A stretch of 64,000 nucleotides of DNA from Bacteroidota bacterium (GTDB lineage Bacteria; Bacteroidota; Ignavibacteria; Ignavibacteriales; Ignavibacteriaceae): the NCBI GenBank assembly GCA_021824145.1, contig JAKALM010000013.1, positions 1 to 64,000 of the forward strand, in the 5' to 3' direction. The translations under genes and the position numbers were made by a program. Each line of letters starts with the position of its first letter. Within the stretch, counting starts at the first letter, position 1. Shown piece by piece: positions 1 to 64,000 of this stretch. The notes below the pieces were generated by a model. It was not told the origin of the DNA. It was given only the letters and a program-made list of their open reading frames with translations, and made no database searches.

Positions 1-123
1 ATGATGAGAAAATGGAGATCATCTTTTCTGCAGTATTTTTATCAAGAATTTATTTCACCGATTATTTCTTTTTTCGAACAAGTTTTCTACCCCCAAAAAG
101 AAATTTGGGTTTTTAAGGGCTGA
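1..123 (+). CDS. Short open frame at window edge, unknown, possibly 3' end of a gene
   Basis: A frame open from the first base of the window ends at TGA 121-123 and gives about 40 residues rich in F, I and S with a hydrophobic middle (around FISPIISFF). It begins with two ATG codons, but it could equally be the tail of a longer gene cut by the window edge. I recognise no family. It stops immediately before the decayed antitoxin sequence, so it may be one side of a deletion junction rather than a working gene. Confidence 0.2.
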   Translation: MMRKWRSSFLQYFYQEFISPIISFFEQVFYPQKEIWVFKG

Positions 124-344
124 CTAAATAAATTCAGAATAAGCATAATTCTCTGATTATCACTCAAAATGGAAAACCTGCCGGAGTATTAATCTCTCCA
201 TCGGAATTTGATGACTTGAGACAGACAAAGTTGTTTATCGATTCAATTTCACGCGGTTTATCTGATTCTGAAAAAGGAGAAGTTTTATCTACATCTCAAC
301 TCAGAAGTGAATTACAAAAAGAACGCACCGGTAAAGAAAGATGA
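124..344 (+). pseudogene. Remnant of a Phd/YefM-type antitoxin
   Basis: The frame read from about 144 to the TGA at 342-344 encodes a good Phd/YefM C-terminal two thirds: ITQNGKPAGVLISPSEFD, then FIDSISRGLSDSEKGEV. No start codon precedes it; the frame is closed by TAA at 129-131. In the neighbouring frame, 124-144 reads LNKFRIS, which fits the residues that normally precede this block, so a one-base frameshift plus loss of the first 15-20 residues is likely. The antitoxin would bind DNA and neutralise the toxin encoded directly downstream. Its stop overlaps the toxin start as ATGA, the usual coupling of such modules. Family assignment is from motif pattern; the frameshift is inference. Confidence 0.6.
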
Positions 345-691
345 AAATATTCTGGACAAAAGAAGCATTATTTCGCTTAAAAGAAATCGAAGAATATATT
401 TCAAGAGATAACCCCACGATTGCAATTGAGTTTGTTGACAAGCTATAATCCCTTGCAGAAACAATATTAGAAAATCCGGGAAAAGGTAGAATTGTTCCAG
501 AATTATCATTGGAGAATATCTGGGAGTTGTTACATAAAAATTATCGTATTGTTTATTTGGTTAAGAAAAACTCAGCAGATATTCTTACGGTATTTGAAGG
601 TCATCAAATATTAAAGAAAGAAGAAATAGTTAAAAGCAAAAACCAAGAAACGAATATAACCTCTTTGATAAGTAAAAAATCAAGAGGATAA
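341..691 (+). pseudogene. RelE/ParE-type toxin with a premature stop
   Basis: Starting at ATG 341, overlapping the antitoxin stop, the reading frame gives MKIFWTKEALFRLKEIEEYI, a typical RelE/ParE opening, and continues with the family's later blocks: ENPGKGRIVPEL, then YRIVYLV and LTVFEGHQIL. It is interrupted by an in-frame TAA at 446-448, between FVDKL and SLAETI, where the family has an ordinary residue. The downstream part stays open to 691. A single substitution therefore appears to have killed the toxin. RelE toxins cleave ribosome-bound mRNA while ParE toxins poison gyrase; the sequence does not decide between them. The C-terminal tail after EGHQIL is longer than usual. Recoding or a sequencing error cannot be excluded. 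Confidence 0.75.
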
Positions 692-861
692 TATTATCCA
701 CTGACAAAAAAGTTTTGTTTATACTTGAAGAAAGCTAGTTTAATTTTTTACTTATTGGAAATATCAGATTATCAAATTTTTTTTCTGTAGCTAAAATAAT
801 TGCATAGACTGAATTATGTGCTGCAGATTGTTGTAATGTCTGTAAAATTGAATACTCATTC

Positions 862-893
862 TTTGCATTTATATAGCATGCTATATATATTTG
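862..893 (+). promoter_or_regulatory. Bacteroidetes-type promoter for asnS (and probably the nuo genes)
   Basis: TTTG at 862-865 is followed after exactly 20 bases by TATATTTG at 886-893, matching the Bacteroidetes primary sigma consensus TTTG-N19..21-TAnnTTTG. The expected start of transcription near 900 lies about 25 bases before the asnS ATG at 924. The spacing, both elements and the position fit, so this is the best promoter call in the window. Confidence 0.65.
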
Positions 894-923
894 AAATCAA
901 AATTTTGAATTTAAATCATAAAA

Positions 924-2219
924 ATGTGGACAATTTTGATAAAAGATTTAAGCGAGTTTGTAGGTAAAGAAGTCACACTAAAAGGGTGGCTTTATAATGA
1001 AAGATCAAGCGGAAAAGTTAAATTTTTAATCCTCAGAGATGGCACAGGGTTATTACAATGCGTTTACTTTAAAGGTAATGTATCTGAAGAAGTATTTGAA
1101 CTAGCCAGCCGGCTGGGACAAGAATCTTCAATTGAAGTTACAGGCAAAGTAAAAGTTGAACCACGTGCACCCGGCGGATATGAACTTGATGCTACTGGTC
1201 TAAAAGTAATTTCAGAATCCCACGATTATCCAATTACTCCCAAAGAACATGGAGTAGAATTTTTAATGGATCATCGTCATTTGTGGCTTCGCTCTAGTAA
1301 GCAAGTTGCAATTTTAAGAATTCGACATAGAATTGTAAAAGCTATTCGTGATTATTTTGACGGTAAAGGATTTACATTAATGGATCCGCCGATAATAACT
1401 CCGGCAGCTTGCGAGGGAACTTCCACATTATTTGAAACTGATTATTTTGATTTAGGTAAAGCATATTTAACACAATCGGGTCAATTGTATGCCGAAGCTG
1501 GAGCAATGGCTTTAGGGAAAGTATATACATTTGGGCCTACATTTAGAGCAGAGAAATCTAAAACAAGAAGGCATCTTACAGAATTCTGGATGGTTGAGCC
1601 TGAAGTTGCATTTGCTGAGTTAAATGATGATATGGATTTGGCAGAAGACTTTTTGGAATATATTGTTCAGACAGTTTTAAAAGATAAAGCAGAAGAATTA
1701 AAAGTTCTTGAACGAGATACAACAAAACTTCAGAATGTTAAAAAGCCTTTGCCAAGAATATCTTATGATGAAGCAGTTGAAATATTAAAGAAAAACGGAA
1801 TAGAGTTTGAGTGGGGCAATGACCTTGGCGGCACCGATGAAACAGTAGTTTCAAATCAATTTGATAAACCGGTTATGGTACATAGATATCCAGCTGAAGT
1901 AAAAGCATTTTATATGAAGCGAGATCCAAATAATCCCAAATTGGCATTAGCGGTAGATGTATTGGCACCGGAAGGTTACGGTGAAATTATAGGTGGAAGT
2001 CAAAGAGAAGATGATTTTGATCTTTTGTTAAGCAGAATCAAAGAACACAATTTACCTCAAGAAGCATTTGAGTGGTATCTTGATTTAAGACGATATGGTT
2101 CGGTTCCACATTCAGGCTTTGGTTTGGGATTAGAAAGAACAGTTGCTTGGATTTGCGGGCTTGACCATGTTAGAGAAACTATTCCGTTTGCAAGAATGAT
2201 TTATAGAAATACACCATAA
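924..2219 (+). CDS. asnS: Asparagine--tRNA ligase
   Basis: Class IIb aminoacyl-tRNA synthetase charging tRNA-Asn in the cytoplasm. Residues 1 to about 105 form the OB-fold anticodon-binding domain ([15 protein letters not shown]...ILRDGTG). The catalytic core follows, with motif 2 near residue 208 ([21 protein letters not shown]) and motif 3 near 400 ([13 protein letters not shown]), and the C-terminus [15 protein letters not shown]. The closing signature and the 431-residue length fit AsnRS better than AspRS, which is usually longer with an inserted domain. I saw no clear Shine-Dalgarno sequence before ATG 924; an in-frame TTG at 936 is an alternative start. A good promoter lies just upstream. 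Only 51 bases separate it from nuoJ with no terminator visible, so co-transcription with the complex I genes is likely. Confidence 0.93.
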
Positions 2220-2270
2220 ACAATCTATAAGTTTAATAATTATTTGTAATAATTTATTTCTCGAAAAATA

Positions 2271-2783
2271 ATGAATTTAGAAATTATACTGTTTATCGTT
2301 TTCGGAGGTATTGCTGCTGTATCATCTGTTTTGATGATTACGAGATCTAATCCGGTTATCAGCGCTTTATTTTTAGTATTAAATTTTGCATCACTTGCCG
2401 GATTATATCTTTTACTGCATGCACAATTTATAGCAGTTGCACAAGTAATTGTATATGCCGGCGCAATAATGGTTCTTTTTCTTTTTGTAATAATGCTTCT
2501 AAAGCCGGAACACGATAAATTATTCAGCACATACCCACAGATTAAAAAATTTGCAGTAGTAATTGGAGTATTGATTTTTATCCAACTCGTCTACATGATA
2601 TTTATTACCAAACCATCATCTGCAGAAAATCCTTCACTTCAAGCAAGCATAAAAGCTGGAACGATTGAGCAGATAGGATTAGAGTTGTATTCAAATTACA
2701 TATTACCATTTGAAGCCGCCGGTTACCTTTTGTTAGTGGCAACAATTGGCGCTTTAGTATTAGCTAAAAAGAAATTCGAATAA
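2271..2783 (+). CDS. nuoJ: NADH-quinone oxidoreductase subunit J
   Basis: Membrane-arm subunit of respiratory complex I. The 170-residue protein has five predicted helices and the NuoJ hallmark around residues 55-80, [27 protein letters not shown], a helix involved in coupling quinone reduction to ion pumping (cited here as its two halves [15 protein letters not shown] and [12 protein letters not shown]). It starts the run nuoJ-K-L-M-(antiporter)-(orphan)-nuoN. Unusually, asnS rather than nuoI/nuoH lies upstream, so the hydrophilic-arm genes are not adjacent here and must be elsewhere if the complex is complete. Only four bases separate it from nuoK. Confidence 0.93.
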
Positions 2784-2787
2784 AATT

Positions 2788-3093
2788 ATGAATATACCAA
2801 TAGAATATTACTTAGTACTTAGTGCTTTCATGTTTATTGTAGGAGTAACAGGAGTATTAACAAGAAGGAACGCAATAATTGTTTTTATGTCGATTGAATT
2901 AATGCTGAACTCTGCCAATTTAACATTGGTCGCTTTCTCATCATATTTAGGAAATTCAGTCGGGCAGCTTTTTGTATTTTTTGTAATGACTGTAGCTGCG
3001 GCCGAAGCTGCTGTTGGGCTTGCAATTATAATTGCAATTTTCCGTAACAAGCTTACAATGAACATTGACGAAATAAATATTCTTAAGTGGTAA
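2788..3093 (+). CDS. nuoK: NADH-quinone oxidoreductase subunit K
   Basis: A 101-residue, three-helix membrane subunit of complex I, the normal NuoK length and related to MrpC. The two intramembrane glutamates required for coupling in studied complexes are present: E37 in [12 protein letters not shown] and E73 in [11 protein letters not shown]. It follows nuoJ by four bases and precedes nuoL by 44 bases, so it is clearly one transcription unit with them. Confidence 0.95.
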
Positions 3094-3137
3094 ACAATAA
3101 ATATTCTTTTGATAAATAATCCATTGCATAAAGTTTT

Positions 3138-5075
3138 ATGATTCAATTAATGTATTTGACTGTTCTGCTACCTCTGCTCGGATTTTTGTTTAACGGACTG
3201 TTTGGAAGCAAGATCAAGAATGAAAAGGTTATCGGAATTATTGGAAGCAGTACAATTGGCATCTCTTTTCTTATTACTGTTGGAGCCTTTTTCCAAACTT
3301 TAGCTTTACCAGTTGAACAAAGACAAACTATAATTAATTTATTTTCGTGGTTAAATGTTGGCGGGTTAAATATCCATATCGCTTACCAGATTGATCAATT
3401 ATCACTTGTTATGGCTTTGGTAGTAACCGGAGTCGGATTTATCATTCATGTATATTCAATTGGTTACATGCATGGAGATAAAGGATTCTGGAGATTTTTC
3501 GCTTATTTAAATTTATTCATCTTTGCAATGATGAATTTAATTCTAAGCGATAACTTTGTACTTCTGTTTTTAGGCTGGGAAGGTGTTGGGCTTTGTTCGT
3601 ACTTACTGATTGGATTTTGGTATGACAGAAAATTTGAGAAGAGTACAACTTCGGATGCAGCTAAGAAGGCATTTATTGTAAATAGAATTGGAGACTTCGG
3701 ATTTCTTCTAGGAATGTTCCTAATCTATTTAACATTTGGAAGCTTAAACTTTGGAGATGTATTTTCTAGAGCAGCGTCAGTAAATATTCCAACTTCAACA
3801 TTTAATTTAATTGCATTATTCCTTTTTATAGGTGCTACCGGAAAATCTGCACAGATACCGCTTTATGTTTGGCTGCCAGATGCAATGGCTGGCCCAACTC
3901 CAGTTTCAGCATTGATCCATGCAGCTACGATGGTTACTGCCGGAGTTTATATGGTTGCTAGATGTTCTATCATCTTTGCATCTGCCCCGGAAATAATGAC
4001 TGTTGTTGCAATAATTGGTGTGCTTACAGCTTTCTTTGCGGCTACAATAGGCTTAGTTCAGAATGATATTAAAAAAGTTTTGGCATATTCAACTATAAGC
4101 CAATTAGGATACATGTTCCTTGCGATGGGAGTTGGTGCATTCTCGGCTGGAATCTTTCATGTAATGACACACGCTTTTTTCAAAGCTTTATTATTCCTTG
4201 GTGCCGGTTCAGTAATTCATGCAATGCATGATGAACAAAATATTCAGAACTACGGCGGACTAAAAAAATATATGCCTAAAACATTTTTAACATTTTTAGT
4301 TGCGGCGTTAGCAATTTCCGGAATACCGCCATTCTCAGGATTTTTCAGCAAAGATGATATTCTTTGGTTTTCATATGCAAATGGAAATTTTGTTTACTGG
4401 CTGATAGGTGCGATTACAGCACTTCTAACAGCATTCTATATGTTCCGTTTAGTTTATCTAACATTTTACGGGAAAGAAAGATTTGGACACGACAAGCATC
4501 CACATGAATCGCCAAGCGTAATGACGATTCCATTAATTGTACTGGGGATATTGTCAGCAATTGGCGGTTTTATAGGAATACCGGCAATATTCTCTGGCGA
4601 AGGCGGGAATAAATTTGAGAATTGGTTAGAGCCAATCTTCAGTAATGCTCAGGCAAAGTTAGTAATTTATGGAACGCACAGCCATTTTGAAGAAATCATT
4701 TTGATGTTAGTAACAGTGGTTGGCGCTATTGCAAGCATTTTTTATGCAAGATATTTATATCTTCAAAAAACAGAATTGCCTCTTCAATTCAGCAAGAAAT
4801 TCAAAGGAATATATACCGCACTTTGGAATAAATATTTTGTTGATGAAATCTATGATGCAGCTGTAGTTAATCCAATAAAACTGGGTTCCGAAAAAATTCT
4901 ATGGAATATAGCAGACAATAAAATAATAGATGGTTTAGTAAACGGGACAGCATCTGCAATTGGTTTTATGTCAAGTAAAATTAGAAAAGTTCAAACCGGC
5001 GTTGCGCAAATCTATGCAGTTGTAATGATACTTGGAATTGCTGCCGCCTTATTCTGGTTAATTTTAAGTTTATAA
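3138..5075 (+). CDS. nuoL: NADH-quinone oxidoreductase subunit L
   Basis: The distal Mrp-like antiporter subunit of complex I, 645 residues, with the expected 14-16 helices. The conserved ion-channel residues are visible: E148 in FLGWEGVGLCSYL and K236 in GATGKSAQIPLYVWLPDA, followed by the histidine-containing ALIHAATMVTAGVYM. The C-terminus, beyond residue 540, should supply the long lateral helix and the last anchoring helix. Start ATG 3138 places the first helix (YLTVLLPLLGFLF) at the very N-terminus, as usual. The gene lies 22 bases before nuoM in the same unit. Confidence 0.95.
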   Translation: MIQLMYLTVLLPLLGFLFNGLFGSKIKNEKVIGIIGSSTIGISFLITVGAFFQTLALPVEQRQTIINLFSWLNVGGLNIHIAYQIDQLSLVMALVVTGVGFIIHVYSIGYMHGDKGFWRFFAYLNLFIFAMMNLILSDNFVLLFLGWEGVGLCSYLLIGFWYDRKFEKSTTSDAAKKAFIVNRIGDFGFLLGMFLIYLTFGSLNFGDVFSRAASVNIPTSTFNLIALFLFIGATGKSAQIPLYVWLPDAMAGPTPVSALIHAATMVTAGVYMVARCSIIFASAPEIMTVVAIIGVLTAFFAATIGLVQNDIKKVLAYSTISQLGYMFLAMGVGAFSAGIFHVMTHAFFKALLFLGAGSVIHAMHDEQNIQNYGGLKKYMPKTFLTFLVAALAISGIPPFSGFFSKDDILWFSYANGNFVYWLIGAITALLTAFYMFRLVYLTFYGKERFGHDKHPHESPSVMTIPLIVLGILSAIGGFIGIPAIFSGEGGNKFENWLEPIFSNAQAKLVIYGTHSHFEEIILMLVTVVGAIASIFYARYLYLQKTELPLQFSKKFKGIYTALWNKYFVDEIYDAAVVNPIKLGSEKILWNIADNKIIDGLVNGTASAIGFMSSKIRKVQTGVAQIYAVVMILGIAAALFWLILSL

Positions 5076-5097
5076 TTTTGCCGTATACTTTTATATT

Positions 5098-6621
5098 ATG
5101 GAAAATAATCATTTGATATCATACTTACTTTTAACTCCGCTAATTGGAGGAATTCTTCTTCTTTTTATAAATAAGACTAAAGAGAATGCTATAAAATATT
5201 TTGGATTTGTAATTTCAATTATAGCTTTTATAATTTCTTTATTCTTATATACCGGTTACGATATAACCAAGAGCGGATTTCAATTAATTGATAAATTTAG
5301 CTGGATAGAAAATCTTCATATCAGCTACCATGTTGGAATAGACGGTATATCCCTTCTATTAGTTTTGCTAACAACATTCCTAACGCCATTAACATTGATG
5401 TCGAGTTGGAAAGCAATTACAAACCGAGTAAAAGAATTTACATTCTTTATGCTGATGCTCGAAGTAGGAATGATTGGAGTATTTGTTTCTCTAGATATGT
5501 TTTTGTTTTATGTATTTTGGGAAGCAATGTTAATCCCAATGTATTTTATAATCGGCATTTGGGGCGGCGACCAAAGAATTTATGCATCAGTAAAGTTTTT
5601 CCTTTATACAATGTTCGGCAGCTTGCTGATGCTAGTTTCAATTATATGGTTAGCTGTTTATGCATCAACTTCACTTGGCCATTTTTCAACTAATTTAATT
5701 GAACTTTACAGTGTTGGGCCAACTATTCAATCAACAATTCAGAATTGGATGTTTTTAGCATTTGCATTAAGCTTTGCAATTAAAGTCCCGCTTTTTCCGC
5801 TTCACACATGGCTTCCCGATGCACACGTACAGGCGCCAACAGCAGGCAGCGTAATTTTAGCCGGAGTTTTGCTTAAAATGGGAACTTACGGATTGTTAAG
5901 ATTTTGCTTGCCGTTATTTCCGCAAGCTTCAATTTACTTTGCACCTTACATTTCAGTGCTTGCTGTAGTTGGCATAATATACGGCGCTTTAGTTGCAATG
6001 GTTCAGAAAGATATGAAAAAACTTGTAGCATATTCTTCTGTTGCGCATTTAGGATTTGTTGTACTTGGAATTTTTGCACTTACACAGGAGTCAATTCAAG
6101 GCGCAGTAATTCAAATGATTAATCATGGATTATCAACTGGCGCTTTATTCCTTTTAGTTGGAGTTATATACGAAAGGACTCATACAAGAGAAATTTCCGA
6201 ATATGGCGGAATTGCTAAAGTGGTTCCTATATATGCTACATTTCTAATGATTGCTTCATTATCGTCGATAGGATTGCCTGGATTAAATGGATTTGTTGGC
6301 GAGTTTTTAATATTACTTGGTTCATTCAAATCGCCGGTATTAAATAACTGGTGGTTTACAATTTTTGCTGCAAGCGGTGTAATATTTGCGGCAGTTTATC
6401 TTCTTTGGATGTATCAAAGAGTGATGTTTGGTGAGGTTAAAAATCCAAAGATGAATAATTTAACAGACATGAATAAAAGAGAAATATTTATTCTAGCATC
6501 GATTTTTATATTTATAGTTTGGATAGGAATTTATCCAAGTACATTTTTAAATGTTTCAGCTAAATCAACTCAAAAAGTAATTGAACAAGTAATGCCTACC
6601 AAAACTTTAAGTTTGAAGTAG
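5098..6621 (+). CDS. nuoM: NADH-quinone oxidoreductase subunit M
   Basis: The middle antiporter-like subunit of complex I, 507 residues. Key residues are in place: E142 in FYVFWEAMLIPMYFIIGIWGG and K229 in FAIKVPLFPLHTWLPDAHVQAPT, then the broken-helix region VAYSSVAHLGFVVLG. Helices run through the whole length. It is followed after seven bases by the NhaD-like antiporter rather than by nuoN, which is the usual order in bacteria; the antiporter has its own start with a GGAGA Shine-Dalgarno at the nuoM stop. Confidence 0.95.
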   Translation: MENNHLISYLLLTPLIGGILLLFINKTKENAIKYFGFVISIIAFIISLFLYTGYDITKSGFQLIDKFSWIENLHISYHVGIDGISLLLVLLTTFLTPLTLMSSWKAITNRVKEFTFFMLMLEVGMIGVFVSLDMFLFYVFWEAMLIPMYFIIGIWGGDQRIYASVKFFLYTMFGSLLMLVSIIWLAVYASTSLGHFSTNLIELYSVGPTIQSTIQNWMFLAFALSFAIKVPLFPLHTWLPDAHVQAPTAGSVILAGVLLKMGTYGLLRFCLPLFPQASIYFAPYISVLAVVGIIYGALVAMVQKDMKKLVAYSSVAHLGFVVLGIFALTQESIQGAVIQMINHGLSTGALFLLVGVIYERTHTREISEYGGIAKVVPIYATFLMIASLSSIGLPGLNGFVGEFLILLGSFKSPVLNNWWFTIFAASGVIFAAVYLLWMYQRVMFGEVKNPKMNNLTDMNKREIFILASIFIFIVWIGIYPSTFLNVSAKSTQKVIEQVMPTKTLSLK

Positions 6622-6628
6622 GAGAGAA

Positions 6629-8071
6629 ATGACTATAAAAAAAACAAAAGATATTTTTTTATTTTCTTTATTTTTAATGTTCTTTCTCAATTTGAAAGCT
6701 GTGGCTGCACAGATTGTAAATCATTCAGCCGCAGATACTGCAATGAAAATTATGAATTCGGAAACCGCCGCTCACGTTTTACCATCGGCGTACATGGTAA
6801 TTCCATTTATATTGCTTTTGCTGATGATAGCGACCGGTCCTTTATTTTATAAACATTTTTGGGAAAATCATTATCCAAAAGTTTCATTATTATTAAGTGT
6901 TGTAGTAATTCTATACTACATTATTTTTCTAAATAATACTAAAAGCCTTCTGCACACACTTACAGAATATATTTCCTTTATTGCACTTCTAAGTTCATTG
7001 TTCGTTGCATCGGGAGGAATATTAATAAAAGTAGATAAGAAATCAACTCCGCTTGTAAATGTGATTTTCTTGTTGTTTGGCGCGGTAATTTCAAATATTG
7101 TAGGAACAACGGGCGCATCCATGCTGTTAATTCGTCCATTCATTAAGATGAATAAGAACAGAATAAGACCTTACCACATTATCTTTTTTATATTTATTGT
7201 AAGTAATATAGGAGGAGCATTAACACCGATTGGTGATCCACCATTGTTTTTAGGATTCTTAAGCGGCGTACCATTTTTCTGGGTTATAGATAATGTATGG
7301 TATATTTGGATTCCAACATTGGTTCTGGTATTATTAGCTTTTTATTTATTTGACTTGAATAATAAAAAAGACAGCCCAACGAAAGTTGAATACAGCGGTA
7401 AAATTCATTTTAAGGGATATAAAAATTTAATTTATTTATTAATAATTGTGATAGCTGTATTTATCGATCCAGTAGTTATTCCATGGGTGCCAAGTTTATA
7501 TCCACTTCCATTTGGAATAAGAGAAATAATAATGTTTGCTGTGGTAATAGTTTCTTATAAGACTGCTGATAAAGAAATACTAAAAGATAACGAATTTGAT
7601 TTTGAGCCGATAAAAGAAGTTGCTTATTTATTCATTGGTATTTTTGCAACAATGATACCAGCATTACAGCTAATTGCTTATGAAGCAAAAGAATTTGGCG
7701 ATAAATTAAGTGCTGGAGTTTTTTATTGGGCTACAGGAATTTTATCAGCTATTCTAGATAATACTCCCACTTACATGAATTTTTTGAGTGCGGCAATGGG
7801 CAAATATGGATTGGATGTTACAGTTAAATCTAATGTCCAAAATTTTGTTTTAGTTGATGATATTTATTTAAAAGCTATTTCAGTTGCAGCGGTATTTTTT
7901 GGTTCGTTAACTTATATTGGCAATGGGCCAAACTTTATGGTAAAATCTATAAGCGAAAGAGCTGGAATTGAAATGCCGAGCTTCTTCACTTATATTGTTA
8001 AATACTCGGTTATAATACTGTTACCAATATTTACCATAATCTGGCTTCTTTTCTTTTATGGAAAGGGTTAA
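6629..8071 (+). CDS. NhaD/CitMHS-type Na+/H+ antiporter-like membrane protein inside the nuo cluster
   Basis: A 480-residue ion-transporter-superfamily protein with about 12 helices and an N-terminal hydrophobic segment ending near KAVAAQ, which may be a signal peptide. Diagnostic stretches are GTTGASMLLIRPFIKMN (near 170), SNIGGALTPIGDPPLFLGFL (near 192) and the second repeat TGILSAILDNTPTYMN (near 370) with YIGNGPNFM. These fit the NhaD/CitMHS group, in which several members exchange Na+ for H+. ATG 6629 is preceded by GGAGA. The gene sits between nuoM and nuoN in a tight run (gaps of 7 and 3 bases), which suggests that its ion exchange is matched to complex I activity. Substrate and direction are inferred, and a carboxylate transporter of the same superfamily is possible. 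Confidence 0.75.
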   Translation: MTIKKTKDIFLFSLFLMFFLNLKAVAAQIVNHSAADTAMKIMNSETAAHVLPSAYMVIPFILLLLMIATGPLFYKHFWENHYPKVSLLLSVVVILYYIIFLNNTKSLLHTLTEYISFIALLSSLFVASGGILIKVDKKSTPLVNVIFLLFGAVISNIVGTTGASMLLIRPFIKMNKNRIRPYHIIFFIFIVSNIGGALTPIGDPPLFLGFLSGVPFFWVIDNVWYIWIPTLVLVLLAFYLFDLNNKKDSPTKVEYSGKIHFKGYKNLIYLLIIVIAVFIDPVVIPWVPSLYPLPFGIREIIMFAVVIVSYKTADKEILKDNEFDFEPIKEVAYLFIGIFATMIPALQLIAYEAKEFGDKLSAGVFYWATGILSAILDNTPTYMNFLSAAMGKYGLDVTVKSNVQNFVLVDDIYLKAISVAAVFFGSLTYIGNGPNFMVKSISERAGIEMPSFFTYIVKYSVIILLPIFTIIWLLFFYGKG

Positions 8072-8074
8072 GAG

Positions 8075-8440
8075 ATGATGACAATTGAAAATACAATAAA
8101 AAACAAGTTAAAAGGTCTTTATTACGGCAATAGAATGATTCTGCCTTTTAACTGTCATTTGCTGAAGGTAATCATTGAAGACGATATAATAATGGACTTT
8201 TCACCAAGTTCGAAATCAATATACGTCCATGAAGAAGAAAATTTTACCGAGATATATTTTAAACTGTTTAAGAATATAAAAGATGCAGTTTCAAAATATG
8301 AATCAATAAAATTAATTGCAGTAGAGAAAGATAAAGATATATTTAATTTTGATAATCACTATAAATTAGCAGTTCATATAGAAGATGAACATAAATTAAC
8401 AATTGATAAAACAGACGAAGACATTTTATTTATAGAATAA
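8075..8440 (+). CDS. Conserved-position orphan protein between antiporter and nuoN, unknown
   Basis: I do not recognise this 121-residue protein. It is soluble-looking, with no membrane helix, and is rich in charged residues with an acidic, alternating C-terminus (HIEDEHKLTIDKTDEDILFIE). The N-terminus KNKLKGLYYGNRMILPFNCHLLKVIIEDDIIMDFSP suggests a mixed alpha/beta fold (given as motifs GNRMILPFNCHLL and IIEDDIIMDFS). It lies three bases after the antiporter and four bases before nuoN, so it is translated from the same message. Its position suggests a regulator or assembly partner of the antiporter or of complex I; that is inference from context only. Confidence 0.7.
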   Translation: MMTIENTIKNKLKGLYYGNRMILPFNCHLLKVIIEDDIIMDFSPSSKSIYVHEEENFTEIYFKLFKNIKDAVSKYESIKLIAVEKDKDIFNFDNHYKLAVHIEDEHKLTIDKTDEDILFIE

Positions 8441-8444
8441 TATT

Positions 8445-9875
8445 ATGCTGAACAACTTTCAAGAATTTTTCAATTTACTTCCCCTAATTATAATTGGCGC
8501 GGGGATTTTAGTCTCACTTTGCATAGAAATGTACTCAAAGAAAAGTGAACAAATTTTACCATGGTTTTCAACCATAGTTTTTCTTGCTTCCGGATTTCAT
8601 GCACTAGCTTATGTGAACTCGGTTTCTGTAATAATGCAGAATATGTTTGCAGTAGGCGGAACAGTTAATATTTTCTTTTTCATATTTACTTTTGGTGCCG
8701 CAATTGTGTCTCTGCTTTCAATTGATTATTTAAAAAAATACGGAACGTATTACGGTGAATTTTATCTGCTTTTGCAGTCATCCGTATTAGGAATGATGCT
8801 AATGGCAGGAGCGAAAGATTTATTTGTAATCTTTCTTGGGCTTGAAGTTATGTCCGTAAGTTTTTATGCTTTAGCAGGAATGAATAGAAAAAAATTGAAA
8901 GCCAATGAAGCATCACTCAAATATTTCTTACTTGGCGCGTTTGCAACCGGATTTATTGTATACGGAATTGCATTAATTTATGGAACAGCTCAAACAACAT
9001 CGATTGATTTAATTGCATCAAGATTTGCACAGTTACAGCATAATCTTTTATTTGTTGCCGGAATACTTTTATTCTTAATTGGATTTTCATTTAAGATTGC
9101 TGCATTTCCATTCCATATGTGGGTGCCAGATGTTTATGAAGGTTCGGCGTCAACGGTTGCTGGATTATTTTCTACCGGCGGTAAAGCTGCGGCATTCAGT
9201 GCAATTATTGTAACACTTGGAGTTTTATTTAACGGATCTATTCAAAACATCTTTGAGCCTTATTTAGCAGTAATTGCAGTATTATCGATGGTATTTGGAA
9301 GTGTTGTTGCAATTGCACAAACAAATATAAAAAGGATGTTAGCTTATTCATCAATTGCGCATGCCGGTTATATGATTATAGGATTGGCATCAGGGAATTA
9401 CGACGGCATTGCAGGAATAATATATTATTTAGTCGCATATACTTTTATGAATCTAGGAGCTTTCGGTATTGTTTCAATAATCGAAGGTAAAGAAGAAGCT
9501 AATCTTGAATTAAAATCGTATTCAGGATTAGCGTCTAGGAATCCTATACTTGCAGCTTTTTTAGCAATATTTATGTTTTCGCTTGCTGGTATACCACCTT
9601 TTGCTGGATTCTTTGGAAAATATTATGTATTCATTTCGGCAATAAAAGCTCATTTAACCTGGTTGGCTATTGTTGGAGTTTTATCAAGCGTAATAAGTGT
9701 TTATTTCTATTTAAGAGTTGTTGTATTAATGTACTTTAAAGATTCCGAAACAGAATTTTCAATAGAACGAAGCAGTACAGGCTTAGCTGCGGTGGTTATA
9801 TCGGTTCTGTTGGTAATTATAATAGGAGTTGCGCCAGGAACTGTTATCGGAATGATTACTTCATTCTTGCATTAA
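8445..9875 (+). CDS. nuoN: NADH-quinone oxidoreductase subunit N
   Basis: The third antiporter-like subunit of the complex I membrane arm, 476 residues. The conserved pair is E134 in FLGLEVMSVSFYALAG and K217 in FSFKIAAFPFHMWVPDVYEG, followed by the second lysine region TGGKAAAFSAI and the characteristic MLAYSSIAHAGYMIIG. It ends the nuo run; the next gene, nnr, begins after 103 bases of AT-rich sequence in which I found neither a clear terminator nor a clean promoter. Confidence 0.95.
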   Translation: MLNNFQEFFNLLPLIIIGAGILVSLCIEMYSKKSEQILPWFSTIVFLASGFHALAYVNSVSVIMQNMFAVGGTVNIFFFIFTFGAAIVSLLSIDYLKKYGTYYGEFYLLLQSSVLGMMLMAGAKDLFVIFLGLEVMSVSFYALAGMNRKKLKANEASLKYFLLGAFATGFIVYGIALIYGTAQTTSIDLIASRFAQLQHNLLFVAGILLFLIGFSFKIAAFPFHMWVPDVYEGSASTVAGLFSTGGKAAAFSAIIVTLGVLFNGSIQNIFEPYLAVIAVLSMVFGSVVAIAQTNIKRMLAYSSIAHAGYMIIGLASGNYDGIAGIIYYLVAYTFMNLGAFGIVSIIEGKEEANLELKSYSGLASRNPILAAFLAIFMFSLAGIPPFAGFFGKYYVFISAIKAHLTWLAIVGVLSSVISVYFYLRVVVLMYFKDSETEFSIERSSTGLAAVVISVLLVIIIGVAPGTVIGMITSFLH

Positions 9876-9978
9876 ATTTTCTGCAATAATTAATCTAAAT
9901 TAAATTCTTCTTTATTATTGGGTTAAATTGATTTAATTTTATAGTTATAAGCTTTATAGTTTAGCCCTTTATAAAATT

Positions 9979-11553
9979 ATGATACCTCTATTTTCTACAA
10001 ATCAAGTAAGAGAAGTTGACAATTATGCCATTCATAATCTTGGTATTCCAGGATTAGTTTTGATGGAAAATGCTGCAACGCAGATATTTAACAAAACAAT
10101 TGAGAATGCAAACCATCTAATTAAAAAAAACCGTATTGGTGTTATATGTGGAAAGGGAAATAACGGCGGAGACGGATTTGCAGCGGCGAGGCAATTTGCA
10201 AATCGCGGCTTTCATGTAAAAGTTATTTACTTAGGTAATGAAAGTGAAATGTCGCCGGATTGTTTATCAAATTTTAAAACGCTGTTAAATTTAGGTAAAG
10301 ATAACAAGAACATTTTAATTAAGAAATTTGGATCAATTAAAGATTTAAATTTTATTAATGACTGCGATTTGATTTTAGATGCTTTGCTCGGCAGCGGATC
10401 TCAGGGAATACTAAGAGAACCTTATAATTCAATTATAAATTCCCTTAACAAGATAAAATCTTTTAAAGTTGCTGTTGATATTCCTACTGGGCTTAATTCA
10501 GATTCTGGCTATGCAGAAAATTGTTTTAATGCCGACTTAACTGTAACTCTTGGTGAATTAAAACGAGGCTTATTTATTGAAGACGGTTATGCTAATTGCG
10601 GAATAATAGAAAAAGGAGATATCGGAATTGGATTTTCTTTTTTCGACAAATTAAAAACCTCAGAATATTTAATAGAGCCGGAAGATGTATTTTATAACTT
10701 GCCATTTAAGAAAAAGGACATTCACAAATATTCGTCGGGAAAAGTATTAACTATTGCGGGCTCGGGCTCATTTCCAGGAGCTGCTAGAATGACAGCAAAA
10801 TCAGCTCTTAAAGTTGGGGCAGGGGCATCGATATTATGCTATCCAAAATCAGTAAGAAAATTAATATTTAATAAAGCTTCTGAAGTTGTTGTTAACTCGT
10901 ATGATGATGATGGTAAAGAATACTTATCTAAAAAAAATATTAAAGAATTTGAAAATAAATTAGAATGGGCTGATGCTGTTGCTATTGGCCCGGGACTTGG
11001 AAGAGAACCTGAAACTCAGGATGCAGTAATTGAAATATTAAAAAAGAAAAAATGCAAACGAATGGTAATTGATGCTGATGGTATTTTTGCATTGAACAAT
11101 GACCGTTATAAAAATATTAATATTGAAGGTGTTGTTCTTACTCCGCATCATGGTGAATTTGCCAACTTAATTGGAATTGAAACTTTGGAATTAAAAAAGA
11201 ATGTTTTGTTTTACGGGAAAAAATTTGTCGAAGATACAGGCGCTTATTTAATTCTCAAAGGAGCTCCAACAATAATATTTACGCCAAATGGAGATTCTTT
11301 AATAAATACAGCAGGAAATCCTGGCATGGCAAAATTCGGAACCGGTGATGTACTAACCGGAACTATTGTTGGTTTGTTAGCCCAATTGAAAGATACCGAA
11401 AAAGCAGTAGTAACCGGAGTTTATATTCACAGCTTAGCAGCAGATTTATTGTTGAATGATTTTACAGATTATGGATACACTGCTGAAAATATAATTAATA
11501 AATTGCCCGAAGCTATAAAATTTTTAAGAAAATCTTTTAATTCAGAGATTTAA
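9979..11553 (+). CDS. nnr: Bifunctional NAD(P)HX epimerase/dehydratase
   Basis: Repairs hydrated NADH and NADPH: an N-terminal YjeF epimerase domain interconverts the R and S forms, and a C-terminal ADP- or ATP-dependent dehydratase restores the cofactor. At 524 residues it has both domains. The N-domain shows ENAATQIF and CGKGNNGGDGFAAARQF (near residue 53). The C-domain, from about 250, shows TIAGSGSFPGAARMTAKSALK, VIDADGIFAL, LTPHHGEFA and the phosphate-binding GNPGMAKFGTGDVLTG. Cytoplasmic. The VanZ-like gene follows after only two bases, so they are probably co-transcribed. Its place after complex I is reasonable for an enzyme that guards the NADH pool, but the link is only positional. 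Confidence 0.93.
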   Translation: MIPLFSTNQVREVDNYAIHNLGIPGLVLMENAATQIFNKTIENANHLIKKNRIGVICGKGNNGGDGFAAARQFANRGFHVKVIYLGNESEMSPDCLSNFKTLLNLGKDNKNILIKKFGSIKDLNFINDCDLILDALLGSGSQGILREPYNSIINSLNKIKSFKVAVDIPTGLNSDSGYAENCFNADLTVTLGELKRGLFIEDGYANCGIIEKGDIGIGFSFFDKLKTSEYLIEPEDVFYNLPFKKKDIHKYSSGKVLTIAGSGSFPGAARMTAKSALKVGAGASILCYPKSVRKLIFNKASEVVVNSYDDDGKEYLSKKNIKEFENKLEWADAVAIGPGLGREPETQDAVIEILKKKKCKRMVIDADGIFALNNDRYKNINIEGVVLTPHHGEFANLIGIETLELKKNVLFYGKKFVEDTGAYLILKGAPTIIFTPNGDSLINTAGNPGMAKFGTGDVLTGTIVGLLAQLKDTEKAVVTGVYIHSLAADLLLNDFTDYGYTAENIINKLPEAIKFLRKSFNSEI

Positions 11554-11555
11554 TT

Positions 11556-11960
11556 TTGATAGAATATCTTGAAAAAAATAGAATAAAATTTGTTTATACA
11601 CCATTAATAATTTATTGGTTAATACTTTTAATAGCTACTTCAATACCTGGCAATGATATGCCAGATATTCATATGAATGATAAGTTTGAGCATTTTTTGG
11701 GTTATGGATTATTAACAATCCTCATAAATTTTTCACTTCTCGTGCAATCGAAAAACAAGCTATTAAAGACAAAAGCCTATCTTGCGTCAATAATAATAGT
11801 TTCAATTTATGGAGCTCTTGATGAACTTCATCAAATTTTTGTGCCGGGGCGTGATTGCGATTTTTATGATTGGATTACTGATTTTTCTGCTGCATGTTTT
11901 GGTATTGTCATGGTTTATTCACTAGTTAAATTTGTTAGAATCAAAGTAAGAAACTCATAA
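11556..11960 (+). CDS. VanZ-like membrane protein
   Basis: A 134-residue protein with four predicted helices and the VanZ-family pattern: NDKFEHFLGYGLLTI in the first half and the acidic/aromatic motif GALDELHQIFVPGRDCDFYDWITDFSAA in the second (as the parts DELHQIFVPGRD and DFYDWITDFSA). VanZ-like proteins are envelope proteins; the founding member raises teicoplanin resistance, but most chromosomal members have no assigned role. The start is TTG 11556, two bases after the nnr stop; no ATG precedes the first helix. The DUF218 gene follows 21 bases later. Confidence 0.8.
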   Translation: MIEYLEKNRIKFVYTPLIIYWLILLIATSIPGNDMPDIHMNDKFEHFLGYGLLTILINFSLLVQSKNKLLKTKAYLASIIIVSIYGALDELHQIFVPGRDCDFYDWITDFSAACFGIVMVYSLVKFVRIKVRNS

Positions 11961-11981
11961 CTTCTTTTATAGTAAAATCTA

Positions 11982-13010
11982 ATGCCTTCAAAAAGTAATA
12001 AAAATAGAGGAATAATCTCTTCACTTGTAATATTGATTTTATTGCTTGATCAATTATTCTTATTTTATATAAAATACGAAAACCAAGGATTAGAACTCTC
12101 GAATTTTAGCTTTTTATATCTTGGGAATATCCTAAATATTATATTTACTTTAGCTGCAATATTAGGTGTTATTTTTTATTCAATAAAAGTAAAAAAGGAT
12201 TTTAAAGCAGTTTTTTTAATTTCTTTTTCGATAACATTATCGATATTATTATTGATATCATTTATCAGTACAAAAATTTCTTTACCTTTGCCAAATGTAT
12301 ATTTTCTCGATCATCCACTAAAAAAAATTGCAGTTGGTTTTCTTTTCTCTGTATATCAGTATTTTCAATTTTTATTTATTGGAATTGTTTGGTTTCAACT
12401 TTTAGGCGGGAAAGAATTGATTGTTCTAAGAGCAATTGTAAATTCGGCTGCATTAGTAATGATTCTTTTATTCTTTGCTTTTTTATTCATTAACTTGAAA
12501 AAGAATGACAATAAAAAAATTCCTCCTAAAAAACATTCAATAAATGTTGCCGTAGTACTTGGAGCTGCCGTATGGCCTCACAATGCACCAAGTCCTAGCT
12601 TAGCAGCACGAGCTGATAAAGCTGTAGAACTTTTACGAGAAGGGATTGTTAATAAAATCCAATTAACGGGAAGCAATGCACCAGGAGAATTAAGTGAAGC
12701 AGAAGTTGCATACAATTATATCCGTTCAGAAAATGTTGATACTTCCCAAATTTGGGTTGAAAACAAAACCGTTTCAACAGCAGAACAAGTACAATATATT
12801 AAAGAACATATCTTAACTAAGAAAAATATAGGCAATATTTTTATTGTATCAGATTCTTATCATTTAGCACGTGTAAAAGAAATGTGCAGATTTTATAAAA
12901 TTAAAGTTGGATTAGCAACTTCTGATTTAAAATTAAACTTTCAGCACAATCTATATTACAAAATGAAAGAAAGTATTGGTTTACTTGTGTTTTGGTTCTT
13001 TGGATTATAA
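11982..13010 (+). CDS. DUF218 (SanA/ElyC/YdcF) family membrane protein
   Basis: This 342-residue protein has five hydrophobic segments in residues 1-170, then a DUF218 domain: INVAVVLGAAVWPHNAPSPSLAARADKAVEL (seen as VVLGAAVWP and LAARADKAVELL), KIQLTGSNAPGELSEAEVAYNY and KTVSTAEQV, with the late histidine motif IVSDSYHLARV. Members such as SanA and ElyC act at the cell envelope, and ElyC affects peptidoglycan precursor lipid metabolism in E. coli. The enzyme activity of this protein is unknown. The nusB promoter appears to overlap its last codons. Confidence 0.8.
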   Translation: MPSKSNKNRGIISSLVILILLLDQLFLFYIKYENQGLELSNFSFLYLGNILNIIFTLAAILGVIFYSIKVKKDFKAVFLISFSITLSILLLISFISTKISLPLPNVYFLDHPLKKIAVGFLFSVYQYFQFLFIGIVWFQLLGGKELIVLRAIVNSAALVMILLFFAFLFINLKKNDNKKIPPKKHSINVAVVLGAAVWPHNAPSPSLAARADKAVELLREGIVNKIQLTGSNAPGELSEAEVAYNYIRSENVDTSQIWVENKTVSTAEQVQYIKEHILTKKNIGNIFIVSDSYHLARVKEMCRFYKIKVGLATSDLKLNFQHNLYYKMKESIGLLVFWFFGL

Positions 13011-13030
13011 CAAGTTCGAAGATATTTTTG
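12999..13030 (+). promoter_or_regulatory. Bacteroidetes-type promoter for nusB
   Basis: TTTG at 12999-13002 and TATTTTTG at 13023-13030 are separated by exactly 20 bases, matching TTTG-N19..21-TAnnTTTG. The upstream element lies in the last codons of the DUF218 gene and the nusB start codon is 37 bases downstream of the -7 element. This suggests nusB and the exporter gene after it are transcribed separately from the genes on their left. Confidence 0.55.
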
Positions 13031-13067
13031 TATTCACTTAAAATTGATTTTTACAGGTTAACTTAAA

Positions 13068-13550
13068 ATGTCTCACGTATTTAAAAGAAGAATTGTAAGA
13101 GAAAAAGCGCTACAAATTTTATATGCATACACAATGAATAAGGAATCGCTAGAAGCCTTAATTGGTGCAATGCTTGCTGATGTAGAAGATAAAGCAGATA
13201 AGGATTTTGCTGATGAATTAGTTCATAAAGTTTTAGCGCATAAAGATGAACTAGATAAAGAAATAAAGAAAAGAGTTGATAATTGGGAGATGAATAGAAT
13301 TGCTCTAATTGATAAAATTTTACTGCGGATGGGAATTTGTGAACTTTTATACTTCCAAGAAATTCCTCCTAAAGTATCAATTAATGAAGCCATTGAAATA
13401 GCAAAAATATACAGTACTGCTGGCAGCGGAAAATTTATAAATGGGATTCTTGATGCTGTTTTAACTGAATTAAAAGATTCTGGTAATTTGAAAAAGACAG
13501 GACGTGGACTTATTGAAGAAAGCATTTCTAAAACTTCTTCAAAGAAATAA
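13068..13550 (+). CDS. nusB: Transcription antitermination factor NusB
   Basis: A 160-residue all-helical RNA-binding protein that, with NusE (S10), loads on boxA RNA and supports rRNA operon antitermination. The N-terminus RRIVREKALQILYAY and the core NRIALIDKILLRMGICELLYF, then PPKVSINEAIEIAKIYSTAGSGKFINGILDAV, are the standard NusB pattern (key parts RREKALQ-like start, INEAIEIAK and KFINGILDAV). Its C-terminal tail is some 15-20 residues longer than in E. coli. An upstream promoter is visible and the MFS gene follows three bases later. Confidence 0.93.
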   Translation: MSHVFKRRIVREKALQILYAYTMNKESLEALIGAMLADVEDKADKDFADELVHKVLAHKDELDKEIKKRVDNWEMNRIALIDKILLRMGICELLYFQEIPPKVSINEAIEIAKIYSTAGSGKFINGILDAVLTELKDSGNLKKTGRGLIEESISKTSSKK

Positions 13551-13553
13551 GAG

Positions 13554-14813
13554 ATGAAATCTAAAAGCAAAATCTTTTTCTGGACGCTTTTTGATTTTGC
13601 TAATACTGCATTTTCTGTTATCATTGTTACCGTAATTTATTCAAAGTACTTTTCAAATTATGTAGCTGGCGGGAAGAACTGGCTTTGGGGATTAAGCGTA
13701 AGTATATCGATGATCATTGCTGCATTATTAAGCCCTCCACTTGGTGCAATTGCAGATGTTTCACGCAATAGAAAAAGATTTCTATTAATCTTCACTTTAA
13801 TTTCTGTTATATGTACAGCTTTAATGTTTTATGTACAAAAAGGCGATGTGCTTTTGGGGATTGTACTTTTCATTCTTGCCAACATTGGATTTGAAGCCGG
13901 TTTAGTTTTTTATGATGCATTCCTTCCGAACCTAACCGAGAAAAAAAATTTTGGAAGAGTTTCTGGCTACGGCTTTGCAATGGGATATATTGGAGCTCTA
14001 GCCGTGCTATTGATAATTATGGTATTACTTCCAGCAGAGACTTCGCCAGATTATATATTTTATGTAAGATTATCATTCGTTGTTGCGGCTGCATTTTTTC
14101 TTTTCTTTTCAATTCCTCTTTTTCTCTTTGTAAGTGAACCAAAACTAAGCTTGCAATTAAAAAAATCTGCAATAAGAATAGGATTACAGAAAAGCGGAAG
14201 AACTTTAAGAGCTCTTTTTGTTCACAAAGAATATCCATCAATCTCACGTTTTCTTTTAGCATTTTTTCTTTATAACGATGCAATAATTACAATTATAGCT
14301 TTCGCCTCTATTTTTGCATCAAAAATTTTAATGATGACTGATGAACAAATAATTTATTTCTTTGTAATAGTTCAGAGCACTGCAGTTGCAGGATCATTTA
14401 TCTTTGGAATTATTTCTGATCATATTGGCCCGAAGAAAACAATTACGATAACTCTAGTAATTTGGCTGTTTGTTGTAGTTGGCGCTTTCTTAGTTCAAAA
14501 TGTATTTCAATTTTATCTTGTAGGATTATCTGCAGGATTGTCAATCGGTTCTTCACAATCGTGCAGTAGAAGCTTAATGGCATTGCTTACACCTCATGAA
14601 AGGGAAGCAGAGTTTTTTGGATTTTATGATGGTTTATTTGGGAAATCATCAGCAGTAGTGGGACCTTTATTTTATGGTATCATTGCAGATCTTTTTAATC
14701 AGAGATTTGCTGCCCTTGCTATCGGAATATTTTTTTTAGTTGGACTAATAATTCTCCAAAGAGTAGAAGTTCCGAAGTATAAAAAAGAAGAAACAGCCGC
14801 AGAGATTATTTAA
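13554..14813 (+). CDS. MFS transporter, UMF1 (Atg22-like) family
   Basis: A 419-residue, 12-helix major facilitator. The opening KIFFWTLFDFANTAFSVIIVTVIYSKYF (seen as WTLFDFANTAFS) and the loop DVSRNRKRFLL are typical of the UMF1/Atg22-like group, together with SQSCSRSLMALLTPHEREAEFFGFYDGLFGKSSAVVGPL (seen as SRSLMALLTP and EFFGFYDGLFGKSSA). In yeast Atg22 exports amino acids from the vacuole; bacterial substrates are not established, so export of amino acids or another small metabolite is only a guess. It is three bases downstream of nusB. Its stop codon overlaps the stop of the phosphatase on the other strand. Confidence 0.8.
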   Translation: MKSKSKIFFWTLFDFANTAFSVIIVTVIYSKYFSNYVAGGKNWLWGLSVSISMIIAALLSPPLGAIADVSRNRKRFLLIFTLISVICTALMFYVQKGDVLLGIVLFILANIGFEAGLVFYDAFLPNLTEKKNFGRVSGYGFAMGYIGALAVLLIIMVLLPAETSPDYIFYVRLSFVVAAAFFLFFSIPLFLFVSEPKLSLQLKKSAIRIGLQKSGRTLRALFVHKEYPSISRFLLAFFLYNDAIITIIAFASIFASKILMMTDEQIIYFFVIVQSTAVAGSFIFGIISDHIGPKKTITITLVIWLFVVVGAFLVQNVFQFYLVGLSAGLSIGSSQSCSRSLMALLTPHEREAEFFGFYDGLFGKSSAVVGPLFYGIIADLFNQRFAALAIGIFFLVGLIILQRVEVPKYKKEETAAEII

Positions 14814-15895
14814 ACTGCTTTCATAACAATCATAGTTAAGTCATCATGTGCGGGCGATGAATCAGTAAAGATTGAAATATTTTTCAAGATTGAATCTTGA
14901 ATTTCTTTAGCAGATCTGCCTGCGTTTTTAGTAATAACATCCATAAATCTTTCTTCGCCGTATTCCATAAAATAATTATTCATTGCTTCAACAACACCGT
15001 CGGTATAGAAAATTAATATATCGCCTGGCTGCGGTTGAATTTCAATCTCCTCAAGTGAAGTTTCAAAAATTGAATTTTGGCTTAAGCCAATTCCCATTCC
15101 GCGCGGAATAATGTTTTGGCATTTTTGTTCGGCTTTACTATAAATAATCAATGGCATATGTCCGGCGCGGGAAAGTAAAAGAGTTCCCTTGGAATTTAGG
15201 CAAGCTATACTAACAGTAAAGAAAGATCCTTTTTTTAAGATCCTAGTAAGATTTTTATTCAATAGAACAAGAATATCTTTGGGTGAATCATTATGAATTA
15301 TCAGATAGCGTAAAATTGCCTGCACTTGAACCATATGCAATGCAGCTGCCATGCCTTTGCCAGATATATCTCCTATTACTATGTATGTTTTATCCGGGGA
15401 TGATTCATGGACAATAAAATCGTAATAATCACCTCCAACCTCACGAGCAGCTTCTGAATAGCAACTAATTTCAAAGTATTCATTCTTCGGAGGTTCCTTT
15501 GGCATTAAGCTAGATTGGATTTCACTTGCAACTGCAAGCTCGTCCTTTGCAATCAATTTATCTGAAAGTTCGAATGCCAAAATTATATTTACAAGAATGA
15601 ATCCGAACCAAATATATTGAGATTGATTTGACATGAAACCAAATACAAAAAGTACTAACGCTATTGAATAAACTAGTCTTCGAACAGGTGTTAGCTGAAG
15701 TAAAAAAGCTACGAACAAGCTGCGTAAAAATCTTAGAATTCCTCGAGGCGATCTGCGCATCTCTTCGGGCTCTTTCATCTTTTTTACGTAGAAATTGTAT
15801 AGCTCAGGCAAATCTCTTTTAACCAGCTTTTCAATTTCCTTATAACTTAAATCGCTAGTATAAAAATCATAAAGACGATTAAGGCGCTTGAACAT
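14810..15895 (-). CDS. SpoIIE-type serine phosphatase with short membrane region
   Basis: A 361-residue protein. Residues about 65-115 hold two membrane helices, and from about 120 to the end lies a PP2C/SpoIIE catalytic domain: LAVASEIQSSLMPKEPP, AREVGGDYYDFI, VIGDISGKGMAAALHM, SRAGHMPLIIY, ILIFYTDGVVEAMN and PAHDDLTMIV. The aspartates in GGDYYD, GDISGKG, YTDG and HDDLT are the usual metal ligands. SpoIIE-type phosphatases often act on anti-anti-sigma factors, but no such gene is nearby, so the substrate is unknown. It converges on the MFS gene with a four-base overlap of the two reading frames. Confidence 0.88.
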   Translation of the reverse strand: MFKRLNRLYDFYTSDLSYKEIEKLVKRDLPELYNFYVKKMKEPEEMRRSPRGILRFLRSLFVAFLLQLTPVRRLVYSIALVLFVFGFMSNQSQYIWFGFILVNIILAFELSDKLIAKDELAVASEIQSSLMPKEPPKNEYFEISCYSEAAREVGGDYYDFIVHESSPDKTYIVIGDISGKGMAAALHMVQVQAILRYLIIHNDSPKDILVLLNKNLTRILKKGSFFTVSIACLNSKGTLLLSRAGHMPLIIYSKAEQKCQNIIPRGMGIGLSQNSIFETSLEEIEIQPQPGDILIFYTDGVVEAMNNYFMEYGEERFMDVITKNAGRSAKEIQDSILKNISIFTDSSPAHDDLTMIVMKAV

Positions 15896-16007
15896 TGCTT
15901 GAATATTTCCTTATTATTTTAAATTTCTTTACAAATGTAATTAGATATTTGATTTTGGAAACTTGATACTTGAAATTTGATAAATTAAAAAAACTCTTCA
16001 CTTTCTT

Positions 16008-17165
16008 TTAAACTCGGCATAATTTTTCTGCGGCTTCAATAAGAACTTCATCCCGCTTTGCAAAACAGATTCTTATTAATTTCCTTTTATTATCAGAAGA
16101 ATAAAACGGAGATAACGGAATAACTGCAACTCCAATTTCTTTTGTTAAAAATTCAGAGAACTCATAATCATTTTTATCTGTAATACCGGAATAATCAAGA
16201 AGCTGAAAATAAGTTCCTCTAGCTTTGTTTAACTTAAAACGGGAATCCTTCAAAGCATTAATTATTAAATCTCGTTTCTTCTGATAAAAAAATCCAAGAC
16301 TTAAATAATGATTTTCATTTTTCATAAAATCTGCATATGCATATTGAATAGGAGTATTGACCGCAAAAACCATAAACTGATGAATCTTTCTGAATTCCGA
16401 CATTAAATTTTCTGGTGCTGCGCAATAACCAATTTTCCAGCCTGTTGTATGATAAGTTTTTCCAAATGAAGAAACGATGAATGATCTTCTAGCAAGTTCA
16501 CCGGAGCGCGATATACTAATGTGCCTATTTCCGTCGAACACAATATGCTCATAAACTTCATCACTAATAATTAAAATATTTGTATCCTTAGTAATTTCTT
16601 CCAAATTTTTAAGATCTGCTAAATTTATTACACTGCCGGTCGGATTGTGTGGTGAATTGACAATTATCAATTTGGTTTTATTAGTAATAGAATCTTTGCA
16701 TCTATCCCAATCAATAGAAAAATCTTTTTCACTTAAAGGAATTGGAATTGGTTTGCCTCCATTAGCCATAATTGCTGGAAGGTATGTATCAAAAGCGGGC
16801 TCAAATATAATTACTTCATCACCTGAATTTATTACTGCAGATATAATGGTATAAAGCGCTTGAGTTGCACCTGCAGTAATATTTATTTCAGTTTCGGGAT
16901 TATAATTATGTCCGTACAGCTTTTCTATTTTAGCGGAAATTCTTTCTCGAAGCAGAGGCAAACCTGGCATAGGCGCATATTGATTACGACCTTCGTTAAT
17001 ATAATGCGATACTAATTTTTTTAAGTCATCGGGACAATCAAAATCGGGGAAACCTTGGGAGAGATTTATTGCATTATAATCTGCTGCCATTTTGGACATA
17101 ATAGTAAAAATAGTTGTACCAATATTCGGTAATTTGGAATTGAGTTTTATTTGGGGTCTTTCCAT
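16008..17165 (-). CDS. PLP-dependent aminotransferase, methionine/kynurenine aminotransferase-like
   Basis: A class I/II aminotransferase of 385 residues. Seen: the substrate-loop INLSQGFPDFDCPDDL near residue 40, YAPMPGLPLLRE, GATQALYTII, IVNSPHNPTGSV with the conserved Asn, ISDEVYEHIVF with Asp and Tyr, and the PLP-lysine motif SSFGKTYHTTGWKIGY (Lys near residue 235). SQGFPDF, YxPxxGxxxLR and the GKTYxxTGWKxGY form match E. coli YbdL, a methionine-preferring enzyme, and eukaryotic kynurenine aminotransferases. It is therefore probably a methionine or broad glutamine/methionine transaminase rather than AspC. It is monocistronic, with 269 bases of AT-rich sequence upstream before the Sel1 gene in which I found nothing definite. 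Confidence 0.85.
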   Translation of the reverse strand: MERPQIKLNSKLPNIGTTIFTIMSKMAADYNAINLSQGFPDFDCPDDLKKLVSHYINEGRNQYAPMPGLPLLRERISAKIEKLYGHNYNPETEINITAGATQALYTIISAVINSGDEVIIFEPAFDTYLPAIMANGGKPIPIPLSEKDFSIDWDRCKDSITNKTKLIIVNSPHNPTGSVINLADLKNLEEITKDTNILIISDEVYEHIVFDGNRHISISRSGELARRSFIVSSFGKTYHTTGWKIGYCAAPENLMSEFRKIHQFMVFAVNTPIQYAYADFMKNENHYLSLGFFYQKKRDLIINALKDSRFKLNKARGTYFQLLDYSGITDKNDYEFSEFLTKEIGVAVIPLSPFYSSDNKRKLIRICFAKRDEVLIEAAEKLCRV

Positions 17166-17434
17166 AATGCTCTTAACAAAATGTTATAATAAAATTAAAG
17201 ATACTTCATTTAATATATACAATTTGTTTAAATCTATTACATTGTAGAAATGTTAAATTGTTTTATTTTGAATTGTATGAATAAACTAACGAATTGTTAC
17301 ATGAAATTCTTCCAGTATTATTAACTGAAAAAAGTTTCTGCTTTTAGCAAAATAGAATTTATAAATTAAATAAAGTGTTAAAATAATTTGTATAAAAAAG
17401 TAAATAATAAAAGCAAAATTAATTTTAGAATACT

Positions 17435-19000
17435 TCAATTTATTCTAAAAATTTTATCTGCAGGTCGGATAGCATCGTACATTTGTTTTAATTCATCGAA
17501 AGCAAATCTGCTGCCACGTTGAGCAGCAAATCTGTAATACTTCACTGCCTCAGGTTCACTCACTTCAACGCCAATTCCGTTTTTATAACAATATGCAAGT
17601 GTTGCTTGAGCAAGCACGGAGCCATCTTTAATGGCTTTCCTAATTTGTTCAATTGCAGAACTATAATCAGTATTTTTCATGTAACCGTAAATTTTAGCAA
17701 TAGATAATCTTAGTGAAGCTTCATCACTGCCGAGGTTTTTTGCGAATTGCCATACCTCGATTGCTTTGTTTTTATCTTGCTTAAGATATTTTCCGGTGTA
17801 TAAGTCTAGCCCTAGTTCATTTAATGCAGGCAGATAATTTAATGCTGCAGATTTTTTAAGAAGATTGACAGCATCTGTTTCGGCAAGCTGTGCATCAATA
17901 CCAATCGAAAATAATCCATACCAAACAAACATAGCACGAGGATCATTCTCGTCAATTTGTTTTTTAATGCGGACAAAATAATTATTATCTTTTATCATTT
18001 TCCAAAGCAAAACTGGTGCACGGGGTGAATCAAATCTAATTGCTCTAATATAATAAACACTTGCTTGAGTTAAGTCCTTTGGAAAATACGCACCAAGCTC
18101 ATACATTCTTCCCATAATCGTCAAAGCTTCTGGGCTGCCATATTCAGCAAATTTTATAAGCAGTTTAACAGCGGCAGAGTCAAATGTTAAAGTAGTATCA
18201 TTGCGTTTATCTAAATGCATAACTTGAGCAAGCTCGTTATTGCCTTCGTGCAGAAGGTCTTCAATTAGCATCTTGTTGGAAATTTCAGAAACTGTATCTC
18301 CCACAGTGCTGAAATCGATAAATACCAATCCAGATGCTGAGCCGAGAGATGTTTGATCATTTGTAGAATTTGAATTATCAACAAGCTTATCATTTTCATT
18401 GTCGCTTAAAGAAGTATCAATTTTAGAAAAAGAAACATTTTTTCTAAGTTCATTTAAAGTGGTGATAGCAGGTTTAAAATTTCCTGCAGCTGATCTTTTA
18501 ATCCATTTAAAAGCTTCACCCCAATTTCTTTTGACAATAAGATTATCGATATATGAAAGTCCTATTAGATATTCAGCCTGCGGCATATCATTACGGGCAG
18601 CTTCAAGAAAATATTTATATGCTTGAAATGGATTCCATTGAACACCCCAGCCGTTATTTAAAAGAATTCCATAGTTATAACAAGCGCCTGGTAATTTTTG
18701 TTCTGCAGCTTTGCCAATCCAATAAGCAGCTTTAACAGTATCGGCAATTACTCCTTGTCCTAAAATATATCTCAACCCAAGTTCATGCTCTGCAAGTGCA
18801 TTTCCAGAATTTGCTTCTTTAATCAAATTAAAATGCTGCCAAAGTGGATAAGCGAGATCGGGATAATAATAAAAGTAAGCTCGATCATCTGGGCGGTTCT
18901 TTTTAAATGCAAGACTAGAAGTAGTATCTTGAGCGTTGGCTATTGACCAACAGAAAGTGAAAAATAAAAAAAGAAGTATTAATTTTGATAAAAGATTAAT
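17435..19000 (-). CDS. Secreted Sel1-repeat protein with an apparent ATT start
   Basis: Multiple Sel1-like (TPR-related) repeats cover most of the protein, for example AEHELGLRYILGQGV, ACYNYGILLNNGWGV, LTIMGRMYELGAYF, ALNELGLDLYTGKYL and LAYCYKNGIGVEVSEPEAV. Such proteins are usually scaffolds or secreted interaction partners. The frame continues upstream of the first possible TTG at 18826 through a good signal peptide (LILLFLFFTFCWSIANAQ) to ATT at 19000-18998, six bases after a strong Shine-Dalgarno GGTGAG (19012-19007). No ATG, GTG or TTG gives the signal peptide. I therefore set the start at ATT, giving 521 residues. It could be a genuine rare ATT start or a mutated ATG. A promoter sits just upstream. 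Confidence 0.75.
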   Translation of the reverse strand: MNLLSKLILLFLFFTFCWSIANAQDTTSSLAFKKNRPDDRAYFYYYPDLAYPLWQHFNLIKEANSGNALAEHELGLRYILGQGVIADTVKAAYWIGKAAEQKLPGACYNYGILLNNGWGVQWNPFQAYKYFLEAARNDMPQAEYLIGLSYIDNLIVKRNWGEAFKWIKRSAAGNFKPAITTLNELRKNVSFSKIDTSLSDNENDKLVDNSNSTNDQTSLGSASGLVFIDFSTVGDTVSEISNKMLIEDLLHEGNNELAQVMHLDKRNDTTLTFDSAAVKLLIKFAEYGSPEALTIMGRMYELGAYFPKDLTQASVYYIRAIRFDSPRAPVLLWKMIKDNNYFVRIKKQIDENDPRAMFVWYGLFSIGIDAQLAETDAVNLLKKSAALNYLPALNELGLDLYTGKYLKQDKNKAIEVWQFAKNLGSDEASLRLSIAKIYGYMKNTDYSSAIEQIRKAIKDGSVLAQATLAYCYKNGIGVEVSEPEAVKYYRFAAQRGSRFAFDELKQMYDAIRPADKIFRIN

Positions 19001-19030
19001 GATATTCTCACCGATTTAATGTTCAATATA

Positions 19031-19059
19031 CAAAATTATGACAATGTTTAAGTTCCAAA
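19031..19059 (-). promoter_or_regulatory. Bacteroidetes-type promoter for the Sel1 gene
   Basis: Read on the minus strand, TTTG (19059-19056) is followed after 17 bases by TAATTTTG (19038-19031), fitting TTTG-N-TAnnTTTG at the short end of the allowed spacing. Transcription would begin around 19025, just before the Shine-Dalgarno at 19012-19007, leaving a leader of about 25 bases. This supports the upstream ATT start of the Sel1 gene over an internal one. Confidence 0.45.
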
Positions 19060-19439
19060 TCTAGTTTTAGATTAAGTTCTATAACAAGAATTTAAATAAC
19101 TGTTTTTAATTAAAGATTAGACTTTAAAATCAATATTAAGGTTTAAATAAAATAATTTCAATTTATCTAGCAAATATATAAGATATGTGAATATAAAATT
19201 AGACCAAATTTTAATTAGCAAGAATTAAATTTATGTAACTTTTCTTGATTGTGATTTCAATCTACTTTATTAATTTTTAATTAGAAAAGACAAAGCGATT
19301 AAAAATTTTATTAGTCTAATATTTATTCATCAATTAAAAATTATTGGCTTTGATAGAAACTTTAAACTATTAATATTTAATCTCTAAAATTTTATATAGT
19401 TTTGTTATTGAAATTAACTTAAATAAGAAAACTTAAATT
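19060..19439. other. AT-rich intergenic region between divergent genes
   Basis: About 380 bases without a gene. Near the right end TAGTTTTG at 19397-19404 matches the TAnnTTTG element for the phosphatase gene starting at 19440, but no convincing TTTG lies about 20 bases before it, so I rate this promoter as weak. No RNA gene, repeat array or strong hairpin was seen. The rest is runs of A and T. Confidence 0.4.
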
Positions 19440-21905
19440 ATGAATAAGTTAAAAGTTATTCTCCCGCTTTTTTTAATTCTTGTTATTTCATACTTAATCT
19501 TTACAACAATATATAAAAACAGCAACTTGCTAGGCGGCTTAAAGATAAAATATGATAAAAATGAAGTTCAGCAAAAAGCAGTATTATTGGTGAAAGATTT
19601 GAATATAAACACCAACGGTTTGAAGGTAGAATCGAAAATTCAAGCTAATAACGAATTGATAAGGCAGGCACAGGAAGATTTAGGATTTAAGAAAGCAAAT
19701 AAACTTTTAAGGGAATCTTTGCCAGGTTTTTATTGGAAAATTGATTGGATACCTGAAAAAAATGGTGATATAACAATCAGTTCTGATTCGAACAGAAATC
19801 CGAGAATATCTGAAAGCAAAATTTCAATTGCTTACGATAATAATGGAAATTTATTACAATTTAAAAGGGTTATTCCAGATTCTTCAGAACTTCCTTCTTT
19901 AACAACAAAAGAAGCACATGATGTTGTTAAAAATTTTATTTCAAGATTTGGGACAATACAAGATTTGGCTGATGATAATTCAACCGATACTTCTTTACAG
20001 ATAAAATATTCTTTCATTTCCGGTTCAAATGAACAATATAATTTTAAAGTAGAAAAGAAGGTACTGCTACCTCATCGAACTGATTATCAATATACATGGA
20101 CGGGAAACTCTTCCTATTTATCAGACAAAATTCAAATGGATGTAACTGTATCAGGCAACGTAATTTCAAATTTTAAATTATCATATATAATACCTGCAAA
20201 ATATAATATTGACAAAGAAAATATCTATCAAATTTCTATTAACATATTGTTCTATTTTATAATAATAATATTACTTGGAATAACTACTTACAAAAAAATT
20301 AAGGCATATGAAATTGGATTTAGGTTAGCTTTTATAGCAGCCGCAGTAACAATTATAAGCATGGGATTAGAGATTTTTTCAAAAGTATACGAAAGCATTA
20401 ATTGGGAATTTATAGTATCAATTACTGTAGGGCCATTATTAGTTGGCGGTGCACTTTTTATCGCTTGGGCAACCTCAGAAACAATTTCTAGAGAAACATG
20501 GAAAGAAAAATTTATTTCTATTGATTTATTAACAAAGGGATATTTGTTTCATTCAAAAGTTGGTAAGTCAATTATTAATGGATTAACTGGAGGATTCGCA
20601 ATAGCAATAGTCTGGTATTTATTTTTATTTATTGTACAACAATTATCGAGTGTATGGAGTGTTTCATATAATTCACTCCTTTTATCAGATTTAAATAGCT
20701 TAAATCCGGCAATAAGTATTCTTGGAAAAACTACATACGGAAGTCTTTTTATTATTGTAATATTTTTAAATTTTGTTTTCTCAGGATTAAAAAGAAGATT
20801 CAAATCCGTGCCGCTTGTAATATTAATAAGCGGGATGATAATGGGTATAACTTATTCTAATGATATTCATCCAATTTATATTGGGATGATTTTAGAAATT
20901 GTAATTAGCCTAATATTGGTTTGGATTTATTATAAAACAGATATTCTTACAGCAATATTTACTTATATAACTTTCAATGCGGTGCTAAAAGGATTTGCAC
21001 TTTTCACAACCGGAAATCCATCTTATTTTTTGGCGGGTTATTTCCTACTTATCTTATTAATATTATTAATTCTGTATGGATTTATTTCAACCTTCTCAAA
21101 AGATAAAGTTGTTGACTTAGGATCAATTGCACCGGCATTTGCAATTAATATTACAGAACGTGAAAGACTCCAGAGAGAATTAGAAATTGCTAAAGAAGTT
21201 CAAATGAGCTTTTTACCAAACAGCGATCCTGAGTTTCATGGATTGGAAATTGCATCTCGATGTCTGCCTGCATTAGAAGTTGGCGGTGATTATTATGACT
21301 TTGTTAAGATTAGCGATAAAAAAATTGGGATAATTATTGGAGACGTTTCAGGGAAAGGAACACAAGCAGCCTTTTATATGACTCTAACAAAAGGTTTTCT
21401 AAAAGCATTATCAAAAATTTCATATTCACCAGCAAACTTTTTAAAGGAATTAAATACATTATTCTATGAAAACGTTGAACGTGGTACTTTTATTAGTATG
21501 GTGTATGGAATTTTTGATATGGAAAAAAAGAAATTTTTAATTGCAAGAGCTGGGCACAATCCGGTAATTGTAAAAAATTCATTACAGGGAAAAGCTGAAA
21601 CATTAAATTCTTCAGGTCTGGCATTGGGATTGGAAAAAGGAACTGTATTCTCAAACTCAATTAAAGAAATTGAAGTTCCAATTACCTCGGGCGACGTATT
21701 CATATTTTATACTGATGGTTTTACAGAAGCAATGAATAAATCCAATGAAGAATTTGGAGAGGAAAGACTTTTAAAATCAGTTGAAAAGAATTCAAGTTCA
21801 TCGGCAAATGAAATATTAAGAAATATTTTTATTGAAGTTGAATTATTTATTGGAAAAGCGCCTCAGCATGATGACATGACAATGGTAGTTGTTAAAGTTT
21901 TATAA
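19440..21905 (+). CDS. Large membrane-anchored SpoIIE-type phosphatase
   Basis: This 821-residue protein has three parts. Residues 1-25 are a membrane anchor. Residues about 30-270 are an extracytoplasmic region with two PepSY-like or unknown beta-rich segments (ESLPGFYWKIDWIPEK, then KEAHDVVKNFISRFG). Residues about 270-555 contain some eight helices. From about 565 to the end lies a SpoIIE/PP2C phosphatase domain with LEIAKEVQMSFLPNS, LEVGGDYYDFVKI, IIGDVSGKGTQAAFYM, IARAGHNPVIV, FYTDGFTEAMNKS and PQHDDMTMVVV. All metal-binding aspartates are present. It resembles a receptor phosphatase that converts an envelope signal into dephosphorylation of a cytoplasmic regulator. The catalytic domain is a paralogue of that at 14810-15895. 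Confidence 0.85.
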   Translation: MNKLKVILPLFLILVISYLIFTTIYKNSNLLGGLKIKYDKNEVQQKAVLLVKDLNINTNGLKVESKIQANNELIRQAQEDLGFKKANKLLRESLPGFYWKIDWIPEKNGDITISSDSNRNPRISESKISIAYDNNGNLLQFKRVIPDSSELPSLTTKEAHDVVKNFISRFGTIQDLADDNSTDTSLQIKYSFISGSNEQYNFKVEKKVLLPHRTDYQYTWTGNSSYLSDKIQMDVTVSGNVISNFKLSYIIPAKYNIDKENIYQISINILFYFIIIILLGITTYKKIKAYEIGFRLAFIAAAVTIISMGLEIFSKVYESINWEFIVSITVGPLLVGGALFIAWATSETISRETWKEKFISIDLLTKGYLFHSKVGKSIINGLTGGFAIAIVWYLFLFIVQQLSSVWSVSYNSLLLSDLNSLNPAISILGKTTYGSLFIIVIFLNFVFSGLKRRFKSVPLVILISGMIMGITYSNDIHPIYIGMILEIVISLILVWIYYKTDILTAIFTYITFNAVLKGFALFTTGNPSYFLAGYFLLILLILLILYGFISTFSKDKVVDLGSIAPAFAINITERERLQRELEIAKEVQMSFLPNSDPEFHGLEIASRCLPALEVGGDYYDFVKISDKKIGIIIGDVSGKGTQAAFYMTLTKGFLKALSKISYSPANFLKELNTLFYENVERGTFISMVYGIFDMEKKKFLIARAGHNPVIVKNSLQGKAETLNSSGLALGLEKGTVFSNSIKEIEVPITSGDVFIFYTDGFTEAMNKSNEEFGEERLLKSVEKNSSSSANEILRNIFIEVELFIGKAPQHDDMTMVVVKVL

Positions 21906-21941
21906 AGTTTAAAAAAATTTACTTTGAATCACAATAATATT

Positions 21942-21958
21942 AAGAAAGTAGCTTTCTT
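21942..21958 (+). terminator. Weak hairpin after the phosphatase gene
   Basis: AAGAAAG (21942-21948) and CTTTCTT (21952-21958) form a seven-base stem with a three-base loop about 37 bases after the phosphatase stop. It is followed by GTTATTG rather than a clean T run, so termination is uncertain. It lies between two separately organised genes, where a terminator would be expected. Confidence 0.3.
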
Positions 21959-22048
21959 GTTATTGAATTCATTATAAAAAAGGTATAATTTTACCGACAA
22001 AAATTTTGAAAAATCTAATTATAGAAAGCTGTTTTTAAAGGAATAGGA

Positions 22049-23320
22049 ATGACGTTATTAGCAGATAAACTTACGAAGAAAATTGATGACTGGAGAAGAG
22101 AAGCTAAAGATTTATTAGAAATTGGGCAGGATAAAATCATATCCGAAGTCTCAGTAGCGCAAATTTATGGCGGTATGAGGGGTATTCGTGCACTAATTTG
22201 CGATACTTCGCGTGTACCTCAAGATGAAGGTTTAATCATTCGGGGAATTCGGTTAAATGAATTAGTTGATAAAACCCCAGAAGAAATCTTTTTCCTTTTA
22301 CTTACAGGCGATTTACCATCAACTGAAGAATTAAAACAATTAAGTTTTGAGATTAAAAAAAGAAAAAATATTCCAGCATATGTTTGGGATGTTTTGAAAT
22401 CGATGCCAAAAGATTCGCATCCTATGGCAATGTTAGGGACTGCAATTTTAGTAATGCAGAAAGAATCAGTCTTTGCAGAAAAATATGAAACCGGATTAAA
22501 GAAAGAAGATTATTGGAAAGCCACGCTTGAAGATGCGCTGAATATTGTAGCAAAAATTCCTGCAATAGCTGCCGGTATATATAGACTTAAATTTAACAAG
22601 GGTGATATAATTTCACCTGATCCTGAAATGGATTGGACCGGAGATTATGTTCACATGCTTGGCATTAATAATTCTGAAGATTTCAAAGATTTGATGAGAT
22701 TATATTTGGTTGCGCATTGCGATCACGAAGGCGGAAATGTAAGTGCGTTAACAACTCAAACAATTAACTCAGCATTGTCAGATTTGTATTATTCACTTTC
22801 AGGCGGATTCAATGGTTTAGCTGGCCCGCTTCACGGTTTAGCAAATCAAGAAAGTTTAAAATGGATAATTGAAATTATAGAAAAATTTGGTGGAACACCT
22901 ACACACGATCAATTGAGAGAAATAGTTTGGGAAACATTAAAATCTGGTAAAGTAATTCCAGGCTATGGCCATGCTGTTTTGCGAATAACGGATCCTCGTT
23001 TTGAAGCATTCCTTAACTTTGGTAAAAAACATTTTCCAAATGACCCGGTATTTTTAACTGTTTCAAGATTATTTGAAGTTGTTCCAGTTGAGTTAAAAAA
23101 AGTTGAAAAGATAAAAAATCCATGGCCAAATGTTGATGCAGCATCAGGTTCTCTACTATATTATTATGGTTTAAAAGAGTTTTCATATTACACGGTTGTT
23201 TTTGCTGTTTCAAGAAGCTTAGGCTTAACGGCACAGGCAGTTGTAAATCGCGCAATGTTGTTCCCGATTATTCGTCCTAAATCGATTACCACTCGATTTG
23301 TTAAAGAACTGGTATCATAG
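22049..23320 (+). CDS. gltA: Citrate synthase, mitochondrial-like type
   Basis: Condenses acetyl-CoA with oxaloacetate to citrate, the entry to the TCA cycle, in the cytoplasm. The catalytic triad positions are visible: His in HCDHEGGNVSALT, His in PGYGHAVLRITDPR, and Asp in WPNVDAASGSLLYYYG. The blocks NGLAGPLHGLANQE and YSL-like SDLYYSLSGG, with the length of 423 residues, match the eukaryote-mitochondrial form rather than the hexameric GltA of E. coli; the N-terminus (LTKKIDDWRREAKDL) is also of that type. ATG 22049 is preceded by GGAATAGG. It is a single-gene unit between the phosphatase and pyrG. Whether it acts in oxidative or reverse direction cannot be read from sequence. Confidence 0.93.
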   Translation: MTLLADKLTKKIDDWRREAKDLLEIGQDKIISEVSVAQIYGGMRGIRALICDTSRVPQDEGLIIRGIRLNELVDKTPEEIFFLLLTGDLPSTEELKQLSFEIKKRKNIPAYVWDVLKSMPKDSHPMAMLGTAILVMQKESVFAEKYETGLKKEDYWKATLEDALNIVAKIPAIAAGIYRLKFNKGDIISPDPEMDWTGDYVHMLGINNSEDFKDLMRLYLVAHCDHEGGNVSALTTQTINSALSDLYYSLSGGFNGLAGPLHGLANQESLKWIIEIIEKFGGTPTHDQLREIVWETLKSGKVIPGYGHAVLRITDPRFEAFLNFGKKHFPNDPVFLTVSRLFEVVPVELKKVEKIKNPWPNVDAASGSLLYYYGLKEFSYYTVVFAVSRSLGLTAQAVVNRAMLFPIIRPKSITTRFVKELVS

Positions 23321-23411
23321 TTTCCATTTTATATTCGATCGGATCAAGGGGCAAGTATCATTAGTATTTATTAAAATATTTTTTAGTAGAGTAATTTTTA
23401 ATTTACTTTAA

Positions 23412-25103
<1,692 letters not shown>

Positions 25104-25131
25104 TTAGGTTTTCAACTCCAAACAAATTAAA

Positions 25132-26679
25132 ATGAATCGTAAAAGTAATCCATTAACAATAAAAGATAAATTAATAAAAAACTTTTTTGTAAAGTTCTTC
25201 AGTGTATTATTTGTTTTATTTTCTTTTAGTAGTTTTATAAATGCTCAATCGGCAATTTCAAAAACTGTTAGGAGGGGGTTAGATTACGGTTATAATTTTA
25301 ATTGGGATAAAGCAGAAAAAGTATTTCAAGGATTGATTTCAAAATATCCGAAAGATCCTCGCGGCTATCATTATGAAGCTAGCATTTATCTTTGGCGGTA
25401 TTTGAGCAATCAAGATAAACAAAATTACAATCTTTTCGTCCAATACTCAGATACTGCAATTGAAAAAGCAAAATCAGTTTTAGAGAAAAATCCTGAAAAT
25501 ATAGAATTGTTATATATTTTAGGTTCAGATTATAGCTATCGAACTTTAGCTTTTACAAAGGCTGAAAAATTTCTTGATGCGGTTTGGGCAAGTAAAAAAT
25601 CTGATTCTTATTTAAGTCAAACTTTGTCATTGGATTCAACTTTTTATGATGCCTATTTGGGGCTTGGATTATATTATTTTGGGGTTGGACAAATTCCTTC
25701 CGCATTTAGATGGGCATTGAGTTTAGCAGGAATTCATGGTAATAAAGAACTTGGATTAAAATATATTAAACTTGCTGCAAAAGAAGGTAATTTTTCTAAA
25801 GTTGAAGCAGAGTATTACCTTTCTCAAATTCTTTCCGAATTTGAATTTGATTACAATTCATCTTCACATTACTTGCAGAGCCTAGTAAGCCGCTATCCGG
25901 ATAATATGTTATTTAATTATTCTTTGGCGGTTCTTGATATAAAAAGAAAAAAGCTTAATGAAGCTGAAAATATACTAGAAAAAATAGTTACCAAAGAGGA
26001 TTCAGATTTCAAACAAATTATATCTTTCTCAAATTTTTTAATGGGCGATGTTTATTTTAAGAAGAATCAATTTGCACATGCCAAGAAATATTATTTGAAT
26101 TTTGTCTCAGATCCAAAAGATGATGATTATAAAGGCATAGCATATTATCGATTAGCTATATGCTATGAAATAACTGGCGACAGAGAAGAATCAGAAAAAT
26201 ATTTTAAGCTGACTGATAAAGGCAATATGGATTTGGAAGATGATATTTATGCAAAAAGAGAAGGCGAAATATACAGTAAAAGGACTTTGGCAAATACTGA
26301 AATTGATTTAATTAAATTTTCAAATATGATTGACAACGGAAAGTTCAAAGCTGCAATAGATTCGCTTTCTGATTTATTGGAAAGAGTAAAAACTGACAGA
26401 TTGAAATCAGAGGTATATTTATATTTGAGCGATGCTGCTTATTGGCTTGAAAAATATAATGAGTCACTAAATTATGCTGTACTTTCTAAAGCACTTAATG
26501 GTTTTGATGAAAAATGGATTAAGCCGTATGCTTGTTATTATGCAGCAAGAGCTAGTGTAAAATTGGGTAATTATTCTGAAGCAAAAAAATTCATAAATGA
26601 AGCAGAAAGCTATTCAGATTTTGATTATCAAAAGAAGCTTAAGAATTTGCTCAGTGCTCTTTCGGTGGAAGATAAGTAA
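25132..26679 (+). CDS. Secreted tetratricopeptide-repeat protein
   Basis: This 515-residue protein has an N-terminal signal peptide (FFSVLFVLFSFSSFINAQ, cleavage near residue 38) and repeated helix pairs of TPR type across the mature part: FNWDKAEKVFQGLISKYPKD, FYDAYLGLGLYYFGVGQ, LNEAENILEKIVTKEDSD, FAHAKKYYLNFV and YRLAICYEITGDREESEKY. The lack of a lipobox or outer-membrane tail suggests a periplasmic or secreted scaffold. It lies 28 bases after pyrG and is followed by purN after 79 bases; I see no functional tie to either. Function is unknown. Confidence 0.75.
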   Translation: MNRKSNPLTIKDKLIKNFFVKFFSVLFVLFSFSSFINAQSAISKTVRRGLDYGYNFNWDKAEKVFQGLISKYPKDPRGYHYEASIYLWRYLSNQDKQNYNLFVQYSDTAIEKAKSVLEKNPENIELLYILGSDYSYRTLAFTKAEKFLDAVWASKKSDSYLSQTLSLDSTFYDAYLGLGLYYFGVGQIPSAFRWALSLAGIHGNKELGLKYIKLAAKEGNFSKVEAEYYLSQILSEFEFDYNSSSHYLQSLVSRYPDNMLFNYSLAVLDIKRKKLNEAENILEKIVTKEDSDFKQIISFSNFLMGDVYFKKNQFAHAKKYYLNFVSDPKDDDYKGIAYYRLAICYEITGDREESEKYFKLTDKGNMDLEDDIYAKREGEIYSKRTLANTEIDLIKFSNMIDNGKFKAAIDSLSDLLERVKTDRLKSEVYLYLSDAAYWLEKYNESLNYAVLSKALNGFDEKWIKPYACYYAARASVKLGNYSEAKKFINEAESYSDFDYQKKLKNLLSALSVEDK

Positions 26680-26758
26680 TTAACAAAAGTTCTTTCAGTT
26701 TAATTGACAATTTTTTCTCAATTAACTAATTTCTAATTAACTGTGAGTTGATGTTATT

Positions 26759-27364
26759 TTGAAGATAGCTGTATTTGTTTCGGGAAGAGGATCAAATCTT
26801 CGTGCAATATTAGAAGCGCAAAAGAAAAAAAAGAATTATGAAGTTAGTGTTGTTGTAAGCGATAAATTTGATTGCGGCGCATTTGAAATAGCAAAAGGAT
26901 TTTCGATTCAAACTTTTACAATTGGAACCAAAGAAGGCTGTATAAGCTATGATGAATTATTAAAGAAGTTTATTGAAAAAGAGATTGAATTAGTTGTACT
27001 AGCAGGATTTTTAAAATTATTGCCAGTTGAATTTGTAAACCAATTTAACTTCAAAATTATAAATATTCATCCTGCATTGTTGCCATCTTTTGGCGGTAAA
27101 GGAATGTATGGTGCGAATGTTCATAAAGCAGTTTTCGAATCATCCGCAAAAGTGTCAGGTGCTAGTGTCCATTTTGTTGATCCAAATTATGATACCGGAA
27201 AAATTATTGCGCAAAAATGTGTTGATATATCTGATGTGAAATCGCCTGAAGAAATTGCTGAAAGAGTTTTAGAAATTGAACATCAAATTTTGCCATTTGT
27301 AATTGATAAATTTGCAGAAGGAAAAATAAAAATAGCTGATGGACGAGTTGTTATTTGCGATTGA
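26759..27364 (+). CDS. purN: Phosphoribosylglycinamide formyltransferase
   Basis: Transfers a formyl group from 10-formyl-THF to GAR, the third step of purine synthesis. The 201-residue protein starts IAVFVSGRGSNLRAILEA and contains the catalytic Asn-His-Asp set: NIHPALLPSFGGKGMYG (Asn and His) and HFVDPNYDTGKIIAQK (Asp), with VVLAGFLKLLP before it. The start is TTG 26759; no ATG precedes the beta strand. It stands directly before purH, separated by 27 bases, forming a purine pair. Confidence 0.93.
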   Translation: MKIAVFVSGRGSNLRAILEAQKKKKNYEVSVVVSDKFDCGAFEIAKGFSIQTFTIGTKEGCISYDELLKKFIEKEIELVVLAGFLKLLPVEFVNQFNFKIINIHPALLPSFGGKGMYGANVHKAVFESSAKVSGASVHFVDPNYDTGKIIAQKCVDISDVKSPEEIAERVLEIEHQILPFVIDKFAEGKIKIADGRVVICD

Positions 27365-27391
27365 ATTAAACTTAACTTAATAGGAAATTGA

Positions 27392-28909
27392 TTGGAAAAA
27401 TTAGCGTTAATTAGTGTATCGGATAAGAATAGAATTATAGATTTTGCAAAATCATTGTCAGATTTAAGTTATAAAATTATTGCTACTGGAAATACAGCAA
27501 AAATTTTAAGTGCTGCCGGAATCTATGTTACGGAAATAAGTTCGCTCACTGGTTTTCCAGAAATTTTTGATGGAAGAGTTAAGACACTTCACCCCAAAAT
27601 ATTTGGTGGAATTCTATTCAGACGAGATAATGAAAATGATCAAAAACAAGCAGAAGAAAATAAAATTATTCCTATCGATATTGTTTGTGTAAACTTATAT
27701 CCATTCGTAAAAACTGCTGAAGATCCCAACTCGGATTTGGAGAAAATTATTGAGAATATTGATATTGGCGGGCCAAGCTTAATTAGAGCTTCTGCAAAGA
27801 ATTACAAATTTGTTTCAATACTTACAAACCCAGCACAATATGATTCTTTTATTGAAGAATTAAAAAGCGGTGAAGTAAGTGAAACAACAAAGAAGAAATT
27901 AGCAGTTGATGCTTTCTCTCATACAGCTCACTACGATACTTATATTTCAAATTATTTAGAAAATAAATTTGAATTCGAGCCGACGCATATAAGAATTAAT
28001 TATCCTAAGGAGAAAGTTTTACGTTACGGTGAAAATCCTCATCAGCAAGCTGCATTATATGGAAAGTTTAGTGAATACTTTGAAGTATTTCATGGTAAAG
28101 AAATTTCATATAACAATATTTTAGATCTTCTTGCGGCAGTTGAATTAGTTGAAGAGCTTGGGGATAATTCGTGCACAATTATTAAACATCAAAATCCTGC
28201 GGGAGCCGCAACCGGAACTGATCCTTTTGATGCTTATGAAAAAGCATTGAAATGCGATCCGGTTTCTGCATTTGGAGGAATAGTTACATTTACTTCTACG
28301 GTTGATGATAAGCTTGCAACTAAATTAAATGAAATTTTTCTTGAAATTGTTTGTGCCCCAGACTATACTGAAGAAGCGATTAAAATTTTAACAAAGAAAA
28401 AAGACAGAAGATTATTGCGTCAATTAAAATCGGTGAGAGAAGATAAAATTACATATAAGAATATACCTGGCGGTGTTATTGTTCAAGATGCAGATAGGAT
28501 TACACTGAATGAAGATCAACTGACAATAGCAACAAACAAGCAGCCAACAAAGGAAGAATTAGAAGATTTGAAATTTGCATGGATAGTTTCCAAGCACACA
28601 AAATCTAATGCAATTGTTTTTGTTAGAAACAAAACAACATTGGGAGTTGGCGCTGGGCAAATGTCTAGACTAGATTCTGCGAAGATTGCATATTTAAAAT
28701 CTCAAGAACATGGACTTGATTTAAAAAATTCTGTTGCCGCCTCTGATGCATTTTTCCCATTTCCCGATGCGCTGCTTGAAATTATTAAATACGGTGCAAC
28801 TGCAGTTATTCAGCCTGGAGGCTCAGTAAGAGATAATTTAGTAATTGATGCTGCTAATCAAAATAATATATCAATGGTATTTACTGGAATTAGACACTTT
28901 AAACATTAA
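27392..28909 (+). CDS. purH: Bifunctional AICAR transformylase/IMP cyclohydrolase
   Basis: The last two steps to IMP. The N-terminal cyclohydrolase (residues 1 to about 190) shows ALISVSDKNRIIDFAKSL, FPEIFDGRVKTLHPKIFGGIL and CVNLYPF. The C-terminal transformylase shows LRYGENPHQQAALYG, the catalytic Lys-His in TIIKHQNPAGAATG, GVGAGQMSRLDS and the terminal DAFFPFPDALLEI and VIQPGGSVRDNLVIDAAN. The length of 505 is typical. Start TTG 27392 follows an AGGAAA ribosome-binding site. Its stop is eight bases before mreB, so nucleotide synthesis and the rod-shape genes share one run. Confidence 0.95.
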   Translation: MEKLALISVSDKNRIIDFAKSLSDLSYKIIATGNTAKILSAAGIYVTEISSLTGFPEIFDGRVKTLHPKIFGGILFRRDNENDQKQAEENKIIPIDIVCVNLYPFVKTAEDPNSDLEKIIENIDIGGPSLIRASAKNYKFVSILTNPAQYDSFIEELKSGEVSETTKKKLAVDAFSHTAHYDTYISNYLENKFEFEPTHIRINYPKEKVLRYGENPHQQAALYGKFSEYFEVFHGKEISYNNILDLLAAVELVEELGDNSCTIIKHQNPAGAATGTDPFDAYEKALKCDPVSAFGGIVTFTSTVDDKLATKLNEIFLEIVCAPDYTEEAIKILTKKKDRRLLRQLKSVREDKITYKNIPGGVIVQDADRITLNEDQLTIATNKQPTKEELEDLKFAWIVSKHTKSNAIVFVRNKTTLGVGAGQMSRLDSAKIAYLKSQEHGLDLKNSVAASDAFFPFPDALLEIIKYGATAVIQPGGSVRDNLVIDAANQNNISMVFTGIRHFKH

Positions 28910-28917
28910 GAGGTTTT

Positions 28918-29943
28918 ATGGGAGTTTTTGACTTTTTTTCGGCTGATATAGCCATTGACTTGGGGACGGCGAATACTTTAATTTATGTTAAAGGTAAAGG
29001 TATTGTTCTTAATGAACCTTCAATTGTTGCATTTGATAGAAATACAAAAAGAATTATAGCACTCGGTAATAAAGCCAAGGAAATGCAAGGAAGGGAACAT
29101 AAAGAAATTAGAGTAACCCGACCGATGCGCGATGGAGTTATTGCCGATTTTGAAATAGCAGAAGGAATGATTAGAGCATTCATAAAGAAAGTAAGAGCAG
29201 GCGCTATATCTAGCAGAAGAGTTGTTGTTGCGGTGCCAAGCGGAGTAACTGAAGTTGAGAAAAGAGCAGTTCGCGATAGTGCCGAACATGCTGGCGCAAA
29301 AGAAGTTCACTTAATTGCAGAACCCATGGCTGCTGCAATTGGAATTGGAATAGATGTAGAAGCTGCAGTAGGAAATATGATAATTGATATTGGCGGTGGA
29401 ACAACTGAAATTGCAGTTATAGCGTTATCTGGAATTGTTAATGAGGAATCAATTCGTATTGCCGGCGATGAAATGAATTATGCAATCATGCAGTTTTTCA
29501 AGAAAAATCATAATATATTAATTGGTGAACGAACTGCTGAAGCTATAAAATGCGAAGTAGGTTCCGCAGTGCCATTGAAAGAAGAAATAACAATTCAAGT
29601 AAAGGGGCGCGATCTTGTCGGAGGAATTCCCAAAACGACCGAAGTTAGTTCAGTTGAAATAAGAGAAGCATTGAATGAATCAATTGTTCAAATTGTTGAT
29701 GCAGTTAGGCAGTCACTTGAAAGAACTCCGCCTGAATTATCTGCGGATATTTTAGATAGAGGTGTTATGATTACCGGCGGAGGTGCTTTGTTAAAAGGAT
29801 TAGATGAGCGAATAAGAATGGAAACTAATTTACCTGTGCATGTTGCTGAAGACCCATTAACAGCAGTTGTACGCGGTGCTGGAAAAGTAATAGATAATTT
29901 AAATCATTATTCAAAAGTGCTAATTAGAAATAGAAGATATTAA
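28918..29943 (+). CDS. mreB: Rod-shape-determining actin homologue MreB
   Basis: The cytoskeletal ATPase that organises lateral wall synthesis. The 341-residue protein has FSADIAIDLGTANTLIYVKGKG (phosphate-1 loop, seen as IDLGTANTL), RRVVVAVPSGVTEVEKRA, LIAEPMAAAIG, the phosphate-2 motif IIDIGGGTTEIAVI and the adenosine motif MITGGGALLKGLDERI. ATG 28918 has AGAGG upstream. It heads mreB-mreC-mreD-PBP2-rodA, with overlapping or near-overlapping joins, and its TAA overlaps the mreC ATG by one base. Confidence 0.96.
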   Translation: MGVFDFFSADIAIDLGTANTLIYVKGKGIVLNEPSIVAFDRNTKRIIALGNKAKEMQGREHKEIRVTRPMRDGVIADFEIAEGMIRAFIKKVRAGAISSRRVVVAVPSGVTEVEKRAVRDSAEHAGAKEVHLIAEPMAAAIGIGIDVEAAVGNMIIDIGGGTTEIAVIALSGIVNEESIRIAGDEMNYAIMQFFKKNHNILIGERTAEAIKCEVGSAVPLKEEITIQVKGRDLVGGIPKTTEVSSVEIREALNESIVQIVDAVRQSLERTPPELSADILDRGVMITGGGALLKGLDERIRMETNLPVHVAEDPLTAVVRGAGKVIDNLNHYSKVLIRNRRY

Positions 29944-30776
29944 TGTTTAGATTCATTTCTAATATCTGGGGAAATTTTAAGGAATATATAGTTTTAGTTA
30001 TTCTGCTTCTTATTGGAATCATTACATTATCACTTAATCAAAAACCAGCTGCAAAAAAAGTAAAATCACTTGCATTTGGAGGCTTTGCAGCATTTACTTC
30101 AGTAATCTCAAATGTTTTTAATATAGCTGGTGTGAGAAGCGAGAATGAGCATTTAAGAAAACTCAATGCTGATTTAATGATTCAAATAAGCGAATTAAGA
30201 AAATATGGAATTGAAAATGCTGAACTAAAAGGGCTTCTCGGTTTAAAAGACACTACGCATTATCCATTAATTCCAGCTACAATTGTTTCTAAATCATTAT
30301 CAAGATCTCAAAGCACTTTTACACTAAATGCTGGAAAAAGAAATGGTGTGTTACCCGGAATGCCTGTAATAAATGATCACGGTTTAGTCGGAATTATTAA
30401 TACAACATCAGATGATTATTCAATAGTGCGCACATTAAAGAATTTAGATTTAAAGCTCACGGTTAAAGATGAAAGAAGTCGTGTTGATGGGATTATGAAA
30501 TGGGATGGCTCGGATTTAGTTATGATTGATATTCCAAAAACATATGACATTGAACCTGGAGATAGAATTATAACTTCTGAGCTAAGTTCAATTGTTGATA
30601 TTCCCATTCCGATTGGAATTGTTATTGGTTTAAGTAAAGTGCAAACTGGTATTTTTAATGAAGTACAAATTAAGCCATTTGTAGATTTTATTAGAACGGA
30701 ACATGTTTTTGTTATTGGTATTGTCGAAAATAAAATTAAAGATGGTCTTCAATTAAATTTTTATAAAAGGAATTAA
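29943..30776 (+). CDS. mreC: Rod-shape-determining protein MreC
   Basis: A bitopic scaffold linking MreB to PBP2. The 277-residue protein has one N-terminal helix (IVLVILLLIGIITLSL), a short coiled coil (about residues 65-100: ENEHLRKLNADLMIQISELRKYG, seen as NADLMIQISELRK) and the two beta barrels of the MreC periplasmic domain (IPATIVSKSLSRSQSTFTLNAGKRNGV as FTLNAGKRNGVLPGMPV, later GDRIITSELSSIVDIPIPIGIV). It overlaps the mreB stop as TAATG and precedes mreD by 17 bases. Confidence 0.9.
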   Translation: MFRFISNIWGNFKEYIVLVILLLIGIITLSLNQKPAAKKVKSLAFGGFAAFTSVISNVFNIAGVRSENEHLRKLNADLMIQISELRKYGIENAELKGLLGLKDTTHYPLIPATIVSKSLSRSQSTFTLNAGKRNGVLPGMPVINDHGLVGIINTTSDDYSIVRTLKNLDLKLTVKDERSRVDGIMKWDGSDLVMIDIPKTYDIEPGDRIITSELSSIVDIPIPIGIVIGLSKVQTGIFNEVQIKPFVDFIRTEHVFVIGIVENKIKDGLQLNFYKRN

Positions 30777-30793
30777 GTAAGGTCTTCGAATAA

Positions 30794-31282
30794 ATGCGCT
30801 CAGAATATATTTGGTCTATCTTGCTTTTCTTTCCATTATTAATTATCCAAACTACAGTTATTCCATTTATTTCAATAAACGGAGTAGTACCTGATTTAAT
30901 TCTAATTCTCCTAGTATTTTATTCAATGAGGTCTGGGCAGTTGTACGGAACTGTTTTGGGATTCATTTATGGTTTTCTTTTTGATTTGATAACCGGTAGT
31001 TTACTTGGCAGTACAATGATTTCAAAAACTTTAGCGGGTTTTATTGCCGGTTATTTTTCAAATGAAAACAAAAGAGAAAATTATTTTAAATCATATTTCT
31101 TTGTATTGATTGTCCTTCTTTGCTCGGTTGTCGATCTTGTAATAAATTCTTTTTTCTCTTCAGTTGATCTTAACACAAATCTTTTCCGCTTAATTTTTGA
31201 ACAAGGTATATTGCCGGGAGTTTATACTTCCGCGCTTAGTGTTTTTGTAATTTTGTTCTATCCTAAAAGGAGCATTAATTGA
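30794..31282 (+). CDS. mreD: Rod-shape-determining membrane protein MreD
   Basis: A 162-residue integral membrane protein with five to six helices. The characteristic sequence is in the first half: PFISINGVVPDLILILLVFYSMRSG, then GTVLGFIYGFLFDLITGSLLGSTMISKTLAGFIAGYF (seen as GFLFDLITGSLLG). Its stop TGA overlaps the TTG start of the PBP2 gene by four bases, a translational coupling usual in this operon. Sequence similarity in MreD is low across phyla, so position and helix pattern carry much of the assignment. Confidence 0.85.
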   Translation: MRSEYIWSILLFFPLLIIQTTVIPFISINGVVPDLILILLVFYSMRSGQLYGTVLGFIYGFLFDLITGSLLGSTMISKTLAGFIAGYFSNENKRENYFKSYFFVLIVLLCSVVDLVINSFFSSVDLNTNLFRLIFEQGILPGVYTSALSVFVILFYPKRSIN

Positions 31283-33102
31283 GCACAGATAGATTTGCTT
31301 CTATCCAAAGAAAAACAATTATATATTTTATAGTTATCGGCTGCTTTGCTTTATTTGGTTTCAGATTATTTCAAATGCAAATAATTGAACACGAAAGCTA
31401 TAGCGAGAAAGCTGCCAATAATGCCATCAAAGGAATTGAGCTTACTCCTTTGCGTGGTGTATTTTATGATAGGAATATGAATGTAGTAGTAAGCAATGTA
31501 CCAGCTTATACTTTAAGAATTACGCCAGCAGAATACGATACTTCTTTGAACAAATATCTTGAAGCTGTTCTTGGCGAAGAACCTGGTTATATAAATAAAA
31601 TACTTTATGGTAATCGTCTTTTTTCAAAATACGTCCCAATTCGAATTAAAAGAGGAATAGATTTTAAAGTAGTTTCATGGTTGGAAGAAAACGAAGAACA
31701 TCTTCCTGGTGTTGATTATATTGTAGAAATGCAACGAGGGTATCCAGCTGGAATTCGTGGTTCCCATATGTTCGGATATACAAAAGAAATTTCACCTGCC
31801 CTTTTGGAAAAACATAAAGAATATTATAAACCTGGTGATTATATTGGTTATAGCGGTATTGAAAAAGCATATGAAAAATTTCTACGCGGAAAAAAAGGTT
31901 ATGAATATGTTTTAGTCGATTCAAGAAGAAGAGAAATCGGCAGATTCAAAAACGGTGCCGAAGATGTACCATCAGTAAAAGGAGATGACCTTGTATTAAC
32001 AATTGACTCAGATGTGCAGCGTGCTGCAGAAGAAGCATTAAAAGGATTTAGAGGAGCGGCAGTTGCAATTGAACCAAAGACTGGTGAAATATTAGCGTTA
32101 GCAAGTGCCCCAGATTTTGATCTAAATGAATTTTCATATGTAACATCAAAAGATTATTTGCAAAAATTATACAACGATCCGGATAAACCTTTTTTTAATA
32201 GAGCAACAATGGCTGCCAATCCGCCCGGTTCAACATTCAAACCAATGGAGGCAATTTGTGCATTGAATACTGGCACAATTACAACAGCAACAACATTTAC
32301 TTGCCGCGGAGGTCAGGATTTTTATGGCAGATATTTTAAATGCGATGCTGTTCACGGAACGTTGAATGTCATTCATGGAATTGAACATTCGTGCAATGTA
32401 TTCTTTTATAATTTAATTTATAAAATTGGAATGACAAAATGGGATGAATATGCTAAGAAATTCGGGTTTGGGCAAATTACTCATATTGATATTGGAGATG
32501 AATCAAAAGGCTTTATTCCAACACCTGAATATTATCAAAAACTTTACGGGCCAGATTGGCCTAAAAGTATTATGGCTAGTTTAGGAATTGGTCAGGGTGA
32601 AGTAAATGTTACTCCAATTCAATTAGCACAATATGTATCCTTAATTGCCAACGATGGAGTTACATATACTCCGCATCTTGTAAGAGGATATTTAACAACA
32701 GATACAAAAAAATTAGTTCCATTTAGCTACAAAAAAATTGATTTAGGTATTGACAGCAGTGTTTTTAATATTGTAAAAGAAGGTATGTTTTTAGTAGTAA
32801 ATGGTTCAGGAACAGCTGTAAGCATCAAATCAAAAGATATTCAAATTGCTGGTAAAACAGGGACGGCACAAAATCCGCATGGAAAAAACCATGCATTGTT
32901 TATTGGGTTTGCACCTTTTGATAACCCCAAAATAGCTGTGGCTGTATTTGTTGAAAACGTAGGTTTTGGTGCTACTTATGCAGCACCAATAGCTAAAAAA
33001 ATGATAGAAGCATATTTATTAAAAGATAAAATTAAAAAAGAAAATAATTCTAAAGTGAGTGATGTTAAAGATAAATTAATTGGAGAATCACTTGCGAATT
33101 GA
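31279..33102 (+). CDS. mrdA: Penicillin-binding protein 2, elongasome transpeptidase
   Basis: The monofunctional class B transpeptidase that crosslinks lateral peptidoglycan with RodA. The 607-residue protein has one N-terminal membrane helix ([18 protein letters not shown]), a dimerisation/pedestal domain ([35 protein letters not shown]) and the transpeptidase domain with the active-site SxxK in [11 protein letters not shown] (Ser near residue 317), SxN in HSCNVFF and KTG in [17 protein letters not shown]. Start TTG 31279 overlaps the mreD stop. The C-terminal extension ([15 protein letters not shown]) is short and charged. Confidence 0.94.
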
Positions 33103-34321
33103 TTATAAATTAAAAGATAAATTTGATCTTGGATTGCTTATTCCAGTAGCAATTTTGTTTTGTATTGGATTATTAGCCATCTACAGTTCAACGTTAAATA
33201 ATCCACACGCATCGGGCAATTTCCATAAACAACTTATTTGGGGAATTGGCTCATTCATTATTTTTTTTGTTGTTTATTCTGTTCCAACAAATACATTTAA
33301 AACCGTTGCTGTACCAACTTATTTAATTTCACTTTTATTTTTAATGGTAGTATTGGTAATTGGAAAAAGAATATCGGGTCAGAAAAGCTGGCTTGGATTA
33401 GAGGGGCTAGGATTTCAACCTTCAGAATTAGCAAAGCTTGGAACTGTTCTAATAATGTCAGCTTTTCTTAGTAGAAAGACGACTGATATTGACACTTTCA
33501 AAGATATATTTATCGCTTTAGCAATTGGGTTTATACCGGTGATACTAATAATGCTGGAACCAGACTTAGGTACTTCATTTGTTTTTTTTGGTCTAATTCT
33601 AGCAATACTTTTTTGGAAAGGAATTAGTTTATTTGGGCTATTTGTAGTCCTTTCACCTGCGCTATTAGCAGTTGCTTCATTATTCGGTACATTATACTTT
33701 ATTGGTGGACTTATATTCGTCATTATCAGTTTAATTTTATTTAAGAAAGATATTTTTTTCAGCGGATCAATTTTAGCACTTAATCTTGCTGCCGGGTTTT
33801 TTACTAATTATGTTTATAGAGCATTAAGCCTGCATCAGCAAACTAGAATAAGATCATTTATAAACCCATCAGCAGATCCTCTAGGCGCTGGTTATAATGC
33901 AATTCAAGCAAAGGTAGCAATTGGTTCTGGTGGATTGTTGGGCAAAGGATTTTTAGCAGGCAGCCAGACTCAATTACAATTTATTCCTGAACAATGGACT
34001 GACTTCATTTATTGTGTAATTGGCGAAGAATTTGGTTTTATCGGGACTATAATTACTCTTGGATTGTTTCTTTATTTATTTATTCGATTATTAAGATTGG
34101 CTACATCAGCAAAGGATGAATTTTTAAGCTTAACTTTAATCGGAATATTATCAATTTATTTTATACATTTTATTATTAATGTAGGAATGGTAATAGGCAT
34201 TATGCCGGTAATAGGATTGCCTTTACCCTTCGTCAGTTATGGCGGCAGTTCACTTTTGTTGAATATGATTATGTTAGGAATTGCTGCTAATGTTTATCGT
34301 ACAAGGAAAAACTACACTTAA
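33092..34321 (+). CDS. rodA: Peptidoglycan glycosyltransferase RodA (SEDS family)
   Basis: The SEDS-family polymerase that elongates glycan strands with PBP2. About 10 helices; key sequence includes [16 protein letters not shown], the catalytic Asp loop [34 protein letters not shown] (seen as [12 protein letters not shown]) and the final [21 protein letters not shown] chose TTG 33092, preceded by GGAGA at 33082-33086 with five bases of spacing, over the TTG at 33080; the gene then is 409 residues and overlaps PBP2 by 11 bases. It closes the rod-shape unit, and pyrF starts 42 bases later. Confidence 0.93.
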
Positions 34322-34362
34322 AATATTTTTGTTTCAAAGATTTTTACGAAAGTTTTAATTGA

Positions 34363-35187
34363 ATGAATGCTCTTGATAAACTCAAAAAAAAGAATGAAGA
34401 AGGTAAATTTATTTGTGTAGGACTTGATACTGACATTAATAAAATTCCAACTCACTTGCTTAAATGTGAAAATCCAATATTAGAATTTAATAAAGCTATA
34501 ATTGAATCGTGTTCAGATTTTGCGGCTGCATTTAAATTTAATTTTGCTTTTTATGAAAGAGAAAGGTTCAAATTATTTGAAACGCTTATTCGTTCATTAG
34601 AGTTTATTCCAGAAAACATGTTGATTATTGCCGATGCCAAAAGAGGGGATATTGGAAATACATCTGAAATGTATGCTAAAGCAATTTTAGAAGATTTACA
34701 ATTTGATTCTATAACAGTTAATCCATATATGGGTGAAGATTCCATTTCGCCATTTTTGCGTAATCAAGATAAATTAATTTTTATTCTTGCTTTAACTTCC
34801 AATTCTGGAGCCATAGACTTTGAAAAAACAAAGCTGGAAAACGGAAGATTTTTGTTTCAGCACGTAATTGAAAAAATTAATTCATGGAATCAGAAAAAAA
34901 ATTGCGGAATTGTTTTCGGCGCAACTAATTCATACGAACTAAAAGAAAATGTAGAAATATTTAGAGATCTTCCGGTTCTTTTACCAGGCATAGGCGCACA
35001 AGGTGGAAGCTTGACAGATGTAATTTCAACATTTATAAAAGCTAATAGAAAAGATTACATTATTAATGTTAGTAGAAGCTTAATATACAAATCAAATGGA
35101 AAAGATTACTCGGAAGAATCAAAAAAAGAGATTATTTCACTTAATAATCTAATAGAAAAACTTTATAATAAAGAAAATAATGGTTAA
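34363..35187 (+). CDS. pyrF: Orotidine 5'-phosphate decarboxylase, type 2
   Basis: Decarboxylates OMP to UMP, the last step of de novo UMP synthesis. The 274-residue length and motifs fit the longer type 2 family: FICVGLDTDINKIP, AAFKFNFAFYE, the catalytic Lys-Asp cluster IADAKRGDIGNTSEMYAKA (near residue 90) and VNPYMGEDSISPFL. A phosphate loop is present near the end (ALPGIGAQGGSLTD-like LLPGIGAQGGSLTD, NVSRSLIY). Start ATG 34363. It lies 42 bases behind rodA and before two poorly known genes. Confidence 0.93.
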   Translation: MNALDKLKKKNEEGKFICVGLDTDINKIPTHLLKCENPILEFNKAIIESCSDFAAAFKFNFAFYERERFKLFETLIRSLEFIPENMLIIADAKRGDIGNTSEMYAKAILEDLQFDSITVNPYMGEDSISPFLRNQDKLIFILALTSNSGAIDFEKTKLENGRFLFQHVIEKINSWNQKKNCGIVFGATNSYELKENVEIFRDLPVLLPGIGAQGGSLTDVISTFIKANRKDYIINVSRSLIYKSNGKDYSEESKKEIISLNNLIEKLYNKENNG

Positions 35188-35240
35188 GTTTATTTATAAA
35201 GATTTATATTAATATTCCAATATTCTAAAAGGGAAGTTCA

Positions 35241-35669
35241 GTGGCAGAAATTAAACAAATTAACAAAGCAGAAAAACTACTGCAAGAAATTGGTGAAAAA
35301 GTCCCTCAAGCATTATATCCAGATATTTATGATATTACTAATTTGAAGCTTGAAAAAAATTTGCCTGCTTTAACCTTTCTAAATTTAAAATCTTTACAAT
35401 TTATCAAAAATAATTCGGTAAATGTAATTGTAAACTTACCAAAATTAATAAAGCCTGTTGATTTGTTTTTATTTGTAAACAACAAGAAGTACGATATGTT
35501 TTATCATGTTAATAAAGGCGATTTTATTTTTAGAAATGTTAAGTTAAAATTAAAGAAAAACGTAATCGAATCTTTTTATAGAATAGGAAATAAAAGATCA
35601 GCATCTATACATGCTATAATTCAAAATAAGAAAAGTGGGAGCCAAAATGAAAAATTCACAAAACATTAA
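35241..35669 (+). CDS. Unknown protein, 142 residues, co-transcribed with a DUF2851 gene
   Basis: I do not recognise this one. Starts at GTG 35241 after a GGGAAG ribosome-binding site. It has no membrane segment. The first half has amphipathic helices (INKAEKLLQEIGEKVPQALYPDIYD, seen as AEKLLQEIGEKVPQALYPDI); the second half is basic with beta-like alternation (FLFVNNKKYDMFYHV, FRNVKLKLKKNVIESFYRIG) and a very basic tail (SASIHAIIQNKKSGSQ). This basic character would fit nucleic-acid binding, but that is only a composition argument. Its end overlaps the next gene by 23 bases, indicating translational coupling. Confidence 0.65.
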   Translation: MAEIKQINKAEKLLQEIGEKVPQALYPDIYDITNLKLEKNLPALTFLNLKSLQFIKNNSVNVIVNLPKLIKPVDLFLFVNNKKYDMFYHVNKGDFIFRNVKLKLKKNVIESFYRIGNKRSASIHAIIQNKKSGSQNEKFTKH

Positions 35670-37122
35670 TGAAAAATTTTTATGTGAAATTTGGGAGAGC
35701 CAAAACTTCACAAAAGAATTATTGACAAAAGATGGGAAATCCATAGAAGTAATAAATATAGGAGTTGGAAATAAAGAATTGAGTGGACCCGATTTTAAAA
35801 ATGCTAGAATTAAAATCGGAAATATCACGTATACTGGTGATGTAGAAATCGATATAGATTATTCTGATTGGAAATCTCATGGCCATAATTTAAATAAAAA
35901 ATATAACTCAGTAATCCTGCACGCCGTATTAAATAATAGCGACCGGAGTTATGTTTACACTTCAGAAGGTAGAAAAATACCTTCCATATCAGTTGCTGAT
36001 TTTTTAACTGTTGACTTAGCGGAAAGTATAAAAACTGCAATTGTTACAGAGAGCAAAAAAAGAATTAATAAAATGCCGTGTATGGAAAGCAATATTGAAT
36101 TGGATGAAAATGAGAAGATGAATTTTATTTACGATCTTGGAATTATCAGATTCAAACAGAAAAAAGAAAGATTTTTTGATAGATTAAAAGAGTTAATTTA
36201 TATAGAACAACAAAATATAAAAGAACCAATTGTCAGATATGAATTAGATGAAAAATTTTATAATAAAAAATTTACTCAATCAGATTTTAATAAACCCCAT
36301 ATTTGGCAACAGTTGATTTATGAATCAACATTTGAAGCGCTGGGATATTCGAAGAATAAAGAAATTATGAAATCCTTAGCAAAAAATGTTGATGTTAATT
36401 TATTTAAAATTTTGTCCAGTAAAGATTTTATTTTAGAAGCCGAGTCGATTTTATTTAACATCAGTGGGTTGATGCCGGACGTTATTAATCTACCAGATGA
36501 AGAAACTTCATCTTATACAAAAAAGTTATTTGAAACTTGGAACAACTTTAAAAAAAAATATGACGGTATTAAATTCAATGCAGCTCAATGGCATTTCTTT
36601 AAGTTAAGACCGCAAAATTTTCCTACAGTAAGAATAGCAGGCGGCGCAAGAATATTAAAAAAAATAGTTAAAGAAAATTTAATTGGAAAGATAATTGACG
36701 CAATAACCAACATGAATAATGAAAAAGAAATTGTAAACTATTTGCGTTCTTTATTTATTATTAAAGGTGAAGGTTTTTGGAAAAATCATTATGTGTTTGA
36801 CCAGCCTGCTAAATATCCAATTAATTATTTTATTGGTTCATCAAGGGCCGATGAAATTTTAGTTAATATTATTCTGCCAGCAGTAACTTTATATTTTGAA
36901 ATATTTGACAAAAAAGATCTAAGCCAAAAAACTGTAAAGATTTTTTTAAATTATTATCAAAATAGTGAGAACAATCTTGTTAATGAAGTATCGGGAACTT
37001 TATTCCTTAAAGATGCTTGGAAGAGGAGTGTGTTGTATCAAGGAATGATTGAGCTATTTAGAAATTTCTGTTCAAAAGACAGATGTAATGAATGTTATAT
37101 TGGTCAAAAAATCTTTGGTTAA
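35647..37122 (+). CDS. DUF2851 family protein
   Basis: A 491-residue protein of the DUF2851 family, which is frequent in Bacteroidota and related phyla and has no experimental function that I know of. Recognisable parts are FLCEIWESQNFTKELLTKDG, VNIGVGNKELSGPDFKNARI-like VGNKELSGPDFKNA, GDVEIDIDYSDWKSHGH, and a C-terminal cysteine cluster SKDRCNECYIG (three Cys-rich residues with upstream FCS). The early GPDF-E-D...H pattern resembles the core of nuclease-like folds, an idea not proven. I chose ATG 35647, with GGAG six bases before, over GTG 35635. It ends just before the convergent bifunctional-nuclease gene. Confidence 0.75.
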   Translation: MKNSQNINEKFLCEIWESQNFTKELLTKDGKSIEVINIGVGNKELSGPDFKNARIKIGNITYTGDVEIDIDYSDWKSHGHNLNKKYNSVILHAVLNNSDRSYVYTSEGRKIPSISVADFLTVDLAESIKTAIVTESKKRINKMPCMESNIELDENEKMNFIYDLGIIRFKQKKERFFDRLKELIYIEQQNIKEPIVRYELDEKFYNKKFTQSDFNKPHIWQQLIYESTFEALGYSKNKEIMKSLAKNVDVNLFKILSSKDFILEAESILFNISGLMPDVINLPDEETSSYTKKLFETWNNFKKKYDGIKFNAAQWHFFKLRPQNFPTVRIAGGARILKKIVKENLIGKIIDAITNMNNEKEIVNYLRSLFIIKGEGFWKNHYVFDQPAKYPINYFIGSSRADEILVNIILPAVTLYFEIFDKKDLSQKTVKIFLNYYQNSENNLVNEVSGTLFLKDAWKRSVLYQGMIELFRNFCSKDRCNECYIGQKIFG

Positions 37123-37140
37123 TAATCAAAACAATATTTA

Positions 37141-37734
37141 CTAATTACTGCTTGTCAGTCTTTGAATATCATCTCTAAGTTTTGCTGCTCTTTCATACTC
37201 TTCAGCTTCAATTGCTTCTCTAAGTTTATTCTGTAGTGCTGCAATTTTGGCTTCTTTTGATTTAGGCAAAGAATCAGTTTCAATTTCAGCGTCATTTTTA
37301 GAAATGGATTCTTTTTCTGTTTCTTCTGAAGGGACAAATCCAGCAATTTGCATAACAGATTCAGTAACATAAATTGGTGCTTGAGCTCTAACTGCTAGTG
37401 CAATTGCATCACTTGGCCTACTATCAATTTCAGTTGTTAAAGTAGAAATGTCTAAAATAATTTTTGCGTAAAAAGTATTTTCCCTCAATTCATCTACAAT
37501 AACTTCAACTACAGTCGCGCCTAAATTATCGATGACTTGCTTTAACAAATCATGAGTTAAAGGTCTGGGAGGTTTAATCCTTTCAATTTCTAATGCAATT
37601 GCCTGAGCTTCAAAAGCACCAATAATAATTGGTAGTCTTCTAACACCATTTATTTCCTTAAGTAAAATTGCATAGGCTCCTCCAGTTGATGGACTAGAAG
37701 AAAGCCCTAATATTTCACATTGAATCTTTTGCAC
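37141..37734 (-). CDS. Bifunctional nuclease (DUF151) with a C-terminal UVR domain
   Basis: Residues 1 to about 130 form a bifunctional nuclease (BFN/DUF151) domain: AYAILLKEINGVRRLPIIIGAFEAQAIALE (seen as RRLPIIIGAFEAQAIAL), RPLTHDLLKQVIDNLGA and IDSRPSDAIALAVRAQAPIYV. In plants and bacteria such domains have been reported with RNase/DNase activity. Residues about 155-190 form a UVR motif (KIAALQNKLREAIEAEEYERAAKLRDDIQ, seen as EAEEYERAAKLRD), as in UvrB and UvrC, which binds protein partners. Start is GTG 37734 after AGGAATAGG. It follows etfA by 16 bases and reads as the last gene of etfB-etfA-bfn. Confidence 0.85.
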   Translation of the reverse strand: MQKIQCEILGLSSSPSTGGAYAILLKEINGVRRLPIIIGAFEAQAIALEIERIKPPRPLTHDLLKQVIDNLGATVVEVIVDELRENTFYAKIILDISTLTTEIDSRPSDAIALAVRAQAPIYVTESVMQIAGFVPSEETEKESISKNDAEIETDSLPKSKEAKIAALQNKLREAIEAEEYERAAKLRDDIQRLTSSN

Positions 37735-37750
37735 AAAAACACCTATTCCT

Positions 37751-38722
37751 TTACGATTTTAACTGCTTTATTTCATCTGTTAATTTTGGTAAAATCTCTA
37801 ATGCATCACCTACAATTCCATAATCTGCAATATTGAAGATTGGAGCTTCTTTGTCTTTGTTGATGGCAACAATATACTTTGAAGAAGACATACCTGCAAG
37901 GTGCTGTATCGCTCCTGAAATTCCACAAGCAATATAAAGAGAAGGGGAAACAGTTTTACCGGTTTGCCCAACTTGCTCATTATGAGGCCGCCAGCCAGCG
38001 TCAACAGCTGCCCTTGAAGCACCAACGGCTCCACCAAGTACTTCAGCTAAGTTCTCAACTAAATAAAAATTCTCTGGACCTTTTAAACCTCTTCCTCCTG
38101 AGACGATAATGTCTGCTTCAGCAACATCTAATTTGCCTTCGGATTTTTTAAATTCAATTGTACGAGTTTTTAGATTAACATTTTGAATATCTTTTACAGT
38201 AATAATTGCACTAGAAGATTTATCTTTTTTTAGTGGTTTAAAAACGTTTGGTCTTAAAGTAATAATATTTATATCACTTCTAAATTTTACATCAACTAAT
38301 GCTTTCCCAGCATAAACTGGTCTGGTTGCAATAAATTCACCGTTAGAAATCTCGAAATGAATACAATCTACTATGCAACCGCCATTTATTCTTACACTTA
38401 TCCTTGGCGCCAAATCTTTTCCTAATGCGGTATTGGCGAAAACCAAATACTTTGCATTAAGTTCCTTTGCATATTCAGAGATTATATCTGTATAACCTGA
38501 TGAAGAATATGCTGAAAGATTTTCATTTTTTAGATGGGTTATTTTGTTTACACCGTAGTTTAATGTCTCATCAATATTTTGGATTTCATTTCCAACGACT
38601 AATGCTTCAGATTCCAAATTTAATTTTTCAGCTAAATCTGCAACAACGCTTAATACTTCGAAAGAAACTTTTTTTAATTTTCCTTCTCTCTGCTCTAATA
38701 TCCCTAAAATTTTATTTGCCAT
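37751..38722 (-). CDS. etfA: Electron transfer flavoprotein alpha subunit
   Basis: The FAD-binding half of ETF, which passes electrons from acyl-CoA and other dehydrogenases to the quinone pool through ETF-quinone oxidoreductase or similar. The 323-residue protein ends in the FAD domain: [46 protein letters not shown] (seen as [12 protein letters not shown] and EQVGQTGK), [20 protein letters not shown] and [20 protein letters not shown]. All usual FAD contacts appear present. It follows etfB with 15 bases between, and the bifunctional nuclease gene follows. No acyl-CoA dehydrogenase or ETF-QO gene is in this window. Confidence 0.94.
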
Positions 38723-38737
38723 AAATTTGTATTCCTT

Positions 38738-39484
38738 TTAAATAACTTTTGCTTCTTCATGTAGTAATTTAACAAGTTCAGGAATAGCTGAACTGTCTGT
38801 CCCTAATATTCTGCCAGGATTTTTTGGCGCAGGTTTCTTCATTAGTAATACTTCTGTTAAATTATCAGTTTGAAGAGCAGGTTTTTCTTCAATTACTTTT
38901 TTCTTCGCTGCCATAATTCCTTTTAATGAAGCATATCTTGGTTCATTCAAACCTTTTTGAGTTGTAATTATTGCTGGTAATTCAGATTCAACAACTTCTT
39001 TTCCTCCTTCAATTTCTCTTTCGGCAATTATCTTATTGTTCTCAATTTTTAAATCTACAACAATTGTTATGCACGAATATCCTAAAAGTTCAGAAGTAAT
39101 TTGCCCCGTAATTGAATTATCATAATCAACAGATTGCTTGCCCATAAAAACAAGTTCACAATTTTGGATTTTAATTTCATCAGCAAGCGCTTTAGCAATG
39201 GAAAATGAATCTCTCGGATTTTCATCTTTTAACAAGATTCCACGATCTGCACCCATTGCAAGTGCTTTTCTGATAGTCTCTTTGCTGCTATCATTGCCTA
39301 CACTAATTACAATAACTTCTCCTCCAAATTTTTCTTTAGTTTTTAAAGCTTCTTCAACAGCAAATTCGTCATAAGGATTTATTATGTAAGTTACTCCAGC
39401 TTGGTCAATAGATTTTTCATCTTTCCCAATTACTATTCTGGTAGCAGTATCTGGAACATGGCTAACACAAACTGCTATATTCAT
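38738..39484 (-). CDS. etfB: Electron transfer flavoprotein beta subunit
   Basis: The AMP-binding subunit of ETF, 248 residues. Typical sequence: INPYDEFAVEEALKTKEKFGGEV, KALAMGADRGILLKDEN, and LVFMGKQSVDYDNSITGQITSELLG with the loop around residues 120-135. The C-terminal SRI-like arm (GILGTDSSAIPELVKLL) reaches over etfA in known structures. It starts with ATG 39484; the divergent gene is clpS with 141 bases between. On the minus strand TATATTTG (39601-39594) matches the -7 element, but no good -33 element is at the right distance. Confidence 0.93.
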   Translation of the reverse strand: MNIAVCVSHVPDTATRIVIGKDEKSIDQAGVTYIINPYDEFAVEEALKTKEKFGGEVIVISVGNDSSKETIRKALAMGADRGILLKDENPRDSFSIAKALADEIKIQNCELVFMGKQSVDYDNSITGQITSELLGYSCITIVVDLKIENNKIIAEREIEGGKEVVESELPAIITTQKGLNEPRYASLKGIMAAKKKVIEEKPALQTDNLTEVLLMKKPAPKNPGRILGTDSSAIPELVKLLHEEAKVI

Positions 39485-39625
39485 TAAACCTCCGTTTTAA
39501 TATTTATTTTCTAATAAAAAAATATAATATTCAACCTAAATAAAATCAAACCAAACATAGTTACTATTATGCTTAGTATTTAAAATATTCTTTCAAATAT
39601 AAAGCAAATTTTTTATTTTTTAACT

Positions 39626-39916
39626 ATGGAAAAAGAATTAGAATATAAACCGATAATTGACGTTGATTCTGATACAGAAACTTCAATTGGACTTGAAAGC
39701 CGGGTAATATTGTTTAATGATGATTGGCATACATTTGATGAAGTAATAAATCAGCTTATCAAAGCCATTCATTGTACTTTTGAAAAAGCTAGAGAGCATG
39801 CTTTTGAAGTTCATGTAAAGGGGAAATCCATTGTATTTATAGGTTCAATGAAAGATTGTTTAAAAGTTTCCAGCATACTTGAAGAAATTGCCTTAACTAC
39901 ACAAATAATAACTTAA
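39626..39916 (+). CDS. clpS: ATP-dependent Clp protease adaptor ClpS
   Basis: Delivers N-end-rule substrates to ClpAP. The 96-residue protein has the ClpS core: RVILFNDDWHTFDEVINQLI (Asn-Asp-Asp that contact the N-degron), AIHCTFEKAREHAFEVHVKGKSIVF and an unstructured acidic N-terminus (residues 1-22). Where E. coli has V-H after NDD this has W-H, a mild change in the pocket. No clpA lies in this window. The gene is isolated, with typA after 117 bases. Confidence 0.88.
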   Translation: MEKELEYKPIIDVDSDTETSIGLESRVILFNDDWHTFDEVINQLIKAIHCTFEKAREHAFEVHVKGKSIVFIGSMKDCLKVSSILEEIALTTQIIT

Positions 39917-39976
39917 AAAATAAACCTTCTCATATCTTTCTAGATATTGTTCACATCATAAGTAGTTCCCAATTAC

Positions 39977-40008
39977 ATTGTTTGTAGAATGAGTTATCCT
40001 TATATTTG
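39977..40008 (+). promoter_or_regulatory. Bacteroidetes-type promoter for typA
   Basis: TATATTTG at 40001-40008 is a perfect TAnnTTTG element. Twenty bases before it is ATTG (39977-39980), one mismatch from TTTG; a perfect TTTG at 39981-39984 leaves 16 bases. Transcription would start near 40015, which puts the ATG at 39989 outside the message and agrees with a start at GTG 40034. Confidence 0.5.
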
Positions 40009-40033
40009 TCATTCAAATTTTAAAAGGTTAACG

Positions 40034-41881
40034 GTGAAAAAACTTAGAGAAGATATAAGAAATATAGCAATTATAGCCCACGTAGACCACGGTAAAACTA
40101 CTTTAGTCGATCATATGTTAAAGCAGACAGGTGCTTGGAGAGCAAATCAGCACGTTGATAAACGAGTAATGGATTCAAATGATTTGGAGCGAGAGCGCGG
40201 AATTACAATCCTTGCAAAAAATTTAAGTGTAAAATATAAAGATTTCAAAATTAATATAATTGATACTCCTGGTCATGCTGATTTTGGAGGAGAAGTAGAA
40301 CGTACTCTAAAAATGGTTGACGGTGTATTACTTTTAGTTGATGCAGCAGAAGGTCCACTGCCTCAAACAAAATTTGTTTTAAAGAAATCATTAGACCTTG
40401 GATTAAAACCAATTGTAGTTATAAATAAAATTGATAGGAAAGATGCTAGAGCAAACGACGTATTGAATGAAGTGTTTGATCTTTTTGTTTCTCTTGGTGC
40501 AAATGAAGATCAATTAGATTTCCCATTCGTATACGCAATTGCTAAAGAAGGAATAGCAAAAACAAATTTAGAAGATGAAAATATATCTTTACAGCCGTTG
40601 TTTAATTTAATTGTTAAATCAGTTCCGCCTCCATTAGTTGACTTAGAAGAACCATTTCAAATGCTAATATCTGCAATCGATTATAATGATTATTTAGGAA
40701 GAATTGGAATTGGTCGAATTCATAATGGGTCCGTAAAAATTGGAGACAATGTTGTATTGATTAATAAAGAAGGCCAAAAGATAAATTCCAAGATTACAAA
40801 ATTATATTCGTTTGAAAATATTAAGAGAGTTGATGCTGATGAAATTCATGCGGGAGATATTGGAGCAATTGCAGGATTTGAAGATGTTGATATTGGTGAT
40901 ACAATTGCAAGTGTTTTAAAACCAGAAAGTCTTCCGTTTGTTGCAATTGATGAACCAACAATTACAATGAACTTTATAGTTAATAATTCTCCGTTTGCTG
41001 GAACAGAAGGTAAATACGTAACAACTCGTAATTTAAGTGAAAGACTTTCAAAAGAATTGAAGTCAAATGTAAGTCTTCGAGTTGAAATGACAGACTCACC
41101 TGACTCATTCAAAGTTAGTGGAAGGGGAGAATTGCATTTAGCAATTCTTGTTGAGAATATGAGACGTGAAGGTTATGAATTACAATTAAGCAAACCTCAA
41201 GTAATAACTAAAAAAATTCTTGATGTACTTTGCGAGCCAATCGAACATGTTATTATTGATGTACCTGAAGAATTTGTTGGAGTTGTAATTGAAAAGCTTG
41301 GCAAACGAAAAGCGGAAATGAAGAATATGATTACTTTTAATGAAAATACAAGACTCGAATTTATTGTCCCGTCTAGAGGTTTAATCGGCTATCGTGCTGA
41401 ATTTATGACTGATACAAAAGGGACAGGAATTCTGCATCATAATTTTAGTGGTTATGAACCTTATAAAGGCGAAATATTAAATCGTCAACATGGAGCCCTA
41501 GTTGCAATGGAAAGCGGTGTAGCTTCGGCATATGCAATGTTTAAACTTCAAGAACGTTCAGTTTTCTTTATTGAACCAGGGACAAAAGTTTACGAAGGAA
41601 TGGTTGTTGGTGAAAACTCAAGATTAAATGATATGACTGTTAATGTTACGAAAACAAAACAATTAACAAATATGCGTGCTTCTGGTGCAGATGAAGCTAT
41701 AAGACTAGAACCACCAACAATATTAACTCTTGAACAGGCAATTGAATGGATTACGGATGATGAATATGTGGAAGTTACTCCTGAAAATATAAGAATTCGA
41801 AAAAAATATCTTACTGAAATGGATAAAAAGAATGCTCGTTTAGCAGCTAAACAAAAAGTGACTGAAGAAATTTCACAATAA
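40034..41881 (+). CDS. typA: Ribosome-associated translational GTPase TypA/BipA
   Basis: A 615-residue EF-G-like GTPase that binds ribosomes and supports stress adaptation and 50S assembly. G motifs: AHVDHGKTTLVDHML (G1), RGITILAKNLS (G2), DTPGHADFGGEVER (G3), NKIDRKDAR (G4). The C-terminal domains carry SGRGELHLAILVENMRREG and PSRGLIGYRAEFMTDTKG, typical of BipA, and DEAIRLEPPTILTLEQAIEWI at the end. I set the start at GTG 40034, preceded by AAAGG at a normal distance and giving KKLREDIRNIAIIAHVDHGK as the N-terminus; the frame also runs back to ATG 39989, but a promoter lies inside that stretch. It is followed by pepD after 34 bases. Confidence 0.94.
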   Translation: MKKLREDIRNIAIIAHVDHGKTTLVDHMLKQTGAWRANQHVDKRVMDSNDLERERGITILAKNLSVKYKDFKINIIDTPGHADFGGEVERTLKMVDGVLLLVDAAEGPLPQTKFVLKKSLDLGLKPIVVINKIDRKDARANDVLNEVFDLFVSLGANEDQLDFPFVYAIAKEGIAKTNLEDENISLQPLFNLIVKSVPPPLVDLEEPFQMLISAIDYNDYLGRIGIGRIHNGSVKIGDNVVLINKEGQKINSKITKLYSFENIKRVDADEIHAGDIGAIAGFEDVDIGDTIASVLKPESLPFVAIDEPTITMNFIVNNSPFAGTEGKYVTTRNLSERLSKELKSNVSLRVEMTDSPDSFKVSGRGELHLAILVENMRREGYELQLSKPQVITKKILDVLCEPIEHVIIDVPEEFVGVVIEKLGKRKAEMKNMITFNENTRLEFIVPSRGLIGYRAEFMTDTKGTGILHHNFSGYEPYKGEILNRQHGALVAMESGVASAYAMFKLQERSVFFIEPGTKVYEGMVVGENSRLNDMTVNVTKTKQLTNMRASGADEAIRLEPPTILTLEQAIEWITDDEYVEVTPENIRIRKKYLTEMDKKNARLAAKQKVTEEISQ

Positions 41882-41915
41882 GTAAAACTGTTTTGATCAA
41901 ACCATGGAGGTTTAA

Positions 41916-43385
41916 ATGTCGGAACAAATTCTTAAAGAGTTAAAACCAGAAATATTATGGAAAAGATTTTACGAAATTGCAAATGTTCCACGCCCATCTA
42001 AAAAAGAAGGGAAAGTTTTAGAATATTTCAAAAAATTATTTAACGAATTACATGTTTCTTATAAACAGGACAATGTTGGAAATCTTTTAGCTTCTGTACC
42101 AGCCACGAAAGGTTATGAAAAATCTCCAACTGTTGTTCTTCAAGGACACGTTGACATGGTTTGTGAAAAAAACAAAGACAAAGTTCATGATTTTGATAAT
42201 GATCCTATTGTTTTGAAAAAGGTTGATGGCTGGATTACTGCAGATGGAACAACTTTAGGCAGCGATAATGGAATTGGAGTTGCCGCGGCACTAGCAGTTA
42301 TTTCTGATAAAGAATTTATTCATGGTCCGGTTGAAATTCTTTTAACTGTTGATGAAGAAACTGGACTTACTGGTGCCAATAATTTGCAACAAGGTTTTAT
42401 GAGCGGAAAAGTACTTTTAAATCTTGATTCGGAAGAAGATGGAGCTTTTTATGTTGGTTGTAGTGGTGGAGTAGATACTGAAGGGAAATTTGAAATCTCT
42501 TTTGAAGATGCTAATCAAGAATTAGCTGCATATGATCTATCTATAACGGGATTGAAAGGCGGGCACTCCGGATTAGATATTAATACGGGTAGAGCGAATG
42601 CAATAAAAATATTGGCTAGAATTTTAAAAGAACTAGATCATTTTGACTATAAGATTGCATCAATTGCCGGAGGAAGCAAGAGAAATGCAATTCCACGTGA
42701 AGCCGAAGCAACAATTATAATTAACCCTGCAAAAATAAATGAGATTGAAGGGATAGTTAATAATTTAAAATCAAAATTGCTTAATGAATTTAAAGTAACT
42801 GATGATAGACTAAAAATAGATTTTAATAAATCCTCTTTTATTCCTAATAAAGTTTTTTCAGATTCATTAAAAGAAAAATTAGTAAATACTTTGCTGGCAA
42901 TTCCGCACGGAGTTATAACTATGAGTCAGGATATTCCGGATTTAGTTGAAACTTCAACAAATCTTGCCACTATAACTATGGACAATAATTCTATTGTAGT
43001 TGGTACCTGCCAAAGAAGTTCAGTCGAAAGCGCAAAGAATTATGTTGCACAAAGTGTTGAGGCAGTTTTTCTTTTAGCAAATGCAGAAGTTAAAAATGAA
43101 GATGGGTATCCTGGATGGAAACCAAATATGGATTCTGAAATATTAAAAATCTCTAAAAAAGTATATTATAATTTATTTAAGAAAGAACCTGAGATTAAAG
43201 CAATTCATGCAGGATTGGAATGCGGTATTTTGGGAGATAAAGAACCTGGCCTTGATATGATTTCATTCGGCCCAACTATTATAGGCGCGCACTCACCAGA
43301 TGAAAAAGTAAATATTGAGACAGTTGAAAAGTTTTATGAATTGTTGAAGGGTATTTTAACTTATATTGCTGAAAAGAATAAGTAA
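41916..43385 (+). CDS. pepD: Aminoacyl-histidine dipeptidase (PepD, M20 family)
   Basis: A cytosolic zinc dipeptidase, 489 residues, cleaving X-His and many other dipeptides. Zinc and catalytic residues are visible: LQGHVDMVCEKNKD (His and Asp), GSDNGIGVAAAL (bridging Asp), TVDEETGLTGA (Glu pair) and NLDSEEDGAFYVGCSGG, with GLKGGHSGLDINTGRANAIK in the lid domain and GLECGILGDKEPGLDMISFGPTI at the end. ATG 41916 has a strong GGAGG seven bases before. It is 34 bases after typA and converges with the SET-domain gene. Confidence 0.93.
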   Translation: MSEQILKELKPEILWKRFYEIANVPRPSKKEGKVLEYFKKLFNELHVSYKQDNVGNLLASVPATKGYEKSPTVVLQGHVDMVCEKNKDKVHDFDNDPIVLKKVDGWITADGTTLGSDNGIGVAAALAVISDKEFIHGPVEILLTVDEETGLTGANNLQQGFMSGKVLLNLDSEEDGAFYVGCSGGVDTEGKFEISFEDANQELAAYDLSITGLKGGHSGLDINTGRANAIKILARILKELDHFDYKIASIAGGSKRNAIPREAEATIIINPAKINEIEGIVNNLKSKLLNEFKVTDDRLKIDFNKSSFIPNKVFSDSLKEKLVNTLLAIPHGVITMSQDIPDLVETSTNLATITMDNNSIVVGTCQRSSVESAKNYVAQSVEAVFLLANAEVKNEDGYPGWKPNMDSEILKISKKVYYNLFKKEPEIKAIHAGLECGILGDKEPGLDMISFGPTIIGAHSPDEKVNIETVEKFYELLKGILTYIAEKNK

Positions 43386-43409
43386 ATACATTTTAAATAA
43401 GAATTATTA

Positions 43410-43793
43410 TTAAGAACATAGTGTACAACTGCAAGCTTTGTAGATTTCTTCATAGCCATAGTCGATAGTAAGTTCTTCGCCGGGCTTGATGTCTTTATAA
43501 GCAACAAGTAAAAGGCTGCTTTCATCTCTATCCAAAACTTCACAATTAAAATCACAATTATGATTTATATATTTTATCTTTTCAGTATTAGAAGTATCAA
43601 TATATGAATCTCCATTCCAAAAAATATAAACATTATTTTCTTCTTCTCGGCGGATACATTCTTTTTCGTCAATAACCTCACCGCTGATAATCATAATTTC
43701 TTGTCCTTTAGGAATGAATTTATGAGTAAAAAGTCCTTTCCCATGTATGTTAGATTGTTTTACTTCTATATTTTCTTCTAATGACTCTATCAT
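43410..43793 (-). CDS. Small SET-domain protein (putative lysine methyltransferase)
   Basis: A 127-residue protein that is almost entirely a SET domain. Visible motifs: SNIHGKGLFTHKFIPKGQEI at the N-terminus, KYINHNCDFNCEV (the NHxC motif that helps bind S-adenosylmethionine), IKPGEELTIDYGYEE (the catalytic tyrosine region) and a post-SET-like CSCTLC at the C-terminus, which could bind zinc. SET proteins methylate lysines, usually on eukaryotic histones, but free-living bacteria also carry short versions of unknown target. It starts in a four-base overlap (ATGA) with the preceding secreted-protein gene. The substrate is unknown. Confidence 0.8.
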   Translation of the reverse strand: MIESLEENIEVKQSNIHGKGLFTHKFIPKGQEIMIISGEVIDEKECIRREEENNVYIFWNGDSYIDTSNTEKIKYINHNCDFNCEVLDRDESSLLLVAYKDIKPGEELTIDYGYEEIYKACSCTLCS

Positions 43794-44242
43794 TTTGAAA
43801 TGCTCGTTTCCTTGTTTTCTGTTTGAATAATTTTTTCTATTAACAATTTTAAATTTGAATTATCGGAAATAGGATAAGTGTATTTTATTGAATCGGGGTA
43901 ACTGTCAATATGATAGTCAAAATTAAAAATCTCTTTATTATTAATTCCATAATAAACAACTTTTAATATTCCGTACCTATCAGTTTTTAAATCTAACGCA
44001 TATTGTGTTTTGGATCTGTAAATTCTTTCAGGAACTTCTTCAAATTTAATTGGTTTCATATTCATTTGAAGTATCCATATATTTAATTTCTCTGCTGGTA
44101 ATGAATTAAATGGAGTTGCATCGTACCATATTTTTTGATTTCCGTTTTCAACTAATAATTTCCATTGCATATTTTCATCTTGCGCAAATAAACTAATGCA
44201 AAACATGATTGAAAATAGCAAAATTTTTATTTGAAATTTCAT
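43790..44242 (-). CDS. Secreted protein of unknown function, surface-adhesin-E-like
   Basis: A 150-residue protein with a signal peptide (IKILLFSIMFCISLFAQ, cleavage near residue 20). The rest is a single small domain: WKLLVENGNQKIWYDATPF, VPERIYRSKTQYALDLKTDRYGILKVVYYG (seen as KTQYALDLKTDRYGILK) and FNFDYHIDSYPDSIKYTYPISD. The layout resembles the surface-adhesin E / SAE family (an N-terminal 'WYxD' strand, then repeated strands), but I am not certain. It shares a message with the SET-domain gene. Function unknown. Confidence 0.6.
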   Translation of the reverse strand: MKFQIKILLFSIMFCISLFAQDENMQWKLLVENGNQKIWYDATPFNSLPAEKLNIWILQMNMKPIKFEEVPERIYRSKTQYALDLKTDRYGILKVVYYGINNKEIFNFDYHIDSYPDSIKYTYPISDNSNLKLLIEKIIQTENKETSISK

Positions 44243-44477
44243 TTTGCCTTTACATTCGATTTTGTTATGCGAAGTTACCTAAAATTATTGATATTTAAAA
44301 TATGGTTATTTAATTTCACACAGCAATAATTAATTTTGTATAAGTTGATTAAAAATTATTCAATCTAATTTTTATATAAATTGACAAATTGATTTGATAA
44401 AATCATTATCGTGATTAAATATAGTGAGGCAAAGGGGATATCATTCAAATAACATTTCAATATAAACTATTCCAAGG

Positions 44478-45368
44478 TTGAATATGAAAAAATTATTATT
44501 TCTGTTTCTTATAATTGTTGGGAGAACATCTATGGCACAAGAAAATTTAAATATTCTTAAACAAACATTAATAAATGAATTTAAAAAAGCTGATGGACGT
44601 TTTGCATTAGTCTATTTGGATCTTAATGAAAATGGCCAGCATATTTATATAAATGAAAAAGAAAATTTTCACGCTGCAAGCACAATGAAGACTGCTATAA
44701 TGATTGAAGTTTTTAGACAAGCTGAACAAGGAAAATTTAATCTTGATGATTCATTATTAATCAAAAACGAATTTAAAAGCATTGTCGATAGTTCAATTTA
44801 TTCACTTAATCTCTCTGATGATTCAGGAGAGGATTTGTATCGGTTTATTGGTGAGAAAAAAACTATAAAGGAATTGGTAAATGAAATGATTATAGTTAGT
44901 AGTAATCTTGCAACAAATTTATTGATTGATCTGGTAAATCCCAAAAATGTTATGGCTACAATGAAAATACTTGGTGCTAATGATATTAAAATAATGCGCG
45001 GTGTTGAAGATCTTAAAGCATTTGATTTAGGGATGAATAACACGACGACTGCATATGACTTAATGATTCTTCTAAAGAAAATATTTTTTAGAGAAGCTGC
45101 TTCACAAAAATCTTGTGATGAGATGATAAATATTTTACTTAATCAGAAATTGAATTCGATTATACCTTCTTTGCTGCCGTTGGATGTTAAAGTAGCTCAT
45201 AAAACTGGCTCAATTAGCGGAGTTGTGCATGACTCCGGAATTGTTTTTCTTCCAAATGGTAAAAAATACATTTTGGTTTTTTTGTCAAAGGATCTAAAGA
45301 AGAACGAACAAGGCATTGAATTAGGTGCAAGAATATCAAAGTTAATATATGATTATGTGATGCAGTGA
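44478..45368 (+). CDS. Class A beta-lactamase-like serine hydrolase
   Basis: Residues 1-21 form a signal peptide (LLFLFLIIVGRTSMAQ). The 296-residue protein has the class A arrangement: SxxK in AASTMKTAIMIEV (Ser near residue 69), the SxN motif as SSN in IIVSSNLATNLLIDL, an omega-loop Glu in RGVEDLKAFDLGMNNTT and KTG in VAHKTGSISGVVHDSG. These are the residues of a working penicilloyl-serine hydrolase. Real beta-lactamases and unrelated penicillin-interacting esterases share them, so drug hydrolysis cannot be concluded. It is a single gene; no AmpR-like regulator is adjacent. The chromosomal setting without mobile elements suggests an ancestral gene. Confidence 0.75.
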   Translation: MNMKKLLFLFLIIVGRTSMAQENLNILKQTLINEFKKADGRFALVYLDLNENGQHIYINEKENFHAASTMKTAIMIEVFRQAEQGKFNLDDSLLIKNEFKSIVDSSIYSLNLSDDSGEDLYRFIGEKKTIKELVNEMIIVSSNLATNLLIDLVNPKNVMATMKILGANDIKIMRGVEDLKAFDLGMNNTTTAYDLMILLKKIFFREAASQKSCDEMINILLNQKLNSIIPSLLPLDVKVAHKTGSISGVVHDSGIVFLPNGKKYILVFLSKDLKKNEQGIELGARISKLIYDYVMQ

Positions 45369-45441
45369 TTATAAATGGACTATAAATTTCATAATTTATA
45401 TTTAAGCGATATTTTTAAAAAAATTCTAAAAAGCTATCTCA

Positions 45442-48393
45442 ATGAACGTTCCAGATAATCTTTATAATAATTTCCCAGAATATTGGGAATTCAATTTTAG
45501 TACAAAAGAAATTTTATTCTCGGATGAACTAAATAAAGTATTATTTGCAGAAAGCTCTAATTCAAAAATAAATTTTGATAAATTTTTACAATGCGTTTAT
45601 TCAGAGGATAAAGAATATGTAAATCATTTCTTTGAGCATTCAGTCATCAAGTTAAAAACTTTTTCAATTGATTTTAGACTTTCTAATCAAAATAATTTAA
45701 TTAAGTATATAAACCTAAAAGGGCAAGTAATTCTTGATGATAAAAATATTCCAATTAAGATTAAAGGATTTGGATTTGACAATACGGTTGAAAAGACCAA
45801 TTATCAAAAATTGAATGCACAAATTCGTGTAATTCAGATTTTATCTAATGCTAAAAATCTTAAAGATGAAATACCAAATATTTTAAAAATTATTTGCGAA
45901 AGCATAAATTGGCAAATAGGTGAATTATGGCTTTCGGATTATTCTGTAAACTTACTTACTTTAGAAGGCAGTTGGTCAAATCCAACTATTCGTGCAGATG
46001 AATTTATAGAAGTAAGCAAGAAATGTAAATTTGGCTTTGGTGTTAGCTTGCAAGGTAGAGCTTGGGAAAGCGGGAAAGCATTATGGAGTAGTAACGTGGT
46101 AGATGAACAATTTTTCCCAAGAACTAATTTAGCAGCTAAGTTAAATCTAAAAACTTCATTAGCATATCCAATTGAAGCTCAAAAAAAGATTTTAGGAATA
46201 ATGACTTTCTATAAAAATAGCATAGAAGAACCTGATAGTGAATTATTAAATATGCTTGGGTTTTTAGGAAAGCAAATTGGAAATTTTATAGAGCGAGAAA
46301 AAAATGAACCATCACTTCACGAAAGCGAAGGGCTGTATAAAACACTTGTTGAAATTTCACCTGATGCAATAACTTACACTGATTTAGGCGGAAAAATTCT
46401 TTTTTGTAATCAACAAGCAGTTGAGCTTTTCGGATTTGATTTAGTTGAAGAATTAATTGGCCAGAATATTTATGCATTTACTGCACCTGAAGATCAAAAT
46501 AATGCAATTAAAAATGAAAACTTGACAATCGAGCAAGGTAAAACTAAAAATATAGAATACACATTAATTAAAAGAAATGGAACGAGATTTTATGCCGAAG
46601 TTAATACTTCAATTGTGCGTGATATTTCCGGAAAACCAAAGGCGTTTATTGGTGTTATTAGAGATATAACAAAAAGAAAACTTACAGAAGAAGAAATAAT
46701 AACTAGAATTGAACAACAAGCAGCGATTGAAGATTTTGGACAATTTGCACTTACCGGCCATAATATTCCTAAATTAATGAATAGGGCTGTTGAGATTTTA
46801 ACAAACACACTTAAAGTGGAATTTTGTGAATTGTTAGAATTGTTACCAGATGAAAAAACTTTGTTATTGACTGCGGGAATAGGGTGGAAAAAAGATTCTA
46901 TAATGCAAACAAAATTGAATATTGGTATCGATTCACATGCAGGTTTTACTCTTCAATCAAATGAACCAATTGTTGTTGAGAATTATCAGAATGAAAAAAG
47001 ATTTAAAGCATCAAAATTATTAAGGGATCATAAAATAGTTTCAGGAATAACCGTCGTAATTAAAGGTAAGGATAAACCCATTGGAATACTAGGATTGCAC
47101 AGTACAAAACCAAGAATATTTACAAAAAATGATTTTCACTTTCTTCAAGCAATTGCAAATATTTTAGCAATTGGAATTGGAAGAAAAAGTATTGAAGATG
47201 AATTGACACAATCGCTCAATAAATCAAAACAACTTCAATTGCAAGCGGAAGAAAGTAAAAACAAATTGCAGCTTTTGTCTGAATCAAGCATAATTCTTAA
47301 TTCTTCACTAGACTATTTTCAAACAATAAAAAATGTAGCCAATCAAGTTGTACTTACCATGGCTGATATGTGCATAATTGATTTAAACGAATCTAATGGA
47401 ATTTGGAATTATATAACGTCTAATTCTGAAATAAAAAATATTTCAGATGTAAAATATTTAGAGGGAAAATTATCTGATGATTTACATACTAATAAAAGAA
47501 TTACAAAAATTATTGAAACAAAAGAAGGCAAAGTATTCAATCATCTAGGTAATTTATTTCAATACTGGAACATTAAGGAAGATGAATTAATAAAATATTT
47601 TAAAAGTTTAAATTTTAATTCTGCAATAATTGTTGCTATAAAAATTAGAGATAAAGTAATTGGTGTAATAAGTTTATTATCTGCAAAAAATAATTTTAAA
47701 TATTCAAATGAAGATTTTAATCTTGTTGAAGATCTTGCTCGAAGAATTTCAACTGCGGTTGAAACGGCAAGATTATTTAATGAATCTGAATTATTAAATC
47801 AAAAATTAAATAGGAAAGCGAAAGAACGCTCTGAAGAATTAGAAATATCAAATACAGAACTTGAAGTTGAAATAAAATTACGTAGAAATATAATTAAGGA
47901 TTATAATGAATTAGTATCGCAGCAAGCTGTAATTTTGGAATTGATCCAAAAATCAAAAATAGGAACTGATAAAATGCAATTTATGCATGAAATTGTTTCT
48001 ATTATTCCGCAAGTTATGAAATCTGAATTCTGTGGTATTTTTGAATATATTTTAGAAAATAAAAAATTAGTTTTACGCGCTGGAATAGGATGGAAACCAA
48101 CAGAAGTTGGAACTTTAGAAATACCAGTTAACGTTGAATATCAAGAAGGCTATATAATATTAAATAATGAAAAATTAATTGTAGAAAATTACACTTCAAA
48201 TAATAAATTTATTTTGCATTCATCGATTAATAATAATTTTGTTAAAAGCGGATTTAGCGTTGTTATTAATAATAAAAATCGCATATATGGAGTATTAAGT
48301 ATATACTCTGCAAAAAACAATAATTTCACACAAGATGAAATTAGATTTATCAAAATTATTGCCAACCTTTTATCTAATGTCTTAGAAAAATAA
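45442..48393 (+). CDS. PAS/GAF multi-sensor protein with no output domain
   Basis: This 983-residue protein is made only of sensory modules. In order: an N-terminal PAS-like region (about 1-115), a GAF domain (about 130-282: SINWQIGELWLSD, GVSLQGRAWESGKALW), a PAS domain (about 290-412: LYKTLVEISPDAITYTD, FIGVIRDITKRK), a second GAF (about 420-580), a third (about 600-770), a coiled coil (about 780-830: KLNRKAKERSEELEISN) and a fourth GAF (about 835-983). No HisKA, HATPase, GGDEF or effector domain follows the last GAF before the stop, which is unusual. Partner signalling with the kinase encoded 370 bases later is possible. Confidence 0.75.
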   Translation: MNVPDNLYNNFPEYWEFNFSTKEILFSDELNKVLFAESSNSKINFDKFLQCVYSEDKEYVNHFFEHSVIKLKTFSIDFRLSNQNNLIKYINLKGQVILDDKNIPIKIKGFGFDNTVEKTNYQKLNAQIRVIQILSNAKNLKDEIPNILKIICESINWQIGELWLSDYSVNLLTLEGSWSNPTIRADEFIEVSKKCKFGFGVSLQGRAWESGKALWSSNVVDEQFFPRTNLAAKLNLKTSLAYPIEAQKKILGIMTFYKNSIEEPDSELLNMLGFLGKQIGNFIEREKNEPSLHESEGLYKTLVEISPDAITYTDLGGKILFCNQQAVELFGFDLVEELIGQNIYAFTAPEDQNNAIKNENLTIEQGKTKNIEYTLIKRNGTRFYAEVNTSIVRDISGKPKAFIGVIRDITKRKLTEEEIITRIEQQAAIEDFGQFALTGHNIPKLMNRAVEILTNTLKVEFCELLELLPDEKTLLLTAGIGWKKDSIMQTKLNIGIDSHAGFTLQSNEPIVVENYQNEKRFKASKLLRDHKIVSGITVVIKGKDKPIGILGLHSTKPRIFTKNDFHFLQAIANILAIGIGRKSIEDELTQSLNKSKQLQLQAEESKNKLQLLSESSIILNSSLDYFQTIKNVANQVVLTMADMCIIDLNESNGIWNYITSNSEIKNISDVKYLEGKLSDDLHTNKRITKIIETKEGKVFNHLGNLFQYWNIKEDELIKYFKSLNFNSAIIVAIKIRDKVIGVISLLSAKNNFKYSNEDFNLVEDLARRISTAVETARLFNESELLNQKLNRKAKERSEELEISNTELEVEIKLRRNIIKDYNELVSQQAVILELIQKSKIGTDKMQFMHEIVSIIPQVMKSEFCGIFEYILENKKLVLRAGIGWKPTEVGTLEIPVNVEYQEGYIILNNEKLIVENYTSNNKFILHSSINNNFVKSGFSVVINNKNRIYGVLSIYSAKNNNFTQDEIRFIKIIANLLSNVLEK

Positions 48394-48763
48394 CAATAAA
48401 AAATTGAATTAAATTTCAAAAAAACAATTGATGAATTTGATGAAAAGATAAAATCAGATTTTGTCAAATATGTTTTTTAACACAAAATTTTAATGTTATT
48501 AAATATTTTCATTTTAAATGTATTAAAATTTTTAAATTACTATTCAAGTAGAAAGTTTTTTGAAATAATTTAAAAAATCAAAACGTTAATTCATTAAATA
48601 ATATAGTTAACGTATATGTATATCAATTCAGTTTTAAATACTTTAACTACAACTGCGGATTAATTGAAACTTACCTTATAATGATTTTTAGGTGATATGA
48701 ATATTCTTGTAAATTGATTTTTTGAATATGAAACACGAACGATGATGGAAAACGTGATACGGG
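48394..48763 (+). other. AT-rich gap with an inverted repeat and a duplicated start region
   Basis: Two features stand out in this 370-base gap. ACGTTAA (48583-48589) and TTAACGT (48607-48613) form a perfect inverted repeat with a 17-base spacer, possibly an operator. GATGATGGAAAA occurs at 48741-48752 and again at 48763-48774, a 12-base direct repeat that includes the kinase start. The upstream copy opens an 11-codon frame from ATG 48742 to TAA 48775-48777 that overlaps the kinase start. No RNA gene or clear promoter was found. Confidence 0.4.
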
Positions 48764-51658
48764 ATGATGGAAAATAATAAAAAAATAGAATGGTTAAATA
48801 AACAGCTAAGTGAACTTCATAAAGAGGTCTCATATCTTAGAGTGCGGGATAAAAATTTAAAAAAGATTGAAGAAGAATTAAATCTTTCTCAAAACAGTTT
48901 TAAAAATATTATATACGAACTTCCGTTTCCTGCTGAAGTATTTGATTCACTTGGCAACAGCACACTAGTAAATAGAACTTTTTTAGAAATGTGCAGAATC
49001 CCTTCTGAAGAATTAATTGTTAAAAAGTATAATATCTTAAAAGATCTATCAACTAAAAAACTGGGAATAAAAAAAGAAATTGAAGCGGCATTTGCCGGTG
49101 AAATAATAGTATTGCCCAAAGTTGTAATTAAATTTGATGATTTTAGGAAAAAGTTTGGAGTTCAGAGAAAAGATGAATCTGTATTTGAATTAACTATGTT
49201 TCCAATATACAATAATAAAGGATCAATTTATCAAGTTGTAGCAATTTGGAAAGATATTGCTCAACTTTTTCATGAGGAAAATCAATTACACCTTCTAATA
49301 TCTGCATTGAATGCTTCAATCAATGGAATTGTAATAACAAATAAATCTGGAAATATTGTTTGGGTAAATGAAGCATTTTCTCAATTAACTGGATATGACA
49401 AATATGAAGTGTTTGGAAAAAATCCAAAGTTACTTCAATCAGGGAAACAAGATCGAGAATATTATAAAAAACTTTGGGATACAATTTTATCTGGTAATGT
49501 TTGGAAGGGTGAAATTACAAATAAAAAGAAGGATGGAACAGAATACATTGAATATGAAACTATTACACCAATATTAAATTCAAATGGAGAAGTTGAATAT
49601 TTTATTGCAATTAAAACTGATATTACTGAACAAAAGAAAAATGAACTTGAATTAAACAGGTTGAACCATGCACATAAAACGATTAGTGCATGCAATAGCG
49701 TTCTAATACATTCAAATTCTGAATCGGAGTTAGTAAAAGAAATATGCAGAATAATTATAGAAGTTGGCGAATATTATTTTGCATGGATTGGGCTATTAAA
49801 TATATCATTAGAAGCATATATTACACCAGTTGCACATAGTGGACATGACAAGGGTTATTTAAACATTTTAACTTCAAAATTAAAGGAGAATAAAAAAATA
49901 ATCAGTCCATTGCTTAAAGCTATTAAAGAAAAAAAAGTTCAAGTAATAAAAGATATTTCTGAATCTAAAGAATTCTCACCTTGGAAAGATGAAGCAATAA
50001 AGCGCGGATATTCATCTGTTATTGTGCTGCCTTTAATTATAAATGAAGAATCAATTGGTGTATTATGCATTTATAGTAACATTACTAATGCATTTAATCA
50101 AGAAGAAATTAATTTGCTGCTTGAATTATCAAATGATTTATCATTCGGTTTGAATGCGCTTAAAATAAATTCGGAAAAGAAAAAAACATTAGAAGAATTA
50201 CGCAAAAGTGAACAACTGTATCGATCATTATTTGAGGAAGATATTGCGGGACATTATATTTCAACTCCAAGTGGAAAGATAGTTAATTGCAACCCAGCCT
50301 TTTTAAAAATATTTGGCTTTAAAAATTTAGATGAAACTAAAAAAATAAATGCAGTTAAACTACATGCTTCATCAGAAGCACGGCTTAAATTTATTGAGTT
50401 ATTAAAAAAAGAAAGGAAAATTATAAATTTTGAATCATTTGGATATACAATTGATGGAAGAAAAATTTATACTATCGAAAATGTATGGGGATCATTTAAC
50501 GATAAAGGTGAATTGATTGCAATAAAAGGTTATTTATACGATATAACTAAAAGGAAAGTAGCAGAAATTGCACTTAAAGAATCAGAAATAAAATATCGAG
50601 AATTAGTTGAGAATATTGATGAAGTCATTTATTCTGTGGACTTAGATTGGAAAATAATGTATGTAAGTCCTGCGGTAAAAAAATTTAGTGGATATTCTGC
50701 CGACGAATTAATTGGTGAATATTTTTTAAAATTAATTCCAAATTCTGAAATTCAATTCATAAAAAATAATTTTCATGCATTTCTTCGTGGCAAAAACGAA
50801 TCTTCTGAATGTAAGATTATAACAAAAAATGGTAAAATAAGATGGGTAAAATATTCAGGTAGGCCAATTTTGAGAGAAGATAAAACTATTGGTTTGCAAG
50901 GAGTTTTAACTGATATTACTGAAATAAAAGAAGTTGAAGAAAACTTAATGCTGGCAAAAGAAAAAGCAGAAGAAGCGGATAAAGTAAAATCAGAATTTTT
51001 AGCCCAAATGTCACATGAAATCAGAACGCCGATAAATATTATTTTAAGCTATAATTCATTAATAAAAGAAGAGATGTTTGATAAAATTGGCAATGAGTGG
51101 CGTGGTGCATTTAATTCTATTGAATTAGCTGGAAGAAGATTGATTAGAACAATTGATCTTATATTGAATATGTCTTTAATTCAAACTACAAAAATTGATA
51201 TAAATAAATCTGAAGTTGATTTATACAATATCCTGTTACAACTTGTTCAAGAATTCAACTCAATTGCAGAAGAAAAAAATATTAAATTAAGTTTAGATAA
51301 AAATACGGAAACTACAATAATCATATCAGACGAATACATAATGAGTCAGATTTTTCAGAACTTAATAGATAATGCAATTAAATTTACAAAAGAAGGTAAT
51401 ATTGAAGTTAGCTTATATCGCAATCAAGAAAACAATTTATGTGTTGATGTAAAAGATACCGGAATAGGCATTTCTAAAAAATACATAAATGAAATGTTTA
51501 AACCATTTTCACAAGAAGATACTGGTTATGCAAGACGATACGAAGGTGTTGGTCTTGGATTAGCACTCGTAAAAAATTATTTAACCCTATTAAATGCTGA
51601 TATCAGTGTTCATTCGGAAAAAGGGAGGGGCTCAGTTTTTACAATTACTTTTAATTAA
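48764..51658 (+). CDS. Soluble PAS/GAF sensor histidine kinase
   Basis: A 964-residue cytoplasmic kinase with no membrane helix. Order: PAS (about 37-165), PAS (about 173-290, ending IKTDITEQKK), GAF (about 300-480, YYFAWIGLLNISLEAYI), PAS (about 490-605), PAS (about 610-735), HisKA with phospho-accepting His near residue 751 (LAQMSHEIRTPINIILSYN) and HATPase (NLIDNAIKFTKEGNIEVSL N-box, DTGIGISKKYI G1, GVGLGLALVKNYL G2). All catalytic boxes look intact. The start is ATG 48764 with no good ribosome-binding site. It converges on a single-receiver gene about 80 bases away, which may be its partner. Confidence 0.88.
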   Translation: MMENNKKIEWLNKQLSELHKEVSYLRVRDKNLKKIEEELNLSQNSFKNIIYELPFPAEVFDSLGNSTLVNRTFLEMCRIPSEELIVKKYNILKDLSTKKLGIKKEIEAAFAGEIIVLPKVVIKFDDFRKKFGVQRKDESVFELTMFPIYNNKGSIYQVVAIWKDIAQLFHEENQLHLLISALNASINGIVITNKSGNIVWVNEAFSQLTGYDKYEVFGKNPKLLQSGKQDREYYKKLWDTILSGNVWKGEITNKKKDGTEYIEYETITPILNSNGEVEYFIAIKTDITEQKKNELELNRLNHAHKTISACNSVLIHSNSESELVKEICRIIIEVGEYYFAWIGLLNISLEAYITPVAHSGHDKGYLNILTSKLKENKKIISPLLKAIKEKKVQVIKDISESKEFSPWKDEAIKRGYSSVIVLPLIINEESIGVLCIYSNITNAFNQEEINLLLELSNDLSFGLNALKINSEKKKTLEELRKSEQLYRSLFEEDIAGHYISTPSGKIVNCNPAFLKIFGFKNLDETKKINAVKLHASSEARLKFIELLKKERKIINFESFGYTIDGRKIYTIENVWGSFNDKGELIAIKGYLYDITKRKVAEIALKESEIKYRELVENIDEVIYSVDLDWKIMYVSPAVKKFSGYSADELIGEYFLKLIPNSEIQFIKNNFHAFLRGKNESSECKIITKNGKIRWVKYSGRPILREDKTIGLQGVLTDITEIKEVEENLMLAKEKAEEADKVKSEFLAQMSHEIRTPINIILSYNSLIKEEMFDKIGNEWRGAFNSIELAGRRLIRTIDLILNMSLIQTTKIDINKSEVDLYNILLQLVQEFNSIAEEKNIKLSLDKNTETTIIISDEYIMSQIFQNLIDNAIKFTKEGNIEVSLYRNQENNLCVDVKDTGIGISKKYINEMFKPFSQEDTGYARRYEGVGLGLALVKNYLTLLNADISVHSEKGRGSVFTITFN

Positions 51659-51734
51659 CCTGAGTGAAATTAATTATTTAATCCATACTTTTAGTTATTT
51701 TCTATTTATTAGTTTTATCTAAATATTTGCAAAA

Positions 51735-52115
51735 CTAAGTCTTATCTAAATTTTCAACTACTTTTTTAATTTTATTAATTGTTATAGTTATATCAATAGG
51801 TTTTAAAATATAATCAGTAATTCCTAATCCAATAGCATTTGTTATAGCTTCTCTATCATTATTTGCAGAAATTATTATTACAGGTATAGTTTTATATTTT
51901 TCATCTTTTCTAATTTCTTGAAGAAATTCTATTCCATTCATTATAGGCATAGAAATATCTAATAAAATAAAATCTGGGTTATTTTGTGCTAATACTTGTA
52001 AACCTTCTTGACCATTAAGTGCTTTATAAATTGTAAAATCAAATTTATTTTTCAAAATCCTCTGAAGTATAGCCTGAATAGTTGTGTCGTCATCAATAAT
52101 TAAAGCTTTATACAT
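51735..52115 (-). CDS. Single-domain response regulator (CheY-like)
   Basis: A 126-residue stand-alone receiver: acidic pocket LIIDDDTTIQA (Asp pair near residue 9), phosphorylation site in PDFILLDISMPIMNG (Asp near residue 53), Thr/Ser position in VIIISANND and Lys in YILKPIDITI (near residue 105). There is no DNA-binding or enzymatic domain, so it acts through protein contact or as a phosphorelay step. It faces the histidine kinase at 48764-51658, so partnership is plausible but unproven. ATG 52115. Confidence 0.88.
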   Translation of the reverse strand: MYKALIIDDDTTIQAILQRILKNKFDFTIYKALNGQEGLQVLAQNNPDFILLDISMPIMNGIEFLQEIRKDEKYKTIPVIIISANNDREAITNAIGLGITDYILKPIDITITINKIKKVVENLDKT

Positions 52116-52275
52116 ATTTAATTTTCACTTTGTAAATATTTTTTAATAAAGTTCAATTTTGTCAAATATTTGATACTAAATTATAATTAAAAAAAATATT
52201 TTATGTGATCAAATACAAGTTGAACATTAAATTATTTCCAATATTCCAGTTATGAAAAATCTTAAAATAAATTTT

Positions 52276-52305
52276 AAAAAGGGACAATTTTACTTGTCCC
52301 TTTTT
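52276..52305 (-). terminator. Rho-independent terminator of the tricorn-like gene
   Basis: GGGACAA (52281-52287) and TTGTCCC (52294-52300) form a seven-base stem with a six-base loop, flanked by A and T runs that extend the stem. On the minus strand the stem is followed by a T run and lies a few bases after the tricorn-like stop at 52313. It is nearly symmetric, so it may also end transcripts from the left. Confidence 0.75.
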
Positions 52306-52312
52306 TTAGGAA

Positions 52313-55300
52313 TTATTTCTTAACAGGATATGGAGGTTGTTTGGGGAACGTAAAAGGATGTTCTTTAATTTGTTGGAGAACAGTTTCAATAGCTTTATCA
52401 AGTTGTGGATCCTTTCCAGCCATAACTGAAGCTGGATCATTATCAATTAAAATATCCGGATCTGCTCCATGATTTTCAACTAACCATTTATCATCGCGTC
52501 CATAAAATCCATTATTTGATTGTTCTACTCTTCCATTATCAATTGTAGTTTGACCATTCAAAATCCCAGTAAGTCCGCCCCAAGATGGAACGCCGACAAC
52601 TTTTCCTAATTTTCTAGCTTTGAAATCTTCAATGAAAGCTTCACCATCAGAGCCATTATATTCATTTGAGATGACAACATATTGTCCTGTTGATGTACTA
52701 CCGGGATATCTAAATGGAACCATTCCATGTAAAACATTATAGGCTGTCATTTGTCTTTCAAGCTTATCAATTAAAAAATATTCAGTCCAACCACCAGAGT
52801 TTCTACGCATATCTAAAATTAATCCTTTTTTATATCTAAATGCTCTCCAGAATTTATCGAACTCTCCAATGCCGCCAGAGCCCATAGCGTTAACATGCAT
52901 ATAACCAACTTCACCGTTAGTTTCTTTTAATACTTTATGGATATTATCTGTAAGCCATCTGAAATAACGAAGTTGTGGATTATTTCTTATCGGTTCAATT
53001 TCGTAAGTTCGAGCACCATTGGATGATGGCTTATCATTTACAGTAACAGATATTTTCTGTCCGGGTACAACTTGCAAATATTTAAAATAATCATCGGGAA
53101 CTTTTATTTCTTTTCCATCAATAGCTATTAAATAATCTCCCTCTTTTAAGTTGATATCAGGACGAACTAGAGGAGATTTTAGATTAAGATTGTATTCAGT
53201 TGGTCCATAAATTTTATCAAACTTATAATATTCAGATTTTTTTTCTTTTATTAAATCTACACCAAGCCATCCTGTAAATACTTTGGAAGTTAGTGCAGTT
53301 TCCGGTCCCATATCTCCACCACTGATGTATGTATGTGAAACGCTTAATTCACCAACAAGTTGAAGCAAAACCCAATTCAAATCATCACGAGATGTAATGT
53401 ATGGTATGTATGATTTATATTTTTCGCCGAGTGCTTTCCAATCTAGACCAAACATATTCGGATCGAAGAAGAAATCGCGATACCATCTCCATGTATCATC
53501 AAATATTTGATTCCATTCTGCTTCATAATTAATTGTATAGGACATACCATCAAGATTTAATTTTTCTCCTAATTTTTTTGATTTAAAGGCTTGATCAAAC
53601 GAAGTTGTATAAATATCATTACCTTTTTGTAGTACTAATTGATCTCCATTTATGGAAGTTTTGAAATCCTTAATCTTATCATCAAGAGTAATTTCTTTTT
53701 TATCTTTCATATCAAAAATGTGAAGATTCCATTTTGTTGCTCCACCTGGTTTAAATATTTCTTCATATTCTGCTTCAGTAAATTTAGGAACTGAGCACCA
53801 TGCAACTTTATTATTGCCAGCTTTTAAGTAAAAGTAATTTCCTGGTTCTACTGGCAGCGGGAAAGTTCTTTTTTGAATTCCATCAATATCAATTCTGAAT
53901 TCCTTTGATGGTTTTGGATCTTCATCCGAAACCGCTTCAGAAAATGGAGGCTGTTCTCCGCTTTGAAGTTGTACACACATAATTTGCTGAGGTGCATCTA
54001 TTACATGGTCATCTTCATAAAAATCCATTTGAACATCAAAGTTTCTGCTTGATAAGTAATAAAGATATTTTCCGCCTGCATCAAATGTTGGATTTAAATT
54101 ATCAAAAAAGTCATCAGTAATTTTATACTTTTTATTTTGATCAAGACTGTAGAGATAAATTTCGCTGTTTCTGTTGTAAGCAACAAAACTATAGGTTATC
54201 CATTTGCTGTCTGGTGACCAATTATAATCACTTATTTCCCAATAAAATTCATCATTTTTCATTTGATTAGATTCATCAACTTTTACTAATTTTTTAGAAT
54301 CTACATCGACGTAGAAAATAGAAAAATCTTTATTGCCAAAAAGAATTTTCTTCCCATCCGGCGACCAAACTAAGTGATAATTAGTTTTATTTAATGATGT
54401 AGTTAAAGGTATCCATTCTCCACCTTCTGCTTTTTGAATGTAAAGTTCATATTCACCAGATTTATCAGAAAAGAAAGCAATCCACTTACCGTCTGGAGAG
54501 AGTTGAGGATACATTTCTCTTGTACCTGCAGAGTTTGACAAATTAATTGTGTTACCATTTTCAGTTGGTATATTAAAAATATCACCGCGTGCTTCAACTA
54601 CAACATTTTTTCCATCGTTTGAGACATTTACATAATGGATATAATCTTTCGGATTTATAGTTCTGGCGTGAAGTTCCCATTTATCTGATGGAACTTCCAC
54701 ATCAATTTTTTTTGTTTGATCGTTTTTTGTATTTAGTACGTAAAGATAACCATCATGTAAATAAACAATTTGGTTTTCATCGTTTGAGGGCATCATTACA
54801 TCAACATCATTGTAATTGGTAATTTGAGTTATTTCTTTTGTAGAAAGATTTTCCTTATAGATGTTAGCAATTCCATTATTCCGATCAGAAACAAAATACA
54901 TAAAATTTCCAATCCACATTGGATAAGCATTCTTGCCAACATAATCAGAAATTGGAGTAAATTTATTTTGTTTGAAATCGTACATCCAAATGTCGCAATA
55001 TTGACCGCCTTTATAACGTTTCCAATTATATTCTTCTCTTCCTTTTCTAACGTAAACAATCTTATTCCCATCAGGAGAAAAACTACAACGAACTCCTCGA
55101 TCTAAAGGAAATCTTTCTGGTGCTGATCCCTCTTTATCAACAAAATAAAGATTTGGATCTCTCATTATAAAATTTTCAAAGAAAGATCTAAAAACAATTC
55201 TTTTGCCGTCTGGTGTCCAAGTAACAACTTCAGCTCCGCCAGGATTGTAGGTAATTCTTTTCGGTTCGCCGCCAGAAGCTGGAATTGTATAAACATTATA

Positions 55301-55561
55301 AGAACCATCATAATTTCCTGTAAATGCAATTGATTTTCCGTCAGGGGAAAATCTTGAAGAATATTCTAATCCAGGAGATGTTGTAAGTCTTGTTGCAATA
55401 CCACCGTTCAAATTTACAATCCACAAATCACCTTCATATGTAAAAACTATTTTATCATTATGAATGCTAGGATCTTTCATAAACCTTCCGAAATTACCTG
55501 CAAAAGTTAATTGAACTAAAAAACAGAAGGGTAAAACTATTGTTAAATAAAATTTTTTCAT
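52313..55561 (-). CDS. Tricorn-like periplasmic protease (S41 family)
   Basis: A 1082-residue secreted peptidase. A signal peptide (KKFYLTIVLPFCFLVQLTFAG, seen as TIVLPFCFLVQLTFA) is followed by two beta-propellers with PD40/TolB-type repeats (FSPDGKSIAFTG, WTPDGKRIVFRS, WSPDGKKILFGN), then the tricorn core C1, a PDZ domain (about 790-860, GDYLIAIDGKEI) and the C2/S41 domain. Catalytic residues fit tricorn: His in VGELSVSHTYISGGD (near 746), Ser-Asp in YNGSDGEAF (near 974) and Glu in WLVENHGADP (near 1031), plus the oxyanion region MRRNSGGW. It probably degrades peptides. I chose ATG 55561 after GGAGAG over ATG 55573. A terminator follows. Confidence 0.9.
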   Translation of the reverse strand: MKKFYLTIVLPFCFLVQLTFAGNFGRFMKDPSIHNDKIVFTYEGDLWIVNLNGGIATRLTTSPGLEYSSRFSPDGKSIAFTGNYDGSYNVYTIPASGGEPKRITYNPGGAEVVTWTPDGKRIVFRSFFENFIMRDPNLYFVDKEGSAPERFPLDRGVRCSFSPDGNKIVYVRKGREEYNWKRYKGGQYCDIWMYDFKQNKFTPISDYVGKNAYPMWIGNFMYFVSDRNNGIANIYKENLSTKEITQITNYNDVDVMMPSNDENQIVYLHDGYLYVLNTKNDQTKKIDVEVPSDKWELHARTINPKDYIHYVNVSNDGKNVVVEARGDIFNIPTENGNTINLSNSAGTREMYPQLSPDGKWIAFFSDKSGEYELYIQKAEGGEWIPLTTSLNKTNYHLVWSPDGKKILFGNKDFSIFYVDVDSKKLVKVDESNQMKNDEFYWEISDYNWSPDSKWITYSFVAYNRNSEIYLYSLDQNKKYKITDDFFDNLNPTFDAGGKYLYYLSSRNFDVQMDFYEDDHVIDAPQQIMCVQLQSGEQPPFSEAVSDEDPKPSKEFRIDIDGIQKRTFPLPVEPGNYFYLKAGNNKVAWCSVPKFTEAEYEEIFKPGGATKWNLHIFDMKDKKEITLDDKIKDFKTSINGDQLVLQKGNDIYTTSFDQAFKSKKLGEKLNLDGMSYTINYEAEWNQIFDDTWRWYRDFFFDPNMFGLDWKALGEKYKSYIPYITSRDDLNWVLLQLVGELSVSHTYISGGDMGPETALTSKVFTGWLGVDLIKEKKSEYYKFDKIYGPTEYNLNLKSPLVRPDINLKEGDYLIAIDGKEIKVPDDYFKYLQVVPGQKISVTVNDKPSSNGARTYEIEPIRNNPQLRYFRWLTDNIHKVLKETNGEVGYMHVNAMGSGGIGEFDKFWRAFRYKKGLILDMRRNSGGWTEYFLIDKLERQMTAYNVLHGMVPFRYPGSTSTGQYVVISNEYNGSDGEAFIEDFKARKLGKVVGVPSWGGLTGILNGQTTIDNGRVEQSNNGFYGRDDKWLVENHGADPDILIDNDPASVMAGKDPQLDKAIETVLQQIKEHPFTFPKQPPYPVKK

Positions 55562-55672
55562 GAAGCTCTCCAATTAATTTTAGGTACTAACTTAGTTAAA
55601 TTATTTTTTAAATGTTAAAAATTATTTGGTAAAAAATTTTTTTTATAAATATGAATTTGATAATGGTAATTC

Positions 55673-55686
55673 GATGTTTTAACATC
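55673..55686. promoter_or_regulatory. Short palindrome upstream of the small membrane-protein gene
   Basis: GATGTT (55673-55678) and AACATC (55681-55686) form a palindrome with a two-base centre. Lying between the divergent tricorn-like and small-protein genes, it could be a dimeric regulator site. There is no second copy nearby, so this is a weak suggestion. Confidence 0.25.
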
Positions 55687-55737
55687 TAATAGCAGATTGA
55701 TTTTAAATGAAATAAAAATTAAGTTCGATCCAAGTTC

Positions 55738-55775
55738 ATCTTGCCATTTATTTGGGGCAAGATTTTATTATTATT
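55738..55775 (+). promoter_or_regulatory. Hairpin with T-rich tail in the leader of the small ORF
   Basis: ATCTTGCC (55738-55745) pairs perfectly with GGCAAGAT (55756-55763) around a 10-base loop, and the stem is followed by TTTATTATTATT. This is terminator-like, yet the gene to its left lies on the other strand, so it would act in the leader of the ORF at 55792, as an attenuator or start-site block. A promoter between 55690 and 55738 is assumed, not seen. Confidence 0.4.
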
Positions 55776-55791
55776 CGAGGAAGGTGCTGAA

Positions 55792-55926
55792 ATGTTCTGG
55801 CTAAAATTAAAAGAGTTTATAATAAATTATGATATGGTATTATTCATGATTTTGGTGACTTTTGGTTGGGTTATATTTTATACATTCTTCATTCTAATTT
55901 CAATGCTATTCTTTTCAATTCATTAA
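55792..55926 (+). CDS. Small membrane protein, 44 residues, unknown
   Basis: ATG 55792 is preceded by a strong ribosome-binding site GAGGAAGG (55777-55784) with seven bases of spacing. The product has a short charged N-terminus (MFWLKLKEFIINYD) and one or two hydrophobic segments (VLFMILVTFGWVIFYTFF, then LISMLFFSI). It has no recognisable family. The frame also runs back to TTG 55741, but that would place the leader hairpin inside the gene and skip the ribosome-binding site. Discrete control elements on both sides argue that it is expressed. It could be a regulatory membrane peptide or a toxin-like peptide, but no antitoxin is evident. Confidence 0.5.
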   Translation: MFWLKLKEFIINYDMVLFMILVTFGWVIFYTFFILISMLFFSIH

Positions 55927-55989
55927 AAAAGATTTTTTAAAAAAATATTTAAAAAAATCTGATCTTATTAATTCATTTTAAATAATTAA

Positions 55990-56063
55990 AAAGCCCAATG
56001 ATCGGGCGACCATGGGCTTTAACTCTTTTTGTTCAAAAGGCAGGGGAGAACCTTTTGAAAGAG
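55990..56063 (-). terminator. Pair of adjacent strong hairpins; terminator of the arcC unit or a small RNA
   Basis: The first hairpin pairs AAAGCCCA (55990-55997) with TGGGCTTT (56013-56020). The second pairs TTCAAAAGG (56032-56040) with CCTTTTGAA (56051-56059), and CTCT/AGAG can extend it. An alternative GCCC/GGGC pair (55993-55996 with 56004-56007) is exclusive with the first stem. Read on the minus strand, the order is hairpin, then GGGC stem, then a T-rich run, which is the form of a Rho-independent terminator after arcC (stop at 56179). Read on the plus strand it follows the small ORF. Strand is therefore unresolved, and the double structure is more elaborate than a usual terminator. Confidence 0.5.
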
Positions 56064-56178
56064 TCATAACAAATTTATTTCTCAAAATATTTTTTTCCAA
56101 ATGAAAATTTTATTTTAAAATTTACTGTGACACGTATAACATAAATTCTAACACAAAATATTTTAAATCTATTTAAAT

Positions 56179-57279
56179 TTATTCTATAATAGTTCCAGAC
56201 ATGCCATTTACAGTATCATTATAAAGAGATGATTTAGTAATTAAAACTCTTTTCCCGCCACCTTTTAAAAAATTTATTGCTGCTTTTACTTTGGGTCCCA
56301 TACTTCCCGCCGGGAATATGTTTTGACTATATAATTCTTCAATTTGGTTTAAGCTAATTCTTCTTAAATCTTTTTGGTCTGGTTTTTGAAAATTTAATTT
56401 TACACCATCAACATCTGTAAAAATTATTAGTTCAGCTTCAATATTTTCACCTAAACTTTTAGATTTTTCCAACAACAACGTTCCCATTAAACTTGTAGCT
56501 AAATCTTTATCAACAACAGCTTCAACGCCAGTATAAATATTAAGTCTATTATTCTGAGGTGAATATTTTCTAATATAATTTATTTCATAATTACATTTAT
56601 ATATTTCATTACCTTCCAAGATTTCAGGTTGAACTTTTTTTACAGGAATTCCACCTCCACCAACTGCTATAGGAATGTTTCCTGATTTCATGTTGTTATA
56701 AATTACATCAAGTTCAATTATATCAATGGGCTTTGGAGAAGGAACAACCCAACGCCAGAGTTCTTCACCTTGATCGTTCATTTTATAAAATTTCATAAGA
56801 TGGCCTTCATCCTTTTGAATCTTCAAAGCATTCTCTTTTGAATAAGCCGGTCCAATAAATTTTGAAGGATTTATAAAATCTGGATCGTTCTGATCTACAA
56901 CTACTCTAGTAACAGTTTCAGCTACAATTCTATTAATATTCAATATGGCTAAATTGTTAGTTAACTGAGCAAGCATATATCCCATTGCTCCTTGAGTATC
57001 TGCATCACAAACATCCAATGGTAGAATGTGCAATATCGGTCGAGAATATTCCGAACGAAGAATTATATTTCCTACTTGCGGTCCATTTCCATGAGTTAAA
57101 ATGTAATAATCATCTGGATTTTCTTTTATTACATTTGCGAGCTGGTTGCATGTAGCAGCAGTTCTTCTCCATTGTTCCGGCAAATCTGGTATTATTTGTT
57201 TTCCTGTTTGTGGGTCAACTTTGCCAGATGGTGAAACTTCATTTCCTCCAAGAGCGAATATTTTTAATTTTTTTGACAT
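56179..57279 (-). CDS. Carbamate kinase, long form
   Basis: Transfers phosphate from carbamoyl phosphate to ADP, giving ATP, CO2 and ammonia. Family signatures are throughout: ALGGNEVSPSG, YILTHGNGPQVGNII, LPLDVCDADTQGAMGY, TRVVVDQNDPDFINPSKFIGP (seen as VVVDQNDPDF), VVPSPKPIDIIE, IAVGGGGIPV, GVEAVVDKDLATSLMG, FTDVDGVKLNF, FPAGSMGPKVKAAI and GMSGTII. At 366 residues it is some 50 longer than ArcC of E. coli, with added residues mainly between VGGGGIPV and GVEAVV and near the N-terminus. It follows the molybdenum hydroxylase genes as in the E. coli locus, where the neighbouring carbamate kinase is YqeA. ATP from the breakdown of a carbamoylated intermediate is therefore likely. Confidence 0.88.
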   Translation of the reverse strand: MSKKLKIFALGGNEVSPSGKVDPQTGKQIIPDLPEQWRRTAATCNQLANVIKENPDDYYILTHGNGPQVGNIILRSEYSRPILHILPLDVCDADTQGAMGYMLAQLTNNLAILNINRIVAETVTRVVVDQNDPDFINPSKFIGPAYSKENALKIQKDEGHLMKFYKMNDQGEELWRWVVPSPKPIDIIELDVIYNNMKSGNIPIAVGGGGIPVKKVQPEILEGNEIYKCNYEINYIRKYSPQNNRLNIYTGVEAVVDKDLATSLMGTLLLEKSKSLGENIEAELIIFTDVDGVKLNFQKPDQKDLRRISLNQIEELYSQNIFPAGSMGPKVKAAINFLKGGGKRVLITKSSLYNDTVNGMSGTIIE

Positions 57280-57348
57280 AAAATTTAAATTTTAATTTTG
57301 AGATAGTTATTTATAGATATACCAAAATAATTTCAATTTCATTTTGTT

Positions 57349-59634
57349 TTATCCGTTTATGGAAGTAAGATGGTCAGTATAATTTGAATAAAGTGAAAGT
57401 AAAATTTTTTCTGGTGTAAGTGGTGCCGAAATATTAAAAATTTTTTTCGGCCGAAAAGCTTTCATCGCATTCATTAAGGCAAAATATACGCCAATTCCGT
57501 AAATAAGCGGCGGTTCACCAATAGCTTTTGAATTAAATATTCCCATCGGATTAACTGAATTTTCTAAAAAATTTATATCAATATTATCAGGTGAAAAATT
57601 AATATCCGGAATTTTATAAGTAGAAAGTGAATCTGTAAGTAATTTACCTTGATCATTGTAAACTATATCTTCAATCGTCATCCAGCCAAGTCCTTGTACA
57701 ATCGCTCCTTCAGCTTGACCTTTATCTATAATTTTATCTAAAGTTTTTCCAAAATCATGAACAACTTTAACAGAATCAATTTTATATATTCCTCTTAAAC
57801 AGTCTAATGTTATTTCAATTATAGATGTTCCCATTGAATAGTATGCGAATGGATATCCTTTAGATATTTTTTTATTAAATGAAATTTCCGGTGTAGCGTA
57901 CTGGCTTTGTGATGATAAATTAACTCGTTTCATAAAAGCTGATTTAATTATATCTTCCCATTTTAATTTTGTTGGTTTGTCAATGATGTAAACTATTTCA
58001 TCTTTTATATGAACAGCAATATTGTTTTCAATTTTTAAATCTTGTCTAATCGAACTTGTTAATCTATCCCTAAGCGAATGACACGCAATTTCTAAAGCCT
58101 TGCCATTTAAATCTGCACTGCTGCTTGCCGCTGTTGGAGATGCATTGGCAATTCTTGTCGTGTTAGAAGCTTCAATTTTAATTTTGTTAATATCAATTGA
58201 AAAAATATTTGCAGCTACTTTTCTTAACTTTTCATTAATCCCTTGTCCCATTTCTATTGCTGCTGTTGTTATCCCTATGCTTCCATCAGAATAAATATGA
58301 ACCAATGCACTTGCTTGATTCATAAAAGTATTTGTAAATGAAATTCCGAAGCAAACTGGCATTACTGCTATGCCTTTTTTCAAGAATTTATTTGCTTTGT
58401 TGTAGTCCTCAATAGAATTTTTGATCCTAGCTAAATGATATTTTTCATCAAGTTCATTCCAGCATCTTCGCAAATTTGAATTTTTAATTTTTTGACCATA
58501 AGGAAATTCATCACCTTCATTCAATAAATTTTTTTCTTGTATAATTAAAGGGTCAATACCCATTTTTTCGGCTGCTTTATAAATTGCAGTTTCAATTACA
58601 AACATTGCCTGTGGTCCGCCAAACCCTCTGAATGCAGTGTTGGGAGGAAGATTAGTTTTGCAGCAATATCCAGTTGCTTTAACATTAGGAATATAATAGC
58701 TATTTGTTGAATGGAAAAGTGTTCTGTCTAGAATTGCTGGAGATAGATCAGCCGAAGCTCCGGCATTTTGATAAAAAGCAACTTCATATGCAATAATTTT
58801 TCCATTCTTGTCTAAACCAATTTTATAATCTGATGAATAAGGATGGCGCTTGCCTGTTAATTTTATATCTTCTTGTCTTGATAAAACAAGTTTTACTGGT
58901 TTTTTTAATTTAAAAGAAGCTAAAGCCGCCATAGCAGCCCATGCATTTGCTTGATCTTCTTTTCCGCCAAATCCACCGCCTAATCTCAAAGTATCAACTT
59001 CAACTTTATTCATAGATATACCCAACACTTTTGCAACTGTTCGTTGAACAACTGTTGGACCTTGAGTTGATGAATATATTTTTATTCCGCCGCCTTCAGT
59101 TGGAAATGCAAGAGCACTTTGAGTTTCTAGATATAAATGTTCTTGTCCACTAGTTTCTGCTTTTCCAGAAACTATTAAGTCGCAATTTTTCCATGCATTA
59201 TCAACATCTCCTAATGAAAAAATTTGAGGAGGAATAATTAAATTACCTTTTTTAAAAGATTCTCTTGGATCGGTAATTACGGGCAATTCTGAAATATCAA
59301 TTTTAATTTTATCTCTTGCTTGTTTAGCAAGTAATGGGGTTTCAGCGACGACTATAGCAATTGGTTGTCCTATATAATTAACTTCATCATTGACAAGTAA
59401 TTCTTCATCAGGTATAATTCCACCAATTTGATTTTCGCCTGGAATATCAGCGGAAGTAAATATTGCTTTAATTCCATTTGATATTTTTGCTTCATCTATG
59501 TTAAGAGATTTAATTTTGCCGTGAGCTTTTGGTGAGAAAAATATAGAAGCATACAATGTTCCTTCTGGGGAAATAAAATCATCAACAAAATAAGATTCTC
59601 CTCGAACATGCTGAATAAGATCATATCTGCTCAT
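57349..59634 (-). CDS. Molybdenum hydroxylase, large (molybdopterin) subunit, xanthine dehydrogenase family
   Basis: A 761-residue molybdenum-binding subunit of the xanthine dehydrogenase family. Conserved parts: RGESYFVDDF, SSTQGPTVVQRTVA, GGGFGGKEDQANAWAAMAAL (near residue 220), NTAFRGFGGPQAMFVIE (near 340), TAAIEMGQGINEKL (near 465), and the catalytic Glu in KAIGEPPLIYGIGVYFAL (near 706). Substrates are usually purines or other N-heterocycles; no Sec codon was seen, so use of selenium as in the E. coli XdhD system must be through a cofactor ligand if at all. I chose ATG 59634, preceded by GAGGAAG, over ATG 59649. It overlaps the end of the FeS/FAD gene by 14 bases and precedes the carbamate kinase gene. 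Confidence 0.88.
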   Translation of the reverse strand: MSRYDLIQHVRGESYFVDDFISPEGTLYASIFFSPKAHGKIKSLNIDEAKISNGIKAIFTSADIPGENQIGGIIPDEELLVNDEVNYIGQPIAIVVAETPLLAKQARDKIKIDISELPVITDPRESFKKGNLIIPPQIFSLGDVDNAWKNCDLIVSGKAETSGQEHLYLETQSALAFPTEGGGIKIYSSTQGPTVVQRTVAKVLGISMNKVEVDTLRLGGGFGGKEDQANAWAAMAALASFKLKKPVKLVLSRQEDIKLTGKRHPYSSDYKIGLDKNGKIIAYEVAFYQNAGASADLSPAILDRTLFHSTNSYYIPNVKATGYCCKTNLPPNTAFRGFGGPQAMFVIETAIYKAAEKMGIDPLIIQEKNLLNEGDEFPYGQKIKNSNLRRCWNELDEKYHLARIKNSIEDYNKANKFLKKGIAVMPVCFGISFTNTFMNQASALVHIYSDGSIGITTAAIEMGQGINEKLRKVAANIFSIDINKIKIEASNTTRIANASPTAASSSADLNGKALEIACHSLRDRLTSSIRQDLKIENNIAVHIKDEIVYIIDKPTKLKWEDIIKSAFMKRVNLSSQSQYATPEISFNKKISKGYPFAYYSMGTSIIEITLDCLRGIYKIDSVKVVHDFGKTLDKIIDKGQAEGAIVQGLGWMTIEDIVYNDQGKLLTDSLSTYKIPDINFSPDNIDINFLENSVNPMGIFNSKAIGEPPLIYGIGVYFALMNAMKAFRPKKIFNISAPLTPEKILLSLYSNYTDHLTSING

Positions 59635-61165
59635 ATAATTCTTCCTCATTAATTTGTTCTGGGAAAAGTTTTAGGAAGTGAGCAAAGAGTAATTGCCGAA
59701 GAAGTAAACTTTTATATTCTTTTGATCCGCGCACGTCACTTATGGGAGCAATTTCTGTTTGAGCAATTTTTACTGCCTCTAAAATTGTTTTACAATTAAT
59801 TTCATTGCCGATCAAAAAATCCGAAGTTTTAATTAACAACAATGGATAAGGCGCAACTCCGCCAGCCGAGACAGAAATATTATTAATAAATTTATTTTCT
59901 TTTACAAGATGAACAGCTGTATTAACACTTGCAATATCTAAATGCTTTCTACGAGATACTTTTTCAAAATTTGTATAAGAATTTTTTGAAGGGATAGGAA
60001 AATAGAGTAAATCAAGAATCTCATCTTTTTCCTTATTTAATGTTTTATAACTTTTGAAAAAATTTTTAAGTAAAATTTCTCTAAAAGATTTTCCATTTTT
60101 AAGCCTTATCGTTGGATTTAAAGATAAAAAGAAAACAGTCATATCTCCAATTGGAGAGGCATTTACAATATTTCCCCCAAGGGTTGCTTTGTTCCTTATT
60201 TGATGGGAACCAAATATATTAAAATAGCTGTTGATTTCTGGAAAATATTTTTTAAAAATTAATGAATCTTGTATTTCGTTAACAGTAGTATAAGCTTTTA
60301 CGAAAATGTAATTATTATCTTCCCAAATTTTCTGCTGCTGGTCATGTTCAATAAAATTTAAACCTGCTTCAAGAATCTCGTTTTCCTTCTGAAGAAATAT
60401 ATCTGTGCCGCCGGCGATTAAATATGCTTTTTCGGAAGATATGGTCGTAGAGCTGGGTTTAATATCGATTATTTTTTTTAGTCGTTTTGGAATTTCTAAA
60501 AAGTATTCTGGCAAAAAATTATTTTCAACTAAAGTTCTTAAATAATTATCATCAACATTTAAAGTTTTGTGCAAATTAGATTCGATATTTTTAATGGAAT
60601 TTTTTATTGAAGAGTAACCAGTACACCTACAAATATTTCCATCAATTGATTCGATCATTTCAGAATAATTTTCTTTTTTATTTAATAATGAACCAGTGAG
60701 CGAAACTATAAATCCAGGTGTACAAAAGCCGCATTGGCTTCCACCTTCTTTTACAAAAGAATTTTGAATTGGAGTAAGTGTTGAATTATTAAGTCCTTCA
60801 ATTGTTACTAGGTGTTTGCCTTGTAATGAAGCTATTGGTACTAAGCAAGAATTTATTGTCTTATATGTAATTTCTTCACCGATTAATTCTCCGACAAGAA
60901 CTGTGCATGCACCACAATCTCCTTCGTGGCAGCCTTCTTTAGTTCCTGTTAAATTTAAATTCTTGCGAATAAAATCTAGCGTAGATGTTGCTGGATTAAT
61001 CGAAATTGAAACTAAACTTTGGTTACAAATAAAATCAATTTTTGTTTCCACTTTGTCCCGGTTAATGACTGCAGAAAAATAAGTCTTAGATTTTGAAGTA
61101 TCAAGTAGAATTGTTAGTCTTATGCTAAATAATTTTAAAAATTTTATATTGATATATGCAAACAT
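59621..61165 (-). CDS. Molybdenum hydroxylase, fused 2Fe-2S and FAD subunit
   Basis: This 514-residue protein supplies the electron-transfer chain from the molybdenum site. Two [2Fe-2S] clusters are visible: GCHEGDCGACTVLVGE (residues about 76-90) and QCGFCTPGFIVSLTG (near 145) with CRCTGYSSIKNSI (near 180). The FAD domain occupies about 210-514 with LIAGGTDIFLQKE, GSHQIRNKATLGGNIVNASPIGD (seen as IRNKATLGGN) and the late SVSAGGVAPYPLL. Fusion of the FeS and FAD modules resembles XdhA of many bacteria. The N-terminal 30-35 residues are unusual; a GTG about 40 codons in (VETKIDFICNQSLVSI) gives a more standard start, so the annotated start is uncertain. It shares a 65-base divergent gap with the fusion gene. 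Confidence 0.85.
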   Translation of the reverse strand: MFAYINIKFLKLFSIRLTILLDTSKSKTYFSAVINRDKVETKIDFICNQSLVSISINPATSTLDFIRKNLNLTGTKEGCHEGDCGACTVLVGELIGEEITYKTINSCLVPIASLQGKHLVTIEGLNNSTLTPIQNSFVKEGGSQCGFCTPGFIVSLTGSLLNKKENYSEMIESIDGNICRCTGYSSIKNSIKNIESNLHKTLNVDDNYLRTLVENNFLPEYFLEIPKRLKKIIDIKPSSTTISSEKAYLIAGGTDIFLQKENEILEAGLNFIEHDQQQKIWEDNNYIFVKAYTTVNEIQDSLIFKKYFPEINSYFNIFGSHQIRNKATLGGNIVNASPIGDMTVFFLSLNPTIRLKNGKSFREILLKNFFKSYKTLNKEKDEILDLLYFPIPSKNSYTNFEKVSRRKHLDIASVNTAVHLVKENKFINNISVSAGGVAPYPLLLIKTSDFLIGNEINCKTILEAVKIAQTEIAPISDVRGSKEYKSLLLRQLLFAHFLKLFPEQINEEELYEQI

Positions 61166-61230
61166 TATAAAGAAATTTTTATATTGTGATAAAATAATTA
61201 GGCAAGCATTGAATAAAGAGGAAATGGATA

Positions 61231-62979
61231 TTGAATAACAGTAACAAAATTAGTCCAGTTTGGTTAAAAGCTTCAGTTGTTGGAAGTTTATGGGCATCTA
61301 GTGAAATCATATTGGGGAGCTTTCTTCACAATGCACAAGTACCTTTCTCAGGTACAATTCTATCAGCTATCGCAGTCATTTTATTAGTTGCCAGTGAAAG
61401 GTTTTGGAAGACAAAAGGAATTATTTGGCGCGCAGGAATAATTTGTGCAGTTATGAAAACAATTTCACCAAGTGCTAATATCTTTGGTCCAATGATAAGT
61501 ATTGCAGCTGAAGCATTTTTGTTAGAAGGATTTATAAAATTATTAGGTTCAAATTATGCGGGCTACATTGTTGGTGGTGGTTTTGCAGTATCATGGAGTT
61601 TATTTTATAAAATATTTGGTTCTATAATTGTTTATGGCTTTAGCATAATAGAATTATATTCTAGATTGTACCAATTTGCAGTCAAGCAAATTAATTTTAA
61701 GTTCAACAGTCCTTGGGCATTAATTCTTTTACTATTTTTTATTTATTTGATATTTGGCGGAATAGCTGGAATTTTGGGTAAATTAATTGGTGATAAAGCA
61801 GAAATGAATAATGATAAGAAAATTTATTCATCACAAAATGTCCATCCAATTATTGAGTTAACCCCATCTAAAATAGACCAGAATTTTTCAATTTATTTTT
61901 TAGCGCTGCATATCTCTGCAATTATTTTTGGATTAATTATTTTAAATCTTTTTCCACTTTGGATTTCTTCAGTTTATGTTTTAGGATATGTTACCATTTG
62001 TTTGCTCCAATATCAGCAAAATTTAAAAAGATTAAAGAAACCAAAGTTCTGGATTTTATTAATTTCAATTACATTGCTTTCTGGATTTTTATTAAACGGT
62101 TTAAGAAGCAATACTCATAGTTTTAATTTGTCTGGGCTTTCTATTGGAGTTGCGATAAATGTTAGAGCGTTTCTAATGATTTTTGGATTTTCAAGTTTAA
62201 GCATTGAACTTAGAAATCCGAGAATTGAAAATTGGTTTAAGAGAAAGGGAATGGGGCATTTTTCAAAATCCCTCGAAGCGGCGTTTAAGATTTTACCATT
62301 TATGGCTGCTAATATATCCGAAGAAAAAATGCTTTTTAAGAAACCAATTGAGGCATCAGCTAATTTAATTTTAAAAGCAAATTACTGGTTAGATAAAATA
62401 GAAAAAAACACGTACGGATTGCCAATCGTTTTTATTATTACAGGCGAAAGAGGATCGGGCAAATCAACTTTGCTTTCACAAACTATTGAAAAACTTAAAT
62501 CAAATAAAATAAAAGTAGCCGGAATTTTAGCTCCAGGTTATTGGATAGAAAATAAAAGGAGTGCTTTCGATATTATTAATGTTCAAACAGAACAAAGAAC
62601 AAAACTGTGCACAATTGAACAAAATCAAAGCAAAGTAAGAATTGGGCTATTTAATTTTTTTTCTGAAGGAATTGAACTTGGGAATAAGGCTTTATCAATA
62701 GAAAAATTATCTGGAGTTGATGTTTGTACAATTGATGAAGTAGGAATTTTAGAACTTAAAGGTGAAGGCTGGTCAAAAAAGCTTGATGAACTAATGAAGA
62801 ATTTTAAAAATATTTTGATTTTAGTGGTAAGAAATGATTTTGTTGATGACGTTTGCAAACGATGGTTAATATACTCACCAATTATATTTGATTGCAAAGA
62901 GGAAAATTCTGAAAATTTATCAAGAGCAATATTACATCATCTTGCCTTGCTTTCGGATAAAGGTACAATCGGCATTTGA
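61231..62979 (+). CDS. Fusion of multi-helix membrane domains with a THEP1-like P-loop NTPase
   Basis: This 582-residue protein has three parts. Residues 1 to about 190 hold six or so helices (LKASVVGSLWASSEIIL, GFAVSWSLFYKIFG), resembling an ECF-S-like substrate-binding membrane module. Residues about 200-385 hold further helices and a cytoplasmic segment ELRNPRIENWFKRKGMGHF...FKILPFMAAN, resembling the EcfT/CbiQ coupling domain. From about 395 is an NTPase: Walker A in IITGERGSGKSTLLSQ and Walker B in VDVCTIDEVGILELKGEGW, the DExG pattern of THEP1. No ABC signature is present. Start TTG 61231 follows AGAGGAAA. It lies between the hydroxylase and SsnA genes, so a role in transport or cofactor supply is inferred. 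Confidence 0.7.
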   Translation: MNNSNKISPVWLKASVVGSLWASSEIILGSFLHNAQVPFSGTILSAIAVILLVASERFWKTKGIIWRAGIICAVMKTISPSANIFGPMISIAAEAFLLEGFIKLLGSNYAGYIVGGGFAVSWSLFYKIFGSIIVYGFSIIELYSRLYQFAVKQINFKFNSPWALILLLFFIYLIFGGIAGILGKLIGDKAEMNNDKKIYSSQNVHPIIELTPSKIDQNFSIYFLALHISAIIFGLIILNLFPLWISSVYVLGYVTICLLQYQQNLKRLKKPKFWILLISITLLSGFLLNGLRSNTHSFNLSGLSIGVAINVRAFLMIFGFSSLSIELRNPRIENWFKRKGMGHFSKSLEAAFKILPFMAANISEEKMLFKKPIEASANLILKANYWLDKIEKNTYGLPIVFIITGERGSGKSTLLSQTIEKLKSNKIKVAGILAPGYWIENKRSAFDIINVQTEQRTKLCTIEQNQSKVRIGLFNFFSEGIELGNKALSIEKLSGVDVCTIDEVGILELKGEGWSKKLDELMKNFKNILILVVRNDFVDDVCKRWLIYSPIIFDCKEENSENLSRAILHHLALLSDKGTIGI

Positions 62980-63012
62980 TTAAACATAAATAATTTATGA
63001 AAAAAATATTGA

Positions 63013-64000
63013 CTATTTAATCTTGTCCATTCTCTTCCATAATTTAATAGCAGCTTTTCTTGCCTCATCATAAATTGAATTAATATCAAATGGGAATTCT
63101 CTTTTTTCATAAACAATTTTCCCATTGATTAAAACTGTTTCTACATCGCTGGATAAGAATCCATAAATAAAATGGCCTGCTAAGTTTTTGTTTGCAACAG
63201 GAGTTGGGGAATTGTAATTAAAGATTACTAAATCTGCTTTATAATTTCTTTCAATCTTTCCGAATTTAGACGTGAAATATCTTTTGAGAATTGAATTACC
63301 ATTTTGTAGATATTTTAAAAAATTATCCGGAGATAATTTTAGTTTTTCATCATTGTTTTTGAAATATGCAAATTTTAATTCTTCTAGCATATTGGATCCA
63401 ATTCCATCAGTACCTAGCGCAACATTTTTTAAACGACCCAAATTTTTAAGATAACCAATGCTGTTATTCATATTTGAACGAGGATTATGTATTAGAAATG
63501 ATTCATTCCCATTTATAATATTAATTTCATCATTCGATAAATGCACACCATGTGCAAGTATTGTTTTGTTGTTAAGAAGTTTGAAATCGTTTAATCTTTT
63601 TATTACAGATTTGCCAAATTTTCTTTTTGTATAAGCTTCATCAAATTTATCTTCGCCAGCATGAATGTGAATTCCTTTCCCAGTTTCATTTAATAATTCT
63701 GAAATCAATGAAAGAGTTTCATCAGTTAAAGTAAAAGAAGCGTGAGCCCCAATTGCGGATTCTAGTAAATTTCTAGAAGAATCATACTGAGTAATTTTAT
63801 TTATAAAATCTACCGATTCCTCAATTCCTTCAATGGCTCCATTTCTTCCATTTCTGTCCGATATTTCATAACATAATATTCCACGAAGACCAACATTATC
63901 AAAACATTTTTTTAAAACATTCAGAGAGCCTTTTATAAAATTTGGAGAAGAATTATGATCAATTACCGAAGTCGTTCCGGATTTTATTGATTCAATTGCA
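63013..64000 (-). CDS. ssnA: SsnA-like aminohydrolase (5' end beyond the window)
   Basis: An amidohydrolase-superfamily enzyme whose frame remains open to base 64000; at least 328 codons are inside the window and the N-terminus is missing. Family motifs: GAHASFTLTDETLSLI, GIHIHAGEDKFDEAY (metal His-x-His), TILAHGVHLSNDEINII, FLIHNPRSNMNNSIG, VALGTDGIGSNML (metal Asp) and the C-terminal YKADLVIFNYNSPTPV. The SNMNN and HNPRSN forms match E. coli SsnA, a putative aminohydrolase of the purine-breakdown locus, more closely than guanine or adenosine deaminase. It converges with the fusion gene. The gene set of this end agrees with an SsnA identity. Confidence 0.85.
   Translation of the reverse strand, partial: AIESIKSGTTSVIDHNSSPNFIKGSLNVLKKCFDNVGLRGILCYEISDRNGRNGAIEGIEESVDFINKITQYDSSRNLLESAIGAHASFTLTDETLSLISELLNETGKGIHIHAGEDKFDEAYTKRKFGKSVIKRLNDFKLLNNKTILAHGVHLSNDEINIINGNESFLIHNPRSNMNNSIGYLKNLGRLKNVALGTDGIGSNMLEELKFAYFKNNDEKLKLSPDNFLKYLQNGNSILKRYFTSKFGKIERNYKADLVIFNYNSPTPVANKNLAGHFIYGFLSSDVETVLINGKIVYEKREFPFDINSIYDEARKAAIKLWKRMDKIK

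Follow-up and report, generated by a model that had tools for sequence, protein, structure and literature searches.

A putative NhaE-type Na+/H+ antiporter gene and a small orphan gene, probably forming one unit, within a complex I gene run of an Ignavibacteriaceae bacterium

An antiporter gene located between nuoM and nuoN is already known from R. marinus. The title of a 2005 paper by Melo places an 'nhaD' gene of R. marinus among the complex I genes, together with pcd. According to a review (PMC9408914), the R. marinus antiporter made E. coli resistant to Na+, not to Li+, the presumed Li+-binding residues of NhaD are missing from it, and a family of its own, NhaE, was proposed. The same review describes SxxxDN motifs at both hairpins of HhNhaD1, S162/D166/N167 (first) and S401/D405/N406 (second); Asp and Asn are both essential at the first site, while the proposed second Na+ site requires its Asp but stays partly active in Ser and Asn mutants (PMC9408914). 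Among open-licence papers, no literature was found on an insertion between nuoM and nuoN in Ignavibacteria or on the orphan gene described below, which is new here.

The window, which is the whole stretch of DNA analyzed, comprises 64,000 nt (contig JAKALM010000013.1, positions 1-64,000, forward strand, assembly GCA_021824145.1). The gene run of interest lies on the + strand. Its left border is an asnS-like class II aminoacyl-tRNA synthetase gene (924..2219; PF00152, 7.3e-72) directly 5' of nuoJ, a border common to relatives. It is followed by nuoJ, nuoK and nuoL (2271..5075; PF00499, PF00420 and PF00361, with TIGR01974 for nuoL), nuoM (5098..6621; TIGR01972, 5.3e-195), an antiporter-like gene of 480 codons, here called X (6629..8071), an orphan open frame of 121 codons without Pfam or NCBIfam match, here called o (8075..8440), nuoN (8445..9875; TIGR01770, 4.8e-125) and, as right border, yjeF for bifunctional NAD(P)HX repair (9979..11553; PF01256 and PF03853). 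The gaps nuoM/X, X/o and o/nuoN are 7, 3 and 4 bases; this order and spacing had been given by the first-pass annotation and proved exact when compared with the open frames and the TIGR01972 and TIGR01770 matches. X is single-copy in the genome. No nuoH was found within the window, and the genome's three nuoH-family matches lie on contigs 10, 1 and 35. The yjeF-type repair gene is located 3' of nuoN here and in many relatives, beside the main NADH-oxidizing enzyme. The genome has a second complex I set elsewhere (G000 contig 1, about 10752-18405), whose NuoM is 47% identical to that of the window and whose NuoL frame is longer, at 711 aa. A set resembling it is what stays where the window-type set is lost.

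The X protein matched PF16980 (CitMHS_2) at 3.9e-142 and, more weakly, PF03600 at 1.1e-12. These were the sole Pfam matches at E 0.001; PF00361 (Proton_antipo_M), found in the antiporter-like complex I subunits NuoL/M/N, was absent, which distinguishes X from them. No NCBIfam model matched X and no solved structure was found by sequence search, both at E up to 10. The AlphaFold model of X (30 sequences) had a pLDDT of 85.9. Foldseek gave 17 matches at E ≤0.001, with ArsB on top and VcINDY, Pho90 and NaS1 included; VIA-align 2 aligned the model to ArsB over 388 residues (Z 30.7, rmsd 3.9) and to VcINDY with Z about 21-22, sequence identity to X being about 9-14% in the top IT rows. The predicted fold is that of the IT superfamily, to which NhaD (TC 2.A.62) belongs and which X would share with ArsB and the VcINDY/NaDC carriers. 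By eye, the N-terminus (residues ~1-27) resembles a signal peptide. A shorter PF16980 paralogue of ~432 aa occurs at loci L102, L104, L105, L107-L109, L111, L113, L115, L116, L124, L126, L127, L137 and L149; its signal-like N-terminus is mostly missing, it has D at the position of E113 and S at that of N156, and nuo genes never adjoin it at these loci.

In an alignment of X homologues (n=166), S373, D377, N378 and D203 are invariant (166/166), as are G159, T160, T161 and G162 (166/166), and position 156 holds N in 151 sequences and S in the other 15. These are column counts; the SxxxDN regular expression, which covered only positions past residue 330, matched 158/166. The second hairpin of X carries the SxxxDN motif (S373, D377, N378), as does that of NhaD. 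By motif, the first-hairpin D166/N167 of HhNhaD1 correspond to G159/T160 in X (166/166).

Transport of an anion or carboxylate (citrate, arsenite or another oxyanion) by X, instead of cation antiport, is suggested by the Pfam name 'Putative citrate transport', by the weak PF03600 match and by the solved folds, ArsB ranking first and divalent-anion carriers next; as the arsenite carrier ArsB is the closest solved fold to the model, another substrate for X is possible. However, the hairpin of X differs from those of ArsB and VcINDY/NaDC by its acidic SxxxDN, whose invariant acidic residue is placed like that of HhNhaD1 at its second Na+ site, and the Rhodothermaceae-group members of this protein family are probable NhaE, the reported Na+/H+ antiporter. 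Anion transport is considered improbable. X is probably a NhaE-type Na+/H+ antiporter, Na+/H+ exchange being ascribed to it by analogy because it is related to the R. marinus protein. The antiporter character assigned on first inspection agrees with the predicted IT fold, PF16980 and the SxxxDN motif, which make the gene NhaE-like. The first-pass annotation had also named alignment to a citrate or dicarboxylate carrier as the outcome that would speak against it; this applies to the Pfam name only, and the PF16980 proteins of the Rhodothermaceae group are found in the antiporter arrangement reported for R. marinus.

The Rhodothermaceae group comprises nine genomes, the family of the Rhodothermaceae record L051. 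X scored over the PF16980 cut-off in eight of the nine and is located beside nuoM in 8/8; nuoN follows in six, and in two the contig ends before it. Between X and nuoN the small gene was that of pterin-4a-carbinolamine dehydratase (PCD; PF01329) in 6/6 ORFs from six genomes, and a profile made from these ORFs detected PCD after X in seven genomes of the group. These X proteins, 48-57% identical to that of the window, are presumably orthologues of R. marinus NhaE (TC 2.A.111), judging by gene order and family. The likeness to the window lies in PF16980, in the slot after nuoM and in a small soluble gene 3' of the antiporter gene, whereas the small gene itself is PCD in the one group and the unrelated o in the other. 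A PCD gene after the antiporter gene, and before nuoN where nuoN was seen, was observed at L162-L165, L167-L169, L171-L173 and L189-L195.

The small soluble gene of the Rhodothermaceae slot raises the question whether o is a diverged PCD. This candidate was ruled out: 0/18 o sequences matched PF01329 at E up to 10, and hhalign gave a probability of 0.2%. No sequence relation between PCD and o was found, and the o model is mostly beta, whereas PCD has an alpha/beta fold.

Of the residues of o, 16 are basic and 23 acidic; no stretch of 19 residues is strongly hydrophobic, and o is predicted to be a small soluble beta protein. At E 0.001 neither Pfam nor NCBIfam gave a match; 18 relatives searched against Pfam at E up to 10 gave scattered matches only (best 0.008), and a profile search of solved structures gave none at E up to 10. 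The model of o (18 sequences, pLDDT 88.5) is mainly beta with two short helices. Compared with the PDB by Foldseek it had no confident match (best E 0.28), and VIA-align 2 reached a middling best Z of 5.9 with beta-sandwich rows, many of Ig type; the function of o is not readable from these structure matches. Comparison of o with three relatives gave pS of 0.73-0.93, near saturation, and pN of 0.14-0.18, and because pS is near saturation while pN is low, these codon comparisons mark o as a real gene under purifying selection.

The window's family was surveyed in 61 genomes, of which 40 contain o, 57 PF16980 and 61 Proton_antipo_M. The loci were classified from 60 X loci plus the window's own. 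The order nuoM–X–o–nuoN is present in 39 genomes, X being duplicated in tandem in one of the 39; X followed directly by nuoN, without o, in four; a contig end after nuoM–X in two; X solely elsewhere in 11; and no X locus was read in five (no match in four, fragments only in one). The arrangement is not due to chance because it recurs in 39/61 family genomes. The insertion, which the first-pass annotation had proposed to survey in relatives, is accordingly not unique to the window genome; uniqueness had been named there as speaking against the proposed reading. Among the 16 family genomes in which no embedded X was seen, 12 loci were read (the rest being G002, G036, G039 and G047), and nuoN stands directly after nuoM in 12/12. 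The tandem locus, L103 of genome G024, has two X genes between nuoM and o. At L065 (3425-5104), an embedded locus without o, similarity to nuoN starts about 1.4 kb past X.

Beyond the family, o was found in 39 of 294 genomes of a class-wide draw and in 65 of 395 of a phylum-wide draw. Two related families supplied 22 more loci (L209-L230); o follows X at every one, 12 lying inside and 10 outside nuo. Within the window's family 40/40 o-bearing genomes have PF16980; overall it is present in 81/81 o-bearing genomes where both were sought. The reverse does not hold. A profile search for o in nine Rhodothermaceae-group and five other X genomes found none (0/14), four nuo-embedded outliers lack it, and in one set of 80 X loci it is missing at 63. 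No o-like protein was detected among 114 genes flanking X at 58 stand-alone loci; their largest cluster holds 24 proteins, of which the six named are encoded 5' of X, are 408-415 aa long and resemble dehydrogenases as judged by eye. At the stand-alone loci L020, L023, L024, L028, L029 and L031 the 408-415-aa gene 5' of X resembles, by eye, amino acid dehydrogenases. X can work without o, which is then an add-on, because o is missing in the Rhodothermaceae group, in four family genomes and at 63/80 X loci.

The phylum-wide draw also gave o matches in 41 genomes of one distant family, probably Chlorobiaceae (E 6e-13 to 9e-7), and PF16980 is present in 41/41 of these. The o proteins of this Chlorobiaceae-like family are 24-29% identical to that of the window; G14, L23, P24, F25, F90 and F119 are nevertheless invariant, and E84, D88 and I89 nearly so. 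In 34 of the 41 genomes o lies directly 3' of X, within 61 bases in 33 and at 325 bases in one; in the remaining seven it is located away from X. Eight loci were read, of which five show X–o without adjoining nuo match and three show o without X. A DUF389 gene adjoins o in at least two of the three X-less loci. DUF389 membrane protein genes beside o were seen at L201 (6667-8013) and L203 (8881-10203) by Pfam, and at L204 (8766-10106) by similarity of the start of the gene. About 1.5 kb 5' of the X-less o in L203, a NuoL-like frame (5932-7392) has 33% identity, over part of its length, to the NuoL of the window.

The NuoM of the window served as query against thirteen Ignavibacteria-type genomes in which X–o lies outside nuo, and 13/13 had no close match; the best NuoM was 44-47% identical and is that of the second set. 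Completeness is 96-100% for nine of the thirteen, with no figure for the other four. In three embedded-X genomes of other families the same search detected NuoM at 70-76% as well. Two Chlorobiaceae-like genomes, with a best NuoM of 43 and 45%, were left out of the loss count, their group being distant.

In these Ignavibacteria-type genomes the locus reads asnS–X–o–yjeF. The asnS gene is found just 5' of X in 13 of the 14 loci queried, two of which come from one genome, and the fourteenth locus starts 147 bases before X; yjeF is located 3' in all but one. Three states are found at the same place: asnS–nuoJKLMN–yjeF, asnS–nuoJKLM–X–o–nuoN–yjeF and asnS–X–o–yjeF. A concatenated tree of asnS, X and yjeF was calculated from 26 loci (28 holding all three genes, less two duplicates). 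A single clade of the 11 nuo-less loci was rejected in this tree (AU p 0.0076), and because of this rejection the loss of nuo around X–o probably happened more than once. The fewest state changes were 3 on the quick tree and 2 on the careful tree; several inner branches are weak. In the tree of X proteins the separate Ignavibacteria X–o loci nest among the embedded ones, except L228; this tree left out L082-L101, L162-L173 and L196-L200 (short or duplicate loci), proteins shorter than 380 aa and copies that do not differ in their C-terminal 300 residues. Judging by the gap on both sides and by the tree, the nuo-less state appears to be a loss and not the original state.

These loci bear on the proposal of the first-pass annotation that X acts in or with complex I. 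In that reading both genes are complex I accessories, X sitting on the membrane arm and enabling Na+/H+ exchange and o serving as an assembly factor; it draws on the gaps of a few bases within the nuo run and on the occurrence of nuo-embedded X in several lineages. However, X–o is kept in 13/13 genomes where the host set is missing, 5/5 Chlorobiaceae-like X–o loci read have no adjoining nuo genes, and the complex I set stands without X, nuoM passing directly to nuoN, at 12/12 loci read. With X also occurring outside nuo, a role of X in complex I was not borne out, and o behaves as a partner of X and not as an assembly factor; the accessory reading is judged very improbable.

It is somewhat less improbable, though still unlikely, that o is unrelated to X in function and that their adjacency reflects operon inertia. 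Occurrences of one gene apart from the other fit this view, namely X in nuo without o in four family genomes, o away from X in 7/41 Chlorobiaceae-like genomes and X without o in the Rhodothermaceae group. Three observations, however, speak against inertia: two distant groups with different surroundings both have X beside o, the two genes stay adjacent where the flanking nuoJKLM and nuoN are gone, and PF16980 is found in every one of the 81 o-bearing genomes. Because of this adjacency with different neighbors, because the pair persists where the genes on both sides are gone, and because X is present wherever o was found and both were sought, o is a probable partner of X and not of complex I. 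The conserved unit is, on this comparative evidence, probably antiporter plus o and not antiporter plus complex I.

The best explanation, with a probability of roughly 0.6, is that X is a NhaE-type antiporter and o its dedicated cytoplasmic partner, the pair forming one unit separate from complex I. It has to be set against this that the first-site aspartate of NhaD is, by motif, a Gly in X, and that in most nuo-embedded genomes all the genes stay together, which would be expected of a functional tie as well. In the mechanism proposed, X would move like an elevator and thereby swap Na+ from the cytoplasm for protons from outside, with D377, the aspartate of the SxxxDN hairpin, and D203 as the candidate Na+/H+ site. 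The o protein would be a soluble cytoplasmic protein that binds X and is co-transcribed with it, most likely a regulatory or stabilizing subunit; regulation or stabilization of X is the best reading because X can do without o. The position of the pair inside the nuo run would lead to co-expression with the proton pump, so that Na+/H+ exchange may be tied to the pump via co-transcription, with X–o neither a part of complex I nor in need of being one. A bolder reading, tentative and at somewhat less than even odds, is that o is the first member of a new family of proteins acting as cytoplasmic subunits of antiporters of the IT superfamily; X–o would then be a two-component Na+/H+ exchanger in which o senses or gates, a pairing that outlasts the loss of complex I and is common to Ignavibacteria-type and Chlorobiaceae-like bacteria.

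R. marinus long ago raised the question whether an antiporter whose gene lies inside the complex I operon also participates in the complex. The loci described here are natural deletions, with nuo plus X–o, nuo alone and X–o alone at the same place, and speak for the antiporter being a machine of its own. The small unstudied partner protein o is now open to a specific and cheap test. Co-transcription with nuo, if real, would link the expression of a Na+/H+ exchanger to that of a proton pump.
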